Positions 1 to 64,000 of a stretch of 64,000 bases of DNA are shown here, in pieces. Source of the stretch: Myxococcus stipitatus (GTDB taxonomy: Bacteria; Myxococcota; Myxococcia; Myxococcales; Myxococcaceae); the NCBI RefSeq assembly GCF_021412625.1, contig NZ_JAKCFI010000009.1, positions 248,001-312,000 of the forward strand. The letters run 5' to 3'. Position numbers and translations under genes: made by a program. Within the stretch, counting starts at the first letter, position 1, and the number at the start of each line of letters is the position of its first letter. A model generated the notes under the pieces. The model was given only the letters and a program-made list of their open reading frames with translations. It ran no database searches and was not told the origin of the DNA.

Positions 1-177
1 GCGGGTTCCCACGGCGTGAGCACGTACGACGTCGAGGGCCCCTGTTACCTCCAGCTGGTCTGCCCCAATGGCTCGTCCATCAGCTGCTCGGGCACCTGGG
101 CCTGCAGCTACTCCCCCGAGGCCGGGTGGATCAGCTGCGACGGCGCCGGCACGTCCTGCGGCGGCGACGAGTGGTAG
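1..177 (+). CDS. Secreted six-cysteine peptide, C-terminal part (5' end outside window)
   Basis: The reading frame is open from the first base to a TAG at 175-177, giving the last 58 residues of a small protein. It holds six cysteines spaced C-x5-C-x7-C-x5-C-x10-C-x6-C and the motif CYLQLVC. The next gene encodes the same pattern, so the two are tandem paralogues. The signal peptide would lie upstream of the window, so export is inferred from the paralogue. No catalytic motif is visible and I do not recognise a named family. The even cysteine number suggests three disulfides outside the cytoplasm. Confidence 0.7.
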   Translation, partial: AGSHGVSTYDVEGPCYLQLVCPNGSSISCSGTWACSYSPEAGWISCDGAGTSCGGDEW

Positions 178-293
178 CACCTGGCAGGCTCCCCCCGGAG
201 CCTGAGACACACACACTCCAACGCTGACGCTTCGTCACGCCTGGGAATCCTGCTAGCCTTTGCCCGTCTCTCTCACGAAAGGCTGGCTATCCC

Positions 294-554
294 ATGAAGA
301 CGTGGCTTGCGGTCACTCTGGGTGCTGTCGTGGGTCTTGGAGCAGTGGCTCCGCCGCTGGCGATGGCGGGTGCGTCGGAGCCCGGGGCGGCGGATGACGC
401 CGGCCCGTGCTACCTCCAGCTCGTCTGCAACAACGGCGAGGTGTTGAGCTGTAACGGTGCCTGGTCCTGCACCTACGCGTCGGACGCTCCGGGCAGTCCG
501 GGGTGGATCAACTGCGACGGTGCGTTCTGGGGCTGCGGCGGCATCAGCGGTTAG
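294..554 (+). CDS. Small secreted six-cysteine peptide
   Basis: 86 residues. Residues 1-25 form a signal peptide with a lysine, a hydrophobic stretch and an AMA-type cleavage region. The mature part carries six cysteines spaced C-x5-C-x7-C-x5-C-x14-C-x6-C, with CYLQLVC and GWINCDG shared with the partial gene upstream. The start is the first ATG; a GAAAGG sequence lies about a dozen bases before it. A 13-bp hairpin follows the stop. Function is unknown. The compact disulfide-rich design would fit a secreted effector, inhibitor or surface peptide, but nothing decides between these. I do not see a precursor-processing enzyme next to it. Confidence 0.75.
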   Translation: MKTWLAVTLGAVVGLGAVAPPLAMAGASEPGAADDAGPCYLQLVCNNGEVLSCNGAWSCTYASDAPGSPGWINCDGAFWGCGGISG

Positions 555-571
555 CCGGACCGTGGCGGCGC

Positions 572-607
572 CACGTCCCGGTCCGCCCGCGTGGGGACCG
601 GGACGTG
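572..607. terminator. Bidirectional hairpin terminator between convergent genes
   Basis: A perfect 13-bp inverted repeat (572-584 with 595-607, loop 10) lies between the stop of the small peptide gene and the stop of the convergent lipoprotein gene. There is no U-tract on either strand, as is common in very GC-rich genomes. Confidence 0.65.
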
Positions 608-617
608 TGCGCCCCGG

Positions 618-2249
618 CTACTGCCGGTTGACGCGCTTGAGCCGGAAGGGCGAGGGCGACTCGCTCATCGTGAAGTAGGCGGCCCCGTCGGGCGCGTACT
701 CGATGGCCTCGCCCTGGCCCTCGACGGTGTCCGTCAGGGTGACGGGCGCGGCGGCGAAGGCCGTCTCGAAGGCCGCGTTCTCCGCCGCGCGGAACTCATA
801 CACGGTGCGGTAGGTGCGCAGGATGAAGCGGTTGCCGCACGGGTGGATGGCCGCGGCCGTGGCGCGGGAGAAGTTCGTGTCGCTGCTCGTCGGCAGTTGG
901 AGGTCGGACACGAAGACGAGCGTGGAGACGACGCCCGGCGCCGGCAGCGGCCTGGGGAGTTTGTAGACCTTGCTCAGCCCGTTCGTGACGTTCTTCGTGA
1001 TGATGTAGATGTCCGCGGTGACGGGGTGCACCATGATGGACTCCGCGTCCTTCCCGCCATCCGGATACACGAACGGGAACTGCTCCGCGCTCAGGGTTCC
1101 GCTCGTCTGACCCGCGCCGATGTTCGGCTCCGGGATGCGGTAGACATAGAAGGTGTTGGGCGGAATCGGCAGGCTGGCGCTCGACCGGCCGATGTCTCCC
1201 ATGTAGATGCAGGAGCCCGTGGGGCACGGACCGCTCGCCACGTCCTCCCAGTCCTGTGGCGTCACGCCCGCCACCTGGTAGGTGCCCAGGGTGGACGCGT
1301 TCGCGGTGCTGATGGCCACGATGGCGGTGGTGTCCTCGTTGTGGACGTAGAGGGCGCCCGGGTTGATGCGGCTGGCCGCCAGCCCGGACGGCTCGACGAT
1401 GTCGGGCGAGCTCACCGACCCCACCACGGAGTACGTCGACGCGAAGGTGTCTCCCACGGTGCAGGTGGGCGCGTTCGCGGGCCGCAGCACGACCACCTGC
1501 GCGGTGTTGGTGTTGGGGAACGGCGACGTCCCGTTGAACGCGGGCTGGAGTCCCGCGGCGCCCAGCTCCTTCCAGGCCATGTCGAACAGGAAGCCCGTGG
1601 CGCTCGACAACAGGCACGCGTCGAACACCTCCGTGAAGTCCGCCGGGGGCACCAGCGGGCTGACCGGACACGCCGTGCCTCCCCACAGCTGCGTGCCGAA
1701 CCAGACGGCCAGCCCGTTGGCGACGGTGGTCGTCACCGCGGGCGAGTCGAGCGCGGTCGCGTTCCCGTTCTTCTGTCCGCTGTGCGTGTCGATGGGGTTC
1801 GCCGGGTCGGCGCCGGAGAACGCGGAGACGCTGCCGCTCATGTTGTACGCGGCGCTGAGGGTGAAGGTGTAGCTCGCCGGCTCGGTCGAGGAGACCACCT
1901 TGTAGAAGACCCAGGACTTCAGCAGCGCCGCGCTCTGGTCCGAGCGCAGCAACGTCCAGCCCGCGGGCGCCGTCAGCGTCGCGGTGACGCTCTCCCGGTT
2001 GGAGACCCGCGCCAACAGCACGTCCCCCACCGCCGTTCCCGGCGGGAGGGCCAGGGTCAGCGTGGTGGAGGCCTTCACGCTCGCCGTGGTGCTGCTCCGG
2101 TGCGCCACCGTCGACAGCGCATGCCGCGCGGTGGAGACAGGCTCCAGCCGTGGCTCGGATCCCGACTCCACTCCGCACGCCGCCAACCCGAGCCACGAAA
2201 CCGCGGCGACCCACTTCCAGACATCCTTCCTGAAGACTTCCAATGCCAT
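618..2249 (-). CDS. Lipoprotein with C-terminal propeller-like domain
   Basis: 543 residues from the ATG at 2249, which has GAGAGG a few bases upstream; an earlier in-frame ATG at 2282 has no such site. The first 25 residues are a lipoprotein signal with lipobox LAAC and acyl-acceptor Cys25. Residues of about 45-250 form a Thr/Ser/Ala-rich beta-sandwich of the kind often found in adhesin-like proteins. From about 260 to the end the pattern (SGLAASR, YVHNE, YMGDIG, AESIMVHP, YIITKN) resembles esterase-like phytase or SdiA-regulated propellers. No catalytic residues can be assigned. It is probably anchored in the outer membrane. It stands alone, ending at a shared terminator. Confidence 0.8.
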   Translation of the reverse strand: MALEVFRKDVWKWVAAVSWLGLAACGVESGSEPRLEPVSTARHALSTVAHRSSTTASVKASTTLTLALPPGTAVGDVLLARVSNRESVTATLTAPAGWTLLRSDQSAALLKSWVFYKVVSSTEPASYTFTLSAAYNMSGSVSAFSGADPANPIDTHSGQKNGNATALDSPAVTTTVANGLAVWFGTQLWGGTACPVSPLVPPADFTEVFDACLLSSATGFLFDMAWKELGAAGLQPAFNGTSPFPNTNTAQVVVLRPANAPTCTVGDTFASTYSVVGSVSSPDIVEPSGLAASRINPGALYVHNEDTTAIVAISTANASTLGTYQVAGVTPQDWEDVASGPCPTGSCIYMGDIGRSSASLPIPPNTFYVYRIPEPNIGAGQTSGTLSAEQFPFVYPDGGKDAESIMVHPVTADIYIITKNVTNGLSKVYKLPRPLPAPGVVSTLVFVSDLQLPTSSDTNFSRATAAAIHPCGNRFILRTYRTVYEFRAAENAAFETAFAAAPVTLTDTVEGQGEAIEYAPDGAAYFTMSESPSPFRLKRVNRQ

Positions 2250-2418
2250 GCAAGACCTCTCACGAGGGGTGTGGATGACCACGTCGTGGCCATGGCATCG
2301 CTATCTCAGAATCCAGGGAGACACGGGAGAACGAACGACTCGTGACTGAGTCAGACATCACCAGGTGTCTCATGACGGCACAAACTTCCGCGCGGGCCAT
2401 CCGCGGAAGCACGCGCGA

Positions 2419-2454
2419 CGGGCGCCGGTCGGCGTGGCGGACCGCCGGCGCCCG
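2419..2454 (-). terminator. Hairpin terminator of the beta-helix lipoprotein gene
   Basis: A 10-bp inverted repeat (2419-2428 with 2445-2454) starts about ten bases past the stop codon on the minus strand. The stem is GC-only and has no U-tract. Confidence 0.5.
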
Positions 2455-2464
2455 GGGGCCCGTG

Positions 2465-4141
2465 CTACAGCGCCACGTCGAGCAGGCCGATGCCCCGCTT
2501 CGCCCATTCGGAGTCCGGCGCGGTGCGCAGGTCATCCACGGGCAGAGGCAGCGGCTCCCACTCGGTGGGGTTCGCGGACGGCACCTTGTTGGTGTTCTGG
2601 ACGCGCGCCCGGTAGAGCTTCGCGTCGTGCATCACCAGCGCGCCCGCCGCGTACGTCACCTCCGGCTGGCCGGGAGACAGGGTGGCCTTGGGGGCCCAGC
2701 GCTCGAGCTTGCGGGTGGGGGTGCCCGCCGGCAGCCCGGTGTCGACGAACGCCAGGGCGGGCACCACGCCATTCACGTTGCCCGACGCCATCACCACGCC
2801 CGACGTGCCGCTCCCGCCGTTGAGTCCGGCGACGAGCTTGCGCCCGCCCTCCCAGCGGTTGTCCTTCAGGCTGATGGGCGAGGTGATGGCGGCGGCGATG
2901 GAGAAGACGACGCCCGGGTCCGTCGTCGTCGGGTAGACGCTGTCGTAGCCGAAGTCGAGCCCCCGGAACGCGTTGTTCTCCCAGAGGTACTTCGACGTGG
3001 CGGCGGTGGCCCCGGAGTTGCCGCCGAAGTAGATGCCGAGCCACAGCGTGTCCGCGAAGTAGTTGTCGGAGAACTCCACGTTCAGCGGGAGGTCTCCCGT
3101 CTCCGGTCCCGCGAAGAAGTTGAGCAGCGCGGCGGCCCCGCCCACGAAGACGTTGTGGTGGAAGCGGATGTGGCCGGCGCGCACCTGCGCCTGGGAGTTG
3201 TTGTCCTGGTAGCCCTGGAAGGCCGCGCGCCAGTCGATGGCGCCGAAGGCGAACACATTGTGGTGGACCTCCGTGCCATCCCCCAGGTTCTGGAGCTGCA
3301 ACGACTCCGTGCCCGTGCGCACCAGGCGGTTGTTGTAGACCTTCAGGTGGGTGGCCAGCGGCGTGGGCGCCCCCTGGGTGGAGCCGAAGTAGATGGCCTC
3401 GCTGGCCGTGTCGTGGATGTAGAGGTCGTGGAGCTTGATGTCATTGAGGGGCGGCACCACGCCGTCGACGGCGGCGCGGTTGATGCGCAGCCCCGCGAAG
3501 CCCGCCCGGGTGATTTCCAGGAACTCCACCTCGAAGCTGTGGGCGCCGCCAATGCCGAGCCCCATGTGGCCACCGCTCAGGAAGATGTCGTCGCTGAGGA
3601 TGCCGTAGCGCTCCCGGGAGGTGGCGTACTGGCCGCAGCGGTGGCCCGGGAAGTCCTCGTGGCCCGTGCCCGACTCCGGGTCGTACCGCCCGGTGAGCAC
3701 CCAGTTCGAGCCGCCGCCCATGGACCAGATGTAGCCCTGCGTGCTGCCCGCCTTGGGCCGGATGACCACCTGCCCGCCCGTGTTGGTGATGACCAGCGGC
3801 CGGCTCGCGTCGCGGTCCGGGAGGTTGCCCAGGTTGATGAGCGTGTACTGCCCCGCGCGGATGTAGAGCCGGTCCAACGTCTTCCAGTCCACCGCCGGGA
3901 AGCTCTTCTGCACGTCCGGCACGTACAGCTCTCCGCCGGCGTTGGGCCCCGGGAGCGTGAAGGTCGTGCCCTGGGGCCCGAACCGCCCGAAGGGCTCGCA
4001 GCGCCCCGTCGTTCCCCCATCCCCGGGCCCCGTGCCACCGTCGCCCTGGGGCTGCTCGTCCCCATCGTCCGCCGGGTCGTCCGACGAGCATCCTGGACCA
4101 ACGAGGAGGAGGGCCGACAAGACAGCGAGCACGCGAATCAT
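2465..4141 (-). CDS. Right-handed parallel beta-helix lipoprotein
   Basis: 558 residues. The signal ends in GPGC with acyl-acceptor Cys18, followed by an Asp/Gly-rich linker. From about residue 65 the sequence shows the short repeats of a right-handed parallel beta-helix (LVITNTGGQVVIRP, LYIHDTASEAIYF, HHNVFAFG, HHNVFVGGA), the fold of pectate lyases and related carbohydrate-active enzymes. The C-terminal ~100 residues (QPEVTYAAGALVMHDAKLYR) look like a small carbohydrate-binding module of the ChtBD3/CBM5_12 kind, which would fit polysaccharide binding. No lyase catalytic triad can be assigned by eye. Likely role: binding or cutting an external polysaccharide. It is a single gene with its own hairpin. 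Confidence 0.8.
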   Translation of the reverse strand: MIRVLAVLSALLLVGPGCSSDDPADDGDEQPQGDGGTGPGDGGTTGRCEPFGRFGPQGTTFTLPGPNAGGELYVPDVQKSFPAVDWKTLDRLYIRAGQYTLINLGNLPDRDASRPLVITNTGGQVVIRPKAGSTQGYIWSMGGGSNWVLTGRYDPESGTGHEDFPGHRCGQYATSRERYGILSDDIFLSGGHMGLGIGGAHSFEVEFLEITRAGFAGLRINRAAVDGVVPPLNDIKLHDLYIHDTASEAIYFGSTQGAPTPLATHLKVYNNRLVRTGTESLQLQNLGDGTEVHHNVFAFGAIDWRAAFQGYQDNNSQAQVRAGHIRFHHNVFVGGAAALLNFFAGPETGDLPLNVEFSDNYFADTLWLGIYFGGNSGATAATSKYLWENNAFRGLDFGYDSVYPTTTDPGVVFSIAAAITSPISLKDNRWEGGRKLVAGLNGGSGTSGVVMASGNVNGVVPALAFVDTGLPAGTPTRKLERWAPKATLSPGQPEVTYAAGALVMHDAKLYRARVQNTNKVPSANPTEWEPLPLPVDDLRTAPDSEWAKRGIGLLDVAL

Positions 4142-4336
4142 GGAGGGGACTCCCGATGGAAGGTGCCCGGAAGTGTACCGCCCTCCAGCGCGAAGCCCAT
4201 CCCTCCAACACGATCTTCGACACTCAATTACAAATTCAACGAAATTGAATCATCTTCCGGCGCGAGGCCCCGCCGCCTCACCGGCCCGGGCGCGGTCGGG
4301 CACCCGGGGCGGTGAGGGCTCGCGGCGCCGGGCCGC

Positions 4337-5323
4337 TCAGACGGGCCTGGCCACCTGGATGCAATAGGGGCCGGGGAGCGGCACCACCCGGTCCAGCTTG
4401 AAGCCGCCCTCCTCGTAGAGGCGGACGTACTCCTCCTGGGTGCGCTCGCGGCCCCCCGCCAGTGACAACATGATGAGGTCCATCACCATGGCGGGGTGCG
4501 ACTCCGCGCGCTCCGGCATCACCATCTCCACGACCAGCAGCTCCGCGTTGGCCGGCGCGGCCTGACGAATCTGACGGAGGATGGCGATGGCCTGCGGGTC
4601 CCCCCAGTCATGGAGGATGTTGCTCAGGATGTAGGCATCCGCGCTCGGCAGCGGGCCCTTGAAGAAGTCCCCGCCCTGCGCGCGGATCCTCGGGTGCTTC
4701 AGCGCGTTGGCGACCACGTCCGGCAGGTCGAAGAGCGTGCCCTGCGTCTGGGGCGCGGCCTCCAGCAGCGCCGCGAGGATGTGCCCCCGTCCTCCCGCGA
4801 TGTCCGCGATGTGGCCATAGCGGCCGTAGTCCATCGCGCCCCTCATCGCGCCCATCACCATGTGCGACTTCGACGTCATCGCCGCGTCGAACACGCGCGC
4901 GTCGTCCGGATGGTTGCGCAGGTACGCCCACAGCCCCCCGGGCGACACGGCGTCACAGCCCGTCTGCCCCGTGCGCACCGACACCGCCAGCGCGCCCGCG
5001 GAGCGCCAGTTGATGTCGTCGCCCATCATCATCGCGAAATAGCGCACCGACTGCGGATGGTCCGTCTTCAGCAGCTCCGACAGGTGCGTGTGCGCCCAGC
5101 CCTCGCCACGCTGCTCGAAGACGCCCTGGGCCGCCAGCAGCCGCAACATCCGGTGAAGCGAGTCGGCATGAGAGCCCGTCGCCTTCGCCAGCTCCTCGCT
5201 GCTCATCGGCGTGGGCCCGAGGACGTCCGCGACGCCGAGCTGGGCCACCAGGTGCAGGCACCGTGGGGCGAAGTATCCGGAGGCGAGATTGACCATGAAC
5301 GCGGGGGCGGGAATCTGTTGCAT
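4337..5323 (-). CDS. SAM-dependent O-methyltransferase, COMT-like family
   Basis: 328 residues from the ATG at 5323, which has GGAG upstream; the frame stays open further upstream but that part is not family-like. The N-terminal ~100 residues are a winged-helix dimerisation domain (LHLVAQLGVADVLG, MSSEELAKATG, LHRMLRLLAAQGVF). The Rossmann domain follows with a glycine-rich SAM loop, DIAGGRGHILAALL, and then GDFFKGPLPSADAYILSNIL, HDWGD and a final EEGGFKLDRV. This is the plant-type COMT/actinobacterial antibiotic O-methyltransferase family, which methylates phenolic hydroxyls of small molecules. The His of HDWGD sits where the catalytic base does in these enzymes. No biosynthetic cluster surrounds it, so the substrate is unknown. 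Confidence 0.88.
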   Translation of the reverse strand: MQQIPAPAFMVNLASGYFAPRCLHLVAQLGVADVLGPTPMSSEELAKATGSHADSLHRMLRLLAAQGVFEQRGEGWAHTHLSELLKTDHPQSVRYFAMMMGDDINWRSAGALAVSVRTGQTGCDAVSPGGLWAYLRNHPDDARVFDAAMTSKSHMVMGAMRGAMDYGRYGHIADIAGGRGHILAALLEAAPQTQGTLFDLPDVVANALKHPRIRAQGGDFFKGPLPSADAYILSNILHDWGDPQAIAILRQIRQAAPANAELLVVEMVMPERAESHPAMVMDLIMLSLAGGRERTQEEYVRLYEEGGFKLDRVVPLPGPYCIQVARPV

Positions 5324-5541
5324 GCGTGCTCCATGTGGGCAGGGGTTGCTTTGCCAACCAGTGAATCCTAGACACCCACTCCAGCTGTCAGTCGCGCACC
5401 TCCCGGACGCCGTGCTTTCAAATGAACAAAGGCACTGTACCCGCAATGCCTTCCATCAACATTCGCACGTCAGACTCGACCCGGGAGACCAGGGACCTGG
5501 TGGATTCCCACGTCGCCCTCCAGGACATGTCGGGGGCGAGA

Positions 5542-5573
5542 CGCCGCCGGCCCCGGGAAGGAGGCCGGCGGCG
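5542..5573 (-). terminator. Hairpin after the metallopeptidase gene
   Basis: An 11-bp perfect inverted repeat (5542-5552 with 5563-5573, loop 10) sits just past the stop of the minus-strand peptidase gene. It lies within the 261-bp gap that also serves as upstream region of the methyltransferase gene. Confidence 0.5.
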
Positions 5574-5584
5574 CCGGGCGAGGC

Positions 5585-8500
5585 TCAGCGCGCGGCGCGC
5601 GTGGGCTGCGCCACCTCGAACACCAGGTCATCGTTGTCGTCGTAGATGCCGTACGTGCAGGCGACCCGTGGGCGGGTGGACTCCACGAACTGGGCGCGCA
5701 GCGCCTGGGGTCCCACGCCGCCGCCGAGCGTGAAGGTATGGGTGAAGGTCTGCAGGCCACGGCGCAGGCAGGCCAGGCCGACGACGACCTCGGACCACGC
5801 CGGCTCGTTCGACGCCGGAGCGGTGTACAGGTTCAACCGGTCGCCCGCGTCGTAGCACCAGGCCGTGACGTCCACCTTCACCTGCTTGCCCGGGACGATG
5901 AGGCCCCCGTCCACGCTCTTGAGCACCACGCGGTCGATGCTCTCGTCGAAGTGGTAGAAGCCGAAGGGGCCGTCCGGGCAGCCGTCGAGCGTGTTGGACG
6001 CATTGGGCTCCGGGGTGAAGAGCTGGCTGCCCCGGCTGTCGACGAGGGCGCCCGTGTCGCAGCCACAGCCCGTGCCGCACGCGGGGACGCCCAGCGCCGG
6101 TTGATACGCCGCGCGGGACACCTCGCAGGAACCGCCGCCTGGCTGTGTGGTGAAGCCCGCGCCCGCGCCGTAGTCACCGGCGCCGCACGCGGCGACCGCG
6201 CGCACCCTCCAGTAGTACTGCGTCCCGGCGGACAGCGCAGGCGTGACGGTCCACGTGCTCGCGGTCAGCGCCGTGGCCGAACGCACCACCGACGTGAAGG
6301 CCGCGTCCGTCGCCACCTGCACCTCGTAGGTGGCCGCGCCGGACGCGTCGCTCCAGTCCAGCACCGGAGACAGCGCCACGTCCGTCGCGCCCGGGGCGGG
6401 GCGGGTGAGCGTGGGCGCGGCGGGGGGCGTACACGACGCGCTCGTGGTGGTGAAGCCGAAGCCCGTGGCCCAGGCGCCAGGTCCACACTCGCTCACCGCC
6501 CGGACGCGCCAGAAGTAGGGCGTGCCCGTCGTGAGCGCGGGGGTGACGGTCCACGTGCTCGCGGCCAGCGACGTGGCCGAGCGCACCACCGACGTGAAGG
6601 CCGCGTCCGTCGCCACCTGCACCTCGTACGTCGTCGCGCCCGCCACGTCGTCCCAGTCAAGCACCGCCGACAGCGCCACGCCGACAGCGCCGTCCAGGGG
6701 CAGCGCCAGCCGCGCCGCGGTCGGGGGGACACACGGGCCCCCGGCCGTCGCGCAGACACAGCCGGACGCGGGGCCGTAGCAGGCGCTGGAGCTGGCCGGC
6801 ACCACCGAGTAGCAGTACTGCCGCCCGTTGGTGACCTCCGTGTCCGTGTAGCTCCCTCCCGTCACGGTGGCCACGCGCACCTTGCCGAAGTCGCAGGCCG
6901 CGTAGCCCTCCGTCTTCATCACCCAGTATTCGCTCGCGCCCTCCACCGAGGGCCAGCCCAGCGCCACCTGCCCATCGCTCGGGCTGGCGGTCAGCGTGGG
7001 CGCCGTCTTCGGCCCCGTGGCGCAGCCCCCATTGGTGGGCGCGGGCGTGTTGCAGGCGATGCCGTGGCGGCTGAAGGCGGCGTGGATGGCCGTCATGTGC
7101 GGCGTGCCGTCGTTCAGGTTGCCGTTGTCGTCGTCCGCGGCGAGCCACTGCATGTAGCCGTTGCTGGCGCCGCAGCCGTCGGACGTGCCCGCCGAGCAGT
7201 TGCAGCCATGCCACGAGCCGACCGCGCCGCTGCCCTGGTAGAACAACTTGTTGCCCACGATGAAGGCCGTGTTCGAGTCGTAGCCGAAGGGCGCGGCCCG
7301 CAGGTCGCGCGCCACCAGGTCCCACGCCGCCTGCCGGACGGGCGCCGCGGCGCAGTGGACCTGACGACCACAGGGGCCGGTGCCGGTGGTGCACCGCGTG
7401 CACACGAAGTTCTGCGGGGTGGCGGGCGTCTGGTTCGCGTGGGACAGGTAGTCCGCGTCGCGCACGCCGGAGCAGCGGGTGCTGCACCACTTGCCGCCCG
7501 TGAGGGCCTCGTCCACGTTGTACCCGGTGCCGTCCGGCGTCTTGCCGCAGCCCCGGTCGCTCGTGGCGAAGAAGCCGTAGCCCACGCACGAGGCCTGCAA
7601 CCGGTAGATGGACGCGATGTCCGCGTACGCCTCGCTCGAGTTGCTGAGCACGCCGCCCGAATCGTAGTCATCCATGCCGTGGCCCCACTCGTGGTCGAAC
7701 ACGGCGGCGATCTCCCCCGTGTTCCGGCAGCCACCGCCGCTGCGGTAGAAGTTGACGGTGGACCCGTTCCAGAACGCGTTGCAGGTGTTGTTGATGTTGA
7801 CGTTGGCGGTGAGCTGCCCCTTGAGCCACGTGTTGCCGGGCAGCCAGCCTCGCGCCAGCTCGGCGATGCGGTTGAGCTCGTAGAAGGCGGAGCGCGCCGC
7901 GGGCGTGTTGCCGGCCCCGCCGCCCCCCGACGTGCAGTTGTGCTGACCGTTGGCGCCGCCCAGCTGGAGGTCGCCCGCGGAGGAGCTGAAGCTCACCGCG
8001 CCACAGCTGTCGCTGATGCGCACGTACTTGCCGGCCAGCGTGGTGGTGGCGTTGCCGGTGGCGCCGCGGTCGAAGACGCCCGCGCCATCCGTGAAGTCGT
8101 GGGGCGCCGGCAGGCCGGTGTTCGCCCAGGGCATGGGCGTGTCCAGCTGCATGCTGCCGCACGTCTCGTTCGAGGGGCAGACCTCCGTGCTGCTGAGCGG
8201 GTAGATGCCCCCCTTCACCGTGGCGTCGAGGTAGTGGTTGTCGTCCTCCAGCGCCAGCACCTCGCCCGTCTGGGCATCGACCGTCACCTTCCAGCGCTCG
8301 GCCTCGCCGGGGTTCTGGAAGCCATAGGTCCACACCAGCCGGTGCTCATACCCCTGACCGAACCGGGTGCCCTCGCCCCGGGCCATGGGCGCGAACTCCA
8401 GCGTGGGCTGCTGCCACAGCGCGCCGGGCGTCTCCTGGAGGCCGAAGCGCTCCCCGCCCGCCACCAGCGCCGCTTGCGCGTCCAGGCCCGGCCTGGGCGA

Positions 8501-9103
8501 GGCCGTGACGTTGCTCCACGCCTCCGTGCCCAGGAGGACCAGGTTGCCGTGGTTGATGGTGGCCACCAGCCGGCCATGCCTCACCGCGAGCCCCGCCGCC
8601 CGCTGGGGGATGAGCACCTGCCACAGCACGTCCGTGACGCGCGTCACCCGGGGCTCGCCCAGCTGCATCAGGTCCACGCCCAGCGCGTCGCGGTTGTCCG
8701 CGATGAACTGCAGCAGCGCGTCCGCCACCACGGCCTCGTCCACCTCCCGCGCCGAGCGTCCCAGCCGCTGCTCGAGCGAGGCCAGGGTGAGGTCGTTGCC
8801 CACGCCCGAACCGGGGATGAGCGGAATCGCGCCCTGGATGGCGGAAGGCATGCCGGTGAGCGGGTCCAGATACACGTGGAGCTCACGCCCATGACGCGCG
8901 AAGAAGGCGTCCCACGCCCCGGGCGCCGCGCCCTCCAGCCGCGCGCGCGCCTCCGACAGGGGCACGTTGGAGACCGGGAGGTACAGCTCCTTCTTGAAGA
9001 AGGCCTGGCTCGTCAGCGAGCTCGACTGGGTGGGCTGCAGGGCCCACCCCAGCGCGCTGCCACACAAGACGAGACAGGCGATCCACTTCGACGCGACATG
9101 CAT
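5585..9103 (-). CDS. Secreted zinc metallopeptidase with FN3-like repeats
   Basis: 1172 residues from the ATG at 9103; the open frame upstream lacks a signal. Residues 1-22 are a signal peptide. Residues of about 30-300 look like an FTP/PepSY-type propeptide (WKVTVDAQTGEVLALEDD). The zinc site is H471-E-W-G-H475 with a likely third ligand E491 in SEAYADI, as in gluzincins of the M4/M36 kind. Many cysteines around it suggest an extracellular disulfide-rich catalytic domain. Residues of about 735-1010 contain fibronectin-III-like modules, two of them nearly identical. The C-terminal part (about 1020-1172) is a further beta domain. Likely role: secreted protease for predation or nutrient release. 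A TetR gene lies upstream in the same direction, 220 bp away. Confidence 0.85.
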   Translation of the reverse strand: MHVASKWIACLVLCGSALGWALQPTQSSSLTSQAFFKKELYLPVSNVPLSEARARLEGAAPGAWDAFFARHGRELHVYLDPLTGMPSAIQGAIPLIPGSGVGNDLTLASLEQRLGRSAREVDEAVVADALLQFIADNRDALGVDLMQLGEPRVTRVTDVLWQVLIPQRAAGLAVRHGRLVATINHGNLVLLGTEAWSNVTASPRPGLDAQAALVAGGERFGLQETPGALWQQPTLEFAPMARGEGTRFGQGYEHRLVWTYGFQNPGEAERWKVTVDAQTGEVLALEDDNHYLDATVKGGIYPLSSTEVCPSNETCGSMQLDTPMPWANTGLPAPHDFTDGAGVFDRGATGNATTTLAGKYVRISDSCGAVSFSSSAGDLQLGGANGQHNCTSGGGGAGNTPAARSAFYELNRIAELARGWLPGNTWLKGQLTANVNINNTCNAFWNGSTVNFYRSGGGCRNTGEIAAVFDHEWGHGMDDYDSGGVLSNSSEAYADIASIYRLQASCVGYGFFATSDRGCGKTPDGTGYNVDEALTGGKWCSTRCSGVRDADYLSHANQTPATPQNFVCTRCTTGTGPCGRQVHCAAAPVRQAAWDLVARDLRAAPFGYDSNTAFIVGNKLFYQGSGAVGSWHGCNCSAGTSDGCGASNGYMQWLAADDDNGNLNDGTPHMTAIHAAFSRHGIACNTPAPTNGGCATGPKTAPTLTASPSDGQVALGWPSVEGASEYWVMKTEGYAACDFGKVRVATVTGGSYTDTEVTNGRQYCYSVVPASSSACYGPASGCVCATAGGPCVPPTAARLALPLDGAVGVALSAVLDWDDVAGATTYEVQVATDAAFTSVVRSATSLAASTWTVTPALTTGTPYFWRVRAVSECGPGAWATGFGFTTTSASCTPPAAPTLTRPAPGATDVALSPVLDWSDASGAATYEVQVATDAAFTSVVRSATALTASTWTVTPALSAGTQYYWRVRAVAACGAGDYGAGAGFTTQPGGGSCEVSRAAYQPALGVPACGTGCGCDTGALVDSRGSQLFTPEPNASNTLDGCPDGPFGFYHFDESIDRVVLKSVDGGLIVPGKQVKVDVTAWCYDAGDRLNLYTAPASNEPAWSEVVVGLACLRRGLQTFTHTFTLGGGVGPQALRAQFVESTRPRVACTYGIYDDNDDLVFEVAQPTRAAR
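6244..6645. repeat. Tandem 300-bp direct repeat inside the peptidase gene
   Basis: The stretches 6244-6345 and 6544-6645 are nearly identical and lie exactly 300 bp apart. They encode the same part of two adjacent 100-residue FN3-like modules (both contain YEVQVATDAAFTSVV and STWTVTPAL). The DNA identity, not just protein identity, points to recent duplication or gene conversion of one module. Confidence 0.85.
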
Positions 9104-9325
9104 GCGGTCCCCCGGGAACGGTTGGAAGTGCGACCCCAGGCCGGGGTGCGCGGCCGCAGTCGACCCCGTGCTCCTCGGGCCGCGAAATCCCATCCTTCGC
9201 GAACTGTCCTGCCCACGGGAGCCGGAGCCTCCGCGGCCCACCGTCCCGTCCAGGACCCGACTGGGGAGCGGCCTGCGGGTATGAACCGCCGTGGACGTTT
9301 CGGGGGCGAGCAGGCGCGCGGCGCT

Positions 9326-9925
9326 TCAGCTCCCGAAGACCAGCCGCAGCGTCTGCTTCACCCACGCCCGGCGCGTCTCCAGCGTGTGGAAGTCGAGCAG
9401 GAGCAGCTGGTCGAACAGCCGGGGCATCATCGCCAGCAGCGCCACCCCGGACCAGACCTGCGCCAGCGCCATGCGCAGCTTCTGGGGAGACAGCTGGGGC
9501 GCGGCCGGCGCCAGCCGCTCCGCCAGCTCCGCCAGGAAGTCGTTGAGGCGCTGGATGGCCGCGCCGTCGTAGCGCTGGTGCACCAGCACGTCGTGGAAGT
9601 GCGCGTGGGCGATGCGCGGATAGCGCCCCGTGTTGCCCATGACGTCCTCCATCAGCGCCTCGAAGGACTCCCGCACGCCCAGCCCCTCCTCCCGGAGCCG
9701 GTCGAAGTCCACCAGGACGTTGCCGAACGCCTGCTCCAGCGTCTGCTCCAGCGCCTGCGCGATGAGCTTCTCCTTGCTGCGGAAGTAGTAGCTGATGGCG
9801 GCGCTGTTGACCTGCGCCTCGCGGGCAATCTCCCGGATGCCCGTGGCGTCCAGTCCGTCGCGCTCGATGCAGATGATGGTCGCCCGGAGGATGCGCTCCC
9901 GAGCGTCCTGCTCCTTGGTGCCCAT
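9326..9925 (-). CDS. TetR/AcrR-family transcriptional regulator
   Basis: 199 residues. The N-terminal DNA-binding domain has the standard TetR layout: ARERILRATIICIERDGLDA, then the recognition part IREIAREAQVNSAAISYYF with the conserved SKEKL after it. The C-terminal ~130 residues are the ligand-binding, dimerising helices (FDQLLLLDFHTLETRR). The start is the ATG at 9925; a GGGGA touches it directly, so spacing is poor and a start slightly upstream is possible. Such proteins usually repress neighbours. Candidates are the metallopeptidase downstream and the divergent Ig-like lipoprotein across a 391-bp gap that carries an 8-bp inverted repeat. Confidence 0.9.
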   Translation of the reverse strand: MGTKEQDARERILRATIICIERDGLDATGIREIAREAQVNSAAISYYFRSKEKLIAQALEQTLEQAFGNVLVDFDRLREEGLGVRESFEALMEDVMGNTGRYPRIAHAHFHDVLVHQRYDGAAIQRLNDFLAELAERLAPAAPQLSPQKLRMALAQVWSGVALLAMMPRLFDQLLLLDFHTLETRRAWVKQTLRLVFGS

Positions 9926-10316
9926 TCCCCGACAGTAGCCCAGGCCCTCCCCGACCGACGAGGTATGTCGCCACGGCGCGCCCGGAGTCACACCTTCGCT
10001 CGCCGACGAAACGTCAGACACCCACGGTACACCCCTCGTCCGTCGCGACATTCGCCATTCCATTGCATGTGCGTGAGGGATGTCGATGCGGGGCTGTCGG
10101 CCCGTCCATCGTCTCGCCACCGCGACACCCACGAGGCCTGGGAGCGCACGCCCCACCCTTCGTGGCAGGGCTTCGTCGACACCCGTCCTCTCGACTGAAG
10201 AGAGGACGTGAATCCATGCGAGGCGTGCGACCTCGCTCCCGCGGTTCGTTATGACAACAACAACTGAATTTCCCGAACGGCGCCGCGCCTCGCGGCCCCA
10301 GGCACGCACTTCCCCC
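9926..10316. other. 391-bp divergent intergenic region with an 8-bp inverted repeat
   Basis: No coding stretch here is supported. It separates the TetR gene from the divergent lipoprotein gene, so both promoters should lie within it. One perfect inverted repeat is seen (10185-10192 with 10200-10207, spacer 7), which could be an operator or a hairpin. No canonical -35/-10 or -24/-12 pair stands out. Confidence 0.4.
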
Positions 10317-13300
10317 ATGACCTCGAAGACCTCCTGGATGCGATTCGCCCTGGCCCTGTGTGGCCTGTGGGCCTTCACCCCTGGCTGCGTGGACTCCCAC
10401 GAGGACCCGCAGCCCGCTGACGTCCTCCGGCTGGCGCCCGCCGTCGGCGAGTCCGAGGGATGCGGCGACCCCACGGACGCGGGCACGGGCGACGGCGGGA
10501 CCCCGTCCGACGCCGGCAGCGGCGATGGCGGCATCCCCGCGGAGGACCCGGGCATCATCGGCTACCTGCTGCCCGCGCCCGACGCGGAGGCCGTGGGCAC
10601 CAACGCGCGCGTCATCGTGGGCTTCGTCGAGGCGCTCGACGTCGGCACACTCGGCCCCACCAGCCTCGCCGTGACGGAGAATGGCGTGCCGCTCGCGGGC
10701 ACCGTGAGCCACGACGCGAGCAGCCAGACGCTCACCTTCACGCCTTCGCGTCCCTTCGCCGCGCAGGCGCTGGTGACGGCGACGGTGGGCACCACGGTGC
10801 GCACCGTGTCGGGGCGGAAACTCACCGCGCCCCGGGCCTTCACCTTCTCCGTGAGCCCCCAGGCAGACTCGACCGCGCCCACCGTGCTGTCGACGCAGCC
10901 CACCACCAACGAGGCGAACGTGTTCTTCTCGCGCCCCGTCTACATCGTCACCTTCCAGGAGCCCATGGACCCTCGGACGCTCCTCGGCGGCGCGGTCCAG
11001 TTCCAGCAGGTGCTGGGCACCAGCCCCGCGGCGCCGCTCGGCGGTACACTCACCTATCACGGGCCGACACGCTCGCTGCTCTTCCGGCCCAACCCGCTGC
11101 CGGCGCCCGGGGCCCGCGTCACCGGCATCCTCTCCACGCAGGCGCGAGACCTGGCTGGCAACGCGCTGGAGGCGCCGTTCACGTTCTCCTTCGCGGTGGC
11201 GCAGTACCTGGACAACGAGGTGCCCCGCGTGCGGACGACGTCGCCCACCGCCCAGTCGCTGGGCGTCTCCACGCGCGTCGCCCCGCTCCTCATCACCTAC
11301 AGCGAGCCGCTGCGCGCGGACTCCGTGACGACGGACCGGGTGTACCTGGAGGAGCTCAACCCGGAGGGCACCCAGGTCGTCCGGCGCGTGCCGGGGACGG
11401 TGCGCTATGACGAGAACTTCCTCCAGGTCGCCTTCACGCCGCTGGAGACGCTGAAGTACCAGACGCGCTACCGAGGCCGCTCGCGCGACGTCGTCGACCT
11501 GGCCGGCAACTCGCAGTCGCTCTACGGCGGCTTCGATTTCATCACCGAGCTGCCGCCCACGCCCCCGCTCGTCCGCGGCGCCACGCCCGCGCCGGACATG
11601 CGCTTCGTGCCCCTGGGCGGCCCGCTGCGCGTGAGCTTCGACCGCCCCCTGGACCCGGCCTCCGTCGACACGACGACCGTCTCCGTCGCGGGTGTCACCG
11701 GGCTCGTCAACTACGAGTCCTCCACGAACTCCGTGGTGTTCCGCCCCGTGCCGCCGCTCCAGCCCGCCACCGACTACACGGTGACGGTCCAGGGCGTGCG
11801 CACGCCGCAGGGCCAGCCCCTCGCCGCGCCCTTCACGTATGGCTTCCGCACGGTGGCGCCCCGGGAGAAGGTGAGCGGGGAGCTGCCCGGCCAGCCAGGC
11901 CTGCCGGTGGTCGCCACGGGTCCCCGGGGCACGCTCGCCGTCTGGAACGTGAACACGGGCACCAGCGTCCAGGTGCGCGCCTCCCTCGACACGGGCGCGG
12001 GCTTTCCGGACTCGGTGCTCGTCGGCCTGGGCCGCGACATGAACCTGCAACCCCAGGTCGCCGCCTGGGGCGAGCGCTTCATCGTGAGCTGGTCGGAGGC
12101 CCTCTACGCCCCGGACCGCGTCGCCATCTTCGATGGGACGTCGTTCACGCCCGTGGCGCCCACCTCCGGGAAGCTGTTCGGCGTGGGCCCCCACCTCTAC
12201 AACGTGAGCACCGACGGGAAGACCTTCCGCATCCTCAACGGCGACGAGTGGTCCATCGTCTTCCGAGCCACGTACCTGGGCTCCACGCACTCCGTCCTCC
12301 AGAACGGGGACCGCGTGCTGGTGTTCTCCGGCTACAACACCACCAACGAGGTCTCGGTCGTCTTCGACGGCGTGCAGTGGCTGGAGACGTCCGTCACCTC
12401 GTCGCAGGACGCGCAGTACCTCCCCGTCGGCGACAGCTTCGCTCGCGCGTGGGTCTCCTCGCGCGGCACGGAGTTCGCCCTCTTCAACCGGGACACGCGC
12501 CAGTGGGGCGCCGCGGAGCTGGTCTCGTCGACGGTCTCGACCGACCTGCGCATCGCCACGGACGGCAACGTCGTCACCGCCGTCTTCGGCGCCAGCACCG
12601 GCCTGTTCGCCGCCACCCGCGTCGGGGGCAGCTGGCAGCCCGCCGTGTCGCTGGACACCGCCGCCGTGCGCGACATCTGGGCGCTCGTGTCCCACCGGGG
12701 CAACTTCATCGCGCTGTGGACCACCAACTCCGCCAACACGCAGCTGCGCGCCGTCTCCCAGGTGGGCGGTTCGTGGAGCTCCGCCACGAAGGTGGTGGCG
12801 GCCACGGGCGTCAACCGCGTGCTCGACGTGCGCGCGACGGCCGACGACCTGCTCGTGCTCTCCGTGAAGAACGACCTCTACAGCTCCGCCTATGAAATCT
12901 GGGGCACCGCGCTCACGTCCGTCGGCTGGCAGCCGAGCACTCTCCTGCGCGCCAAGGAGGAGGCCCCCGCCCTCCTCGTCCCGACCGGGGCCGTGGTGGG
13001 CACCGTCTTCGTGGCGCCCGGCCAGCTTCCGGTGAGGGACTACGTGGGCAACGGCCAGTGGGCGGCGGCGCGCCCGCTGGCGACGCCGGAGCGCGTGGGC
13101 AGCGTGCGCGACACGTCCGTCCACTTCCTCGACGACGGCCGGGGCGTGGCGACGTGGGAGCAGTTCGACTCCGGCGCGTGGGGCCTCTTCCTGGCCGAGT
13201 TCGACGGCCTGTCCTGGCTGGAGCCGGTGCGCGTGGCGCCCGGTGGCAACACGCACCGCGTGGCCATGGACGCGTCCGGCGCGGCCGTCGTCCTGTACCA

Positions 13301-14180
13301 GCTCCCCTCGACCACCAGCGGCAAGGTGGACATCTGGACCGTGCGCTACGAGGCGGGTGTCGCGACGTCGCCGCTCAAGCTCGACACGGTGACGGCCACC
13401 AATCCGAACCTGGTGCTGGCCCACGGGCCCGGTGGCTTCCTGGCCGCGTGGGGTGAGTGGGAGATTCGCTCCGTGCAGAGCGCGGAGGGCCTGACGTGGT
13501 CCGCGCCCCTGACCGTCATCGCTCGCGCCTATCCGGAGGCGCGCTGGACGAACACCCGGCTCGCCGTCATGGGCGCGTCCTTCGCGCTGGTGGCGCAGAG
13601 CAGCAGCGTGTACCTCAACATGCGCCTGCACACCGCGGGCGTCTGGCAGACGCTCGCGACGCCACCCATGCCCAGCTCCAGCTATGACTTCATCGCGGAC
13701 GGGACCACCGCCATGCTGATGTCGTCGTTCACCAACGAGTTCCGCTACATCTTCCACAATGGGCTCGCCTGGTCCGGGCAGGACACCGTCTCCACGCCCG
13801 GGGAGAGCCCGGCCCTGATGGCCACCTCGCCCCAGGGGATTCGCCTCCACGCGGGCAACAGCTGGTGGCGGTGGAGCGGCGCCAACTGGCAGAGGGAGGC
13901 GACCGGCGTCGGCCGCGCGCAGGCGACCGGGCTCATGCGGTGCGACGCGAAGGGCTGCGGGCTCGCCACGGGCGCGCCCTACACCCTCCCCTCGAACCTC
14001 ACGCTGTCCTATGCCCCGGGCACGGGGGCGTTCCAGGACGGCGTGTCGTCGACGGAGGCCACGCCCACCGTCCTCGTCGGAGGGCTGACCTGGGACTTCG
14101 CCGGCGGCACCTACCGCGCCACCTGGAGACACCCCGCGCAGGCCGGCGTGAACGCCCTGTACGCCAGCACGGGGTTGTGA
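10317..14180 (+). CDS. Large Ig-like (SbsA/Big_5) lipoprotein with propeller-like C-terminus
   Basis: 1287 residues from the ATG at 10317, chosen because it gives a normal-length lipoprotein signal (lipobox TPGC, Cys24); an ATG at 10251 would add 22 odd residues. A Gly/Asp/Thr linker follows. About residues 70-525 hold four SbsA-type Ig-like domains, each with FVEALDVGTLGP- or FQEPMDPRTLLG-like strands and phrases such as SVDTTTVSVAGVTG and LTFTPSRPF. The remaining ~750 residues repeat short beta units (FIVSWSEALYAPDRVAIFDG, GRGVATWEQFDSGAWGLFLA, GGFLAAWGEWE), consistent with one or two beta-propellers. Probably a surface-exposed structural or adhesive lipoprotein. No enzyme motif is visible. 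Confidence 0.82.
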   Translation: MTSKTSWMRFALALCGLWAFTPGCVDSHEDPQPADVLRLAPAVGESEGCGDPTDAGTGDGGTPSDAGSGDGGIPAEDPGIIGYLLPAPDAEAVGTNARVIVGFVEALDVGTLGPTSLAVTENGVPLAGTVSHDASSQTLTFTPSRPFAAQALVTATVGTTVRTVSGRKLTAPRAFTFSVSPQADSTAPTVLSTQPTTNEANVFFSRPVYIVTFQEPMDPRTLLGGAVQFQQVLGTSPAAPLGGTLTYHGPTRSLLFRPNPLPAPGARVTGILSTQARDLAGNALEAPFTFSFAVAQYLDNEVPRVRTTSPTAQSLGVSTRVAPLLITYSEPLRADSVTTDRVYLEELNPEGTQVVRRVPGTVRYDENFLQVAFTPLETLKYQTRYRGRSRDVVDLAGNSQSLYGGFDFITELPPTPPLVRGATPAPDMRFVPLGGPLRVSFDRPLDPASVDTTTVSVAGVTGLVNYESSTNSVVFRPVPPLQPATDYTVTVQGVRTPQGQPLAAPFTYGFRTVAPREKVSGELPGQPGLPVVATGPRGTLAVWNVNTGTSVQVRASLDTGAGFPDSVLVGLGRDMNLQPQVAAWGERFIVSWSEALYAPDRVAIFDGTSFTPVAPTSGKLFGVGPHLYNVSTDGKTFRILNGDEWSIVFRATYLGSTHSVLQNGDRVLVFSGYNTTNEVSVVFDGVQWLETSVTSSQDAQYLPVGDSFARAWVSSRGTEFALFNRDTRQWGAAELVSSTVSTDLRIATDGNVVTAVFGASTGLFAATRVGGSWQPAVSLDTAAVRDIWALVSHRGNFIALWTTNSANTQLRAVSQVGGSWSSATKVVAATGVNRVLDVRATADDLLVLSVKNDLYSSAYEIWGTALTSVGWQPSTLLRAKEEAPALLVPTGAVVGTVFVAPGQLPVRDYVGNGQWAAARPLATPERVGSVRDTSVHFLDDGRGVATWEQFDSGAWGLFLAEFDGLSWLEPVRVAPGGNTHRVAMDASGAAVVLYQLPSTTSGKVDIWTVRYEAGVATSPLKLDTVTATNPNLVLAHGPGGFLAAWGEWEIRSVQSAEGLTWSAPLTVIARAYPEARWTNTRLAVMGASFALVAQSSSVYLNMRLHTAGVWQTLATPPMPSSSYDFIADGTTAMLMSSFTNEFRYIFHNGLAWSGQDTVSTPGESPALMATSPQGIRLHAGNSWWRWSGANWQREATGVGRAQATGLMRCDAKGCGLATGAPYTLPSNLTLSYAPGTGAFQDGVSSTEATPTVLVGGLTWDFAGGTYRATWRHPAQAGVNALYASTGL

Positions 14181-14363
14181 CGCCCGGCCCGGCGGCCTGA
14201 CGGAGGGCCCACCCGGAACGATTCAACTTCGATACCCCGCCGTGGCCCCGGGTGTACCGCGCTGTTCCAGGGCGTTCCGCGGGTTCATGCGACCTGCGCG
14301 CAACATGGCGGGGGGCGCCATCCAGAGGGGCCGAGCGACAGTTATCTCGGCCCCTCGTGGTTC

Positions 14364-15278
14364 CTACGGTTGAACTTGGAGCGGCTTCAACAGCCCCACC
14401 TGGTCCAGCAGCTCGCGCACACGCTCGGCTAGCGCCACATGGTCCGGGTTGCTGGCCGTGAAGCGCTCGGGGGTGAGGACAATCAGCGTGCCCTTCTCCT
14501 CGACCTTCTCGATTCGCACCGGAGCGGGGAGCGGGGGCTCGACACCGAGTCGATGCGAGAGGTACGTCACCCACCCAACTTGGGCAGTGGCCCGTCCGTT
14601 CGGGTCGGCAACATCCCGATGCGCATGCGACATGGCAACTCCCCAATCAGGCTCAAGCGCTGTCGCCATGCACCTCAGGAGTCCGCTCAGAACGCGTGCC
14701 GTCACGACGCGTTCAGAACTCGCACCACGGATGGGTAACTCAAAGAGCCAGAAGTTTTTCACCCATTCGGAGTAGATGCCCACGGCAGCATCAAAACTGC
14801 ATGCATCGGACTCTTCGAGCGCTCCGTTCCATCCGCTGATGCGGTAGCCAAGATCTTCATGGTGCCGGTCCTTGGTTCGTCCCAGCGCCTTTGCGAGTTC
14901 AGCATGGTTCGGCGCGACCGGCTCCTTCCAGGCGTCCTTACGCGATTTGCTCTGTCTGAACCACTTAGGCCAACGGATGGGCATCCCTTTGGCCGCATTC
15001 ACCTGTCGAAGCGCCTGTTCGCCAAGGGACTTCGCCCCTGAGTTCTTGAACCAGCGTTTCGGGTCCAGCCCCTTGAAGAACGTGGCGTAGCCCGGCCCCT
15101 TGGCCTCCAGGAGCACGCCCTCCTCGAACCCATCGAACTTCACGCCTCCGCTGTCCTTGCCAACACCTCCGCCCCAGGATGCCTCGTCCGCCGAGAGCCC
15201 GGAGATCCGTTCCTGGTAGCGCCGCGCGCGAGGGGACATGGTCTCGTTCGGGGGTGCCCATTGGCCGGGCTCCTTCAA
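14364..15278 (-). CDS. Tox-REase-5 toxin remnant fused in frame to truncated Imm52 immunity protein
   Basis: 304 residues from a TTG at 15278 (first ATG at 15239). Residues 15-102 match the polymorphic-toxin nuclease fold Tox-REase-5: YQERISG, then the catalytic set D49, E58 and K60 in KFDGF..LLEAKGPGY, then AAKGMPIR. At about residue 103 (near base 14972) this turns into an Imm52-like immunity protein: WFRQSKSRKDAW, SERVVTARVLSGLLR, WGVAMSHAHRD, VGWVTYLSHR and LTPERFTASNPDHVALAERV. Normally these are two adjacent genes. Here the toxin's last part, the stop and the start of the immunity gene are missing. The frame also continues upstream into the toxin's N-terminal gene after a shift. I read it as a decayed cassette; a functional chimera is possible. 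The family match is from memory. Confidence 0.65.
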   Translation of the reverse strand: MKEPGQWAPPNETMSPRARRYQERISGLSADEASWGGGVGKDSGGVKFDGFEEGVLLEAKGPGYATFFKGLDPKRWFKNSGAKSLGEQALRQVNAAKGMPIRWPKWFRQSKSRKDAWKEPVAPNHAELAKALGRTKDRHHEDLGYRISGWNGALEESDACSFDAAVGIYSEWVKNFWLFELPIRGASSERVVTARVLSGLLRCMATALEPDWGVAMSHAHRDVADPNGRATAQVGWVTYLSHRLGVEPPLPAPVRIEKVEEKGTLIVLTPERFTASNPDHVALAERVRELLDQVGLLKPLQVQP

Positions 15279-15778
15279 CGGCGCTCCTTCGTTGGCCGCC
15301 TCGCTCGCCCGCTGGAGGATGATGGCGGCCCCGGGTCCGCCACGCGTTCGACGGTCAGGGCCCCCCTAGCGGACAGGGCGATTCTCGGCACCATGGCTTC
15401 GGCCCCCGCGAGCGCGCCGGTCACCGAGCGTGTCGTGGCACTGGCCGTCCCGGTCGTGAGAACGAGATTCGTCGCCAGCTCGGCGACCGCCTTGATTTGC
15501 TCGCCGCGCGTCATGTACCGGAAGCGCTCGAAGTAGGCCGGCGACGACTCGCTGAGCGCGGCCACGCCCGCGGGCAGGTTCTTCAGGGAGGCAGTGCTGT
15601 CCAAGGGGTAGGTGAAGAAGTGGCCGATGGAGAGCGCCAGCTTCACGAGCGCCGACTCGGCTCCGTCGAACACGCGGCCCACGTCGTCCGCATCGTCGTA
15701 GACCTCCGCAATCGGAGTCCCATCCATCGCTGTTGCGTGCACGACAGCCCTGCCGCGGCGGTCCCCCCGTGCTTCAGA
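15275..15778 (-). pseudogene. N-terminal part of the same toxin gene, truncated and frameshifted
   Basis: In this frame the minus strand encodes IAEVYDDADDVGRVFDGAES, then SIGHFFTYPLDSTASLKNLP and YMTRGEQIKAVAELATN, which look like the usual N-terminal region of myxobacterial Tox-REase-5 proteins. After VERVA (near 15340) the sense shifts to the other frame, which reads GGPGAAIILQRASEAANEG and runs on into the nuclease domain; a stop lies at 15275 in this frame. The 5' end of the gene is gone: upstream of about 15778 the minus strand is only the shadow of the opposing toxin lipoprotein gene. So the gene lost its signal and start and has a shift or short deletion in the middle. The exact left join is uncertain by tens of bases. 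Confidence 0.6.
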
Positions 15779-15821
15779 CTGTGGCGCAGGCTTCGAGAAC
15801 ATCATGTCCGGGGGGACATCC

Positions 15822-16565
15822 ATGGCGAAGTGTGGGTGGTGGGCAGTGCTGCTGCTCTTGTTGGCCAACTGCGCGTCGGCGCCCGTTGCTGGGCGCGGAG
15901 GACGCGTTGAGCTGCCGCTCGAGGAGGACTCCGCCGAGGACTGCACCGACGCGGCGGCGGAGGACGACGACAAGGGGTGCGTCACCGTCGCATGCGACGG
16001 TTCCTCCTGCGGCCTGTACCGATGCGAGGACGTGTCCTCCGCGCCGGTGGCCCTGAGAGGGGTCAGCGCCCCAGCTCCCCTGCCGGGCGTTGGCTACGCT
16101 CCCCAGCGCCTCTGGGCAGGGCCACAGGTCATGCCCGGCCGAGAGCCCGTCCTCGTCTTCCGCAAGGAGCGGCCCGAGGAACTACCGAGCCAGAAGGCAC
16201 TCCGCAAGGCGCGCGAGGAGTGGGAGAAAGTCCCGAAGGAGAAGCACCACATCTTCCCCCGGGCGTTCGAGGTGTACTTCAACCGGCAGGGTATCAACAT
16301 CCACGAGTACACCCTCGCCATCGACGTGAAGCGCCACAAGGAGATCCACGGGGGCAGCTACGGTGCTCCGTGGAACGAGGATTGGCGCCGGTTCATCGAG
16401 CGCCTGGAGATGGAGACGCGGAAAAAGAATCGTCCCACTCCCAGCGAGGTGCGCCAGCGCCTGTTCGACTTCGGCGGGCTGATGATCCAGAAGTATCGTC
16501 TCGTCGGCATGCCCATGTCGTACTGGCAGCAGCTCACGTTGGACATTCGGCTGTCGAAGGACTAG
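15822..16565 (+). CDS. SitA6-type polymorphic toxin lipoprotein
   Basis: 247 residues from the ATG at 15822, which has a strong GGGGGGA site; an ATG 18 bases earlier lacks one. The signal ends in LANC (Cys17), so the protein is a lipoprotein. A variable region follows to about residue 135. The C-terminal toxin part has H142-H143-I-F-P, then HEYTLAIDVKRHKEIHGG with H172 and H176, and WNEDW: a His-rich, HNH-like nuclease pattern. In Myxococcus, SitA lipoproteins pass between kin cells by outer-membrane exchange and poison cells without the matching SitI. The gene two bases downstream is a SitI6-type protein, which supports the call. Its 5' end abuts the inverted ruins of another toxin. Confidence 0.78.
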   Translation: MAKCGWWAVLLLLLANCASAPVAGRGGRVELPLEEDSAEDCTDAAAEDDDKGCVTVACDGSSCGLYRCEDVSSAPVALRGVSAPAPLPGVGYAPQRLWAGPQVMPGREPVLVFRKERPEELPSQKALRKAREEWEKVPKEKHHIFPRAFEVYFNRQGINIHEYTLAIDVKRHKEIHGGSYGAPWNEDWRRFIERLEMETRKKNRPTPSEVRQRLFDFGGLMIQKYRLVGMPMSYWQQLTLDIRLSKD

Positions 16566-16567
16566 CC

Positions 16568-17317
16568 ATGCGCTACTACGAGTTGGCCCCCATCTTCGAC
16601 GCCTCTGCCACACGCTGGCGATGGAACCTTGACGCGAAGAGGCGCTGGGGGCTGCCGGGAACCGAGTGCCCACGGTGTCACGCAGCCCCACTGGCCATCG
16701 CGCTCAGCTACCCGAGCGTCGACCTGTCCGGGTTGCCAGAGGAGCGGGAGTACCGGAAGGCACGGTTCTCCCCATGGGACGAGTACGTCCGGCTCCGTGA
16801 CCGCGTGCTGCCGCTCCTCCCGTCGGGTGCCGTCGTGGAACCGGGGATTGGGATGGGGCCGCTGGTGGGGCGCGTCCGTGGGCGTCCGTCGCCTATCGCG
16901 ATGGATGTGGCGTGGCACTTCTTCGCCCAGCCCGAGGGCGTGGAGCGGCTCCTCGCGGCCGGGCTGCGCGGCATCGACCCGGTGCCGACCGAGACGAAGT
17001 CCGCGCGCGACGTCCCACCGCTGCTGGAGCTTGAGCTCCAGCTCGGCGGCGACTATGTGCCGGAGTGCCGCCCGGTACTGGCGGACGAGCCCTGCCTGGT
17101 GTGCGGTTTCCAGCCGAGGTCGGATTCCCTGGTGGATGCGGAGTGGCTCGACGCGAGCGCGATGCCGGCGGCGGACGTCTTCCGGTTCCGCTGGAACCCC
17201 GCCATGACGGTCGCGAGCGAGCGCTTCGTCGAGGTGCTGCGCAGCATGGGCGACACCGGCATCCAGGTGAAGGAGTTGCAGGTGGGGCGGCCAGCCGAGG
17301 CTGGAGCCCCGCTGTAG
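16568..17317 (+). CDS. SitI6-family double-CXXC immunity protein
   Basis: 249 residues, starting two bases after the toxin stop, so the pair is surely co-translated. It shows the features of the Myxococcus double-CXXCG paralogous family: an N-terminal RYYELAP start, KRRWGLPGTECPRCH with C34 and C37, YPSVDLSGLP, and a second pair C176 and C179 in EPCLVCG. Both cysteine pairs are present, so a zinc-ribbon-like site is likely, though the first is followed by His rather than Gly. It is cytoplasmic and should neutralise the lipoprotein toxin encoded just upstream. The last dozen residues (GRPAEAGAPL) are not conserved-looking. No third gene is seen in the operon. Confidence 0.82.
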   Translation: MRYYELAPIFDASATRWRWNLDAKRRWGLPGTECPRCHAAPLAIALSYPSVDLSGLPEEREYRKARFSPWDEYVRLRDRVLPLLPSGAVVEPGIGMGPLVGRVRGRPSPIAMDVAWHFFAQPEGVERLLAAGLRGIDPVPTETKSARDVPPLLELELQLGGDYVPECRPVLADEPCLVCGFQPRSDSLVDAEWLDASAMPAADVFRFRWNPAMTVASERFVEVLRSMGDTGIQVKELQVGRPAEAGAPL

Positions 17318-17469
17318 CCCGTCCGGCCTTCGCGCTACCGCTTCCTGCTGGTGGGCGGCTCTGCCACGCCCTCCAGCATGGCCCTGTAGCGCGCCGCTTC
17401 CTTCTCTCCCTCGGCACGCAAGCCACCCATGTACCGCACCGGATTGTTGAGACACCAGGTTGGTCGTCA
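17318..17469. other. Possible insertion-sequence end and coding scrap
   Basis: On the minus strand 17335-17450 reads as an open stretch ending in MGGLRAEGEKEAARYRAML and then a stop at 17335-17337, which looks like the C-terminus of some chromosomal gene. It begins after a stop near the transposase end. The segment 17431-17457 could contain the terminal repeat of the insertion sequence, but no partner repeat was found on the other side. I do not recognise the coding scrap. Confidence 0.25.
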
Positions 17470-17670
17470 TCAGGCCGCCAGCTTCGCCTGCATCAACTCC
17501 CGCCGGGCCTGACTCGGCGAGAGGAAGTTGTGGCGCTCCAGCAGCCAATCCTCGTTGTAGCGCTGGGCCCACTCCAGCAGAGCCCACCGCAGTTCCTCCA
17601 CGGTGGAGGTGGTGCGCACCCAGAGCAGTTGCTCCTTGAGGGTGCGAATGAAGCGCTCGGAACAGGGAGT
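17470..17670 (-). pseudogene. IS3-type transposase, C-terminal stub
   Basis: About 66 residues remain, from TPCSERFIRTLKEQ through VEELRWALLEWAQRYNEDWL and SPSQARRELMQ to a TGA at 17472-17470. This is the end of the integrase core (rve) domain of IS3-family transposases, including the region around the last catalytic Glu. Everything upstream of 17670 in this frame is unrelated, so the rest of the element is deleted. It is too short to be active. It marks the right part of the toxin island as a site of insertion and rearrangement. Confidence 0.8.
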
Positions 17671-18344
17671 GGCTCGCCGTGCTGCTGGAGATGCACAGCG
17701 CCCGCACGCACGAGCGCACCGACAATCCGAGTCCCAGCCGCCCCTCGACCTCTCTCGCGGCTTCCGCATCGACAGCCGCGCCTGGGCCATCCGCACATCC
17801 CCGTGGAAGCTGGGAGGGACGAGCCGGCCGTTCGACCTGGGCCGGAGCGCGCACCTGCGTGCAACACAGGCGGAGGAGGCTCCTAACCACTGGTAACCAC
17901 TGCGCCAGACAGCGTTCCGGCAGGAATCGAACCCGGCTGCACGGCCCGCCCCCGTGACGAGGGACCACGGGGTGGGCCTCTTCCATCAGGGGCAGCTGAT
18001 GAACGATGGCCACTTCCGTCTGGCGGGCGGGCTCCAGTACACGCAGCACGCCCTCTCTAGGGTCGAGGTGGGCGCGGTGCACGAGACGGAGCCCCGGGCG
18101 TTCCTCCCCATGACGGGGCCGCGGGTCGCTCCTATCCCTCCTTCATCAGGGATGGGTCGCCGAGCGTGCGCGCCTTGATTGCCCTCCCCGAGACGCCAGG
18201 TGGACGCGGAGTCCCGGGGGCCCCGGGGGTACGAGGTGGGAGTCGCCCTGACGCGCAAGTTCCCCTTCGGGCTGTAAGAACGCCAGCGGCAGGGACATCC
18301 GGGCTCTTCCCTCCCGTCCGGGCGGTGCTATCAAGCACCGCATC
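17671..18344. other. Degraded region between transposase stub and ileS
   Basis: No intact gene is supported. On the plus strand 17680-17735 reads WLAVLLEMHSARTHER in one frame, 17760-17895 reads RAWAIRTSPWKLGGTSRPFD in another with a stop at 17896, and 17960-18110 reads GVGLFHQGQLMNDGHFRLA in a third. These look like pieces of one or two former genes broken by shifts, but I cannot name a family with certainty. The last ~80 bases must hold the ileS promoter and leader. Confidence 0.4.
18322..18341 (+). promoter_or_regulatory. Hairpin (or extended -10) abutting the ileS start codon
   Basis: A perfect 8-bp inverted repeat (18322-18329 with 18334-18341, loop ATCA) ends three bases before the ATG, where a Shine-Dalgarno site would be; none is present. 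In RNA this would be a stable GC-rich hairpin. The same bases contain TGCTATCAA, which fits an extended -10 promoter and would give a nearly leaderless mRNA. I cannot choose between the two readings. Confidence 0.45.
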
Positions 18345-21300
18345 ATGCCCCAGACGCCCCCTTCCCTGTTCGACCCGGTCCCCGCGGAGATGGACTTCCC
18401 GGCCGAGGAGCGCCGCATCCTCGCCTTCTGGAAGGACCGTCGAATCTTCGAGCGTTCGCTCGAGGCGCGCGAGGGGGCACCCAGCTTCGTCTTCTACGAG
18501 GGCCCGCCCACCGCCAACGGCCTGCCCCACAACGGCCACGTCCTCACCCGCGTCATCAAGGACCTGTTCCCCCGCTACCAGTCCATGCGCGGCAAGTTCG
18601 TGCCCCGCAAGGCGGGCTGGGACACCCACGGCCTGCCCGTGGAGGTGGAGGTGGAGAAGGAGCTGCGTATTCACGGCAAGGCGGAGATCGAACGCTATGG
18701 CGTGGAGCCCTTCACCGAGCGCTGCATCGAGTCCGTCTTCCGCTACACCTCCGAATGGGAGCGGCTCACCGAGCGCATCGGCTTCTGGGTGGACCTGAAG
18801 GACGCCTACGTCACCTATCACCGCGGCTTCGTGGAGAGCGTGTGGTGGGCGCTGGCGGAGCTGTTCCGCAAGGGCCTGCTGTACCAGGGCCACAAGGTGG
18901 TGTGGTGGTGGCCGCAGGGCGGCACCGCGCTGAGCGCCGCCGAGGTGGGCCTGGGCTACAAGACGGTGGACGACCCGAGCGTCTTCGTCGCCTTCCCCCT
19001 GCGCGACACCCCGGACACCGCGCTGCTCATCTGGACGACGACCCCCTGGACGCTGCCGTCCAACATGTTCGCCGCCGTCAACCCGGACGTGGACTACGTC
19101 ACGGTGGACGCCGGGGACCGCAAGCTCGTCGTCGCCGCCGCGCTGCGCGAGGAGCTGGCGAAGAAGCTCAAGAAGGACCTGCCCGTGCTCACCACGCGCA
19201 AGGGCCGCGAGCTGGTGGGCCTGCGCTACACGCCCCCGTTCGACACGTACTTCGGCCGCGAGGGCGACACGCGCCTGGCCTTGAAGGACGGCGGCCAGGA
19301 CGCGCGGGCCTGGCGCGTGCTGGCCGCGGACTTCGTCACGCTCACCAGCGGCACGGGCATCGTCCACATCGCGCCCGCCTTCGGCGAGGACGACTACGAG
19401 GCGTTCCGCAAGGACCGCGCGCGCTTCGCGAAGCCGGAGGACGCGGAGCTGTTCTGCGCCGTGAAGTCGGACGGCACCTTCTCCGACGAGGTGCCCCTGG
19501 TCGCCGGCAGGTTCGTGAAGGACGCGGACAAGGACATCCAGCGCAACCTCAAGGAGCGGGGCCTGCTGCTCGTCACCGAGCAGTACAAGCACGAGTACCC
19601 GTTCTGCTGGCGCGCGGATGACGACCCGCTCATCCAGTTCGCCCGGCCCGCCTGGTACATCCGCACCACGGCGGTGAAGGACCGCGCCATCGCCAACAAC
19701 CGCGCGGTCAACTGGGTGCCGGAGCACATCAAGGAGGGCCGCTTCGGCGACTTCCTGGCCAACAACGTGGACTGGGCCCTGTCGCGCGAGCGCTACTGGG
19801 GCACGCCCCTGCCGCTGTGGATCCACTCGGAGACGGGCGAGGTGGAGGCCATCCCCTCGCTCCAGGCGCTGCGGGAGAAGCCCGGCAGCAACCTGGCCGC
19901 GGTGGAGGCGGAGCTGGCGGTGTTCCTGGCCGGCAAGCCGCACGAGTCCAACGCCCGTCACCTCATCGTCCACAAGCCGTGGATCGACAAGGTGACGTAC
20001 GAGAAGCCGGGCACCCCGGGCCGCTTCCAGCGCGTGCCGGAGGTGGTGGACGTGTGGTTCGACTCCGGCTGCATGCCCTTCGCGCAGTGGGGCTTCCCGC
20101 ACGCGCCGGGCTCGCACGACATCTTCAACAAGGCCTTCCCCGCCGACTTCATCTCCGAGGCCATCGACCAGACGCGCGGCTGGTTCTACTCGCTGCTGAT
20201 GGTGAGCACGCTCGTCTTCGACGAGGAGACGCAGGCGCGCATGGGCCTGACGCCCGAGCGCGGCTGGCCCCACCCGTACAAGAGCTGCATCGTGCTGGGC
20301 CACGTCTCCGACAAGGAGGGCCGCAAGGAGTCCAAGTCCAAGGGCAACTACACGCCTCCCGAAATCATCCTCGACGAGGTGCGCATGGACTTCGCGGTGC
20401 TGTCCGCCGCGGAGGCGGGCGTGCCCGCGGAGGCCGGCGCGGCGCTCATCGCCCGCGAGGACCTGGAGGGGCTGGACCTGGTCGAGGGCACCAGGGTGCG
20501 GCTGTTCCGGTCGGACCGGCCGGACGTCGCCATCACCGTGCCGCTCAAGGTGCACAAGAAGCTCAAGCGCCGCGTGGTGCTGCTGGACGCCAAGGAGCTG
20601 AAGACGCTGGACGTGGCGCCGTCCGCCAAGGGCGCCAGCGTCATGCCGGTGGAGGTGCCCCGGCTGGCGCCCTCCGAGCGCGTGGTGGTGAAGGACCCGT
20701 CCGCCAAGGCCCCGGGCGCGGACGCGTTCCGGTGGTTCTTCTACGCGGCGAGCCCCACGTGGTCCAACACGCGCCACTCGCTGGCGAACGTGCGGCTGTT
20801 GCAGAAGGACTTCCAGATCAAGCTGCGCAACGTCTATTCGTTCTTCACCATCTACGCGAACATCGACGGGTTCGACCCGGCGGAGGGCAACCGGGACGCG
20901 AAGGAGGCGCCGTGGCGGGCGGTGCGCCACGCCAAGGGGTGGCGCGAGGTGAAGGCGCGGCCCATGCTGGACCAGTGGATGCTGTCGGAGGTCCAGCTGG
21001 CGCTGCGCGACGTGGAGAAGGCGCTGGACACCTATCAGGTCTACGACGCCGCCCAGCGGCTGGTGGCCCTGGTGGACGCGCTCTCCAACTGGTTCCTGCG
21101 CCGCAGCCGCGAGCGGTACTGGACGCCCGGCTTCGAGCAGGACAAGCGCGACGCGTACTTCACGCTCTACGAGGCGCTCACCACCATCACCGCCATGGCC
21201 GCGCCGTTCATCCCGTTCTTCGCGGACGAGATGTGGGGCAACCTGGTGCGCAAGCCCTGGCCCGCGACGCAGCCGGAGAGCGTGCACCTGGCGGACTTCC

Positions 21301-22088
21301 CCCACGTCGATGCGTCGCTCATCGACGCGGAGCTGGCGGCGGACATGGCCGCGGTGCGGGACCTGGTGTCGGCGGGGCACAAGGTGCGCACGGACAACAA
21401 GCTCAAGGGCCGTCAGCCGCTCGCGCGCGCGGACATCATCCTCGCGCGGCAGGACATGGCGCAGCGGCTGGCCAGCTACCAGGGCCTGCTCGCCGACGAG
21501 CTGAACGTCCACGAGGTGCGCTTCGTGGAGCCGGGCAGCAAGGACGCGGACGTGGTGCGCTTCCGCGTGCGGCCCAACCTGCGCGCGGTGGGCGGGCGGC
21601 TGGGGCCCAAGCTGGCGCCGGTGCGCAAGGCCTTCGACTCCGGTGACGGTCGCGCGCTGCACCGCGAGCTGCTCCAGACGGGCAAGGTGGTGATGAACCT
21701 CGCCGGCGAGGAGCTGGTGTTCACCGGCGAGGACCTGGAGACGCTGGTGGAGGCCAACCCCGGCTACGCGGCGGCGGGCACCGGCACGGGCGTGGTGGTG
21801 CTGCACACGGAGCTGACGGAGGCGCTGGTCGACGAGGGCCTCGTCAACGAGCTGCTCGCCCGCGTGCAGGGCGCGCGCAAGGACCTGGAGCTGGGCTACA
21901 CGGACCGCATCCGCCTGTGGGTGGACGGCGACGCGCGCGTCCTGCGCGTGACGGACGCGGGGCGCGAGCTGATTGCCCGCGAGACGCTCGCCGCCGACAT
22001 CCACGTGGGGCCCGAGGGCCTCACGGGGACGGAGGAGGAGGTCCAGCTCAACGGCCTGCCCGCGCGCATCCGCGTCGAGCGGGTCTGA
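18345..22088 (+). CDS. ileS: Isoleucyl-tRNA synthetase
   Basis: 1247 residues; most IleRS have 930-1070. It charges tRNA-Ile and edits mischarged Val. The class I HIGH motif is H62-N-G-H65 after GPPTANGLP, and the KMSKS motif is K661-E-S-K-S665. The CP1 editing domain lies between them (WTTTPWTLPSN, TSGTGIVHIAPAFGEDDYE). The sequence style is that of the eukaryote-like type 2 enzymes, which tend to resist mupirocin (family knowledge). After the KMSKS loop about 110 residues (about 680-790) are inserted before GADAFRWFFYAASP, which normally follows within ~15 residues. The anticodon-binding domain and C-terminal region follow (TDNKLKGRQPLARA, DELNVHEVRF). The start keeps the family-typical SLFDPV segment. 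Confidence 0.96.
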   Translation: MPQTPPSLFDPVPAEMDFPAEERRILAFWKDRRIFERSLEAREGAPSFVFYEGPPTANGLPHNGHVLTRVIKDLFPRYQSMRGKFVPRKAGWDTHGLPVEVEVEKELRIHGKAEIERYGVEPFTERCIESVFRYTSEWERLTERIGFWVDLKDAYVTYHRGFVESVWWALAELFRKGLLYQGHKVVWWWPQGGTALSAAEVGLGYKTVDDPSVFVAFPLRDTPDTALLIWTTTPWTLPSNMFAAVNPDVDYVTVDAGDRKLVVAAALREELAKKLKKDLPVLTTRKGRELVGLRYTPPFDTYFGREGDTRLALKDGGQDARAWRVLAADFVTLTSGTGIVHIAPAFGEDDYEAFRKDRARFAKPEDAELFCAVKSDGTFSDEVPLVAGRFVKDADKDIQRNLKERGLLLVTEQYKHEYPFCWRADDDPLIQFARPAWYIRTTAVKDRAIANNRAVNWVPEHIKEGRFGDFLANNVDWALSRERYWGTPLPLWIHSETGEVEAIPSLQALREKPGSNLAAVEAELAVFLAGKPHESNARHLIVHKPWIDKVTYEKPGTPGRFQRVPEVVDVWFDSGCMPFAQWGFPHAPGSHDIFNKAFPADFISEAIDQTRGWFYSLLMVSTLVFDEETQARMGLTPERGWPHPYKSCIVLGHVSDKEGRKESKSKGNYTPPEIILDEVRMDFAVLSAAEAGVPAEAGAALIAREDLEGLDLVEGTRVRLFRSDRPDVAITVPLKVHKKLKRRVVLLDAKELKTLDVAPSAKGASVMPVEVPRLAPSERVVVKDPSAKAPGADAFRWFFYAASPTWSNTRHSLANVRLLQKDFQIKLRNVYSFFTIYANIDGFDPAEGNRDAKEAPWRAVRHAKGWREVKARPMLDQWMLSEVQLALRDVEKALDTYQVYDAAQRLVALVDALSNWFLRRSRERYWTPGFEQDKRDAYFTLYEALTTITAMAAPFIPFFADEMWGNLVRKPWPATQPESVHLADFPHVDASLIDAELAADMAAVRDLVSAGHKVRTDNKLKGRQPLARADIILARQDMAQRLASYQGLLADELNVHEVRFVEPGSKDADVVRFRVRPNLRAVGGRLGPKLAPVRKAFDSGDGRALHRELLQTGKVVMNLAGEELVFTGEDLETLVEANPGYAAAGTGTGVVVLHTELTEALVDEGLVNELLARVQGARKDLELGYTDRIRLWVDGDARVLRVTDAGRELIARETLAADIHVGPEGLTGTEEEVQLNGLPARIRVERV

Positions 22089-22211
22089 CCCTTCCTCGGC
22101 CGCGGGGCCCACCAGGTCCCGTGGCCCAGGATGTCGGACGGGGAAGCGTCCGTCAGCGGGCGGTGCTCGGGACGATCTGGGCATCGGCGCCCTGCCCCGT
22201 GGACCTCATCA

Positions 22212-22242
22212 GGACAAGGGGCGAGACGAAGGCCCCTTGTCC
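22212..22242. terminator. Hairpin terminator between ileS and the antiporter operon
   Basis: An 11-bp perfect inverted repeat (22212-22222 with 22232-22242, loop 9) lies between two convergent units. It can serve both strands; no U-tract is seen. Confidence 0.6.
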
Positions 22243-22289
22243 CACGAGCCTGGGTGCGTGTCTTCGGGCTGCCAGCCGAGCGCACGCCG

Positions 22290-24053
22290 TCACGGGGCCG
22301 AGCGAGCCACGAGGTACAGGAACACGCCGAGGAACAGGAGCAGCGCGAGCCCCACGTGGCTGAGCTGACGCAGGTTCGCCTCGCCATCGTCGGCCTCGTG
22401 CAGCAGCTTCGCTCGCAGCCGGGCGAAGCGGTCCAGCATGCGGTCACCCCAGGTCTCCTCCTCGGGCTCCGGCACGACCTGGTCCGTCTCGCGCGTCATG
22501 AAGGCCCACACCGGGTGGACCAGCCGCTCCACGAACCACAACAGGTCCCCTGGTGGCACCTCGGGCACGCGCCACGCGCGGCGCCGCGCGAAGAGCACCG
22601 CGAGCACACTCAGCAGGAGGCCGAGCAGCACGGGCCAGGCCGCGGACACCAGGTTCTTCGCCTCGAGCAGGGGCGGCAGCTCCGCCGCTCCCACCGGCGG
22701 CCTCAGGAACACGCCCGTGTCCACCGCCAACAGGAGCACCCAGGACGCGAGGAGGACACCCGCTCCCCCCTTCCCTTCCTTCGCTGTCCCCGGGACGACG
22801 CGCACCAGGAAGCGGGCCATGATGAGGCTGCTCCCCACCGCGGCCAACGACAGCAGCGTCGGCAGCGCGTCCGACGCATGCGCGGCGGCCTCCGCGGACT
22901 TGAGCGTCAGCTTCGCCCACGCGCCGCTCGTCAGCGGCGCCCCGGCAATCTCCAACGCGGCCCACCCCAGCCCCACCAGCACCACCGCGCCCCGCCAGCC
23001 GCCCCTCCCCGTGGCTGGCAGCAGCCCCGTGCCGAGGAACAGGAGCCCCTTGGCCAGCGAATGGTGCGTGGCATAGACGAGGACCGCGACGACGAGCGCG
23101 GACGCGGCCTCGGGCGCCCCCAGCGCCAACCCCACCGCGAGGGTGAGGAACCCCATCTGGCTGATGCTGGAGTAGGCCAGTACGGCCTTGGCATCCCGCT
23201 GCGTGAGCCCCACGGCGACGCCATAGAACGCGGACGCCAGCCCCACCACGACACACACCGAGCCCACCCCCACCAGACTCGCGAACCCCAGGGGCAGGAA
23301 CCGCAGCCAGCCCAGCACGCCCACCTTGATGATGGTGCCGCTGAGCACCGCGCTCGCGGGCGTCGGCGCCACCGGGTGCGCCAGCGGGAGCCACAGGTGC
23401 AGGGGAATGGCGCCCACCTTCACGCCGAACCCCACGAGGATGAGCGCGCTGATGAGGTCGCGATGGGGTGACTGCGCCACCCACCGTGGCACCTCCGCCA
23501 ACGCCAGGTCGATGCGCGTCCCCGCGATGAGGAAGAAGGCCGCCAGCAGGAGCGCCTCCCCCAGCAGCGCCATGACCAGGTAGACGCGCGCGGCGCGGGC
23601 GGCGCGGGGCGTGCGCTCGTGGACGACGAGCCCATACGCACAGAACGTCATCATGGCGAAGAAGAGGTAGAAGCTCGCGACGTCCTGCGCGAGCACCGCC
23701 CCGACGTTCCCCATCAGCGTCGAGAGGAAGAAGCCCCAGAAGGACACGCGGTGCCCATCCTCGCGCAGGTACCCATGCGCGAAGAGCCCGGACAGCAGCC
23801 ACAACGCCCCGGTGAAGAGCAGGAAGGTGCGCGTGATTTCGTCGTCCGCGTACAGCCGCATCCCCAGCAGCACGGGCTTCCAGTCGACAGGCGTCCCCGA
23901 CGCCAACGCCAGCCACACCGTGGGCAGCGCGGCCCAGGGCGCCAACCACAGGGCCACCGCGCGCGACGTGGGCCACATCACCCCCAGCGTCAACACCAGC
24001 GGCACACCGAGCGCCGCGATGACCGGGAGCGAGTCCACGACGAAGGCGCTCAC
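22290..24053 (-). CDS. Mrp-type antiporter third NuoL/M/N-like subunit (lacks TM5 glutamate)
   Basis: 587 residues from a GTG at 24053 that overlaps the previous stop as GTGA. It is a polytopic membrane protein of the proton-conducting transporter family, with lysines in GFGVKVGAIPLHLWLP and SGTIIKVGVLGWLR and a C-terminal extension (RMLDRFARLRAKL) ending in one more membrane helix. The key glutamate in TM5, present in the two sister subunits as LELMT and YEMLT, is replaced by Ala133 in FFAMMTF. This residue is essential for ion transfer in NuoL/M/N and MrpA/D. So this subunit may be structural or may use another residue. It is the last gene of the operon and takes the place of a split MrpA large subunit. 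Confidence 0.85.
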   Translation of the reverse strand: MSAFVVDSLPVIAALGVPLVLTLGVMWPTSRAVALWLAPWAALPTVWLALASGTPVDWKPVLLGMRLYADDEITRTFLLFTGALWLLSGLFAHGYLREDGHRVSFWGFFLSTLMGNVGAVLAQDVASFYLFFAMMTFCAYGLVVHERTPRAARAARVYLVMALLGEALLLAAFFLIAGTRIDLALAEVPRWVAQSPHRDLISALILVGFGVKVGAIPLHLWLPLAHPVAPTPASAVLSGTIIKVGVLGWLRFLPLGFASLVGVGSVCVVVGLASAFYGVAVGLTQRDAKAVLAYSSISQMGFLTLAVGLALGAPEAASALVVAVLVYATHHSLAKGLLFLGTGLLPATGRGGWRGAVVLVGLGWAALEIAGAPLTSGAWAKLTLKSAEAAAHASDALPTLLSLAAVGSSLIMARFLVRVVPGTAKEGKGGAGVLLASWVLLLAVDTGVFLRPPVGAAELPPLLEAKNLVSAAWPVLLGLLLSVLAVLFARRRAWRVPEVPPGDLLWFVERLVHPVWAFMTRETDQVVPEPEEETWGDRMLDRFARLRAKLLHEADDGEANLRQLSHVGLALLLFLGVFLYLVARSAP

Positions 24054-25531
24054 GGCCGGAACTCGCGCTCGGTGATGAGCTTCGTCCACCCCAGCGGGCT
24101 CAGCTCCGCGCCCGCGAACAGACCCGCCGCCAGGGACAACAGGGCCGTCGCCACCGTGGGCAACAGCAACGCGGGCCCCACCTCCCAGCGCCGGGCCTTG
24201 GGCGCCCACGGCTCGACCGGAGACTGGAACCACGCCGTGTAGAGGATGGGCAGGAAGTAGCCGGCGTTGAGCAACGTGCTCATCAGCAGCACCGCCACCA
24301 ACCAGGGCTCCCGCGCCTCCAGGGCGCCGATGCCCAGGTACCACTTGGTGATGAAGCCCGCGACCGGCGGAATGCCAATCATCCCCAGCGCGCCGACGGT
24401 GAAGGCCGCCATGGTGAGCGGCATCCTCCGCCCCACCCCCCGCAGCTCCGTCACCCGATGCACGTGCAGCTCCTCCGCCAGGTTCCCCGCGCAGAAGAAC
24501 AACGTGATCTTCATCAACCCCTGATGCACCAGGTGGACCAGCCCGCCAATCGTGGACACCGAACCGAAGATGGAGACGCCGACGACGATGTACGCGACCT
24601 GGCTCACGGTGGAGTACGCCAGCCGTCGCTTCAGGTCCCCTTGCTGGAGCGCGCGCAGCGAGCCGTAGAGGATGGTGACCGCCGCCACCACCGCGAGCGG
24701 GTGCAGCACGCCCAGGTCATGGACCAGGTACACGCCGAAGACGTCGTAGATGACGCGGGTGATGCCGAAGGCGCCGGCCTTCACCACCGCGACCGCGTGC
24801 AGCAGCGCGCTGACCGGCGCGGGCGCCACCATGGCCACCGGCAGCCACCCGTGAAAAGGCACCAACGCCGCCTTCACCGCCAACCCGCCGATGAGCAACG
24901 CGAAGGCCACCGTCAGCTCCACGTGACGCCCCGCCACCCCGTCCAGCGCGCCGCCCTCCGTGAACTCCACCGAGCCCGCGAGCGTGTACAGCAGCGCCAC
25001 CCCCGCCAGCAGCAGCGTGGCGCCGCTCAACGTGTAGCGCAGGTAGACGTTGCCCGCGCGCAGCGCCTCCGGCGTCCCCCGGTGGATGACGAGCGGGTAC
25101 GTCGACAGCGTCAGCATCTCGTAGAACAGGAAGAAGGTGACGAGGTTGCCCGCCATGGCGATGCCCATGGTCGAGGCGACACACAGGGAGAAGAAGCCGA
25201 AGAAGCGGCTGCGGTGGGGCGTGCCCTCCAGGTAGCCCACCGCGTAGATGGTGGTGACGAACCACAGCACCGCGGACAACGTGATGAACAGCAGGCTGAA
25301 GGTGTCCGCGCGCAGCACCAGGTCCGCATTGGGAAGGAACGTCACCCGCGTCTCGTACCGGCGCCCGTGGAACACGCCCCAGGCCATGGCGGCGGTCAGC
25401 AGCAGCTTCGTCACCGCGGCGGTGAGGTTGAGCAGGGTGCGCGGGACGCGCTGCTCCTCGGCGAGCAGGAAGATGACCAGCCCGGGGAGCAACGAGCTGA
25501 GCAGCACCGCCATCGGCAGCCAGGTGTTCAT
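24050..25531 (-). CDS. mrpD: Mrp-type cation/proton antiporter subunit D (second NuoL/M/N-like)
   Basis: 493 residues; its ATG at 25531 overlaps the previous stop by four bases. It is a member of the proton-conducting transporter family with about 14 membrane helices. The TM5 glutamate E138 is present in FFLFYEMLTLS, the TM7 lysine in LAVKAALVPFHGWLP, and SALLHAVAVVKAGAF is the motif typical of MrpD. The protein forms part of a membrane complex that exchanges Na+ or K+ for protons. Which of the three sister subunits is the true MrpD cannot be settled by eye; this one has the best match at the HAVAVVKAG helix. Confidence 0.87.
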   Translation of the reverse strand: MNTWLPMAVLLSSLLPGLVIFLLAEEQRVPRTLLNLTAAVTKLLLTAAMAWGVFHGRRYETRVTFLPNADLVLRADTFSLLFITLSAVLWFVTTIYAVGYLEGTPHRSRFFGFFSLCVASTMGIAMAGNLVTFFLFYEMLTLSTYPLVIHRGTPEALRAGNVYLRYTLSGATLLLAGVALLYTLAGSVEFTEGGALDGVAGRHVELTVAFALLIGGLAVKAALVPFHGWLPVAMVAPAPVSALLHAVAVVKAGAFGITRVIYDVFGVYLVHDLGVLHPLAVVAAVTILYGSLRALQQGDLKRRLAYSTVSQVAYIVVGVSIFGSVSTIGGLVHLVHQGLMKITLFFCAGNLAEELHVHRVTELRGVGRRMPLTMAAFTVGALGMIGIPPVAGFITKWYLGIGALEAREPWLVAVLLMSTLLNAGYFLPILYTAWFQSPVEPWAPKARRWEVGPALLLPTVATALLSLAAGLFAGAELSPLGWTKLITEREFRP

Positions 25532-26952
25532 CGCGCCGTCCCCACCGCCAGCAGCTCCAGCGGGAACCAGGGCACCAGCCCCAGCACCAACGCGATGAGC
25601 GCCAGCGCCAGCGGCGCCAGCTCGTTGCCCAGGGGAATCGAGCGGACCTTCACGCCGGGGGGCAAGGGCAGGAACGAGCCCCGGAGGATGCGGAAGACAT
25701 ACGCCGACGCCAACAGCCCTCCCAGCAGGAGCACCAACCCCCACCACCACTGCCCCGTCCAGATGGACTCCTCCAGGAGGATCCACTTGGCGATGAAGCC
25801 ACCACTGGGCGGCATGCCAATCAGGCTGATGCCCCCCAGCGCCATGGCCAGGAACGTGAACGGCATGCGGTACGCCAGCCCCTGCACGCCCCCCAGCTCC
25901 GTGATTCCCACCGCCTGGTGGATGTTGCCCACCGCCACGAACATGGAGGCCTTCGCCGCGGCGTGGGAGACGACCAGGTACACCGCCCCCGTCCGGGCCC
26001 CCACGGTGGCCATGGGGAAGAACAGGAACATGTAGCCAATCTGCGCGACGCTCGAATACGCGACGACGCGCTTGAGCTGCGACTGGCTCAGCGCCAGCAG
26101 CGAGCCCCACAGCACCGCCGCCGCGCCCAGCACGCCCAGCAACTGCCCCACCTGCCAGTCGAGGATGGGCGTGAAGACCTCCAGCCATAGCCGCAGGAGC
26201 ACGTAGTACGAGCCCTTCGACACCAGCGCCGACAGGAGCGCGGTGACGGGCGTGGGCGCCCCCGTGTACGTCGGCGGCAGCCACACGTGGAGCGGGAACA
26301 GCGGCGTCTTGAGGCACAGCCCCAGCGTCATCAGCGCCGCGGCCACCCACGCCACCGGCCCCGGGGTGATGCGCTGCCCCAACAGCCCCAGGTCCAGCGC
26401 GGAGTAGACGCCGTAGAGCAGCGCCACGCCCAGCAGGTACAGGAGCGAGCCCGGCAGCGCGAAGAGCAGGTAGCGCAGCCCCGCGTCCAGCCCCGCCCGG
26501 TCGCGCCGCACGGCGATGAGGGCCACGGAGGCCAGCGTCATCAACTCCAGCGTCACGTAGAGGTTGAAGGCATCCGCCGACAGCACCAGCGCGTTGAGCG
26601 CGCACCAGACGAAGAGCCACAACGGCAGGAACTCGCGGTCCTCCCGGTCGCCCAGGTGGTCCAGCGCGTGGACGCTGATGAGCGGCCCCACCACGCCGAT
26701 GGTGAGCAGCATCAACACGGCCAGCCCGTCCGCGCGCCACTCGATGCCCAGGGGCGGCCCCCACCCGCCAATGGACTGGCGCAGCACCCCGCGCGTGGCC
26801 ACCTCCCAGGTGAGCATCACGGACGCGGCGAACGTCGCCACCGACGCGAGCCCCGCCACGACGCGCACCCCCTTGCGCCCCACCAGCAGCGCGAGCACCG
26901 CGCCCGCCAGGGGGAGTACGACCGGCCACGCCATCCAGGCCGTGGGGTTCAT
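25528..26952 (-). CDS. Mrp-type cation/proton antiporter subunit D (first NuoL/M/N-like)
   Basis: 474 residues from the ATG at 26952, overlapping the stop of the MrpC gene by four bases. It is a proton-conducting transporter family protein. E136 in LYVTLELMTLAS and the TM7 lysine in LCLKTPLFPLHVWLPPTYTG are both present, as is a lysine in LLSALVSKGSYYVLLRL. In Mbh-like operons the gene right after the MrpC homologue encodes MbhH/MrpD, so this position would be the canonical one. The following two genes are extra copies of the same family. It acts in the cytoplasmic membrane. Confidence 0.87.
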   Translation of the reverse strand: MNPTAWMAWPVVLPLAGAVLALLVGRKGVRVVAGLASVATFAASVMLTWEVATRGVLRQSIGGWGPPLGIEWRADGLAVLMLLTIGVVGPLISVHALDHLGDREDREFLPLWLFVWCALNALVLSADAFNLYVTLELMTLASVALIAVRRDRAGLDAGLRYLLFALPGSLLYLLGVALLYGVYSALDLGLLGQRITPGPVAWVAAALMTLGLCLKTPLFPLHVWLPPTYTGAPTPVTALLSALVSKGSYYVLLRLWLEVFTPILDWQVGQLLGVLGAAAVLWGSLLALSQSQLKRVVAYSSVAQIGYMFLFFPMATVGARTGAVYLVVSHAAAKASMFVAVGNIHQAVGITELGGVQGLAYRMPFTFLAMALGGISLIGMPPSGGFIAKWILLEESIWTGQWWWGLVLLLGGLLASAYVFRILRGSFLPLPPGVKVRSIPLGNELAPLALALIALVLGLVPWFPLELLAVGTAR

Positions 26953-27281
26953 CCCGCGCCCCCGCCCGCCTCGGCGTCCGACCCGGCGCGCCCCTCCTCG
27001 GCCGTCTCGTCGAGCCGGGCGATGCGCCGGGCGAGCGCCACGCCCAGCGCGGTGGAGCTGACCGACACCACGATGCCCGTGAGCACCAGCGCGTGCGGCA
27101 CCGGGTCCGGCGTCCCCGTCGGCTCGCGCCGCGCCAGCGACACCAGCACCAGCAACACGCCGGAGCCCATGATGTTCGAGGCGAGGATGCGCTTCACCGG
27201 GTGCTCGTGGGAGAACAGCCCCACCAGCCCCACGCTGAACACCGTCACGCCCGACAGCGCGTAGAGGACCCACGGGTTCAT
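26949..27281 (-). CDS. mrpC: Mrp-type antiporter subunit C (NuoK-like)
   Basis: 110 residues, start ATG at 27281 overlapping the previous stop. It is a small protein of three membrane helices (LYALSGVTVFSVGLVGLF, RILASNIMGSGVLLVLVSLA, PHALVLTGIVVSVSSTALGV) of the NuoK/MnhC family, with the usual N and P-H-A-L-V-L-T segment. It sits between the MrpB-like and MrpD-like genes, as in all Mrp and Mbh operons. The last 20 residues are a charged, Gly/Ala-rich tail. Confidence 0.92.
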   Translation of the reverse strand: MNPWVLYALSGVTVFSVGLVGLFSHEHPVKRILASNIMGSGVLLVLVSLARREPTGTPDPVPHALVLTGIVVSVSSTALGVALARRIARLDETAEEGRAGSDAEAGGGAG

Positions 27282-28210
27282 GGCGCCTTCCCCCCCGACA
27301 CCCGGGCGGGCCGCACCCCGGGGAAGAACATCAGCAACACCAGCGCGATGGTCGCCGTCAGCGCCAGCTCCACGACGAAGATGAGCGTGCCCGCGAGGTC
27401 GCGCCGGTACTCGAGCAGGTCGCGCCCGGAGAACAGCGGCGCCACCGCCACCGCGATGAACAGCAAGGGCCCGGTGAGCAGCACCACCCGCACGCGCCAC
27501 GAGGACAACCGGGGTGCCCCCATCTGCAGCGTGAGGAGGGCCACCACGCCTCCTCCCGCCAGGATGGCCCCCGCCTGGAACGCGCCCCCGGGGCCATGCT
27601 CCCCCACCCACACCAGGTAGCCGGCGACGAGCAGCAACGCGGGCACCATCATCCGGAACAGCTCCCCCGTCAGCGGGTCGCGCGCGGGCTCCGGCGAGGG
27701 ACGCTCCGTGCGCGGGTTCACCGCCCGGGCCCCCAGCGCCGCCACCAGGAGCACCGCTATCTCCAGCAGCGTGTCGTAGCCCCGGAAGTTGAGCAGCACC
27801 GCCGTGACGGGGTGCTCCACTCCGCTCCGCGCCAGCCGGGCATCCACCTCGCGCGTCAGCCCCGGGTCGTCCGGCGGCAGCGCGAGCACCGCCCACCCCA
27901 GCACGCCCGTCAACGCCGCCAGCGCCAGCAGCGACCCGGGCCTGCGCCGGGCGCGCGCGACGATGTCGGGCGGGCGCTCGTCCGTCCAGCTCAGCGTGTG
28001 CATCAACAAGGCCCCGGTGAGGCCGGTGCCCACCGCCGCCTCCACGAGCGAGATGTCGGGAGCGTCCAGCCGCGCCCAGCCCAGCGCGGCCAACAGCCCC
28101 AGCGCGACGAAGAGCACCACCGCCTGGGACAGCGACTCGGTGCGCAGCACCATCCACGCCAGCAGCGGCAGGCACAACGCGAGGCACGCGTCGAAGAGGG
28201 CCATCGTCAT
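27278..28210 (-). CDS. Mrp-type antiporter subunit: MbhD/DUF4040 fused to MnhB
   Basis: 310 residues from the ATG at 28210 (ATGA overlap with the MrpG stop). The first ~90 residues match the MbhD/DUF4040 segment that forms the C-terminal part of MrpA in Bacillus (DISLVEAAVGTGLTGALLM). A middle section with LLNFRGYDTLLEIAVLL fits MbhE. The last ~140 residues are MnhB (GGAFQAGAILAGGGVVALL, FFPGV). So the membrane segments that in Bacillus lie at the end of MrpA are here fused to subunit B. This explains why the operon has no full-length MrpA. Confidence 0.88.
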   Translation of the reverse strand: MTMALFDACLALCLPLLAWMVLRTESLSQAVVLFVALGLLAALGWARLDAPDISLVEAAVGTGLTGALLMHTLSWTDERPPDIVARARRRPGSLLALAALTGVLGWAVLALPPDDPGLTREVDARLARSGVEHPVTAVLLNFRGYDTLLEIAVLLVAALGARAVNPRTERPSPEPARDPLTGELFRMMVPALLLVAGYLVWVGEHGPGGAFQAGAILAGGGVVALLTLQMGAPRLSSWRVRVVLLTGPLLFIAVAVAPLFSGRDLLEYRRDLAGTLIFVVELALTATIALVLLMFFPGVRPARVSGGKAP

Positions 28211-28521
28211 GGCGGGCGCCGCCCCGTCCAGGGCGCCGCCCCCCGGCGCAGCGCCGCCCGGGCGACCAGCTGGCAGGTGAAGGCGCTGGAGATGAGCACG
28301 AAGAACCAGACGAGCAGCAGCTCGAGCGCCGTCGCCCAGGAGCCCGACTGGAGCGCCAGCCCCAGCACCACCAGCCCCAGCCCCAGGTTGTCCACCTTGG
28401 TGAGGGCGTGCAGGCGACAGTAGACATCCGGGAAGCGCAGCACCCCCACCGTGCCCGCCAGGGTGAAGAAGGCCCCGGCGAGCATCAGCGCCGCGCACAC
28501 TCCGTCCAGGAGGGCGCTCAT
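28207..28521 (-). CDS. mrpG: Mrp-type antiporter subunit G
   Basis: 104 residues, ATG at 28521 overlapping the MrpF stop by four bases. It has the MnhG/PhaG pattern: a first helix (ALMLAGAFFTLAGTVGVLRF), the conserved PDVYCRLHALTK loop, then two more helices. It is a small accessory subunit of the membrane antiporter complex. The C-terminus is Arg/Pro-rich. It is third in the operon. Confidence 0.93.
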   Translation of the reverse strand: MSALLDGVCAALMLAGAFFTLAGTVGVLRFPDVYCRLHALTKVDNLGLGLVVLGLALQSGSWATALELLLVWFFVLISSAFTCQLVARAALRRGAAPWTGRRPP

Positions 28522-28796
28522 CGCCGCTCCCGCTCCGAGGCCTCGCCGCCCACCGCGAAGCGCACGAACGCGACGACGGTGACGGGCGCCAGCAGCGCGA
28601 ACACCAGCGCCACGTCGCGCAGCGCCGCCTGCCCGGGGGCCGCGGCCAGCAGGACGAGCACGCCCACCCCCGTGGTGCCGAACAGCTGCGCCACGATGAA
28701 GCGGTCGGTGAGCGAGGGCCCCAGGACGACGCGCACCAGGCCCGCGAGGATGTTGAGAAGCAGGAACAGCGCCAGCCCCATCCGCAGCTCAGCCAT
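28518..28796 (-). CDS. mrpF: Mrp-type antiporter subunit F
   Basis: 92 residues from the ATG at 28796, which lies eight bases inside the end of the MrpE gene. The MnhF/PhaF pattern is clear: three helices with VVLGPSLTDRFIVAQLFGTTG and a following DVALVFALLAPVTVVAFVRF. An open frame upstream of this ATG is only the shadow of the MrpE gene. Confidence 0.93.
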   Translation of the reverse strand: MAELRMGLALFLLLNILAGLVRVVLGPSLTDRFIVAQLFGTTGVGVLVLLAAAPGQAALRDVALVFALLAPVTVVAFVRFAVGGEASERERR

Positions 28797-29343
28797 GCGT
28801 GGCCTCCCGGGGCGGGAGCCGCAGGCCGAACAGCCGCGACACGCGCCACTCCAGGTCATCCAGCTCGTGGTGCAGCCCCTCGCCCCGGTCCACCAGCGCG
28901 TGGACCACCACCTCGTCCCCATCCACGTCCGCGTTCAACGTCCCGGGCATCAGGCTCAAGGTGATGCGGAACAACGTCTGGGGCGCGCCGGAGGGCAGGC
29001 GCATCCGGTAGCGGATGAGGACGGGGGAGATGGGCAGGCTCGGCAGGAGCGCCCGGTAGGCCACGTCCGCGCCTCCCCGAACCGAGCCGGAGAAGAAGAA
29101 GAGCGCGAAGCGCAGCACCTCCAGCGGCGACCACCCGCCCGGACGCGGCGGGCTCAACCGGAAGCTCACCCACGCCACCGCCGCCACGACGAACACCCCG
29201 AACGGGACGCTGCTCGGGTCCGCGTCACACAGGGCCCACCACGCCGTGGCCAGCAGCACGACGCGAATCCCCGCGTTCACCCAGGCCCCGGACCGCCACC
29301 AGGGCCCGCTCCCTCGCTCCGTGTCTGAGTCCCGTTGCGCCAC
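28789..29343 (-). CDS. mrpE: Mrp-type antiporter subunit E, first gene of the operon
   Basis: 184 residues. Two N-terminal membrane helices are followed by the MnhE soluble part, which has [39 protein letters not shown] and HALVD. This is the usual MnhE/MbhA layout. The start is the ATG at 29343, just after the first gene's promoter region. No gene for hydrogenase or complex I redox subunits accompanies the operon, so it encodes a stand-alone antiporter and not a respiratory or hydrogen-evolving complex. Likely role: Na+/K+ and pH homeostasis. Confidence 0.9.
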
Positions 29344-29564
29344 GCCCGGGGACCCTAGTGCCAGCCCGCCACCCGCGGTCCCGCGCCGTGCGGGCCCGCG
29401 TTCGTCAGCGGACGGTTGCGCGCCGCCCTCCGCGAACGACGGTTCGATTCAGGGCGAACCTCCCTCGACTTGGGGAGGAGGACAGACCCCGGCCGGGGGT
29501 TCAGCGCACGACAGCGCGACGGCTACCTTGGCTCGACACGCAGCCCCCACCCGGAGCCACGACC

Positions 29565-30389
29565 ATGAGCATCGTCACCACCCAGGACGGCACACGCATC
29601 TTCTACAAGGACTGGGGCTCCGGACAGCCCGTGGTCTTCAGCCACGGCTGGCCGCTCAGCTCGGACAGCTGGGACGAGCAGCTCTTCTTCCTCGCCTCCC
29701 AGGGCTACCGCGCCATCGCCCACGACCGCCGGGGCCACGGCCGCTCCAGCCAGCCCTGGCACGGCAACGACATGGACACCTACGCCGACGACCTGGCCGC
29801 GGTGATGAACGCGCTGGACCTGAAGAACGCCGTGCTGGTCGGCTTCTCCACCGGCGGCGGCGAGGTGGCCCGCTACATCGCCCGCCACGGCACGAAGCGC
29901 GTGGCCAAGGCCGTGCTGGTGGGCGCCGTGACGCCGCTGATGCTGAAGACGCCGTCCAACCCCGGCGGCCTGCCCATCGAGGTGTTCGATGGCATCCGCG
30001 CGGGCGTGCTGGCGGACCGCTCCCAGTTCTTCAAGGACCTCACCACGCCCTTCTTCGGCGCCAACCGCGAGGGCGCGAAGAAGGTGTCTCAGGGCGCGCG
30101 CGACGCGTTCTGGTACTCCGGCATGCAGGTGGGCCTGAAGGCCGCCTACGACTGCGTCCAGGCCTTCTCCGCCACGGACCAGACGGAGGACCTGAAGAAG
30201 ATCGACGTCCCCACGCTCATCGTCCACGGCGACGACGATCAGATCGTCCCCATCGGCGCCGCCGCCCAGCAGGCCGCGAAGCTCGTCAAGGGCTCCACGT
30301 TGAAGGTGTACCCGGGCGCGCCGCACGGCCTCACCGTGACGCACCGGGAGCAGTTCAACGCGGACCTGCTCGCGTTCCTGAGGTCCTGA
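29565..30389 (+). CDS. Alpha/beta hydrolase, non-heme haloperoxidase/esterase type
   Basis: 274 residues from the ATG at 29565 with GGAG upstream; length equals that of bacterial cofactor-free chloroperoxidases. The oxyanion region [10 protein letters not shown], nucleophile S95 in GFSTGG, acid D225 in HGDDDQIVP and H254 in GAPHGL form a complete triad. Such enzymes hydrolyse esters or perhydrolyse acids; haloperoxidase activity is a side activity in most. There is no signal peptide, so it is cytoplasmic. It stands alone, divergent from the antiporter operon. Confidence 0.92.
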
Positions 30390-30401
30390 GCGCGCGGCCC
30401 C

Positions 30402-33131
30402 TCAGGGCACGGACGCCCCGGAGGCGCCCACGCGGACGACCTGGGTCGTGGAGGCGCTCACGCCCCGGGCATCCGTCGCGGTGAGGGTGACGGTGTAGTG
30501 CCCCGGCGCCAGGTAGCGGTGCTCCAGGTAGCCCGCCTCCACCGTGGTGCCGTCCCCCAGGTCCCAGCGGAAGCGCTGAATCCATCCGCCCGGGTCGGTG
30601 GTCGTGGTCGTCGTCCCGTCGAGGAACACGTCGTGGGGCGCCCTGTCACCCACGAAGGGTCCCCCGGTGATGCGCGGCACCGGCCGGGGCCCGTCGCCCT
30701 CACCGGGCCCGCGCAGGCGGCGCACCGTCGAGGAGCCCTGGTCCACGACGAGCACGTCCCCGGAGGGGAGCGCGGCCAGCCCCGTGGGCAGGCTGAAGGT
30801 CGCCTGGTCCGCCGCCCCGTCCCGCGCGCCGTGCACGCCCGCGCCCGCGTACGTGCGCACCTGTCCTCCAACCAGCGCGCGGATGCGCTCGTTGCCCGTG
30901 TCCGCGATGAGCAGCCGCCCGTCCACGTAGGCGGCCCCCAGCATGGGCATGAAGAGCGCGCCGCCCCCCGCCCCGTCCGAGGACCCGCCCGTCGTGCCAC
31001 CCGCCACCGTCGTCGTGGTGGAGGCCGCGTCCAGCGCCACCCTGCGGATGAGGCGGTTGCCCGTGTCCACCACCCACAGCGCCCCGCCCCCCGCCGCCAC
31101 CGCCGTGGGCCGCTTGAGCCGGGCCTGGCTCGCGGGGCCGTTGGTGCTGCCCGCGCCCTTCGCGCCGATGACGGTGACCACCCGCGCGTCCGGGGAGATG
31201 CGCGCCAGACGGTGGTTGAAGGTGTCCGTCACGTACAGGTCGCGCCCCTGGAAGACGACGCTGGTGGGCGTCTGGAAGCGCGCGGCGGCGCCCACGCCGT
31301 CCGCCCGGCCCTGGCGGCCCTCCTTGGAGCCAGCGAACGTGGACACCGTCCACCGGCCATCCCGCGCGATGCGCACGACACGGTGGTTGCCCGTGTCCGC
31401 CACGTAGAGGGTGCCATCCGTGGCCACGGCGATGCCCTGGGGAGAGCGCAGGCGCGTCGTCGCGCCGGGGCCCTCGCCCACGCCCGCCGTCCCCGTGCCG
31501 GCGATGGTGGTGACGGTGCGCGCCGCGTCGTTGGCGACCCTGCGCACCGCGTGGTTGCCCGTGTCCGTGACGAAGACGTTCCCCTCGCCGTCCACGGCCA
31601 CGCCCACCGGCCGGCGGAAGCGCGCGGACGTCGCCGGGCCGTCCTGGAAGCCCTCCTGGAAGGCGCTCCCCGCGAAGGTGGACACGCCGCCCGACTGGCC
31701 CGTCCGGTCCACTGGCCGCGGCACCTCCGCGCCGAAGGTGTCTCCCGGGCCGGTCGGCGTCAGCCCCGCCTTGCGCATCACGTTGTCGGTGATGCGCTGC
31801 ACGCGCAGGTCCGCGAACTGGGGGTGGGACAGGCCGAAGGACCAGGCGATGCCGCCGCTGGAGAACACGAACGCGCCGGAGGGCGCCGTGTACAGCCCCG
31901 CGGTGTGCCAGTTGGGCTCGCCCGTGTTGGCGATGGCCGGCGACTGCGCGAGCGGGATGAACCCCGGAGGCGTGCGCCCGTTCGCCCAGGCCCGGTCGAT
32001 TTCGTAGCCGACGATGGAGAGGATGGAGTCGCCCTCCTCCAGCCCCGTGCCCTCGAAGGGCCACGCGCGGGGGCTGCGCACCACGAAGGGCTGGTTGATG
32101 ATGCCCCACGCGTCGGACATCACGCCCACCAGCGCGTTCTCCGGCGCGTCCAGCCGCGCGTTGCGCCAGCGCACCGTCATGAGCGGCGTGCCCGCGCGTG
32201 GGTCCTCCCGGGGCGCCTCGTCCTTGTAGCAGACCTGCCGCCGCCTCGACGTCCCGCTCCCGGAGGGCTCCAGCCGGATGAGCCAGCAGCTGGTGTCCCC
32301 CGCGAAGAAGGCCAGGTTCACCCCCGACGCGAGCGCCGCCTCCACCGCCTCGCGCGCCGGACGCGACCAGTACTCGTCATGGCCCACGGTGACGAACAAC
32401 TTCTGCCCCAGCAGCAGCGAGGGGTCGCGGTCCACGTCCACGTTGGTGACGTACGTCACGTCGTAGCCCTTCGCCTCCGCCCACAGCACGAAGTAGTGGG
32501 GGTAGTAGAAGTACTCGCCCGCGCCGTTGCCGTCCGCGTATGGCCGGTCGAACGACACGACCTTCGCGTGTCCGCCGGACAGGCCCAGCGACGTCGCGTA
32601 GAGGCTCTCCCCGCCCCACGCGTTGTAGGCCTGGAAGGTCGTGACGGAGAGCTGGACCACCGCCACGCCCTTGCGCTCGTCGGCGCGCAGCACGAAGGGG
32701 ACGTAGGACTGGCGCCCGTCGTCGCGGATGAGCTTCACCAGGTACACGCCGCTGGGCCACGAGGACTGGGTGGCCACGGTGAAGCTCCTCGGCCAACGGC
32801 ACTCCACCAGCCCCGTCGTCGGGTCCGCCACCGGCGTGGGCTGCGGCCCGATGGAGACGGGCCCACCCGACGCCATCCTCCGCGAACCCGTGCCGCCGTA
32901 GTACCCCATGCGGTACAGCTCCCAGCGCACGGGACGGACGCCGTCGGTCCTCACGTGGATGTCGAGGGACTCCCCGCGCTGGACGCTGACCTGGCTGGCA
33001 TATCCCTCGAGCTGGTTGGAGGCCGCGGGTTGTCCCAGCTTCCAGTCGGCGGTACCAGGCTGACCATTCTCGCTCGCGATCGGGTTGGCCCCCATCATGC
33101 CCACCATCGTCAGGATGACCGACATCCACAT
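30402..33131 (-). CDS. Secreted protein: DMFase-like domain, six NHL blades, PKD domain
   Basis: 909 residues from the ATG at 33131, which has GGGGAGG eight bases upstream; the open frame continues upstream without signal features. Residues 1-20 are a signal peptide. About 30-430 resemble the N,N-dimethylformamidase large-subunit C-terminal domain (SVTTFQAYNAWGGESLY, GHDEYWSRPAREAVEAAL, FFAGDTSCW). About 440-790 hold six NHL blades, each ending like ADTGNHRVVRI. The last ~90 residues are a PKD domain (WDLGDGTTVE, GHYTVTLTATD). The amide-hydrolysing site of DMFase cannot be confirmed. The set suggests an exported carbohydrate- or polymer-binding protein. Confidence 0.84.
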   Translation of the reverse strand: MWMSVILTMVGMMGANPIASENGQPGTADWKLGQPAASNQLEGYASQVSVQRGESLDIHVRTDGVRPVRWELYRMGYYGGTGSRRMASGGPVSIGPQPTPVADPTTGLVECRWPRSFTVATQSSWPSGVYLVKLIRDDGRQSYVPFVLRADERKGVAVVQLSVTTFQAYNAWGGESLYATSLGLSGGHAKVVSFDRPYADGNGAGEYFYYPHYFVLWAEAKGYDVTYVTNVDVDRDPSLLLGQKLFVTVGHDEYWSRPAREAVEAALASGVNLAFFAGDTSCWLIRLEPSGSGTSRRRQVCYKDEAPREDPRAGTPLMTVRWRNARLDAPENALVGVMSDAWGIINQPFVVRSPRAWPFEGTGLEEGDSILSIVGYEIDRAWANGRTPPGFIPLAQSPAIANTGEPNWHTAGLYTAPSGAFVFSSGGIAWSFGLSHPQFADLRVQRITDNVMRKAGLTPTGPGDTFGAEVPRPVDRTGQSGGVSTFAGSAFQEGFQDGPATSARFRRPVGVAVDGEGNVFVTDTGNHAVRRVANDAARTVTTIAGTGTAGVGEGPGATTRLRSPQGIAVATDGTLYVADTGNHRVVRIARDGRWTVSTFAGSKEGRQGRADGVGAAARFQTPTSVVFQGRDLYVTDTFNHRLARISPDARVVTVIGAKGAGSTNGPASQARLKRPTAVAAGGGALWVVDTGNRLIRRVALDAASTTTTVAGGTTGGSSDGAGGGALFMPMLGAAYVDGRLLIADTGNERIRALVGGQVRTYAGAGVHGARDGAADQATFSLPTGLAALPSGDVLVVDQGSSTVRRLRGPGEGDGPRPVPRITGGPFVGDRAPHDVFLDGTTTTTTDPGGWIQRFRWDLGDGTTVEAGYLEHRYLAPGHYTVTLTATDARGVSASTTQVVRVGASGASVP

Positions 33132-33478
33132 GTGAATGTCCTCCCCGGGCGTTGTCGTGAGCGGCGACATGCCTTTCACCTCGAACCCACGAGGCATTGG
33201 GCGCCCTTCAACAGACACGCGCTGGCGCGTGTCAGGGCAGACACCCTGAATGTCTTCCATTACCCGGTGAGCCGCGGGCGCCCATCCCCCCACAGGGATT
33301 CCCACCACGCCTGGACGCGAGGCGTCGCGAGTGTGCGCCGGAGTGGTCTGGCGTATGTGATGGGTTCCGGTCGCTTCCCCGGCGAGGAGGCTGTTGGCCG
33401 GCCATCGTCGTGTCGATGAACTAGACTCGTCGTCGCGTGCGCGGGCTGGGGGCGCGCCACGCCACCACGAGGCGAGCC
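33132..33478. other. 347-bp divergent intergenic region
   Basis: It separates the minus-strand NHL/PKD gene from the plus-strand hydrolase-kinase operon, so it should hold both promoters. I see no convincing promoter pair, repeat or short gene. Confidence 0.4.
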
Positions 33479-34282
33479 ATGAACCGGACGGTCCTCACCC
33501 GAAACAACGTACAGCTCGTTGGCGGAGGAGACGACATCGTCGTCTTCGCCCACGGCTTCGGTACCAACCAGACGGTGTGGAAGAACCAGGTGCGCGAGCT
33601 GGAGGCCTCGCACCGCATCGTCCTCTTCGACCACGTGGGAGCGCCGGGCTCCGACCTGGAGGCCTACAGCCCCCACCGCTACTCGAGCCTGGAGAGCTAT
33701 GCCTCGGACCTCGTCGAGGTGCTCGACGCGGTCGGGGCCCGGGACGTCTTCTACGTCGGGCATTCGATGAGCGCCATGATTGGCCTGGTCGCGGGCGTCA
33801 TGAGGCCGGAGCTGTTCCGGTCCATGTTCTTCATCGGCGGGTCGCCCCGCTACCTGAACGCGCCCAGCTACGTGGGCGGCTTCGAACGACACGAAATCGA
33901 CGCGCTGTACGAGACGGTGGAGCAGCACTTCGAGGCCTGGGCGAGCGGCTTCGCGAAGGCGGCGATGGGGCCCTCCGCCACGCGCGAGCACGCGGACACG
34001 TTCGCGGAGTCGTTGATGGCCCTGCGGCCCGACATCGCCATCGGGCTGGTGCGCATCATCTTCGAGTCCGACTTCCGCGAGCAGGTCCCCCACCTCACCA
34101 TCCCGACGTGCGTCGTCCAGCCCCTCGACGACTTCGCCGTGCCCACCAGCGTGGGCGAGTACCTGGCGAGGACCGTGCGCCAGGGGCGCATCGAGTACGT
34201 CCCCAACCAGGGGCACCTGCCCCACGTGACGGCGCCGAGGGAGCTCAACGCGGTCCTCTCGCGGGCCATCGCGGAGTCATGA
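33479..34282 (+). CDS. RsbQ-like alpha/beta hydrolase (KAI2/D14 relative)
   Basis: 267 residues from the ATG at 33479 with GAGG upstream. It aligns with Bacillus RsbQ along its length: [50 protein letters not shown], and nucleophile S96 in GHSMSAMIG, acid D217 or D218 in QPLDDFAVP and H246 in NQGHLPH. The Ser and His fall at or next to RsbQ S96 and H247. RsbQ works with the PAS-domain phosphatase RsbP in stress signalling; plant homologues sense small ligands. Here the stop overlaps the start of a hybrid histidine kinase (ATGA), so the partner is most likely that kinase. Confidence 0.9.
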
Positions 34283-36798
34283 AGGCATGGGAGACGGCGA
34301 CCTCGGACGCCGACGAGCTCCCTGGACTGGCTCCGCAGACGCCCGCGATGACGGACCTGATGGTCTCCGTGGTACGGGCCCTCGCGGTCCGCGATGGCGC
34401 GCAGCTGGAGCGCGTGCTGGAGACGGTGCGCCGCCACTGCGGCGCGCAGCTCGCCGTGAGCCTGCGCCGCATCGACGCCGTCACGGTCATCGAGCTGGCC
34501 GGCGCGCCGGCCCAGAGGCCCCGGCTGGCGCACCTGGGCGACGTGCTCTTCCGGGGCGCGCTGGGCGGCGCGGAGTGGCGCTTCTTCGACCCCGAGCCCC
34601 GCAACACCGAGCTGCCAGAGGCGCTCCGGGGCGCGGTGGCCCTGCTGCCCTGGCAGTCCATCGACGAGCGCCGGGGCGGCATCCTCCTGGTGCGCGAGGG
34701 CCACCAGCCCTTCTCCCACGCGGAGCGCACCGCCCTCCAGGCCCTGGCGGGGTTGCTCGTCACCACCGCGCGCGAGCGCGACCTGGAGGGCGCCACGGAG
34801 GTGCTGCGCGCGCGCGTGGACGCCATCTCCCACGCGCTCCCGTGCGGCCTCGTCTTCGTGGAACAGAACCGCCTGGAGACCTGGGTCAACCGCCCGGGCG
34901 CGCTGCTGCTCGGGCTGTCGGAGGGCCAGGTGCCCGCGCACCTGCTGGCCCCGGCCATGGCCGCCCTGCGCGCCCGCGCGACGAACCGGGAGCAGATCGA
35001 CGCGTGGATGGCGCTGCTGTTCGACGTCAACCCGCCGGAGCTGCGAGACATGCTGTGGCGCTTCGACTCGCCCCACCGCGTCCTGTCCGTGTCGTGCGTC
35101 CCGGCGCGGCGGGGCGCGGCGCGCGGACGGCTGTGGGCCTTCCTCGACGTCACGGAGGCCCAGGAGGCGCTGGCCGCCATGGCGGAGAAGAACACCGCCC
35201 TGGCCGCGGCCCGCGCGGAGGCGGACGCAGCCAACGCGGCCAAGTCCAGCTTCCTGGCCAACATGAGCCATGAAATCCGCACCCCCATGAACGGCGTGCT
35301 CGGCATGGCGCAGCTGCTGCGGGAGACGGGCCTCACCGAGGAGCAGCGCGAGTGCGTCGAGGTCATCCACACCAGCGGCGACGCGCTCCTGCGCCTCATC
35401 AACGACCTGCTCGACTTCTCGAAGATAGAGGCCGGCGCGTTCGAGCTCGACAGCCAGCCCTTCTCCCTGCGGCGGCTGCTCAAGGAGTGCCTGGCGTTGC
35501 TGTCGCCGCAGGCGGCGGCGCGGGGGCTGTACCTGCAGCACCAGGTGGACGCGGACGCGCGGGACGCGCTGCTGGGGGACAAGATGCGCCTGCGCCAGGT
35601 GCTGGTGAACCTGGTGGGCAACGCCCTCAAGTTCACGCACGACGGCGGCGTGACCGTCCACGTGTCGCGGGGCGCGCCCCCCGCCGACGCGCGCGCCGCC
35701 GAGCCCCTGCGCATCCGCATCCGCGACACCGGCATCGGCATCCCCGCGGAGCGGATGGACCGGCTGTTCCGCTCCTTCAGCCAGGTGGACGCCTCCACCA
35801 GCCGCCACTATGGCGGCACGGGCCTGGGGCTCGCCATCAGCCTGCGGCTGGCACAGCTGATGGGCGGCACCATCCACGTGGAGAGCACCCCGGGCCAGGG
35901 TTCGACCTTCACGCTGGAGGTGCTGCTGGCGGAGGGACCTCCCATCCAGGGCCACGCCCCGCCGGAGCTGGACGTCACCCTGGGCTCCCGCCACCCGTTG
36001 CGCGTGCTGCTCGTGGAGGACAACCCCATCAACCAGAAGGTGGGCCTGCGGCTGTTCCGCAAGCTCGGCTACGAGGCGCGCGTGGTGGGCAACGGCCTGG
36101 AGGCGCTCAACACCCTGGAGCGCGAGCCCCACGACGTCGTCTTCATGGACGTCCACATGCCGCACATGGACGGCCTGGAGGCCACCCGCCACGTCCGCGA
36201 GGCGCCGGAGCGGTATGGCCGGCCGCGCATCGTCGCCATGACGGCGAGCGCCATCCGCGAGGACCAGGAGCGCTGTCGCCAGGCGGGCATGGACGACTTC
36301 GTCACCAAGCCCGTGGATGCCTTCGTGCTCGTCGCCGCGCTGGAGCGCGCCTCCGGGCACCGCGACACGCGCGAGCCGCCCGCCTCGTCGAGCGCGCACC
36401 CGGACGCGCCCCCCTCCACGCCCGTGCTCGACCGGAGCGCGCTCGAGAAGCTGGAGATGCTCACCGGCGGCGAGCGCCAGGAGCTGGGCGCCCTGGTGCG
36501 CGACTTCCTGCGCAACGCCGGCAGGCACCTGGAGTCCTTCCAGGGCGCGGTGGAGGCGCGGGACACGGCCGGCCTCGCGCGCCACGCCCACAGCCTGCGC
36601 TCCAGCGCCGCGCTCTTCGGGGCCAGCCGCCTGGCCCGCGCGTGCGAGCACCTGGAGGAGCTGGCCCAGCGCGAGCCCATGGAGAAGCTGACGGGGAAGG
36701 TGGCCTCCGCCCTGCGCGACCACGAGGAGGCCCGGCTCGCCCTGGAGGCCGCCGTACCGGAGGCGCGCGCCCCGGGCGCCGAGCCGCCCCGCGGCTGA
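34279..36798 (+). CDS. Hybrid histidine kinase: GAF, PAS, HisKA, HATPase, receiver, Hpt
   Basis: 839 residues; the ATG overlaps the hydrolase stop. No membrane helices or signal are seen, so it is cytoplasmic. About 25-170 is GAF-like; about 175-300 is PAS-like and ends in [14 protein letters not shown], followed by a short coiled coil. HisKA has H331 in [12 protein letters not shown]. The HATPase has [20 protein letters not shown] and [10 protein letters not shown]. The receiver has D624 in [13 protein letters not shown] with the KP motif of VTKPVD. The Hpt domain has H771 in [13 protein letters not shown]. All phosphorelay residues are present (H-D-H), so it needs a separate response regulator; none is adjacent. 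The RsbQ-like neighbour probably feeds its GAF/PAS input. Confidence 0.93.
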
Positions 36799-36802
36799 TG
36801 CG

Positions 36803-38494
36803 TCACCCGTCCACGCCCGCGTCCGGCGTGGAGGCCAGCGCGCCCAGCAGCGCGAGGAAGGCGTCGGCCAGGCGCTCCACCTCCTCGCGGTGGAACCGCG
36901 CGGTGGAGTATTCGAGGGCGGCGCGGACGCCCGCCGGTTCCTCCCGCAGCAGCAAGGCCAGGTCGAAGCGCGCCGTCCCGGGCAACGACCCATCCGGGGT
37001 GTCCGTCAGCAGCTCGCAGGCCAGGCCGGGGATGGTCAGGTCGAGCGGGGCCGCGCGCTCGAACAGGCACGCGGCCTGGAGCCGCGACTCGCCCCATTCC
37101 CCCGCCACGAGGTCGGCCACCTCGTCGAAGGGCAACCGCTGATGGGCCAGGGCCTCCAGGGTGGTGGAGAGGTGGCGCGACAGCAGCGCGTGGAACGACG
37201 GGTTGCCCGACACGTCACACCGCAGGGCGACGAGGTTGGAGAGCGGGCCCACCACCTCCCGCGCCTCGCGCGACTCCCGGTTGGCCACCTCCGCGCCGAG
37301 CACCAGGTCGACCTGCCCCGAGTGCCGGCGCAGGAGCGCGGCGAACACGGCCGACAAGGTGACGAAGAGCGTCGCGTCCACGCGCGACCCCACGGCCCTC
37401 GCGGCGGCGACCAGGGGCGCGGGGAGCTCGAAGCAGACGGTGTCCCCCTCGGGCGGCGGGTCCACGTCGCGCGGGCGGGAGGACCACACCCGGGGCCGAG
37501 AGCCCGTCAAACGCTGGCGCCAGTACTCGCGCTGGCGCGCCGCGGCCTCGCTCCCCAGCCACGCCCGTTGGCGCCGCGCCACGTCCGCGGGCTGGCACTC
37601 GGGCGCGGCCAGCGGCAGGGGAATCCCCGCGCGGAAGACGCGGTACAGCGACGCCAGCTCCCGCATGAACACGCCCAGCGACGTCGCGTCCGTGACGAGC
37701 CGGTGCTGCGTCACCAGCAGCACGTGCGTGAGCGCGCCCAACCGCACCAGCGTCGCGCGGATGAGCGGCTCGCGCCTGGGGTCGAAAGGGGCGCGCGCCA
37801 GCGACGCGTCCAGCCGCTGGAAGGTCTCCGACGCGAGCCCCCGTCCGTCGCCGCCGCCCCCGCGCGGGGACAGGTCCACGAGCGGCATCTCGGGCCGGAG
37901 CGAGGGCGACACCACCTGCACCAGCCGCCCCTCGCGCTCGACGAAGAGCGTCCGCAGCGCCTCGTGCCGACGCACCACCTCCCGCAAGCCTCGCCGCAGG
38001 GCCTCCACGTCGAGCGGGCCATCGAAGCGCAGGCGGAAGTGGACGTGATGGAGCGCGCGTCCGGGGAACCCGCGCGCGAGGTGCCAGAGCCGACTCTGCT
38101 CCCGCGACGCGGGCACCACCCCGTCGGGCGCCGCGGCGTCCTCGTCACCGGGAGGGGGACCTGCTCCGAGCTCCTCCGCTGTCGAGGCCAGCCACCGCGC
38201 CAGCCTCTCGATGGTGCGCTGGCGCCACAGCGACGCCACGTCCAGGGACAGGCCCAGCCATCGCGTCAGGTCATGGGCCAACGCCACCGCGCCCAGCGAA
38301 TCCAGCCCCTGCTCCACCAGGGACCGGCGCGCGTCGATGGCGCGCGGAGGCCTTTGCCAGTGGTAGGCCAGCCACTCCACCACCCAGTCCTCGATGGCGT
38401 CCGGGTGGGCGGGCATGCGGGCCCCGGAGAGCGCCGAGGTGAGGCGCGTCAGGCTCTGGCTCGACACGTCCCCTTCGGCGCCCTTGGGTCTCAC
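36803..38494 (-). CDS. Orphan carrier-condensation didomain protein, NRPS-type
   Basis: 563 residues from a GTG at 38494 with GAGG upstream; an ATG at residue 27 is also possible. Residues of about 33-105 are a peptidyl/acyl carrier domain with the phosphopantetheine Ser66 in LVEQGLDSLGAV. Residues of about 125-560 are a condensation domain, with RLWHLARGFPG, RRHEALRTLFVE, LASLYRVFRAG, GAEVANRES and LPFDEV. The active-site motif HHxxxDG reads H264-R-L-V-T-D269-A: the second, catalytic His is Arg and Gly is Ala. So normal amide-bond formation is doubtful. No adenylation or thioesterase gene is near. It ends 4 bp from the convergent kinase gene. It may act in ester formation, in trans, or as a non-catalytic binder. 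Confidence 0.86.
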   Translation of the reverse strand: MRPKGAEGDVSSQSLTRLTSALSGARMPAHPDAIEDWVVEWLAYHWQRPPRAIDARRSLVEQGLDSLGAVALAHDLTRWLGLSLDVASLWRQRTIERLARWLASTAEELGAGPPPGDEDAAAPDGVVPASREQSRLWHLARGFPGRALHHVHFRLRFDGPLDVEALRRGLREVVRRHEALRTLFVEREGRLVQVVSPSLRPEMPLVDLSPRGGGGDGRGLASETFQRLDASLARAPFDPRREPLIRATLVRLGALTHVLLVTQHRLVTDATSLGVFMRELASLYRVFRAGIPLPLAAPECQPADVARRQRAWLGSEAAARQREYWRQRLTGSRPRVWSSRPRDVDPPPEGDTVCFELPAPLVAAARAVGSRVDATLFVTLSAVFAALLRRHSGQVDLVLGAEVANRESREAREVVGPLSNLVALRCDVSGNPSFHALLSRHLSTTLEALAHQRLPFDEVADLVAGEWGESRLQAACLFERAAPLDLTIPGLACELLTDTPDGSLPGTARFDLALLLREEPAGVRAALEYSTARFHREEVERLADAFLALLGALASTPDAGVDG

Positions 38495-38683
38495 GACATC
38501 CGCCTCGACATGGAAGCGATTCCAGTACGGAGTAGGTGGTCGCGTGGATTCGTGGCGTCAACGAAGCGCCCGGCGTGTCACGCGCCCGGACGTGCACGGG
38601 ACAACGCGCGCGCCCGGACGCGGTCCGGAGGATGACGCTCGGGTGGCGCCCGCGTCGGAGTGGGACGACGACGGACGGACACT

Positions 38684-40177
38684 TCAGGGCAGCAGCGGCA
38701 CCATCCACAACTGGTAGGCCACCGTGTCGTCGAAGGCGGTGAAGTACATCCGGTCCTCCACGCGCGTGTAGTGGAGCGGATAGGTGTTGGGGACTCCGGG
38801 GCGCAGGTCCCTCAACAGGCGCGTGCCGGTGGGCGTCCCGTCCGTCACCCAGGGCTCGACGCCCGTCTCGTCCGAGTGCGCGGCGAAGAACACATACCGG
38901 TCATCCGCGGCGACGATGGGCGAGGAGTATTCGTCGGAGACGCTCAGGGGCCGGCGCAGCAGCTTCGTCCCCTGGGACGTGCCATCCGTCACCCACAGCT
39001 GCGTGTCGCGCGGCGTGGCGCCCGAGCTGCCGATGAACAGCTCGAAGAAGAGCCGGTCTCCCGCCCGCGCGAAGTGGGTGACGAGCGGAGCGGCCTCGCC
39101 TTGCGACGCATACGGGTTGGGCAGCGTGGCGACCTCCACCGGCGCCTCCAGCCCCCCCAGGTCGAGCGTGTAGAGCGTGAGCAGCTGCGACTCCGGCTCG
39201 ACGAGCGAGAAGTACAGGGTGTCCCCCACCGCGGCCAGCATCCGCGGGATGCGGCCATCCTGGGGGAGCGTGAAGAGGTTGCGCGTCCCGCCGCTGGTGC
39301 CGTCCGTCCCCCAGATGGACGTGGAGCCCTCCGCGTTGAACATGCTGAAGAAGGCCTGTTCGCCCACCTCCCCCATCTCCATCGGGACATAGCCACCGTC
39401 CTCCGCCGGGAAGGAGGCGACGACGCGCGTCCCCGCGAGGGTGCCGTCCGTGCGCCACGCCTGGACGCCTCCGTCGACGTCCGACACGAAGAAGAGCACG
39501 CCATTGCCCACCCGCACCGTGCGCCAGTCCACCGCGCCGCCAGGCACCATGGGCACCACGCGCTGCGTCCCCTCCGGCGTGCCGTCGCTGCGCCACAGCT
39601 CCGAACGGGCCACCTCCGGGGGCGCCGCGGGGAGGTGCCGGAAGAACGCCACCACGTCTGCCAACGGGGTGAGCCCCGTCAGGCTGGAGCTCGCCGGCCC
39701 CGGCGTCAGGTCCGCCACCCGCCGCGTCCCCTCCACCGTCGCGTCCGACACCCACAGCTCGTTGCCCGCGGGCGCGTCCCCCGCCGTGAAGAACAGCAGC
39801 GAGCCGGTGCTGGCGAGCTGAGTCACCCGGGCATCCGCGCCGGGGAGCTGCCCCGCGGGGAAGGTCTTCAACGCGTGGGTCCCCAGGGTGGTGCCATCGC
39901 TCACCCACAGCGCGCGGGCGCCAATCTCGAAGTTGGCCGCGAACAGCAGCCGGCCCTGGAAGGGCGTCAGCTCCGCGGGGCCCGGCGCCAACCTCGGCGG
40001 CAGCTCCGTCTGGGGGAAGAACGCCTTGACCCGCCGTGGCGCCCCGGGCCTGAGCGCCGCGTGCACCGAGAGGGCGGGCTCCCGCTCCTCCCACGCCCCT
40101 TCGTCCGGGGACGTCGCGCCACACGCCGCCAGCAGCCCGCCCATCCACGCCATTCCCAGCCATGCCCGTCCATGCAT
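38684..40177 (-). CDS. ELWxxDGT-repeat propeller lipoprotein
   Basis: 497 residues. The signal ends in LAAC with Cys19. The rest is made of seven repeats of the ELWxxDGTxxGT type (for example ELWRSDGTPEGT, LWVTDGTSQGT and PWVTDGTPTGT) with FFTAGDA- and VFFAAHS-like strands between, which suggests a seven-bladed beta-propeller. Such proteins are common in Myxobacteria, and their function is unknown. Probably anchored in the outer membrane. It is a single gene. Confidence 0.88.
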   Translation of the reverse strand: MHGRAWLGMAWMGGLLAACGATSPDEGAWEEREPALSVHAALRPGAPRRVKAFFPQTELPPRLAPGPAELTPFQGRLLFAANFEIGARALWVSDGTTLGTHALKTFPAGQLPGADARVTQLASTGSLLFFTAGDAPAGNELWVSDATVEGTRRVADLTPGPASSSLTGLTPLADVVAFFRHLPAAPPEVARSELWRSDGTPEGTQRVVPMVPGGAVDWRTVRVGNGVLFFVSDVDGGVQAWRTDGTLAGTRVVASFPAEDGGYVPMEMGEVGEQAFFSMFNAEGSTSIWGTDGTSGGTRNLFTLPQDGRIPRMLAAVGDTLYFSLVEPESQLLTLYTLDLGGLEAPVEVATLPNPYASQGEAAPLVTHFARAGDRLFFELFIGSSGATPRDTQLWVTDGTSQGTKLLRRPLSVSDEYSSPIVAADDRYVFFAAHSDETGVEPWVTDGTPTGTRLLRDLRPGVPNTYPLHYTRVEDRMYFTAFDDTVAYQLWMVPLLP

Positions 40178-40354
40178 CCGCGCGCCACTCCGCTGTAGAA
40201 CTTCGCGCGAGGGTAGGAAGGACCGCCCCCACGGGCCACCCGCCCCGGGGGCCCGGCGAGGGACGCGCGGACGGCGACGGCCGCGTCACCAGGGCATCAC
40301 GGACACCCCGGACGCGGCTTTCCCCGTGCTGGGGAAGCGTGGTGGAGTCCGCCC

Positions 40355-40624
40355 ATGCTCGAAATCATCGCGGTCATCGCCCTCGCCCGGAAGCTCGCGG
40401 ACCTCGCCGTGGAACGGCGCCGGAGCCGGGCCTGGGCCGCGCTGGGCGTGTTGTTCTGGTTCGGGGGCGAGGTGATGGGCTTCACCATCGGCGAGCTGTG
40501 CGAGCTGGGCGGCCTCCCCTCCTATCTGCTCGCCATCACCGTGGGGGGCGTGGGCGCGTACACGGCCTACACCATCCTCCAGACGCTCCCCACCACGCCC
40601 GTCGAGCCGGAGCCCGCGCCCTAG
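40355..40624 (+). CDS. Small two- or three-helix membrane protein
   Basis: 89 residues from an ATG with GGAG upstream. It shows a short hydrophobic start, then RKLADLAVERRRSR, then two membrane helices (AWAALGVLFWFGGEVMGFTI and LPSYLLAITVGGVGAYTAYT) and a Pro/Glu tail. No domain is recognised. The stop is 10 bases before the stop of the convergent zinc-finger membrane protein. Confidence 0.65.
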   Translation: MLEIIAVIALARKLADLAVERRRSRAWAALGVLFWFGGEVMGFTIGELCELGGLPSYLLAITVGGVGAYTAYTILQTLPTTPVEPEPAP

Positions 40625-40634
40625 CGACGACGCG

Positions 40635-41033
40635 TCAGGATTCCCCCTCGAGCGACGCCGAAAGGGGCGACGTGAAGTAGTAGACCCACCAGGCGATCGC
40701 CACGACCCCCAGGGCGATGGCCAGCGCGTCCAGCTTCAACGCCTTGCGGTCGCGCTCACCGTCCAGCCGCGTCTTCGCGAAATCGATGCCCGCCAGGACG
40801 ATGGCGACCGGCGCCAGCGGCACGCAGCCCAGCGACAGGAAGCCCAGCCCCCCCGCCCATACCGCCAGCCACGACCCCTCCACCCGCCGCAGCCGGCTCA
40901 CGCATTCCTGGCACAGGCGACGGCCCTCCTGGAGCACCGCGCACGTCAGGCAGGTGAAGGTCCCGCACCGTGAGCACGGCGCGTCCGCCACGTTCGCCGG
41001 GTCGCGAGGACAACGCACTTCGGGGGAGGACAC
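40635..41033 (-). CDS. Zinc-finger-like small membrane protein
   Basis: 132 residues if the GTG at 41033 is the start; the frame is open upstream and other starts are possible since no clear ribosome site precedes this one. The N-terminus has a treble-clef/B-box-like set of cysteines (CPRDPANVADAPCSRC, then CLTC, then CQEC), followed by two membrane helices (LAVWAGGLGFLSLGCVPLAP and ALGVVAIAWWVYYF) joined by a basic cytoplasmic loop. Similar small Zn-ribbon membrane proteins of unknown role are frequent in Myxobacteria. No partner gene is evident. Confidence 0.65.
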   Translation of the reverse strand: MSSPEVRCPRDPANVADAPCSRCGTFTCLTCAVLQEGRRLCQECVSRLRRVEGSWLAVWAGGLGFLSLGCVPLAPVAIVLAGIDFAKTRLDGERDRKALKLDALAIALGVVAIAWWVYYFTSPLSASLEGES

Positions 41034-41184
41034 GGTCAAAAGACACACTCCAGGCTGGGCGGAGTGAACGATTGTAGCCCAGCTGTGCCATCCCCACCGC
41101 TGAGCGACACTCCGCGAGAGCATCTCCGGAACACGGCGTGCGGCCCGGGGCCCGGCATGGCGTGGGGAAGCGGCCGGTCCACAC

Positions 41185-42816
41185 ATGTTTGGTGTTACAC
41201 ACATCCAGGCTCCGTTCGCATACCGAGACGCGTCATGCGGCTCTGGTAGAGTCCGGGGCCTTCAGAGGTCTCCCCTGCGGACACGTTTCACGAGACACAC
41301 CATCGGAGCCCTGGGTTCGGCCGCCCTGCTCATGCTGCTGCCCTGGGTCGTCTACGGGAGCGCCATCACCCATCGCTACGGCCTGCGCGACGACTACTCC
41401 ATCCTGCGCGAGGCGCGGGAGGAGCCCGGGAAGATCCTCCGGGTCTGCGGCGCCATGGGGCGGCCGCTGTATGGCTGGTTGTTGGAGCGGTCCACGCTCG
41501 CCGCGGGGGACATCGACGGCCTGGCCGGGATGCGGGCGCTGGCCCTGGCGGGGCTCGGGCTTCTTTCGACGGCGGTGTTCCTGGTGCTGCGCCGGGAGGG
41601 CTGGCGGGGCGTGCCCGCCGCGCTGCTGGCGGCGCTGCTGGGGGTGATTCCCTCCGCGCAGGTCGTCGCCAGCTGGAGCATCTGCTGGCCGCAGCCGGTG
41701 GCGCTGCTGGCCAGCGTGGCCGCGTTCGCGCTCGCGCGGCGGGGACTGGAGGGGCCCTCCGCAGAGACAGCGTGGCGGCGCTGGGCCTTCCTCGTGGGCG
41801 GCGCGGTGGCGCTCGGCGCGTCGGCGCTCATCTACCAGGCCAGCGCGCCGTTCTTCGTCGTGCTGCTGGCGGCGGCGCTGGTGACGCGCCCCTTCCCGGA
41901 CCCGCGCGCGGCGGCGCGCACCGGTGTCCAGTACCTGTGCGTCCTGGGCGGTGGGCTGGCGCTGGCGTACGCCCTCACGCGGGCGAGCTTCGCGCTGGGC
42001 GTCTTCTCGCCGTCCCCGCGCATGGTGTTCGAGCGGCACCTGCTCGACAAGGCGGGCTGGTTCGTGTCGCGCGTGCTGCCCAACGCGCTGGCGCTCATCG
42101 AGCTCAACGACACGGACGCGGCGCCCTCCGGCGGCTACGGCCCCATGGTGGCCTTCACGCTGATGCTCGTCGCCGCGGGGCTCGTCGCCGTGTGGCGCCG
42201 GGAGGGGCGCGTGGCGGTGGGCACGTGGCTGGCGGCGCTGCTCCTCCTGTCCGGCGCCGCCTTCTGCGTCAGCTTCCTCGCCGGGGAGCGCTGGCCCACC
42301 TACCGCACCCTCTACGCCCTCACCGGCGTGTGGTGCGTCTTCTTCGTCGCGTCGGCGGTGCGCCTGGGGGACGCGTGGCCTCGCGGCGGGCCGCGCGTGG
42401 CGGCGGTGCTGCTGGCCCTGTTCGTGACGCTGGGCGCCTTCCTGGCGCGACAACAGGCCCTGGAGCTGTTCGTCCAGCCCCAGTTGCGTGAGCTGGCGCT
42501 GATGCAGGAGGGCGCCGCCGCCGTCACCCCCTCGCGCCAGACGCGCGTGTTCGTCCTCACCGCGCGGCAGACGGACTCGTCCGCGCCCCAGCGCTACCTG
42601 GACGAGTTCGGCTCCGTCTCCGTCGACACGGAGTGGGTGGCCAAGGAGCTGTTCCAGGAGCTGGTGCGCGAGCGCTTCCCCCACGAACAGGACGTGCGTC
42701 GCCTCTACCGCTTCGCCGCCGGCCCTGGCCTGCCCGACCGGCGGGCCTATGACGTGCTGGTCGACATGCGCCAGCAGCGGCTCGCGTCGCCGCGCCCCAT
42801 CCAGCTCGCCCGCTAG
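41185..42816 (+). CDS. Polytopic membrane protein, glucosyltransferase (GtrII)-like
   Basis: Up to 543 residues; the ATG at 41185 has no good ribosome site, so the true start may be up to 40 codons downstream. About ten membrane helices are seen. The first extracytoplasmic loop has YGLRDDYSILREAREEPGK, with two aspartates after a helix as in GT-C transferases and O-antigen glucosyltransferases of the GtrII type. A C-terminal soluble stretch of about 100 residues (RVFVLTARQTDSSAPQRYLD) lies outside. Probable role: adding a sugar to a surface polysaccharide, but the donor and acceptor are unknown. Confidence 0.65.
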   Translation: MFGVTHIQAPFAYRDASCGSGRVRGLQRSPLRTRFTRHTIGALGSAALLMLLPWVVYGSAITHRYGLRDDYSILREAREEPGKILRVCGAMGRPLYGWLLERSTLAAGDIDGLAGMRALALAGLGLLSTAVFLVLRREGWRGVPAALLAALLGVIPSAQVVASWSICWPQPVALLASVAAFALARRGLEGPSAETAWRRWAFLVGGAVALGASALIYQASAPFFVVLLAAALVTRPFPDPRAAARTGVQYLCVLGGGLALAYALTRASFALGVFSPSPRMVFERHLLDKAGWFVSRVLPNALALIELNDTDAAPSGGYGPMVAFTLMLVAAGLVAVWRREGRVAVGTWLAALLLLSGAAFCVSFLAGERWPTYRTLYALTGVWCVFFVASAVRLGDAWPRGGPRVAAVLLALFVTLGAFLARQQALELFVQPQLRELALMQEGAAAVTPSRQTRVFVLTARQTDSSAPQRYLDEFGSVSVDTEWVAKELFQELVRERFPHEQDVRRLYRFAAGPGLPDRRAYDVLVDMRQQRLASPRPIQLAR

Positions 42817-42906
42817 CTCCCACGCGCGGGTGGGCTGTCGTCCCCGGACGCTCGAATGCGGTTCCCCGTTGACGCCGGGGAGCCAGGACGGGCATGCAGC
42901 GGGGCC

Positions 42907-43557
42907 GTGCCATCCTACGCGCAGATTTTCGAGAACAACCGCCGCTGGGCCGCCGAGAAGACGCAGGGCGACCCCCACTACTTCGAACGCCTCTCCGCGG
43001 AGCACAACCCGGAGTACCTCTACATCGGCTGCTCCGACAGCCGGGTGCCCGCCAACGAAATCATGGGCGTGGAGCCCGGGGACGTCTTCGTCCACCGCAA
43101 CGTGGCGAACCTGGTCAACAACGTCGACCTGAACGTCATGTCGGTCATCAACTACGCCGTGCGCCACCTCTCGGTGAAGCGCATCATCGTCTGCGGCCAC
43201 TACGGCTGCCAGGGCGTGAAGGCCGCCATGCAGCCCCGGGACCTGGGCATCCTCAACCCGTGGCTGCGCAACGTGCGCGACGTGTACCGCCTGCACAAGG
43301 CGGAGCTGGACGCGCTCGCGGACCCGGAGGCCCGCTACGCCCGGCTGGTGGAGCTCAACGTCACCGAGCAGTGCATCAGCATCATCAAGACGGCGGCCGT
43401 GCAGCGCAGCTACGTGGACAAGGGCTTCCCCACGGTGCACGGCTGGGTCTTCGACATGCGCACGGGCCTCCTGGAGGACCTGGAGCTGGACTTCCCCAAG
43501 CTGCTGCGCGACGTCCAGGAGGTCTACAACCTCACCGACAAGGACTCCATCTTCTAG
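42907..43557 (+). CDS. Beta-carbonic anhydrase
   Basis: 216 residues from the GTG at 42907, chosen because PSYAQIFENNRRWA is the usual family beginning; an in-frame ATG at 42856 would add 17 non-family residues. Zinc ligands are C42, H98 and C101 (CSDSRVP and CGHYGC), and D44-R46 is the catalytic dyad. GDVFVHRNVANLV is also present. The enzyme interconverts CO2 and bicarbonate and is normally a dimer or tetramer in the cytoplasm. The residue after C101 is Gln (GCQGVKAA) where Gly is more usual; this should not affect zinc binding. The stop is 9 bp from the convergent permease gene. Confidence 0.95.
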   Translation: MPSYAQIFENNRRWAAEKTQGDPHYFERLSAEHNPEYLYIGCSDSRVPANEIMGVEPGDVFVHRNVANLVNNVDLNVMSVINYAVRHLSVKRIIVCGHYGCQGVKAAMQPRDLGILNPWLRNVRDVYRLHKAELDALADPEARYARLVELNVTEQCISIIKTAAVQRSYVDKGFPTVHGWVFDMRTGLLEDLELDFPKLLRDVQEVYNLTDKDSIF

Positions 43558-43566
43558 CGCGGTCGC

Positions 43567-45990
43567 TCACTCCTGGCGCAGCGCGATGATGGGGTCCACG
43601 CGCGCCACGCGCATCGCCGGCACGTAGCTGGCGACCAGCGCCACCAGCGCCAGGAGGACCGTCACCCCCAGGTACGTCAGCGGGTCGGACGCGCCGACGC
43701 CGTAGACCATGCCCGCCATCAGCCGGCTGACGCCCAGCGCCAGCCCCAGGCCGATGACGAGCCCGTACGAGGTCAGCCGCAGGTACTGCCGCATCACCAG
43801 GGCCATCAGCTCCCCGGTGCGCGCGCCCAGCGCCATGCGGATGCCGAACTCGCGCGTGCGGTGGCTCACCGCGTGGGCGATGACGCCCGACAACCCCACC
43901 GCCGCCAGCAGCAGCGCCAGCACCGCGAAGCTGGTGGTCACCAGCATGAAGAAGCGCGGCTGCGCCAGCGCCCCGCCCACCAACGCCTCCAGGGTGCGCA
44001 CGTTGCCCAGCGGCAGGCCCGAGTCCAGCGCCTTCACCTCCTCGCGCACCTGCGCCGCCAGCCGCAGCGCATCCCCCTGGGTGCGCAGCACCACCGTCAT
44101 CCGGCTGCCGAGCGCCTGGGTGAAGGGCACGTATACCTGGGGGAACGGGTCCTTCTCGATGCCCTCGTGGCTCACGTCGCCGACGATGCCCACGATGCGA
44201 CCGCCGAAGCTGCCCCGGCCGTAGTTGACGCCCAGCTCCACCTCGCGCCCCAGCGGATCCACGCCGGGCCAGAAGCGCCGGGCCGCCTCCTCGCTGATGA
44301 CCACCGCGCGGTGCCCCGGCGCGGCGCCGTCGCCCTCGTCCAGCAGCCGTCCGCGCACCAGCCGCATGCGCAGCGTCTGCGCGTAGCCGGGCGTGACGAT
44401 GTGGACCTGCGAAATCCAGTCCTCTCCTGGCGCGGCCTCCGGCAGGGCCAGGTCGCGGAGGCTGGTGGCCATGTTGCTGCCGCTCAGGGGCAGCCCCTGG
44501 ATGGCGCCCGCGGCCTCCACGCCGGGCAGCGCGCGCAGCCGCTCCAGCAACCCCTCGTAGAACCGCTGGGTCGCGGGGCCCGCCCACGGATAGGTGCTCT
44601 CCGGCAGCTCCAGCTCGAACGACAGCACCCCCTCCGCCTGGAAGCCCGGGTCCGCGTCCTTCAGCTTCTGGAAGCTCTTGAGGAGCAGCCCTCCTCCCAC
44701 GAGCAGGACCACCGCCAGCGCCGTCTCCACGACGATGAGCACGTTGCGCGCGGCGCCGCCGCCGCGCGTGCCGCCCTTGGCGCCCACCTCGCGGAGGCTG
44801 GTCGCGGGGTTCTGCCGTGACGCCTGGAGCGCGGGCACCAGGCCGAACAACAGCGCCGTGGCCAGCCCCAGCGCGCAGGCGAAGCCCAGCACGCGCCCGT
44901 CGATGACCACCCGCTCCAGCCCGGGGATGTTGCGCGGCGCCAGCGCCAGCAGCACGTCCAGCATCCACCCGGCGAACAACATGCCGAGCAGGGCGCCCAG
45001 CCCCGCGAGCACGCCGCTCTCGACGAGCAACTGGCGGACGACGTGCCCCCGGCTGGCGCCCAGCGCCATGCGCACCGACAGCTCGCCCCGGCGGCCCACC
45101 GCGCGCGCCAGCAGCAGGTTGGACAGGTTCGCGCAGGCGATGAGGAGCACCAGCCCCACCGCGCCGAGCAGGATGAGCAGCGCCGGGCGCACGTTGCCCA
45201 CCAGCGCGTCGCGCAGCGGCACCAGGCTGGCGCCCACGCCCGTGTTGGAGGCGGGGTACTCCACCGCCAGCCGCCGCGCCACCTCGGCCACGTCCGCCCT
45301 GGCCGCCTCCAGCGTCACGCCGGGCTTGAGCCGCGCGTAGACGCGCCAGGAGTGGCTGCTCCGGCTGTCCGCGCCGGTGAAGTCCTCGTCGTAGACGATG
45401 GGCACCCAGAGCTGGGAGCGCTGGGGGAAGTCGAAGCCCTCGCGCGCCACGCCCACCACGGTCCGGTTCTCGCCTCCGAGCTGGACGGTGCGGCCGATGA
45501 TGTCCGGGGCTCCGCCGAAGCGCCCCTGCCACAGCCCGTGGGACAGCACGATGACGCGCTCGGCCCCGGGCTGGGCGTCCGCGAGCGACAGCCCCCGCCC
45601 GAGCTTCACGGGCGCCCCCATCACCTCGAAGAGGTCCGGGGACGTCCACGTCCCCACCAGCCGCTCCGGCTCCGCGCCCGCGCTGCCCAGGCTCAGCTGA
45701 TGGTGGCGCACGGCCACCATGCCGGAGAAGCTCCGGGTGCGCTCTTGCATGTCGAGGAAGTCGGGCGACGACGAGGGCCCCTCCTTCGACGTCGAGTCCG
45801 GGTTGTACAGGCGCACCAGCCGCTCGGCGTCATCCATGGGCAGCGGGCGCAGGAGCACCGCGTCCACCACGCTGAAGATGGCGCTGTTGGCGCCCACCCC
45901 GAGCGCCAGCGTCAGCACCGCCACCAACGTGAAGCCCGGGCTGCCGCGGAGCTTGCGCAGCGCGAGGCGGAAGTCGTGAGCGAGGTTCAT
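43567..45990 (-). CDS. ABC-type permease, ADOP/MacB family
   Basis: 807 residues from the ATG at 45990, with GGAGGG nine bases upstream; the open frame before it lacks family features. The N-terminus has the ADOP pattern [20 protein letters not shown] and [21 protein letters not shown] MacB-type periplasmic domain follows (about 50-270), then an FtsX core ([20 protein letters not shown]), a second periplasmic domain, a final FtsX triplet ([20 protein letters not shown]) and [11 protein letters not shown] at the end. These duplicated orphan permeases lack an adjacent ATPase, and none is found here. They are thought to work in export or lipoprotein handling; the substrate is unknown. Confidence 0.92.
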
Positions 45991-46286
45991 CGTGTGCGGC
46001 CCTCCAGGCATGGCGCCCTCTGCGCGCCAGCGCCCCGTGTCCGGACGGGGCGCGGACGCATCGAGCAAGGTGGATGCCACGTCCACCACCGCGCGGCGCG
46101 CCCTCTGAGGAGCCCCCACCCGGCCGCTCCAGTCGCGCCTCGATTCCCAGAACCGCCCAACCCACGACCGGAATTGGGATGCGCGACCCACACGGCCCTT
46201 GCCCTGAAAACCTAGCAAATCCCGCTGCCGGACATGATTTCCCATGTTACGAGAAAGAAGGAAATCCCCTCATTCCCCCGAGAACC

Positions 46287-48347
46287 ATGCCCCTCCCGCT
46301 CCGTGTCTCCTTCTCTCGTGTGGTCGGCCTCGCCTGCGTCCTGTCGTTGGCGGGCGCGTGCGGCCCCGTCCAGGCCCCGGGTGACGACGTCCCCTCCTCC
46401 CTCGAAACCACCGAGCAGCCGCAGGTCGTCGCCCTGGTCGCCCCGGGCAGCACCTGGCGCTACCGGGACACGGGCGTGGACCCCGGCGCCGGGTGGACGA
46501 CGCCGGGCTACGTGGACACGGCGTGGAAGGAGGGCCCCGCGCAGCTCGGCTACGGCGACGGGGACGAGGCCACGGTCGTCTCCTACGGCCCCAGCACGTC
46601 GTCGCGTTACGTGACGACGTGGTTCCGCAAGGCGTTCACCGTGGCGGACCCGGCGCGGGTGGGGGCCGTGGCGCTGCGGCTGCTGCGGGACGACGGCGCC
46701 ATCGTCTACGTGAACGGGCGGGAGGTGTTCCGCAGCAACCTGCCCGCGAGCGGCGTCACCGCGTCCACGCTGGCCACCACCACCATCGCCGACAGCGCGG
46801 AGCAGACCTGGCACCCGGCGAGCGTGCCCGCGTCGGTGCTCGTGGCGGGCGCCAACGTCATCGCGGTGGAGGTGCACCAGTCGACGCTCAACTCGTCGGA
46901 CCTGAGCTTCGACCTGGAGCTCACCGCGGACGTCGCGCCGACGACGGCCACGCCCTGCTGGCCGCTGGACCTGCCGGCGCTGGGCACCCTGCGCGCGGCG
47001 CCCAGGAAGGTCTTCGCGCACTACTTCTCGCCCTATCCGCTGTCGCTCGACAACCGGGACCCGTCGGTCGACTACTACGCGCGCAACTACCTGGTGCCCA
47101 CCGGGGAGAACTCCAAGTTCGCCTACTGCGGCGGCTTCATCAAGCAGCGCCCCCTGCCCCAGGCGCCGCGCGCCTCCGGCGTGGACTACGAGCTGAAGAA
47201 CTTCGAGCAGGAGGTCCGCCGCGCGGCGGCCCTGGGCCTGGACGGCTTCACCTACGACATCCTCAACCACACGGGGACGCACTGGAACCGGCTCCTGAAG
47301 CTGCTCCAGGCGGCGAGCAACGCCGACAGCGGCTTCCGCGTCGTGCTCATGCCGGACATGAGCTCCACGTACACGGGCACGGACGCGGACGCGCTCACCG
47401 CCTTCGTGGGCTCCATCGGCTCGGTGGCCTCGCACCCGGCGGTGTACCACCTGGACGACGGCCGGCTGCTGCTGGCGCCGTACATGGCCGACAACCGCAC
47501 GCCGCAGTGGTGGGCCTCCGTCCTCCAGGCGCTCCAGGCCCGCGGCATCTCCGCCGCGCTGTGGCCCGTGTACGTGAAGCCCTGGCTGGCGCAGACCCAG
47601 ACGCTCGCGGCCCAGGTCCCGCTGTACGGCACCTCCACCTGGGGCAACCGCACGCTCTCCGGCGCGGCGGCGCAGCGCACCCACCCCGCCACGGCGCATG
47701 GGCTGGGGCTCCAGTGGATGGCGCCGGTCGCCCTCCAGGACTCGCGCCCCAAGGACCTCGTGTACACCGAGCCCAACAACTCACAGACGCTGCGCGCCAT
47801 GTGGGACGCGGCCATCCAGGGCGGCGCGGACTGGGTGCAGCTCATCACCTGGAACGACTACTCGGAGGCGACCGAGTTCTCCCCCTCGTCGGGCACCCAG
47901 TGGGCCGCGTTCGACCTGACCGCCTACTACACCGCCTGGTTCAAGCTGGGCGCCCAGCCGACCATCACCCGCGACGCGCTCTACTACTTCCACCGTCGCC
48001 ACTCGACGAGCGCCGCCCCGGACCTCACCCAGCAGCGCGCCCCGTACACGGTCGTCAACGGCGCGGCGCCCGCGAACGAAATCGAGCTGCTCGCCTTCCT
48101 CACCGCCCCGGGCACGCTCGAAATCGAAGTGGCCGGCACCGTGCAACGCAAGGACGTGGCCGCGGGCATCCAGTCCTTCCGCGTCCCGCTCCAGCAAGGC
48201 ACGCCGACCTTCCGGCTGGTGCGCGGCGGCGCCACCGTTGCCGCCGTGACGAGCGCCTTCCCCATCAACGACACCATCACCTATCAGGACATGCTCTACC
48301 GCGCGGGCGGAAGTCTGTCGTGTGACCGCTCGCCCTTCTTCCCTTGA
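46287..48347 (+). CDS. GH71-like alpha-1,3-glucanase lipoprotein
   Basis: 686 residues from the ATG at 46287; the lipobox is LAGAC with Cys25. Residues of about 50-215 form a jelly-roll domain seen in secreted hydrolases (WRYRDTGVDPGAGW, RLLRDDGAIVYVNGREV). Residues of about 235-560 match GH71: KVFAHYFSPYPLSLDN, AAALGLDGFTYDIL, FRVVLMPDMSS, WASVLQALQARGISAALWPV and LITWNDYSEATEF. GH71 enzymes cut alpha-1,3-glucan of fungal walls or bacterial mutan. The acidic residues (D in LMPDM, E in EATEF) are candidates only. A C-terminal beta domain of about 100 residues follows. Likely use: attack on fungal or biofilm glucan. Confidence 0.84.
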   Translation: MPLPLRVSFSRVVGLACVLSLAGACGPVQAPGDDVPSSLETTEQPQVVALVAPGSTWRYRDTGVDPGAGWTTPGYVDTAWKEGPAQLGYGDGDEATVVSYGPSTSSRYVTTWFRKAFTVADPARVGAVALRLLRDDGAIVYVNGREVFRSNLPASGVTASTLATTTIADSAEQTWHPASVPASVLVAGANVIAVEVHQSTLNSSDLSFDLELTADVAPTTATPCWPLDLPALGTLRAAPRKVFAHYFSPYPLSLDNRDPSVDYYARNYLVPTGENSKFAYCGGFIKQRPLPQAPRASGVDYELKNFEQEVRRAAALGLDGFTYDILNHTGTHWNRLLKLLQAASNADSGFRVVLMPDMSSTYTGTDADALTAFVGSIGSVASHPAVYHLDDGRLLLAPYMADNRTPQWWASVLQALQARGISAALWPVYVKPWLAQTQTLAAQVPLYGTSTWGNRTLSGAAAQRTHPATAHGLGLQWMAPVALQDSRPKDLVYTEPNNSQTLRAMWDAAIQGGADWVQLITWNDYSEATEFSPSSGTQWAAFDLTAYYTAWFKLGAQPTITRDALYYFHRRHSTSAAPDLTQQRAPYTVVNGAAPANEIELLAFLTAPGTLEIEVAGTVQRKDVAAGIQSFRVPLQQGTPTFRLVRGGATVAAVTSAFPINDTITYQDMLYRAGGSLSCDRSPFFP

Positions 48348-48490
48348 GACGCGCGACAGGGGCCACGCCAATCACACTCCCGCACTCCACTTGAAAATCA
48401 CGCTTTGCGGGCTTGTCATTGAGAGGACGCCGGGATGCATGTTAGAGAATCGCCGGCCTCGGCCAATCCCAACCCAGCCGGAGAAACTCC

Positions 48491-49042
48491 ATGATTCGGA
48501 ATGTGAAGCCCTTGCTGGCCATGCCCCTGTTCTGTCTCGCGCCGCTGGTGGCGGGCGCCGCGGGGGCCGATGGCAGCCCCCTGCCCTCGGACTACGTCGC
48601 CCTGCGGCCGTCGGAGACGGTGCAGCTCCCCTCCCGGCCCGTCGATGGCGCCAAGGCCTTCCTCGCCTACGTGACGCAGGACTACCTGCTCATGAACTGG
48701 ACGGGACTGAATGCCTATGTCTGGAACGGGCTGACGGGCGGCGGCGTCCTGCCCAACCCGCTGGCCCCCACGGCCGTCAACACCTGGTCGGGCAACGCGG
48801 TGACGGCCGTCCCGGTGGGGACGTATCTCCAGAGCTTCGGCTACACGACCAACCCCGCGGACATGGGTGGCGCGGCGAAGACCTGTCTCTGGGACGTCCA
48901 GGTGACGCAGACCGGCGGCGTCTGCACGGGCACCATCACCACGTACGCCCTCGGCACCCAGGGCGTGCAATGCCTGCTGTGGAACGGCTCCGCGGTGGAC
49001 CCCAACACCTGCCAGGCCGTGGTGGGGGTCGGTCTCCAGTAG
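48491..49042 (+). CDS. Secreted protein of unknown function
   Basis: 183 residues from an ATG with CCGGAG upstream. A signal peptide ends near residue 26 (APLVAGAAGA). The mature protein is rich in Thr, Gly, Trp and Asn and has four cysteines in its last 50 residues (TCLWDVQ, VCTGTIT, QCLLWNG, NTCQAV), which could form two disulfides. No domain is recognised. It lies after the GH71 gene, 143 bp away, without clear operon linkage, and ends at a strong hairpin. Confidence 0.7.
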   Translation: MIRNVKPLLAMPLFCLAPLVAGAAGADGSPLPSDYVALRPSETVQLPSRPVDGAKAFLAYVTQDYLLMNWTGLNAYVWNGLTGGGVLPNPLAPTAVNTWSGNAVTAVPVGTYLQSFGYTTNPADMGGAAKTCLWDVQVTQTGGVCTGTITTYALGTQGVQCLLWNGSAVDPNTCQAVVGVGLQ

Positions 49043-49068
49043 CCCTCCCGTGAAGTGACACCCTGCTC

Positions 49069-49101
49069 CCATGGAGGCGCGCGCGTCACGCGCCTCCATG
49101 G
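49069..49101. terminator. Strong bidirectional hairpin terminator
   Basis: A perfect 13-bp inverted repeat (49069-49081 with 49089-49101, loop 7) lies between convergent stops at 49042 and 49112. It can terminate both strands. Confidence 0.75.
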
Positions 49102-49111
49102 GGATGCCCGG

Positions 49112-50455
49112 CTACCGGCCCCCGGGTCGTGCCCCGTCCGGGGCACGCGGAGCCTGCATCCGCCCGCCCCGGAGCGCCTCGAGCCGGGACTTCTCCAGCT
49201 TCACCGCCACGCCCACGCTGCGGCCGGCGAGGTTGGCCACGACGTACTGGGCGCTGCTCCCCAGCACCTGGGCGCTCTCGGACAGGCCGAGCCCATACTC
49301 CTGCTCCAACCATTGGGTCAGGCCGCTGGTCGCCGCGCGGAGCGCGTCATCCAGCGAGCCCGCCTGTCCCAGCACCATGAGGTGCGTGGGCGACTCCACC
49401 CGCGGCATCGAGGGCGCCTTGCCCGGGATGACCTCCACGGTGAACTCCACCTCCAGCGACGTCTCCAGCGCGAACTGCGACGTCTCGCCATCGCCTTGCG
49501 CCGCGTGCCCGTCCCCCAGATAGAGCAGCGCGCCGGGCTGGCCCACGGGGAGGTAGATGGTGTTGCCCTCCACCACCTCGTTGAAGTCCATGTTGCCGCC
49601 GAAGCGGCCCGTGTCTCCCGTGGACTGCGGTGGCATCCCGAAGTCCGGGGCCACGGCCAGGCCCCCCAGCATGGGCCGCAGGGGAATGGAGAACCCCTTC
49701 ATCCGCTCGGACGACTCCGGGCTCGCCCGCCCCCGCGCCACGTCGAGCTTCCAGCGCACGGGCTTGCCCAGCTCCGTCGCGCGCGCCGCCAGCCGGGGCG
49801 TGAGCGCCCGTCCCACGATGGCATCCAGGCTGTCCGCCCAGTCGCGGTTCAACCGCAGGCGCACGAGCCGGACGGCCAGCGTGTCCCCCACCCGCGCGTC
49901 CGCGATGAAGAAGGGCCCCGTCTGGGGGTTGCCATAGAGCGCCCGCGTCACGCCCTTCTCGTCCATGCCCCCCGAGTCCAGCGTCGTCGTGCGCACCGTG
50001 TCCCCGGACCACAGCGTGAGCACGGGCTCGCGATTCGCGGAGAACTCGTTCGAATACGAGGCCGGCGTGAAGTCGAGCACGCGCGGGGGACCCGGTGGCC
50101 GAGGGGGGATGCGCCGCGCGGTGAAGGCATGACGCGCGCGCGCCTTCGCGTCATTCGGGTCGGGCCGCTCCACCGTGCCCGTCATCGCGTCCCCCTCCAC
50201 CCTGCCGGTGAACGTGGCCCTCGCCCGCCGCGCGTCCGTGACGACGAAGCGCACCTGCGCGCCCGCGCGCTCCCCTTCGAGCCTGTCGCCGTCGAGGTCG
50301 CCGGACAGCGTCTTCCCCGCCAGCTCCAGGGTGAGCACCTGCTGGAGGCGATTGCCCCACAGGTCCGTCACCACCACCCACCGCTCCTGGGTCGGGGGTT
50401 GGGCGAGCGAGAGGAGGGGGACGAGGCAGAGCGCGAGCGAGGCGAGTCGATTCAT
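49112..50455 (-). CDS. Acetamidase/formamidase family protein, secreted
   Basis: 447 residues. A signal peptide (MNRLASLALCLVPLLSLA) comes first, which is unusual since most FmdA/AmdA enzymes are cytoplasmic. Residues of about 25-110 form a short N-terminal beta domain. The FmdA/AmdA fold follows, with NIYLPV-type strands (NTIYLPVGQPGALLYLGDGH), the GDGHAAQGDGE segment, and the C-terminal EYGLGLSESAQVLGSSAQY part. The family hydrolyses short amides using acid residues and metal; the conserved GDGHAAQGDGE stretch is present here. The substrate is unknown. Confidence 0.86.
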   Translation of the reverse strand: MNRLASLALCLVPLLSLAQPPTQERWVVVTDLWGNRLQQVLTLELAGKTLSGDLDGDRLEGERAGAQVRFVVTDARRARATFTGRVEGDAMTGTVERPDPNDAKARARHAFTARRIPPRPPGPPRVLDFTPASYSNEFSANREPVLTLWSGDTVRTTTLDSGGMDEKGVTRALYGNPQTGPFFIADARVGDTLAVRLVRLRLNRDWADSLDAIVGRALTPRLAARATELGKPVRWKLDVARGRASPESSERMKGFSIPLRPMLGGLAVAPDFGMPPQSTGDTGRFGGNMDFNEVVEGNTIYLPVGQPGALLYLGDGHAAQGDGETSQFALETSLEVEFTVEVIPGKAPSMPRVESPTHLMVLGQAGSLDDALRAATSGLTQWLEQEYGLGLSESAQVLGSSAQYVVANLAGRSVGVAVKLEKSRLEALRGGRMQAPRAPDGARPGGR

Positions 50456-50525
50456 GGAGGAGACACGCGGGGGGCCGGAGGACGTGATGCCTGCCCAACC
50501 CCTACGCGGAAGCCTCCTCCCGATT

Positions 50526-51653
50526 TCACCCCGAGGTGCTCGCGAGCTTCTGGCCCACGGCGTTCAACAGCTGGTCGAAGGAGTCCTCGAAGAGCTTCAC
50601 CCCGTCCACGGTGAGCCGGTCCGTGATGGACTTGAGCGGGATTCCCTGGGCCTCCAGCGCGCGCAGCGTGGCCTGCGCGCCCGCCACGTCCTCCACCAGG
50701 CTGGTGCGCACCTTGCCGTGGTCCCGGAACGCGTCGATGGTCGCCGGAGGCATGGTGTTGATGGTGTCCGGGCCGATGAGCTCCTCGATGTAGAGCACGT
50801 CGCGCAGCTTGGGGCTCTTGGTGCCCGTGCTCGCCCACAGCACGCGCTGGGGCCTGGCCCCCTTGGCCGCGAGCGCCTTCCAGCGCGGGCTGGTGAACAG
50901 CTCCTGGTAGATGCGATAGGCGAGCTTCGCGTTGGCGATGGCCACCTTGCCGCTGAGCGCCTCCAGGGCCTTGCGCTGCTCGGCGGTGGCGCCCGCCTTC
51001 AGCTTCTTGTCGACCTCCTGGTCCACCATCACGTCGATGCGGCTGACGAAGAACGAGGCCACGCTCGCCACCCTGCCCAGGTCGCCGCCCTTGGACGCCA
51101 GCCGCTCCAGCCCCGTCATGTACGCATGGGCGATCTGCCGGTAGCGCTCCTGGCTGAACAGCAGCGTGACGTTGATGTTGAGCCCCTCCGCCGTGAGCTG
51201 CTCGAAGGCCGGCACGCCCGCCTCGGTGGCGGGGACCTTGACCATCACGTTCGGCCGGGCGAGCGTCGTCCACAGCCGGCGCGCCTCCTCGAGCGTGCCC
51301 TGCGTCTGGTTCGCGAGCCTCGGCGACACCTCCAACGACGCGAACCCGTCCCGCCCCTTCAACGCGTCGAACACGGGCCGCAGGATGTCCGCCGCGCCCT
51401 GCACGTCGCGCACCGCGAGCTGCTCGTAGACATCCCCGGCGGACAACCCCTTGCCGCGCGCGGCGTCGAAGAGGTCCTGGTAGTCCTCGCTGCCCGACAC
51501 CGCCTTCTGGAAGATGGTCGGGTTGGAGGTGAGCCCCCGCACGCCATCCTCCTCGATGAACTTCTGGAGCGTGCCCTGGGTGATGTAGGCGCGCTGGAGG
51601 TTGTCCACCCAGACGGCCTGACCGAAGTCGGCGAGCTGACGCAGCGGATTCAT
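50526..51653 (-). CDS. tal: Transaldolase
   Basis: 375 residues from the ATG at 51653 with GGAG upstream. It has the TalB/Tal fold of the longer, mycobacterial-type subfamily: SNPTIFQKAVSGS, the Schiff-base lysine K139 in NVMVKVPAT, INVTLLFSQERY, SVASFFVSRIDV and LWASTGTKSP. It exchanges dihydroxyacetone units between sedoheptulose-7-phosphate and glyceraldehyde-3-phosphate in the cytoplasm. Transketolase is encoded divergently 226 bp away, so the two enzymes of the non-oxidative pentose phosphate pathway sit back to back and may share control. Confidence 0.95.
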   Translation of the reverse strand: MNPLRQLADFGQAVWVDNLQRAYITQGTLQKFIEEDGVRGLTSNPTIFQKAVSGSEDYQDLFDAARGKGLSAGDVYEQLAVRDVQGAADILRPVFDALKGRDGFASLEVSPRLANQTQGTLEEARRLWTTLARPNVMVKVPATEAGVPAFEQLTAEGLNINVTLLFSQERYRQIAHAYMTGLERLASKGGDLGRVASVASFFVSRIDVMVDQEVDKKLKAGATAEQRKALEALSGKVAIANAKLAYRIYQELFTSPRWKALAAKGARPQRVLWASTGTKSPKLRDVLYIEELIGPDTINTMPPATIDAFRDHGKVRTSLVEDVAGAQATLRALEAQGIPLKSITDRLTVDGVKLFEDSFDQLLNAVGQKLASTSG

Positions 51654-51879
51654 CGGTTCTCCATGGAGGGGTGACATCCTTCAAGGTGCCCATGGATGCC
51701 TCCTCTGGAAGGAGCGGGCACCCGAGCGCCCGTCGTCACCGCCCGCGACCACCGTCGCCCGCGCGCGTCCTGGGCACCGCCGCCCGCCTGCCCCCCGAGC
51801 CTCCACCCGGGGCCCGCCGCTTCTCGCGACTGTCCACCATCAACACCCTTGGAGGACACGACCTCCCGGGAGGGCAAGC

Positions 51880-53787
51880 ATGGCAGACGCACTGGCGGAA
51901 CTCGCGGCGCAGCTTCGCGTCGACAGCATCCGCGCCACCACGGCGGCGGGCTCGGGACACCCGACCTCCGCCATGTCCGCGGCGGACATCATGGCGGTGC
52001 TGTTCCAGAAGTACCTGCGGTTCGACTTCCAGCACCCCCGCGCCCCCGACAACGACCGCTTCATCCTCTCCAAGGGGCATGCCTGCCCGGTCCTCTATGC
52101 GGCGCTCAAGGCCGCGGGCGCCATCGACGACGCGGAGCTGCTGTCGCTGCGCAAGTTCGGCAGCCGGCTCGAGGGGCACCCCAACCCGCGCGTGCTGCCG
52201 TTCGTGGACGTGGCCACCGGCTCGTTGGGACAGGGGCTCGCGGTGGGCGTGGGCATGGCGCTCGTCGCCCGGCTGGACGGCCTGCCCTTCCGCACCTACG
52301 TGCTGATGGGCGACAGCGAGACGGCCGAGGGCTCCGTCTGGGAGGCCTTCGACAAGGCCAGCCACTACCAGCTGGACAACCTCTGCGCGCTCATCGACAT
52401 GAACCGCCTGGGCCAGAGCGGCCCCACGGAGCTGGGCTGGTACGCGGAGGCCTATGTCGCCCGCGCCCGCGCCTTCGGCTGGCACGCGCTCGCGCTCGAC
52501 GGCCACGACCTGGGCGCCATCGACCGCGCCCTCGCCGAGGCCCAGGCGACGACCGGCAAGCCCACCTGCCTCATCTTCAAGACGGAGAAGGGCCGGGGCT
52601 ACTCCGCCGTCGCCAACAAGGAGGGCTGGCACGGCAAGCCCTTCTCCGAGGAGCAGGCCCGCGAGGCCATCCAGGAGATGGGCGGCGAGCGCGACCTCCA
52701 CTTCCAGGCGCGGATGCCGGAGGCGCGAAAGCCCACGAACCAGGACACCGCCGCGCCCCTGTCCCTGCCGACGTACGCGCCCGACAAGCCGGTGGCCACG
52801 CGCAAGGCCTACGGCGACGCGCTCGCGGCGCTCGGTGACGCGTACCCGGACCTGGTGGCGCTGGACGCGGAGGTGTCCAACTCCACGTACTCGCAGGAGC
52901 TGCGGGAGAAGCACCCCAAGCGCTTCTTCGAGATGTTCATCGCGGAGCAGAACATGGTCTCCAGCGCGGTGGGCATGGCGGTGCTGGGCAAGCGCGTCTT
53001 CCTCAGCACCTTCGCGGCCTTCCTCACGCGCGCCTACGACCAGCTGCGCATGGCGGCCGTCTCCAACGCGACGCTGCATGTCTGTGGCAGCCACGCGGGC
53101 TGCTCCATCGGCGAGGACGGTCCCTCGCAGATGGGCCTGGAGGACCTGGCCATGATGCGCGCGGTGAACGGCAGCACCGTGCTCTACCCGTGCGACGCGA
53201 ACCAGACGGCGCGGCTCATGGCCGAGCTGGTGGACCGCCCGGGCATCACCTACCTGCGCACCACGCGGGAGAAGACGCCCCTCGTCTACCCGCCCACGGA
53301 GCGCTTCCCGCTGGGGGGCAGCAAGGTGGTGCGCCGCTCGGACCGGGACGTGGCCACGGTGGTGGCGGCGGGAATCACCCTGCGCGAGGCGCTGAAGGCC
53401 CACGAGCGCCTGCTGGAGAAGGGCCTTCCCGTGCGCGTCATCGACCTCTATTCGGTGAAGCCCGTGGACGCGAGGACGCTGCGGCAGGCCGCGCGCGAGA
53501 CGCGGGGGCGCTTCATCGTCGTCGAGGACCACTGGGCCGAGGGCGGCCTCGCGGACGCGGTCCTCGAGGCTTTCTCCGACGAGCGCCAGCCCCTGCCCCG
53601 CGTGGTGCGCCTCGCCGTGCGCGACCTGCCCGGCTCCGGCACGCCCGAACAGCTGCTGGCCGCGGCCGGCATCGACGCCGACCACATCGTCCAGGCCGTC
53701 ACCGCCATGGACGCCGCGCTGCGCTCCACGGACTCCAACCCCGAGAAGGGGGGAGGCCGCGCCTGGGAGGAGCACCCCAGCGCCTGA
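51880..53787 (+). CDS. tkt: Transketolase, animal/archaeal-like subfamily
   Basis: 635 residues from an ATG with GGGAGGG upstream. The thiamine diphosphate-binding N-terminal half has GSGHPTSAMSAADIMAVLF, LGQGLAVGVGMA and GDSETAEGSVWEAFDKASHY; the motif GDG is GDS here. The pyrimidine-binding domain has FIAEQNMVSSAVGMAV with the catalytic Glu. The C-terminal domain has RVIDLYSVKPVDARTL. The wording SVWEAF..NRLGQSGP is closer to vertebrate transketolases than to E. coli TktA, which is also longer (663). It transfers two-carbon ketol units. Paired with transaldolase. Confidence 0.94.
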   Translation: MADALAELAAQLRVDSIRATTAAGSGHPTSAMSAADIMAVLFQKYLRFDFQHPRAPDNDRFILSKGHACPVLYAALKAAGAIDDAELLSLRKFGSRLEGHPNPRVLPFVDVATGSLGQGLAVGVGMALVARLDGLPFRTYVLMGDSETAEGSVWEAFDKASHYQLDNLCALIDMNRLGQSGPTELGWYAEAYVARARAFGWHALALDGHDLGAIDRALAEAQATTGKPTCLIFKTEKGRGYSAVANKEGWHGKPFSEEQAREAIQEMGGERDLHFQARMPEARKPTNQDTAAPLSLPTYAPDKPVATRKAYGDALAALGDAYPDLVALDAEVSNSTYSQELREKHPKRFFEMFIAEQNMVSSAVGMAVLGKRVFLSTFAAFLTRAYDQLRMAAVSNATLHVCGSHAGCSIGEDGPSQMGLEDLAMMRAVNGSTVLYPCDANQTARLMAELVDRPGITYLRTTREKTPLVYPPTERFPLGGSKVVRRSDRDVATVVAAGITLREALKAHERLLEKGLPVRVIDLYSVKPVDARTLRQAARETRGRFIVVEDHWAEGGLADAVLEAFSDERQPLPRVVRLAVRDLPGSGTPEQLLAAAGIDADHIVQAVTAMDAALRSTDSNPEKGGGRAWEEHPSA

Positions 53788-53859
53788 CGCGCCGCCACGC
53801 GCGGGGGACGGGGGCGAGGCTTGCCCTCCTCCCGCCTCCGCGACGACGATGCGCGGGCG

Positions 53860-56316
53860 ATGGCCCACGACCTCCACACCCTCACGCACCTGCCCACGCT
53901 CGAAAACCTGCTGCGCGACGGAGGCGTGGACGCGCTCCTCTCCGCGCTGGATGACGCGCTCGCGCGCCTGCCACCCGACGCGCGCGCGCGAAGCGGGGAC
54001 ACCGGCCCCGAGTCCAGCCCCCGGACGTTGCGCGTGCTGCGCAAGGCGGTCCAGCTCGACGCCGAGCTGCTCCGCGCGCATCCGGAGACGCTGTTCCAAT
54101 GCCTCTACAACCGGCTGCGCTGGTTCGACGCGCCCGACGCCGCCGCGCACTTCGTGGAGGAAACGGGCCCCTGGAGCGCGCCGGACGCGCACCTGCACCA
54201 GCTCGCCGAGCACTGGCGCCGAGAGCGCGCCGAGAGCCGGCCCGCCCCCTGGCTCGAGTCGCTGCTGCCGCTGCGCGACGAGCTGGAGGGCGTGGAGCTG
54301 GCCCTGGGCCACGAGGCCCAGGTGCTCCAGGTGGCCTACAGCCCCAGCGGAGACCGGCTCGCCACGGGCACCTGGGCGGACGGCCAGAACGTCGTGGTGT
54401 GGGACGCGACCACGGGAGAGCGCCTCGTGGAGATGGAGGGCCACGAGGCCGAGGTCCGCGCCCTGGCCTGGAGCCCGGATGGCGCGCTGCTCGCGTCGGG
54501 CTCGAGGGCCCACGACGCCTGCCTCTGGGACGCGCGCACCGGGGCGCTCGTGCACGCGATGACGGGCCAGGAGGGACAGGTCACCGCGGTGGCCTTCAGC
54601 CCGGATGGCCGGGTGCTCGCCACGGGCAACCTCGGCTGGAAGGTGCGCCTGTTCGACGTCGCCACCGGCGAGAAGGAGCGAACGCTGAGCGGACATCAGC
54701 AGTCCGTGCTCGCCCTGTCCTTCCACCCTTCCGGGCGCTGGCTGGCCAGCGGGGCGTCCGACGACACGGTGCGCGTGTGGGATTTGGAGAGCGGCAAGCA
54801 GGTGGCCCGGCTCGCGGCGCAGACGTCCGTCAACTCCGTCGCCTTCAGCCCGGATGGCGAGTGGCTGGCGTATTCGGACCTCGACGGCCTCGCCCTCGTG
54901 GAGACGCGCGGCTGGACGCGGCTCGCGGAGCCGCTCGGGCAGAGCCGCTACTCCTCCATCTCCTGGCTGGGGCCCCACCGGCTGGGGCTGCTGGCCTTCA
55001 ACCGCGTCGAGGTCCTGGAGGCGCCGAGCGGCGCCGTCCTGACCTCACGGCCCTACGCACCCGACGGGCACGAGCGCTCCGCGAGCTTCCACCCTGGCGG
55101 CACGCGCTTCGCGCTCGGCGGCGCGGACGGCCGGGCCTGCGTCAGCGACCTCTCCACCCCGCCACCGCCCACCCTCCGCGCGGGCCAGCGGCCCGTCCCG
55201 AGCGTGTGGGGACACCCGGAAGGGCCCGTGGCCGTCGCGCGCACCCGGGGCGACTCCATCGTCATCGACGCGGGCGGGCGCGTCCGCGCCCTGCCCCAGG
55301 ACCCGGAGGAGGCCGTCGCCCAACCGTGGCGCGTCAGCCCGGACGGAGCGGTGCTGGCCTACCCCACGACCCGGTACGGGCGCCCGGCGCGCCGGGGCGT
55401 GCGGTTGCTCGACGTGAAGGGGCTCACGCCCGCGCGCGACCTGACGGCCCCCCCGTTGTCGAGTCGGAGCGACGCGGGCTTCGTCCACCTGGAGAAGCAA
55501 CCCGTGGCCTTCTCGCCGGACGGTCGGCTCGTGGCCGCCGCCATCGAGCCGGGCGCCGCGCGGGTGTGGCGCGTCTCCGACGGGGCGCTGCTGCACACGC
55601 TGCGCGGCCCGCCGGGCCCCATCGCCCACGTCGACTTCACGCCGGACGGCGCGCACGTGGTGGTGGGCTCCTCGGAGGACGCGCGCCTGCTGGTGCATGC
55701 GCTGGCGAGCGGCGCGCGCGTGCTCGACACCGACGCCGTCTTCCACCCCGTGCCCGCCTATGCCGCCGCCCGCGAGGCCCCGCTCATCGCCGTGGGCCAG
55801 GAGGCGGGCACGGTCGAGCTGTTCGACCTGTCCACCGGCGCCAGCCGCTCGCTCCGGGCCGGGGAGGAGCCCGTCATCGCGCTCGGCTTCACGCCGGATG
55901 GCGCGCGCGTGGCCGCCTGCGGGCTGGACCGGCGCGTGCGCGTCTTCGACACCGGGACGGGCGCGCTCCTGCACGAGCTGCCCCACCCGTCGCTCCCCCA
56001 CACCGTGGGCCTGGGTGACGGCCTGGTCGTGACGCGGGCCAATGACGACCACACGCGCCTCTTCGACCTCGCCACGGGCGCCCTCCGCGCGACGCTGGAA
56101 GGCGGCGCGGAGCCGGACGACCTCCTTCGCAGGCGCTTCTGGGAGCAGCTGAGCGACGGGCCCGTGAGCTTCCACCCCCGCCTCGCCCCGGAGACCACCC
56201 TGGCCCGCTTCCAGGACCCGCTGGACGAGGTGCTCATCCTCCAGGACGGCGTCATCGTGGCCCGGGGCCGGACGGCGAAGGACTTCCTCTACGTCCTCAA
56301 GCTCCACCTGGCCTGA
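53860..56316 (+). CDS. WD40-repeat protein
   Basis: 818 residues from the ATG at 53860; no strong ribosome site, and a TTG at 53821 is an alternative start. The first ~140 residues are helical with an unassigned role (TLENLLRDGGVDALLSALDD, LFQCLYNRLRWFDAP). Residues of about 145-480 and 490-780 hold WD40 blades, such as VLQVAYSPSGDRLATGTWAD, LAWSPDGALLASGS and VLALSFHPSGRWLASG; these may form two propellers. No kinase or caspase domain is fused. Intracellular scaffold is the likely role. The gene follows tkt by 72 bp but shows no functional link. Confidence 0.85.
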   Translation: MAHDLHTLTHLPTLENLLRDGGVDALLSALDDALARLPPDARARSGDTGPESSPRTLRVLRKAVQLDAELLRAHPETLFQCLYNRLRWFDAPDAAAHFVEETGPWSAPDAHLHQLAEHWRRERAESRPAPWLESLLPLRDELEGVELALGHEAQVLQVAYSPSGDRLATGTWADGQNVVVWDATTGERLVEMEGHEAEVRALAWSPDGALLASGSRAHDACLWDARTGALVHAMTGQEGQVTAVAFSPDGRVLATGNLGWKVRLFDVATGEKERTLSGHQQSVLALSFHPSGRWLASGASDDTVRVWDLESGKQVARLAAQTSVNSVAFSPDGEWLAYSDLDGLALVETRGWTRLAEPLGQSRYSSISWLGPHRLGLLAFNRVEVLEAPSGAVLTSRPYAPDGHERSASFHPGGTRFALGGADGRACVSDLSTPPPPTLRAGQRPVPSVWGHPEGPVAVARTRGDSIVIDAGGRVRALPQDPEEAVAQPWRVSPDGAVLAYPTTRYGRPARRGVRLLDVKGLTPARDLTAPPLSSRSDAGFVHLEKQPVAFSPDGRLVAAAIEPGAARVWRVSDGALLHTLRGPPGPIAHVDFTPDGAHVVVGSSEDARLLVHALASGARVLDTDAVFHPVPAYAAAREAPLIAVGQEAGTVELFDLSTGASRSLRAGEEPVIALGFTPDGARVAACGLDRRVRVFDTGTGALLHELPHPSLPHTVGLGDGLVVTRANDDHTRLFDLATGALRATLEGGAEPDDLLRRRFWEQLSDGPVSFHPRLAPETTLARFQDPLDEVLILQDGVIVARGRTAKDFLYVLKLHLA

Positions 56317-56331
56317 CGCGCGCCACGCGCC

Positions 56332-57168
56332 TCAACGCGAGGGCACCGCGCAGCCGATGCGGCGCGGGCCCACCGCCAGGTCGTCCAGCCACCAGTCGGT
56401 CGGCACGGACAGTCCCTGGTAGAGGACCACTCCCGCCTCCAGCACGGTGAAGTCGCGCCCCTTCTCGCGCGTCACCGGCCCGGAGACGGGCGGATCCGAG
56501 AAGACGAACCGACGCGGCCACGACAGCTCCACTCCGTCCAGCCAGACGCGCGGCTCCGCGGCCTCGTCCGCCCCGCCGCCCCCCGCGTCGAACAACCACT
56601 CCAGGCACGCCCACGCCCCCAGCACCACCGGCGTGTCCGACACCTGCACCCACTCCGGGAAGCCCGGCGGCTCCGGCGGGTGCCAGATGGCCATGTACTT
56701 CTCCTCGAACGAGGCCACCTCGTACCAGTCCAACGTGTCGAACGCGCCCCCCTCCCGCCCTGGCCGGGGATAGCGCGCGCTGAACAACCCCGCGTGAGAC
56801 CTGGGTCTCGAGGGAGCCGTGTAGACGTAGACCCTGCCCCACAGCACGGGACCGAAGTTCGCCGGGAGATTGAATCGCAGCGTCTTTTTCGGCCCGCCCT
56901 GCAATCCCTCTCTTCCCCCATGCAGGGCCTGAGCATGCAAGGCGTAGCGTCCACTGTGGGTGTGCGTGTCATCAACCTGCAACACGCCCTCGAACTCGTC
57001 GCGGTGCGGCACCCACCCCGGGGGCACCACGCCCTCCTCGAAGTCCCAAGACAGCGTCCCAGGCGGCTCATGCTCCCGAGCCCGCTCGGGCGCGCGAGAC
57101 GGCGACGCGACCTGGAGACAGGAGAGCAGCAACCACCACGGACTCGAGAGGAGGATTCCCGCGCGCAC
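56332..57168 (-). CDS. Predicted lipoprotein with jelly-roll (Cip1-like) domain
   Basis: About 278 residues from a GTG at 57168, chosen because it gives a lipobox LLSC at Cys17; no clear ribosome site is present. Residues of about 30-275 look like a beta-sandwich carbohydrate-binding domain of the Cip1/polysaccharide-lyase kind: SWDFEEGVVPPGWVP, RYALHAQALHG, LWGRVYVYTAP, ACLEWLFDAGGG, VWLDGVELSW and DWWLDDLAVGPRRIGC. No active site is recognised. Single gene, convergent with the WD40 gene 15 bp away. Confidence 0.68.
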   Translation of the reverse strand: MRAGILLSSPWWLLLSCLQVASPSRAPERAREHEPPGTLSWDFEEGVVPPGWVPHRDEFEGVLQVDDTHTHSGRYALHAQALHGGREGLQGGPKKTLRFNLPANFGPVLWGRVYVYTAPSRPRSHAGLFSARYPRPGREGGAFDTLDWYEVASFEEKYMAIWHPPEPPGFPEWVQVSDTPVVLGAWACLEWLFDAGGGGADEAAEPRVWLDGVELSWPRRFVFSDPPVSGPVTREKGRDFTVLEAGVVLYQGLSVPTDWWLDDLAVGPRRIGCAVPSR

Positions 57169-57353
57169 ACATGGACTGTAGCAGCGAACATCACAAAGCT
57201 CGGCGGCCGAGTAACGGATTCGGCCACACACACATCGCGTATGCCTGCGTTTACGAGCCCTCCCGTCATGGCCTGCTTCCTGCTCACCAGGACTCGCCAC
57301 CTGGAATGCAAGCCTTCGCACCCATGGTGGAAACCCCTTGAAAGGAACAGTCC

Positions 57354-59306
57354 ATGTCCAAGAGTGGCACTTTCGGTGCCCGTACCACGCCGTGGTTCGG
57401 GGCCGCACTTCTCTGTCTGCTCGTAGCCACCCAAGCCGCGGCGGCGTCCAAGGCGCCCGCCGGGACTCCTCGCACCGCTCCGCCCTACGTCGACCGGTGT
57501 GAGTGTGGCCCGCTCGACGTGGTGTTCGCCATCGACGACACCGGCAGCATGGGCGGGTCGCTCGCCGCCTTCCAGGCGGGCTTCGGCAACCTGCTGTCGC
57601 AGATCCAGGTCTCCTCCAACGGCGACTATCGCCTGGGCCTCGTCACCTTCAAGGACGACGTCACGGTGGTGCACGACCTGGCGGCGGGCAACGACGCCGC
57701 CGTCTCCACGTCCATCAGCACGCTGTTCGCGAACGGCGGCTGGGGCGCCCCCGAGGCGTCCGACGAGGCGCTCAACACGGTCATCAACAACCTGGGCACG
57801 CGCGCGGGGCAGACCGGCAACTTCTTCGGCTTCTGGCGCACGGGCGCCCGCCGCGTGGTCGTCCTCATCACCGACAACCTGCCCGGCGGCTTCAACGACA
57901 ACTACACCGGCCCCGCCCTGGCCAACACCGTGGCCGCCTCCGCCGGCGCCAACGGCATCCGCATCCACGCCGTCTACGTCCCCACGGCGGGCACGCCGGA
58001 CCCCACGGCGGTGAGCATCATGCAGAACTACGCCACCGCCACCAACGGCCTGTTCCGCCAGACGCTCCCCAACGGCTCCGACGCGGCCCTGGCCGTCCAG
58101 GACTTCCTGAGCGACTGCCGCCAGCCTTCCGACGTGTTCATCCGTGACACGGACGCGCCCATGGACAACGGCTTCGAGCCCAGCGTCGGCTCCATCTACA
58201 TGAGCCCCGACATCAAGGTGTGCAACAACGTCAACGGCTGCGTCACCTCCACCAACCCCGTCTACGGCTCGCCGAACAACTACGTCTTCGTCACGCTGCG
58301 CAACTACGGCCCGCTGCGTCCCACGGGCCCCATCGGCGGCACGCTGATGCTCTACTACCTGTCCGCGGGCGGCAACGCGCAGTGGGGCAGCGGCAGCTGG
58401 AACCTCATCAAGGCCGAGCAGGGCATCTTCCTGGACGCGGGCGAGACGCGCGACATCCGCATCCAGTGGCCGAACGTCCCGCTGCCGGGCCACTACTGCC
58501 TGCTGGCGCGGTGGGTCTCCGCTGGCGACCCCATGAGCTACCCCGAGCTCATCGGCTCCAACACCGTCACCAACACCCAGGCCAACAACAACATCGCCTG
58601 GCGCAACGTGGACGTCATCCGCATCCTCACCGGCGGCACCGGCAGCACCACGTACGACGTGCGCCCGCCCATCGGTCGCCTGATGACGCTGCACCTCAAG
58701 CCGGCGAAGGACGTGTTCGCCGGGGCCATCGTCCTCGACCTGAGCGACAAGCTGTATGCCGCCTGGAAGGCCGCTGGCGCCAAGGCCGACGGCCTGGAGG
58801 GCATCGAGGGCACGCGGCTGTACTTCGGCCCCGGCGGCGGCGCGCTGGGCCTGCGCACGCAGGAGAAGCTCGACGAGCGCATCCACCTGACCTTCAAGTC
58901 GGACGGCAAGGCCGGCGAGTTCCCGCTGCACGTGTTCGAGACGGACGAGGAGGGGACGGAGCTGGGTGGCGTGCGCTACGACGTCAAGGTCATCAAGCCG
59001 GAGACGGAGCCCCTCCGCGTGGACCTCGCGGCCCGGCGCATCCGTGACGGCTCCGTGGTGGAGCTGACCTGGCCGCACGCCGTGCACCACAAGGCCTACC
59101 GCATCTACCGCACCGACAAGGTCGGCTCCGGCGCGATGGAGGCCATCGGCGAGGTCGCGGCCGGCGCGGACGCCTCCGAGACGACGGCCCTGCGCTTCCA
59201 CGACGCGGGCGCCAAGGAGGGTCGGTTCCACTACGCGGTGGAGAGCATCAGCGAGGGTGGCTCGGTGCTGAGCGACTTCGTGGCGGTCGACCCGAGCAGC
59301 AACTAG
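57354..59306 (+). CDS. Secreted von Willebrand factor A-domain protein
   Basis: 650 residues from an ATG with AAAGGAA upstream. A signal peptide precedes residue 32 (LCLLVATQAAAASKA). The vWA domain (about 50-260) has the metal site D61-x-T63-x-S65 in AIDDTGSMGG, plus VVVLITDNLPGGF. About 265-460 is a beta-rich region with CARF-like or Ig-like strands (NNYVFVTLRNYGPLRPTGP, PGHYCLLARWVSAGDP). The C-terminus (about 560-650) resembles FN3 (AYRIYRTDKVGSG). Function: surface adhesion or metal-dependent protein binding. Two hairpins follow. Confidence 0.85.
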   Translation: MSKSGTFGARTTPWFGAALLCLLVATQAAAASKAPAGTPRTAPPYVDRCECGPLDVVFAIDDTGSMGGSLAAFQAGFGNLLSQIQVSSNGDYRLGLVTFKDDVTVVHDLAAGNDAAVSTSISTLFANGGWGAPEASDEALNTVINNLGTRAGQTGNFFGFWRTGARRVVVLITDNLPGGFNDNYTGPALANTVAASAGANGIRIHAVYVPTAGTPDPTAVSIMQNYATATNGLFRQTLPNGSDAALAVQDFLSDCRQPSDVFIRDTDAPMDNGFEPSVGSIYMSPDIKVCNNVNGCVTSTNPVYGSPNNYVFVTLRNYGPLRPTGPIGGTLMLYYLSAGGNAQWGSGSWNLIKAEQGIFLDAGETRDIRIQWPNVPLPGHYCLLARWVSAGDPMSYPELIGSNTVTNTQANNNIAWRNVDVIRILTGGTGSTTYDVRPPIGRLMTLHLKPAKDVFAGAIVLDLSDKLYAAWKAAGAKADGLEGIEGTRLYFGPGGGALGLRTQEKLDERIHLTFKSDGKAGEFPLHVFETDEEGTELGGVRYDVKVIKPETEPLRVDLAARRIRDGSVVELTWPHAVHHKAYRIYRTDKVGSGAMEAIGEVAAGADASETTALRFHDAGAKEGRFHYAVESISEGGSVLSDFVAVDPSSN

Positions 59307-59321
59307 TCCTCACTTGATGTC

Positions 59322-59349
59322 GCTTCCCAGGCCTCACCCCCTGGGAAGC
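59322..59349 (+). terminator. First hairpin downstream of the vWA gene
   Basis: A perfect 10-bp inverted repeat (59322-59331 with 59340-59349, loop 8) starts 15 bases after the stop codon. It is followed almost directly by a second hairpin. Confidence 0.6.
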
Positions 59350-59352
59350 CTC

Positions 59353-59386
59353 GGGGCCGGGAGCATCCTCGCTCCCGGCCCCTTCT
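59353..59386 (+). terminator. Second, strong terminator downstream of the vWA gene
   Basis: A perfect 12-bp GC-rich inverted repeat (59353-59364 with 59371-59382, loop 6) is followed by TTCTTC on the plus strand, the nearest thing to a U-tract among the hairpins in this window. Confidence 0.75.
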
Positions 59387-59810
59387 TCGTGAATCGGACC
59401 GCGACGTCGCTTCACGTGGCGTGTGCCGCGCGGTCGGCCAGATGAACCCCTTCCGCGCCTTCGCCTTGGTCGGTGGCTCGAAGGCGATGCGCGCCATCAT
59501 GTGTCTCCCGCTCCTGGGGACCTGGTGCTGGCCGGCGGCATCCGGGTGGAACAGGCCCGCGCGTGAGGGGCATCGTCCATCCGGCGGAGACGCGTCCCGG
59601 CGCGCCGTGACGGGCCACCGCGACGCCCCACGGTGAGGGCGTCTGGCGGACCGTGCAGGCTATGCCGCGCCCGCCGCGAACACCAAATGGTGCTTCGTGG
59701 ATGACCTCCATTCCCCACGACGCCCCACCGTCCCCGCGAGACGCAACTATCGTCGCCGGCCCTTCCGGGCGCCCCGCGTGCCCGGAGCCCGCGTCGTCAG
59801 GAGCCACTCC
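59387..59810. other. 424-bp intergenic region
   Basis: It lies between the vWA terminator and the LVIVD lipoprotein gene. Short open frames exist on both strands, but none shows a ribosome site, domain or biased codon use that I would trust. It should hold the promoter of the lipoprotein gene. Confidence 0.4.
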
Positions 59811-61424
59811 ATGCCCCTCGAATCCACACCCTTGCGCGTCCTGCTCCTCACCCTCCCCCTGCTCACGAGCGCCTGCTCGGAGACCGACGCCCCCACCCCC
59901 GAGCCCGAGGAGGAAGCGTGGGACGGGACCTATACGCCCCTGGTCGACCCGACCGACTGGGTGGACCGGGGCCCCTTCGCGCCCTGCACCCTCACCGTGC
60001 CCGTGGGCACCACGGTGGCGGACTGTGCCGCCCCCTCCCTCTTCGACCTCACGGCCTGCGACGGCGCGGCCCTCTCGAAGGTGGAGGGCCACGGCATCTA
60101 CCAGGCGTTCCTGCGCCCCACCGCAGGCGACTACGTCGACTTCGCCGGCATCCGCGTCCCCGAGGACGGGACGGCGGGCACGCTGAACTTCCGCCCCCTG
60201 ACGCACCAGCGGCTCTCGGAGGGCTTCGTCCTGTCGAGCCGGTACACCCTGGGCGGCGGCACCCGGCAGGTGACGCTCGTCGGCTGCGCCGCGCCCTCCG
60301 AGGACCGGGTGACGGGCTGCTACGCGCGCTGCGCCAACGACAAGGTCACCGTCGCGGGGACCTTCGACGCCGCCAGGATGACGTGGGGCCGGGATGAGCA
60401 GGAGTCCTCCGGAGGCTTCACGCCCCTGTCGGAGACCTTCGTCTCGCTCGGCCTGCCCGCCGACCTGTACGTGGCGCGAGGCCACGCCTACGTCGTGTCC
60501 CTCGAGCTGGGGGCCCGCTCACCCGGCGGCCTGACCGTCTTCGACGTGAGCGACCCGCGCCACCCCATCCTCCGCAAGCAGGTGACCATTCCCGGCGACG
60601 GCTACTGGAACGCGGCCTGGGCCCACGAGGACGCCCTCTACGTGGCCAGCGGCGCCGCGGGCGTGCTCGTCTTCGATATCTCCAACCCCGCGGACCCCAC
60701 CTACGTGCGCAACGTGCCCGGCGGCGCGCCCCTCAACGTCCACACGCTCTTCGTGGATGGCGACCGGCTCTACGCCGTGTCACCGGAACCCGTCGGCGAC
60801 ACGCTCATCTTCGACGTCTCCAAGCCGCTCGAGCCCAGGCTGCTCAACCGCTTCGTCGTGTCCGACGACGTCTCCAGCTATCCCTCCCCGCACGACTCCT
60901 TCGTGTACCAGGGCCGGCTGTACCTCAGCCAGTTCACCACGGGCTACGTGGTGCTCGACGTGAAGGACCCCATGAACGTCCAGGAGCTGGGCCGCTACAC
61001 GTTCGGGAGCGGCTCCAACGGCCCCATGAGCCACGCGAGCGCGGTGGGCACCTTCGCGGGGAAGACCATCGCCTTCGAGGGCGGCGAGGGCCCCGGCACC
61101 CACCTGCGCGTGCTCGACGTCACCGACCCCACGAACATCCCGCTCATCGGTCGCTACCAGCTGCGCGAACACGCCTCCATCCACAACATGGTGCTCGTGG
61201 GGAACCGGCTCTACCTCGCCTACTACCAGGAGGGCGTGCGCGTCCTCGACGTGTCCGTCCCGCCCCAGCCCCGCGAAATCGCCTACTTCAACACCTTCCG
61301 TGAATCGGACCCGTACCGCAGCGACTTCGTCACCGACGGCGCCATCGGCATCCGCGTCCCGGGGGACGGCCACGTCTACGTCGTGGACACCTCGCGGGGG
61401 CTGCTCATCTTCGAAGAGCCTTGA
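59811..61424 (+). CDS. LVIVD-repeat lipoprotein
   Basis: 537 residues from the ATG at 59811 with AGGAG nine bases upstream. The signal ends in LTSAC with Cys22. Residues of about 35-200 are a cysteine-containing N-terminal region of unknown fold. From about 210 the protein has LVIVD-type repeats forming a propeller: GLTVFDVSDPRHPILRKQ, GVLVFDISNPADPTYVRNV, TLIFDVSKPLEPRLLNRF, YVVLDVKDPMNVQELGRY, LRVLDVTDPTNIPLIGRY and VRVLDVSVPPQPREIAYF. No enzyme site is known for these. Probably a surface lipoprotein. The next gene starts 92 bp later. Confidence 0.88.
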   Translation: MPLESTPLRVLLLTLPLLTSACSETDAPTPEPEEEAWDGTYTPLVDPTDWVDRGPFAPCTLTVPVGTTVADCAAPSLFDLTACDGAALSKVEGHGIYQAFLRPTAGDYVDFAGIRVPEDGTAGTLNFRPLTHQRLSEGFVLSSRYTLGGGTRQVTLVGCAAPSEDRVTGCYARCANDKVTVAGTFDAARMTWGRDEQESSGGFTPLSETFVSLGLPADLYVARGHAYVVSLELGARSPGGLTVFDVSDPRHPILRKQVTIPGDGYWNAAWAHEDALYVASGAAGVLVFDISNPADPTYVRNVPGGAPLNVHTLFVDGDRLYAVSPEPVGDTLIFDVSKPLEPRLLNRFVVSDDVSSYPSPHDSFVYQGRLYLSQFTTGYVVLDVKDPMNVQELGRYTFGSGSNGPMSHASAVGTFAGKTIAFEGGEGPGTHLRVLDVTDPTNIPLIGRYQLREHASIHNMVLVGNRLYLAYYQEGVRVLDVSVPPQPREIAYFNTFRESDPYRSDFVTDGAIGIRVPGDGHVYVVDTSRGLLIFEEP

Positions 61425-61516
61425 GGAATCGACCACCTCCCGGTAACTGGGGTGCAATCGTCTCATCCCGGTGTCGTACACCCTCGGGCAAAGTCCCCCA
61501 CCCAGGAGATGGTCGT

Positions 61517-62992
61517 ATGCAGAGGACCCTGGCCCATGCCGGCATCACGCTCGGGCTCGTCGTGTGCGCGCTGGCCTCCGTCGCCAGCGCCGCGCCCAAC
61601 AAGAAGGCCGCGCTGGACCGGCTGGCCACGCAGTATCACCAGCTGCGCCAGTTCAACGGCACGCTGCTGGTGGCGAACGAGAAGGGCATCCTCCTCGAGA
61701 AGGCCTATGGCTCGGCGAACCTCGAGTGGCAGGTGCCCCATACCCTCGACACGAAGTTCCGCGTCGGCTCGGTCACCAAGATGTTCACGGCCATGGTCAT
61801 CCTGCAGCTGGTGGCCGAAGGGAAGCTCGACTTGGACGCCCCGGTGTCCAGGTACCTGCCGGACTACCGCAAGGACACGGGAGCGCGCGTCACCCTCACC
61901 CACCTGCTGAACCACACGTCCGGCATCCCCAGCTTCACCTCGCATCCGGATTACCAGAGCAAGATTGCCCGCACGCCGCACACCATCGCGGAGCTGGTCC
62001 GGCTGTACGGCAGCGGCGACCTCGCGTTCGAGCCCGGGTCGAAGTACGCGTACAACAACTCCGGCTACGCCATGCTCGGCGCCATCATCGAGACCGTCAC
62101 CGGCAAGAGCTACGCGCAGGCCGTCCAGGAGCGCATCCTCGCCCCCCTGGGCATGAAGGACTCCGGCTACGACGTGACGGCGACGGTGCTCCCCAAGCGC
62201 GCGAGCGGCTACGTGGTCATGCCGACCGGCTACCTCAACGCGCCCTATATCGACATGAGCGTGCCCAACGCCGCGGGCTCGCTGTACTCCACCGTGAGGG
62301 ACCTGTATCGCTGGGACCGCGCCCTCTACACCGACAAGCTGCTGCCCGAGCCGCTCGAGCAGCGCATGTTCACCCCCGGCCTGGGCAACTACGGCTTCGG
62401 CTGGCGCGTGAAGCCCTTCCGGCTGGATGACGGCAAGACGCAGGTGGCGACGCAGAGCCACGGCGGCGACATCAACGGCTTCAGCTCGTTCCTGGTCCGC
62501 GTCCCGGAGACGAAGGAGTTCGTCATCATCCTCGACAACACCTCGCGCGGAGACAAGATCCAGGACCTGGCCCTGGGCCTGCTGAGCATCCTCCACGACG
62601 TGACGCCCCGAGAACCCCGGCCCGGCATCGGCGAGGTGGTGCTGGAGCGTCTGGCGAAGGAGCCCATCTCCAAGGTCGTCGCGATGTACCGCGACCTCAA
62701 GGCCAACAAGTCCACGAAGTACGACTTCTCCCCGGGACAGCTCAACACCATCGGCTACATCCTGCTGCGCGACAAGCGATTGGCGGAGGCCATTGAAATC
62801 TTCAAGCTGAACGTGGAGGCCCACCCCCAGGACGCCAACGCCTACGACAGCCTGGGCGAGGCCTGGCTGGTGAGCGGTGACGACGCGCAGGCGCTGGCCA
62901 ACTACCGCCGCTCGCTGGAGCTGGACCCGGACAACCGCAACGCCGCGGACGCCATCCAGCGGCTCGAGCAGGCCGCGAAGCAGACGCCCTGA
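61517..62992 (+). CDS. Secreted serine hydrolase, class C beta-lactamase fold, with TPR tail
   Basis: 491 residues from the ATG at 61517 with AGGAG upstream. A signal peptide ends near residue 26. The beta-lactamase-fold domain (about 30-365) has S85-V-T-K88 (SxxK), Y179-N-N181 (YxN) and H315-G-G317 (HGG in place of KTG), the motif set of D-alanyl-D-alanine carboxypeptidases and esterases of the PBP-like family. The C-terminal ~110 residues are TPR-like (AEAIEIFKLNVEAHPQDANA, LANYRRSLELDPDNRNAADA). Substrate may be a peptide or ester; true beta-lactamase activity is unlikely. Periplasmic or secreted. Confidence 0.9.
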   Translation: MQRTLAHAGITLGLVVCALASVASAAPNKKAALDRLATQYHQLRQFNGTLLVANEKGILLEKAYGSANLEWQVPHTLDTKFRVGSVTKMFTAMVILQLVAEGKLDLDAPVSRYLPDYRKDTGARVTLTHLLNHTSGIPSFTSHPDYQSKIARTPHTIAELVRLYGSGDLAFEPGSKYAYNNSGYAMLGAIIETVTGKSYAQAVQERILAPLGMKDSGYDVTATVLPKRASGYVVMPTGYLNAPYIDMSVPNAAGSLYSTVRDLYRWDRALYTDKLLPEPLEQRMFTPGLGNYGFGWRVKPFRLDDGKTQVATQSHGGDINGFSSFLVRVPETKEFVIILDNTSRGDKIQDLALGLLSILHDVTPREPRPGIGEVVLERLAKEPISKVVAMYRDLKANKSTKYDFSPGQLNTIGYILLRDKRLAEAIEIFKLNVEAHPQDANAYDSLGEAWLVSGDDAQALANYRRSLELDPDNRNAADAIQRLEQAAKQTP

Positions 62993-63068
62993 GCGCACGG
63001 GGCGCGACACCCGCCGGGGGAGGACCACCGCGTTGCCCGGGGTCCTCCCTCTCCGTTAGCCTCGCGCG

Positions 63069-63584
63069 ATGGTTCAAGGGTTCGATACGGAGTGGCTGTT
63101 GTGGGGCGTCGTCCTCGTCACATCCATCGTGGTCCAGGCCTTCTTCCTCAAGGACAGCACGCTGCTGTGGTTCGTCATCGGCGAGCGCCAGCTGCTCGCC
63201 AGGGGCGAGCCGGCGGAGGCCACGGTCCTGGAGGTCGAACCCAGCAGTTGGCGCATCAACAAGCGCCACGTCCTGATTCTGCGCCTCCAGGTGCGTCAAC
63301 CGGGTCACCCCGCCTATGAAGCCAGGACGCGCACCACCCTCTCCGGCTCGATGACCACGGGCGTCATGGAGAAGGGAGTGACGCTGGAGGTGCGCGTCGA
63401 CCCGAAGAACCCCAGCCGCGTCGCCGTGGTGCGCACCCTCTCCTTCCCCAGGCCCCTGGGGGCCCTGCTGCCTCGCGCCGACAACGTGCAGGCCATGCGG
63501 GACCTCCAACACCTCCTCGACGAAGGGCTCATCACCTCGGATGAGTTCGAACAGAAACGTTCCGCCATCCTGGAACGGATGTAA
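63069..63584 (+). CDS. Membrane-anchored protein with SHOCT-type C-terminus
   Basis: 171 residues. One membrane helix (LLWGVVLVTSIVVQAFFL) at the start, then a beta domain of the DUF3592 kind (ARGEPAEATVLEVEPSSW, VTLEVRVDPKNPSRVAV), and a C-terminal SHOCT motif, LQHLLDEGLITSDEFEQKR. SHOCT segments bind or oligomerise; function is unknown. No ribosome site stands out before the ATG. Confidence 0.78.
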   Translation: MVQGFDTEWLLWGVVLVTSIVVQAFFLKDSTLLWFVIGERQLLARGEPAEATVLEVEPSSWRINKRHVLILRLQVRQPGHPAYEARTRTTLSGSMTTGVMEKGVTLEVRVDPKNPSRVAVVRTLSFPRPLGALLPRADNVQAMRDLQHLLDEGLITSDEFEQKRSAILERM

Positions 63585-63690
63585 CGCCTTCGCGCTCAAC
63601 CCCTGACATGTGACGACGGGCGCCATCCACTGGCGCGCCGAGGACTCGTGACATCCTCGACAGCCTGTCATTTCCTGTTACAAGGTCCGT

Positions 63691-63711
63691 CGCCTCACAT
63701 GACGTGAGGCG
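63691..63711. promoter_or_regulatory. Inverted repeat upstream of a small lipoprotein gene
   Basis: A perfect 8-bp inverted repeat (63691-63698 with 63704-63711, spacer 5) lies 25 bases before the ATG at 63737. It could be an operator, a 5'-leader hairpin or the tail of an upstream terminator. Confidence 0.4.
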
Positions 63712-63736
63712 CCTCCTCGAACCAGGAGTCGACATC

Positions 63737-63997
63737 ATGCGTCGCATCTTCGTGCTGGCCTCGCTGCTCGGATTGATTGCGTGTGGTGGAAGCGAAGAAT
63801 TCACCTCCGAGCCGTCCGAGGCGCTGTCCCGGACCGAGCAGGAGGCCACCTGTGGGAGCGCCAACGCGTGGGAGTGCTTCTGCTCGTCGCAGAAGACACA
63901 GACCGCGTGCAACCAGGCGACCTCCGCTTCGGGCTGGCACTGCTACTGGCAGGCGACCAGCACCACCACGGGCCGCTGCCTGCCGACCTACGAGTAG
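63737..63997 (+). CDS. Small cysteine-rich lipoprotein
   Basis: 86 residues from the ATG at 63737 with AGGAG nine bases upstream. The lipobox is LIAC with Cys16. The mature part has a Ser/Glu-rich linker and then six more cysteines (TCGSANAWECFC, QTACNQ, HCYW, GRCLP), an even number that fits three disulfides. No known domain. It is of the same general type as the six-cysteine peptides at the other edge of the window but the spacing differs. Likely on the cell surface. Confidence 0.78.
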   Translation: MRRIFVLASLLGLIACGGSEEFTSEPSEALSRTEQEATCGSANAWECFCSSQKTQTACNQATSASGWHCYWQATSTTTGRCLPTYE

Positions 63998-64000
63998 CCC

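Follow-up and report, generated by a model that had tools for sequence, protein, structure and literature searches.

A Myxococcus antiporter-like subunit without the TM5 glutamate, and a conserved TM6 glutamate as the probable partner of its TM7 lysine

The role of the TM5 glutamate in complex I and Mrp complexes is debated, with views ranging from an essential proton carrier to a dispensable gate. A locus of Myxococcus stipitatus bears on this debate: within the window (the whole 64,000-nucleotide stretch that was analysed), three antiporter-like subunits are encoded side by side, and the third, here D3, has an alanine where its two sisters have this glutamate. A preliminary description proposed that such a loss should break the standard Glu–Lys pair, and that the subunit may therefore not conduct ions or may use a different path. 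We accordingly asked whether D3 is likely to be a working subunit and, if so, which residue could partner its TM7 lysine.

The D3 gene belongs to a compact minus-strand operon that comprises eight genes for membrane proteins and runs from 29343 to 22290:

28789..29343, minus strand: MrpE-like subunit
28518..28796, minus strand: MrpF-like subunit, starting at an internal Met
28207..28521, minus strand: MrpG-like subunit
27278..28210, minus strand: fusion of MbhD, MbhE and MnhB domains (the C-terminal part of MrpA plus MrpB)
26949..27281, minus strand: MrpC/NuoK-like subunit, PF00420
25528..26952, minus strand: D1, first antiporter-like subunit, with the standard E136/K215 and Ser169 at the TM6 place
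24050..25531, minus strand: D2, second antiporter-like subunit, with the standard E138/K220 and Ala171 at the TM6 place
22290..24053, minus strand: D3, third antiporter-like subunit, PF00361, 587 aa, GTG start at 24053

The GTG start of D3 overlaps the stop of D2. From the open reading frames read by eye, ileS follows D3 on the opposite strand, and upstream of the operon lies a divergent hydrolase gene; none of the neighbouring frames inspected is a hydrogenase or quinone-binding gene adjoining it. The gene set of an Mrp (CPA3) operon is found together here, namely MrpE, F, G, C and MnhB/MbhDE along with MrpD-like genes. The operon has no full-length MrpA carrying the C-terminal MbhD/E region, because MbhD–MbhE–MnhB forms an open reading frame of its own and the three antiporter-like genes are separate. 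D3 belongs to PF00361, scoring 141 bits against a curated cut-off of 21.5, and its best NCBIfam score is to NF005086 (HyfB / 'hydrogenase 4 subunit B'), at 180 bits, where the cut-off is 667. An AlphaFold2 model of D3 (mean pLDDT 77.4), used for fold comparison alone, has its best PDB matches in MrpA, NdhF, NuoL and MrpD.

The residue that raised the question is:

23655..23657, minus strand: Ala133, codon GCC, the TM5 residue standing where the glutamate is expected

Its placement opposite E136 of D1 (codon 26545-26547) and E138 of D2 (codon 25118-25120), as originally described, is borne out by every alignment. In a multiple alignment with the E. coli homologs, which reproduces the published numbering E144, E144 and E133 for NuoL, NuoM and NuoN, Ala133 lies opposite these three residues and HyfB E142, HyfD E143, HyfF E143 and HycC E135. 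Pairwise alignments likewise place a Glu opposite it in the solved MbhH, MbsH, NdhF and two MrpD chains, and a profile–profile alignment against a NuoL set gives the same TM5 register. The wider comparison thus leaves D3 with no acid at this position, and D3 has lost the standard pairing of a TM5 glutamate with the TM7 lysine, which an alanine cannot form.

We then considered how widespread this state is. Direct searches recovered D3 relatives in other Myxococcus species, a Lujinxingiaceae bacterium, an Azoarcus MAG, Microbacterium and Hoyosella. A profile search (E <= 1e-60) then gave matches in 31 of the 346 Actinomycetota genomes, 14 of the 398 from Pseudomonadota and 6 of the 141 from the phylum to which the Lujinxingiaceae bacterium belongs. 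At the weak end, the actinomycete matches under 290 bits are Glu-bearing outgroups and were excluded as members. The resulting 55 distinct members span Myxococcota, Bradymonadales, Pseudomonadota and Actinomycetota. At position 133 they have Ala (39), Ser (8), Thr (7) or Val (1), and never an acid, while 215 of the 222 other sampled PF00361-type proteins have the TM5 acid. Judged by these sequences, the missing glutamate is more than chance, because every distinct relative shares a neutral residue that replaces an acid missing in only 7 of the 222 others. One apparent exception, with a TM5 Glu and a TM6 Gly, proved to be a D2–D3 fusion scored at its D2 half.

Against this loss stands a set of conserved charges, including one that the preliminary description missed, the TM6 glutamate; they are listed here with Leu163, a second place where a NuoL charge is absent:

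23565..23567, minus strand: Leu163, the counterpart of NuoL Arg175; V, L, I or M in the family
23556..23558, minus strand: Glu166 in TM6, codon GAG, opposite Asp178 of E. coli NuoL in the alignments; candidate to replace the TM5 glutamate as partner of the TM7 lysine
23418..23420, minus strand: Lys212, key lysine of TM7, aligned with NuoL K229; invariant (55/55)
23325..23327, minus strand: Lys243, lysine of TM8 (53/55)
22911..22913, minus strand: Lys381, lysine of TM12 (55/55)

D3 has all three key lysines, K212 in TM7, K243 in TM8 and K381 in TM12 (where either Lys or Glu is expected); the TM7 lysine remains just as first described. The channel histidine, H331, is likewise invariant or nearly so in the 55 relatives, as are the broken-helix motifs. 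Glu166 is present in all 55 and is the sole wholly invariant carboxylate of the family, so that a neutral TM5 residue (A/S/T/V), the TM6 Glu and the TM7 Lys occur jointly in 55/55 members. MAFFT and the profile–profile alignment agree on its register with NuoL Asp178. In complex I, Asp178 salt-bridges Lys229 and is the closest bridge to that lysine in NuoL (PMC13324432), whereas Glu144 has Arg175 as its partner, at the contact with the neighbouring subunit; the E. coli distances are 3.3 Å for K229–D178, 4.8 Å for K229–E144 and 2.9 Å for R175–E144 (PMC13324432). The corresponding pairs of Thermus Nqo12 are Lys216/Asp166 and Arg163/Glu132 (PMC11496545; PMC5938582). D3 thus has the NuoL-type TM6 acid at the place that partners the TM7 lysine, and lacks the second pair of TM6 Arg175 and TM5 Glu144, having Leu163 and Ala133 instead.

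In the sample of 277 PF00361-type proteins, absence of the TM5 acid goes with a kept TM7 lysine in 56 of the 56 proteins that have a TM6 acid and in 0 of the 5 that lack one, a contrast that is dominated by one clade and inflated because the sequences are related, with only four TM5 changes on the tree. With 4 pairs, independent events are too few for a tree-based sign test that sets TM5 loss beside TM6 gain. Other altered subunits were encountered in this survey. Three NuoM-like subunits (L124, L125 and L138) have no TM5 acid and an Arg replacing the TM7 lysine; their genes adjoin DabB/NuoL-like genes, and they represent another altered type of antiporter-like subunit. A second-type subunit (L058, 1-1281) has a TM5 Gly (GGG) with a TM6 Glu, while its close relatives carry both acids; this is suggestive of a possible independent case of the TM5/TM6 swap, seen in a single sequence and resting on a single base. 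The archaeal MBS chain 6u8y_H has a Glu aligned with the TM7 lysine.

In the phylogenetic tree, the D3 family forms one clade with full support. Its nearest neighbours, joined with moderate support (82-85), have the TM5 Glu with a TM6 Gly or Asp, and both the TM6 acid and the TM5 loss map to one long stem branch of the family. It is plausible that the TM6 acid was gained before the TM5 Glu was lost, with the neighbours bearing TM5 Glu and TM6 Asp representing intermediates. Trees grouping D3 with DabB-type proteins (AU p 0.003), or placing D3, NuoL and DabB in one clade (AU p 0.006), were rejected. As the D3 family is not nested with DabB/NuoL, its residue arrangement arose separately.

The genomic contexts of the family are also conserved: a D2-type gene lies directly upstream of D3 in 50/55 cases, and the operon order is the same in six relatives with flanking sequence, while in five actinomycetes MrpE comes after D3 rather than leading. 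In one actinomycete genome (G350), D2- and D3-type subunits are joined in a single 1079-aa open reading frame (L037, 1486-4722, minus strand), which suggests that D2 and D3 are neighbours within the complex. Within its own phylum, D3, taken as the operon marker, is found in approximately 11 of roughly 27 Myxococcus genomes and is absent from every other genus sampled; this patchy presence among Myxococcus genomes points to frequent gain or loss. The D3 gene is under purifying selection, with dN 0.127, dS 0.489 and dN/dS ~0.26 against its relative L011. Decay of a single gene was rejected as an explanation, given this ratio and the conservation of the Ala133 change in the 55 relatives.

Taken together, the sequence patterns and the analogy with NuoL make it rather likely that D3 works as an antiporter-like subunit in a cation–proton complex of the Mrp/MBH type, in which the partner of the TM7 lysine is on TM6 (Glu166) and not on TM5. 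Its pump part is probably rewired rather than broken, and the TM6–TM7 pair most likely replaces the lost Glu–Lys pair, the proximity of Glu166 and Lys212 being inferred from NuoL. D3 would thus keep the inner pair, Lys212–Glu166, equivalent to NuoL Lys229/Asp178, and would have dropped the outer pair, with Ala133 and Leu163 at the places of Glu144 and Arg175. Lys212 could then still gain and lose charge, while the loss of the outer pair would simplify and loosen the gate toward the TM12 lysine of the upstream neighbour. An open, easily conducting state would probably be favoured, in line with the proposal made for DabB2 and with the behaviour of the Nqo12 E132Q mutant.

Other readings of the same residues have to be set beside this one. 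That the alanine reflects a misalignment or an annotation artefact, with the true TM5 carboxylate elsewhere, is extremely improbable: Asp124, considered as a substitute, is indeed found in 54/55 relatives, but the acids at its aligned position in D1, NuoM and MrpD occur alongside the TM5 Glu, so that it is no replacement, and the TM5 motif is gapless in alignments by three independent methods. We also regard it as unlikely that D3 is a non-conducting, structural subunit in which Glu166 serves folding or assembly alone. Such a role would sit well with mutations of the TM5 Glu of NuoL and NuoM, which impair complex I (cited in PMC3046159), and with the faster divergence of D3 than of its sisters, seen both in identity to L011 (82% against 96% for D1 and 94% for D2) and in dN/dS (~0.26 against 0.12 and 0.07 for the sisters). 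However, the near-invariance of the TM7, TM8 and TM12 lysines, H331 and the broken-helix motifs speaks against it, as does the loss of the TM7 lysine, which D3 keeps, from all the sampled subunits that have neither acid (5/5). These features, with the purifying selection and the invariant TM6 Glu, count against the earlier suggestion that D3 may not conduct ions, as do the precedents of Nqo12 E132Q and DabB2 described below; the suggestion of a different path fits Glu166 at the NuoL Asp178 position.

A further alternative, to which we give little credence, is that D3 conducts without any partner for its lysine, the TM5 Glu being a dispensable gate and Glu166 having another role, such as cation binding. 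A subunit without the TM5 Glu may require no compensating change, because NuoL E144Q and MrpA E113Q made little difference when complementation was assayed in B. subtilis, growth and sodium extrusion being nearly normal with MrpA E113Q (PMC4938563). Moreover, isolated Nqo13 E123Q and Nqo12 E132Q show increased proton conduction in liposomes (PMC11496545), and the Lys/Glu pairs of Mrp have been proposed to be regulators outside the proton path (PMC7419157). Yet the faster Nqo12 E132Q mutant retains its TM6 Asp166 (PMC11496545), and the absolute invariance of Glu166 at the very place of NuoL's direct lysine partner is hard to accommodate. The reading with Glu166 as the partner of Lys212 is thus the one we carry forward.

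On that reading, the D3 family is a natural experiment, having no TM5 Glu across phyla and always an acid one helix away. Together with DabB2 and Nqo12 E132Q, it suggests that the TM7 lysine needs some nearby carboxylate, not necessarily on TM5. The principle of dispensing with the TM5 Glu while keeping the TM6 acid has already been described for DabB2; in the literature searched, we found no publications on the D3 family. Tentatively, and with less confidence than in the function of D3 itself, we envisage an unnamed, widespread family of Mrp-type subunits in which the partner carboxylate of the lysine shifted from TM5 to TM6 independently of DabB, and which could form part of a permanently open three-module cation–proton exchanger whose inter-subunit coupling is unlike that of Mrp and complex I. 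In Mrp, the coupling point comprises the TM7 Lys with its acid and the TM12 lysine of the neighbour (PMC7419157).

Among known systems, DabB2 of the DAB2 CO2-uptake complex is like D3 in having a neutral residue for the TM5 Glu while keeping the TM7 Lys and a TM6 acid. It is functional with Ile151 at the TM5 place and Lys235/Asp185 retained, and it loses half of the growth yield when the Glu is restored (PMC13144422). A functional homolog with a non-acidic TM5 residue, if not an alanine, thus tells against the expectation that such a loss is disabling. DabB2 differs from D3 in its TM6 acid being Asp, its partner DabA, the lack of an equivalent of the TM9-13 bundle and its separate branch in the tree. 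NuoL, Nqo12 and ND5 share with D3 the overall fold and the TM6 acid at the place pairing with the TM7 Lys, but keep the second pair of TM5 Glu and TM6 Arg, both of which D3 lacks. MrpA and MrpD resemble D3 in the PF00361 fold, the key lysines and the operon partners MrpE, F, G, C and MnhB; however, Mrp has two antiporter-like subunits, both with the TM5 Glu, whereas the Myxococcus operon has three, and the TM6 place, Glu in D3, is taken by Gly, Ser, Thr or Ala in the sampled MrpA and MrpD types. HyfB has a core homologous to D3 but carries E142 and S175, and D3 falls far under its curated cut-off. Proteins named 'complex I subunit 5 family protein', such as the plasmid-borne one of Rubrobacter radiotolerans, are of the same kind as D3, under a generic name that is silent on the residue change. 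Finally, the Mrp-derived half of the membrane-bound hydrogenases shares the gene order of the D3 operon, to which the latter adds two extra antiporter-like genes.

Follow-up and report, generated by a model that had tools for sequence, protein, structure and literature searches.

A stand-alone carrier-condensation protein of Myxococcus with an altered active-site motif and no biosynthetic cluster at its locus

Background

Condensation (C) domains that depart from the canonical HHxxxDG motif, or that stand outside the usual assembly line, have been described in several settings. The X domain of glycopeptide antibiotic synthetases bears HRxxxDD in place of HHxxxDG and recruits P450s (PMC11546977). 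According to the same source, activity sometimes survives a mutation of the second His, and the exact role of this residue is debated. In VibF, the C1 domain is without catalytic activity and serves in dimerisation (cited in PMC8795117). CmnI is a carrier-condensation (T-C) protein without an adenylation (A) domain; CmnA-A1 loads it in trans, and a close resemblance to canonical C domains has been reported for it (PMC12400406). The free-standing C domain OaaC, with the motif DHxxxDS, makes fatty acid amides, and more than 99% of OaaC-type sequences retain the second His (PMC13142362). Additionally, SgcC5 and FUM14 represent ester-forming C enzyme subtypes (PMC10212144).

The T-C protein considered here is encoded in a window of 64,000 nucleotides from Myxococcus stipitatus (contig NZ_JAKCFI010000009.1, positions 248,001 to 312,000), the window being the whole stretch of DNA that was analysed. 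No published description of the protein was found among the openly licensed papers of PubMed Central.

Results

Architecture of the T-C protein

The features of the gene and its product are as follows.

36803..38494, minus strand: T-C didomain gene, 563 aa, GTG start; codon-position GC supports the frame; orthologues in 11/27 Myxococcus genomes
38180..38404, minus strand: T (acyl/peptidyl carrier) domain, about residues 31-105; the core recognised by the Pfam PP-binding profile is residues 48-102
38297..38299, minus strand: Ser66 codon (in GLDS), predicted phosphopantetheine attachment site; invariant in 11/11 orthologues
36812..38122, minus strand: C (condensation) domain, residues 125-561; Pfam PF00668
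37685..37705, minus strand: altered C3 motif H264-R-L-V-T-D-A270 (canonical HHxxxDG), codons CAC CGG CTC GTC ACG GAC GCG
37067..37069, minus strand: Cys476, invariant in 11/11 orthologues and found in 0/48 related C domains
37016..37018, minus strand: Cys493, invariant in 11/11 orthologues and found in 0/48 related C domains

As seen from the Pfam results, the carrier core matches PP-binding (PF00550) with E 5.9e-10 (39.7 bits against a cut-off of 20.8), and the serine stands in a GxDS motif that reads GLDS in every orthologue, as expected of a carrier. The match to Condensation reaches E 2.1e-56 (192 bits against a cut-off of 30.6) and covers positions 3-441 of the 456 in the profile; this full-length domain, above the curated cut-off, places the protein in the Condensation superfamily. 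At E <= 0.001 these two families were the only ones returned, with no match to the wax ester synthase/DGAT (WES) profile or to any other acyltransferase family. Pfam recognised no docking domain in the protein, although TubC_N was recognised in a related C protein. The NCBIfam model for mycolic Pks13 covers residues 34-109 with a score far under the whole-protein cut-off of that model, and the Pks13 carrier was also aligned to the T domain by way of PDB chains. The Pks13 carrier is loaded by a FAAL. An AlphaFold model, built from only two aligned sequences, had a pLDDT of 31.9 and was discarded.

The active-site motif and conserved residues

A sequence-only reading of the gene had reported an Arg in place of the second His and an Ala in place of the Gly of the motif, with Ser66 of the carrier kept. 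Alignment confirmed these replacements, and the residue numbering was correct. Ser66, H264 and D269 are invariant in all eleven orthologues, and the second His is missing from all of them, being replaced by Arg (codon CGG) in 8 and by Gln (CAG) in 3. The motif is HRLVTDA in the window, HRLVTDD in M. dinghuensis and H[RQ]LITDG in the other nine, leaving G, A or D at position 270. Not one homologue at this locus carries HHxxxDG, and the protein falls outside the canonical LCL type, which has this motif with the second His. Since the second His is absent in 11/11 while the serine, first His and Asp are invariant, the altered motif represents more than a chance change in one strain. As the catalytic residue 265 itself varies between Arg and Gln, it seems that no specific chemistry has been preserved there.

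For comparison, 53 related C domains were collected: 31 from the same genome, 19 from related genomes and 3 from Streptomyces. The genome has 32 other Condensation matches, of which C4:8727, below the family cut-off, was left out. The second His is retained in 52 of these 53 domains, and in 48/48 after the removal of five remote rows (two E-like HHxxxD domains, L044_+ with HH, L054 with DH and L049 with DG). At position 271 the orthologues have T, P, A or S, where 45/48 related domains have Trp; at position 302 they have P, A, W or V, where 42/48 have Tyr. R181, R246, S272, W325, G400, R406, G416 and P455 are invariant in the eleven orthologues. A non-catalytic C domain, as the sequence-only reading had suggested, is plausible from this pattern, in which the second His is lost throughout and positions 265, 270 and 271 vary but the structural residues do not.

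Two of the five removed rows deserve a separate description. L049 (G000:C11:158620) is a C-like domain in a frame of about 3,400 aa, with IDGTFVDG at the position of HHxxxDG, and is the only one of the 53 without the second His. L054:4311-5756 (plus strand; G000:C4:912475) is a stand-alone C protein of 481 aa by gene call with the motif DHILCDG, in which Pfam finds Condensation only; the motif resembles the DHxxxDS of the OaaC-type free-standing C domains for fatty acid amides. Five further genes were called in its 8-kb locus.

The positions of Cys476 and Cys493 are mostly occupied by F/L and W/L in the related C domains. The two cysteines, 17 residues apart, probably lie on one hairpin. Together with a DTPDxSxPG stretch they mark a clade-specific conserved region that could be a new active site.

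These residues bear on a first alternative, namely that the protein is an active stand-alone acyltransferase of changed chemistry, whose C domain would pass the acyl chain of the protein's own carrier to water or to a small free amine or alcohol, with Arg/Gln265 positioning the substrates or with H264 or Cys476 doing the chemistry. The invariance of H264 and D269, the two cysteines unique to the clade (11/11 against 0/48) and a constraint on the C domain about like that of HH-bearing relatives all agree with such an enzyme. Moreover, OaaC provides a precedent for amide formation by a free-standing domain with an altered motif, and the dispensability of the second His in some cases (PMC11546977) means that with H264 and D269 in place Arg or Gln could still support catalysis. 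However, OaaC-type domains keep this very residue almost without exception, whereas the T-C orthologues have uniformly lost it; residue 265 is not fixed, positions 270 and 271 vary, and no A domain or FAAL is encoded in the window or at the ten other loci. An active enzyme of this kind is considered possible, but it is the weaker bet.

Genomic context

None of the 63 AMP-binding matches in the genome lies on the contig of the window, and only one of the 33 Condensation matches does, that of the T-C gene itself. The earlier observation that there is no adenylation domain or cluster nearby was thus borne out, and tblastn agreed. Apart from the C domain of the T-C gene, tblastn and a profile check detected no C domain, and neither an A domain nor a FAAL, in the window or in the ten orthologous loci of about 20 kb; the tblastn check used FAAL, C and A domains as queries, and an NRPS locus included as positive control gave many matches. 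The possibility of a cluster broken by contig ends was rejected: the contig (C9) has 362,270 bases, with about 76 kb from the gene to its nearer end, and the other loci, four of which sit on contigs of 10 Mb, are also without a further C domain, an A domain or a FAAL within about 20 kb.

The neighbours that were followed are listed below.

33394..36798, plus strand: convergent neighbour, hybrid histidine kinase (HisKA, HATPase, receiver and Hpt by Pfam), context only
41185..42816, plus strand: protein with a sub-threshold GtrII glucosyltransferase match, flanking the T-C gene on one side in 11/11 genomes, with genes between or none
30402..33308, minus strand: DMFA2_C/NHL/PKD protein, flanking the T-C gene on the other side in 11/11 genomes, with genes between or none

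The gene map of the neighbourhood is based on codon-position GC, and the true start of the histidine kinase is probably near 34280. The kinase is found beside the T-C gene in 7/11 genomes and is not there in G072, G070, G061 and G071; the linkage is therefore not obligate, and a functional pair of the two genes was rejected. In 7 genomes that have the GtrII-like gene without the T-C gene, the surroundings of the GtrII-like gene are a different locus. No P450 was found by Pfam among the window neighbours scanned.

Two further observations were made in the surroundings. Directly upstream of the T-C gene, at 38684-40177 on the minus strand, lies a gene for an ELWxxDGT repeat protein with a lipoprotein-like N-terminus, which among the ten other orthologous loci occurs only in M. 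dinghuensis. Nearby genes at 24050-29343, also on the minus strand, encode Mrp-type Na+/H+ antiporter subunit domains (Proton_antipo_M, Oxidored_q2 and MNHE).

A stand-alone T-C protein without an A domain has the architecture of CmnI. Action in trans, as the sequence-only reading proposed, is reasonable, since the contig encodes no A domain and no C domain other than this one. It may be asked whether the didomain is a trans-acting module of a distant NRPS line, with weak but real condensation activity. The A domain or FAAL of another enzyme would then load the carrier, and the didomain would insert its cargo during assembly. CmnI, with its trans loading through CmnA-A1 (PMC12400406), supplies the model, and the genome has 33 C-domain and 63 AMP-binding matches. 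Nevertheless, CmnI reportedly resembles canonical C domains closely, whereas the T-C protein lacks the catalytic His, has no cluster near it and shows no docking domain recognisable to Pfam, and this explanation is regarded as highly improbable.

Distribution of orthologues

Orthologues were sought at two levels, with a protein search in 96 genomes from the family and with a profile search that covered 195 genomes across the phylum. An orthologue occurs at the same locus in 11/27 Myxococcus genomes, M. dinghuensis (G055) among them, and is absent from 16/27; all eleven genomes belong to Myxococcus. In the profile search the eleven orthologues, with frames of 584-735 aa, scored 960-1141 bits, and the match ranked after them had 450 bits. 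The other matches listed were all in frames of at least 1,109 aa. No comparable T-C protein appeared among the matches listed for the other 184 genomes, out to the level of the phylum, in a search that scored 7 candidates per genome and could miss weaker short relatives. The orthologues range down to 54% identity, with the frame open in 11/11. The best-scoring homologues with HHxxxDG are at most 43% identical and are megasynthase domains elsewhere. In a separate scan of genome contigs, which may omit the window's own or very near genomes, 2/167 candidate stretches were confirmed, one from M. dinghuensis and one a megasynthase of Streptomyces.

Phylogeny and origin

A maximum-likelihood tree was built of 64 C domains, comprising the 11 orthologues, 31 others of the same genome, 19 from related genomes and 3 from Streptomyces. 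The orthologues form a clade with support 100/100 inside a group of 31 with support 100/98, and the 20 other members of this group all bear HH. Phylogenetic placement of the C domain, which had been put forward as a check with WES-like domains among the candidates, gave a well-supported group of HH-bearing relatives, and Pfam returned no WES match. Common ancestry with amide-forming rather than E, Cy or X domains is indicated by this tree, in which no X or Cy reference and no curated subtypes were included.

Contexts were examined for three of the 20 other members. The C domains of L048 and L030 follow a FAAL-like ligase and a carrier, the ligase being an upstream AMP-binding domain with a DIP2-like C-terminal domain, which we take to be FAAL-like. 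L021 is a protein with a docking domain, and a PKS is encoded adjacent to it. The acyl donors in the contexts checked thus come from FAAL-type carriers or PKS, and nothing specific was found in favour of the ester-forming function that the sequence-only reading had offered as an option, nor did the Pfam results add any. Of that overall interpretation, the non-catalytic part is plausible, the trans-acting part is reasonable and the ester-forming part is without specific support.

The T-C clade is sister to the L048 family (FAAL-T-C-A-T) with moderate support (94/71), and among upstream carriers the T domain is matched best by the carriers from L030 and from the L048 family. The T-C protein apparently derives from a T-C unit downstream of a FAAL in lipid-initiating NRPSs, as far as the sequence relationships indicate.

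The L048 synthetase itself (G000:C2, about 236-243 kb) is of the FAAL-like-T-C-A-T type, with a luciferase-like monooxygenase insert in the second A domain. Its product might be a lipid amide by analogy with the myxothiazol system. In at least 21/27 Myxococcus genomes the matches listed include an L048-like one that reaches 400 bits or more, in a frame of 2,155-2,251 aa. An L048-like protein is present in 10/11 genomes with the T-C gene, M. dinghuensis being without a close match: its best match has 627 bits and 56% identity, compared with 1052-1066 bits and 75-76% in the four other genomes compared. As M. dinghuensis has the T-C gene and no equally close L048 match, L048, the nearest FAAL-T-C-A-T synthetase, was rejected as an obligate partner.

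Selection

The dN/dS values reported here are simple Nei-Gojobori estimates from a GC-rich genome and serve for comparisons only. For the C domain they are 0.15-0.47 in seven orthologue pairs, compared with 0.11-0.50 in seven pairs of HH-bearing relatives. For the T domain they are 0-0.135 in 6/7 pairs and 0.489 between the window protein and the M. dinghuensis orthologue, its closest relative. The N-terminal extension and linker, internal and mostly less-constrained controls, gave 0.25-1.13. The whole gene (0.18-0.50) evolves somewhat faster than three neighbours (0.11-0.39). These values indicate purifying selection on the T-C gene similar to that on its HH-bearing relatives. In the window's own lineage the constraint may be weaker, as the pair with M. 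dinghuensis reaches 0.47-0.50, although one HH-bearing pair is equally high at 0.499. Because Ser66 in GLDS is kept in 11/11 and the T-domain dN/dS is low in 6/7 pairs, the carrier function seems to be retained. A pseudogene was rejected, the frame being open and constrained in all eleven genomes.

The same values weigh on the idea of a remnant, that is, a functionless and drifting fragment of an NRPS. The loss of a catalytic residue, the lack of a cluster and A domain, the absence from 16 of the 27 Myxococcus genomes and the raised ratio in the pair of window and M. dinghuensis (which one HH-bearing pair equals) are all what a remnant would show. Against this, the open frame, the serine, the framework and the clade-specific residues have been kept in 11/11 down to 54% identity, and dN/dS is well below 1 for both domains in 7/7 pairs, with 0.25-1.13 in the extension and linker. 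A remnant is judged unlikely.

Discussion

With the serine of the carrier and the fold of the C domain retained, the catalytic His lost and no activating enzyme encoded at the locus, the simplest explanation is an acyl carrier that is loaded in trans and is held or presented by a non-condensing C domain. In the reading preferred here, to which a probability of about 0.5 is given, the T-C protein is an excised acyl-carrier and pseudo-condensation didomain that would be loaded in trans and would hold or present an acyl cargo. The carrier is predicted to be phosphopantetheinylated at Ser66 and would receive an acyl chain in trans, most likely from a FAAL. The C domain keeps its fold and framework residues, with Arg or Gln for the catalytic His and with some pocket aromatics replaced, and would probably not catalyse normal condensation. 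Instead, it may hold or shield the acyl-carrier or present it to another protein, in the way that the X domain recruits oxygenases or C1 of VibF dimerises its enzyme.

A more specific proposal, which we advance only tentatively, is a genus-restricted single-gene carrier, in which a FAAL-type carrier is permanently joined to a dead C domain with a new conserved Cys476/Cys493 patch, is preserved by selection although it belongs to no cluster, and stores or presents acyl groups outside peptide assembly. If the protein is a true pseudo-enzyme, an NRPS domain pair has been recruited to work outside any assembly line, and it would serve as a warning that genome-mining tools may label such a gene as an NRPS fragment. 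Moreover, His in the paralogues and Arg or Gln in the orthologues constitute a natural series at the second His, on small didomains with their own donor carrier, which lets the role of this residue be tested without a megasynthase.

L048, the nearest paralogue in the genome, has relatives in other myxobacteria. It contains a carrier and C unit that aligns over residues 20-562 with 41% identity, and both have a common TQH...TD...S signature at the active site (TQHHIVTDGWS in L048, TQHRLVTDATS in the T-C protein). However, L048 bears HHIVTDGWS in a multidomain protein of 2,222 aa with AMP-binding on both sides, whereas the T-C protein is stand-alone with H-R/Q. CmnI and VioI, the A-less modules in the making of capreomycin and viomycin, are similar in that CmnI is also T-C (PDB relative 9uay, 115 bits), but CmnI belongs to a known antibiotic pathway, and the T-C protein has no cluster near it. 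The PDB entry 8z0q ('Special condensation domain in NRPS'), for which a literature search found no paper under the code 8Z0Q, aligns with the entire C domain and some of the carrier, has a high profile score (227.6 bits) and likewise departs from the canonical motif, both His being replaced in it; it differs in the sequence of this region, RPWGIFDG, with DGWS kept.

The X domain (Tcp12, PDB 4tx2) has the C fold with HRxxxDD, which the HRLVTDD of the M. dinghuensis orthologue fits exactly; the window protein has HRLVTDA here and the other nine H[RQ]LITDG. It sits in a terminal NRPS module, whereas the T-C protein is without thioesterase, P450 or NRPS context. Membership of the glycopeptide X domains was rejected, as 4tx2 scores 142.7 bits against 279.2 (profile score) for the C domains of Txo1/Txo2, the nearest solved relatives. 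The OaaC type resembles the T-C protein in being a separate protein with an altered motif and an acyl donor on a carrier, but there the first His and the Gly are altered and the second His is kept; in the T-C protein the reverse is found, and the motif does not conform to (D/H)HxxxDS. Stand-alone T-C proteins and degenerate C domains have each been known separately, and what sets the present protein apart is their combination with a FAAL-type carrier in a cluster-free gene that is fixed in one clade.
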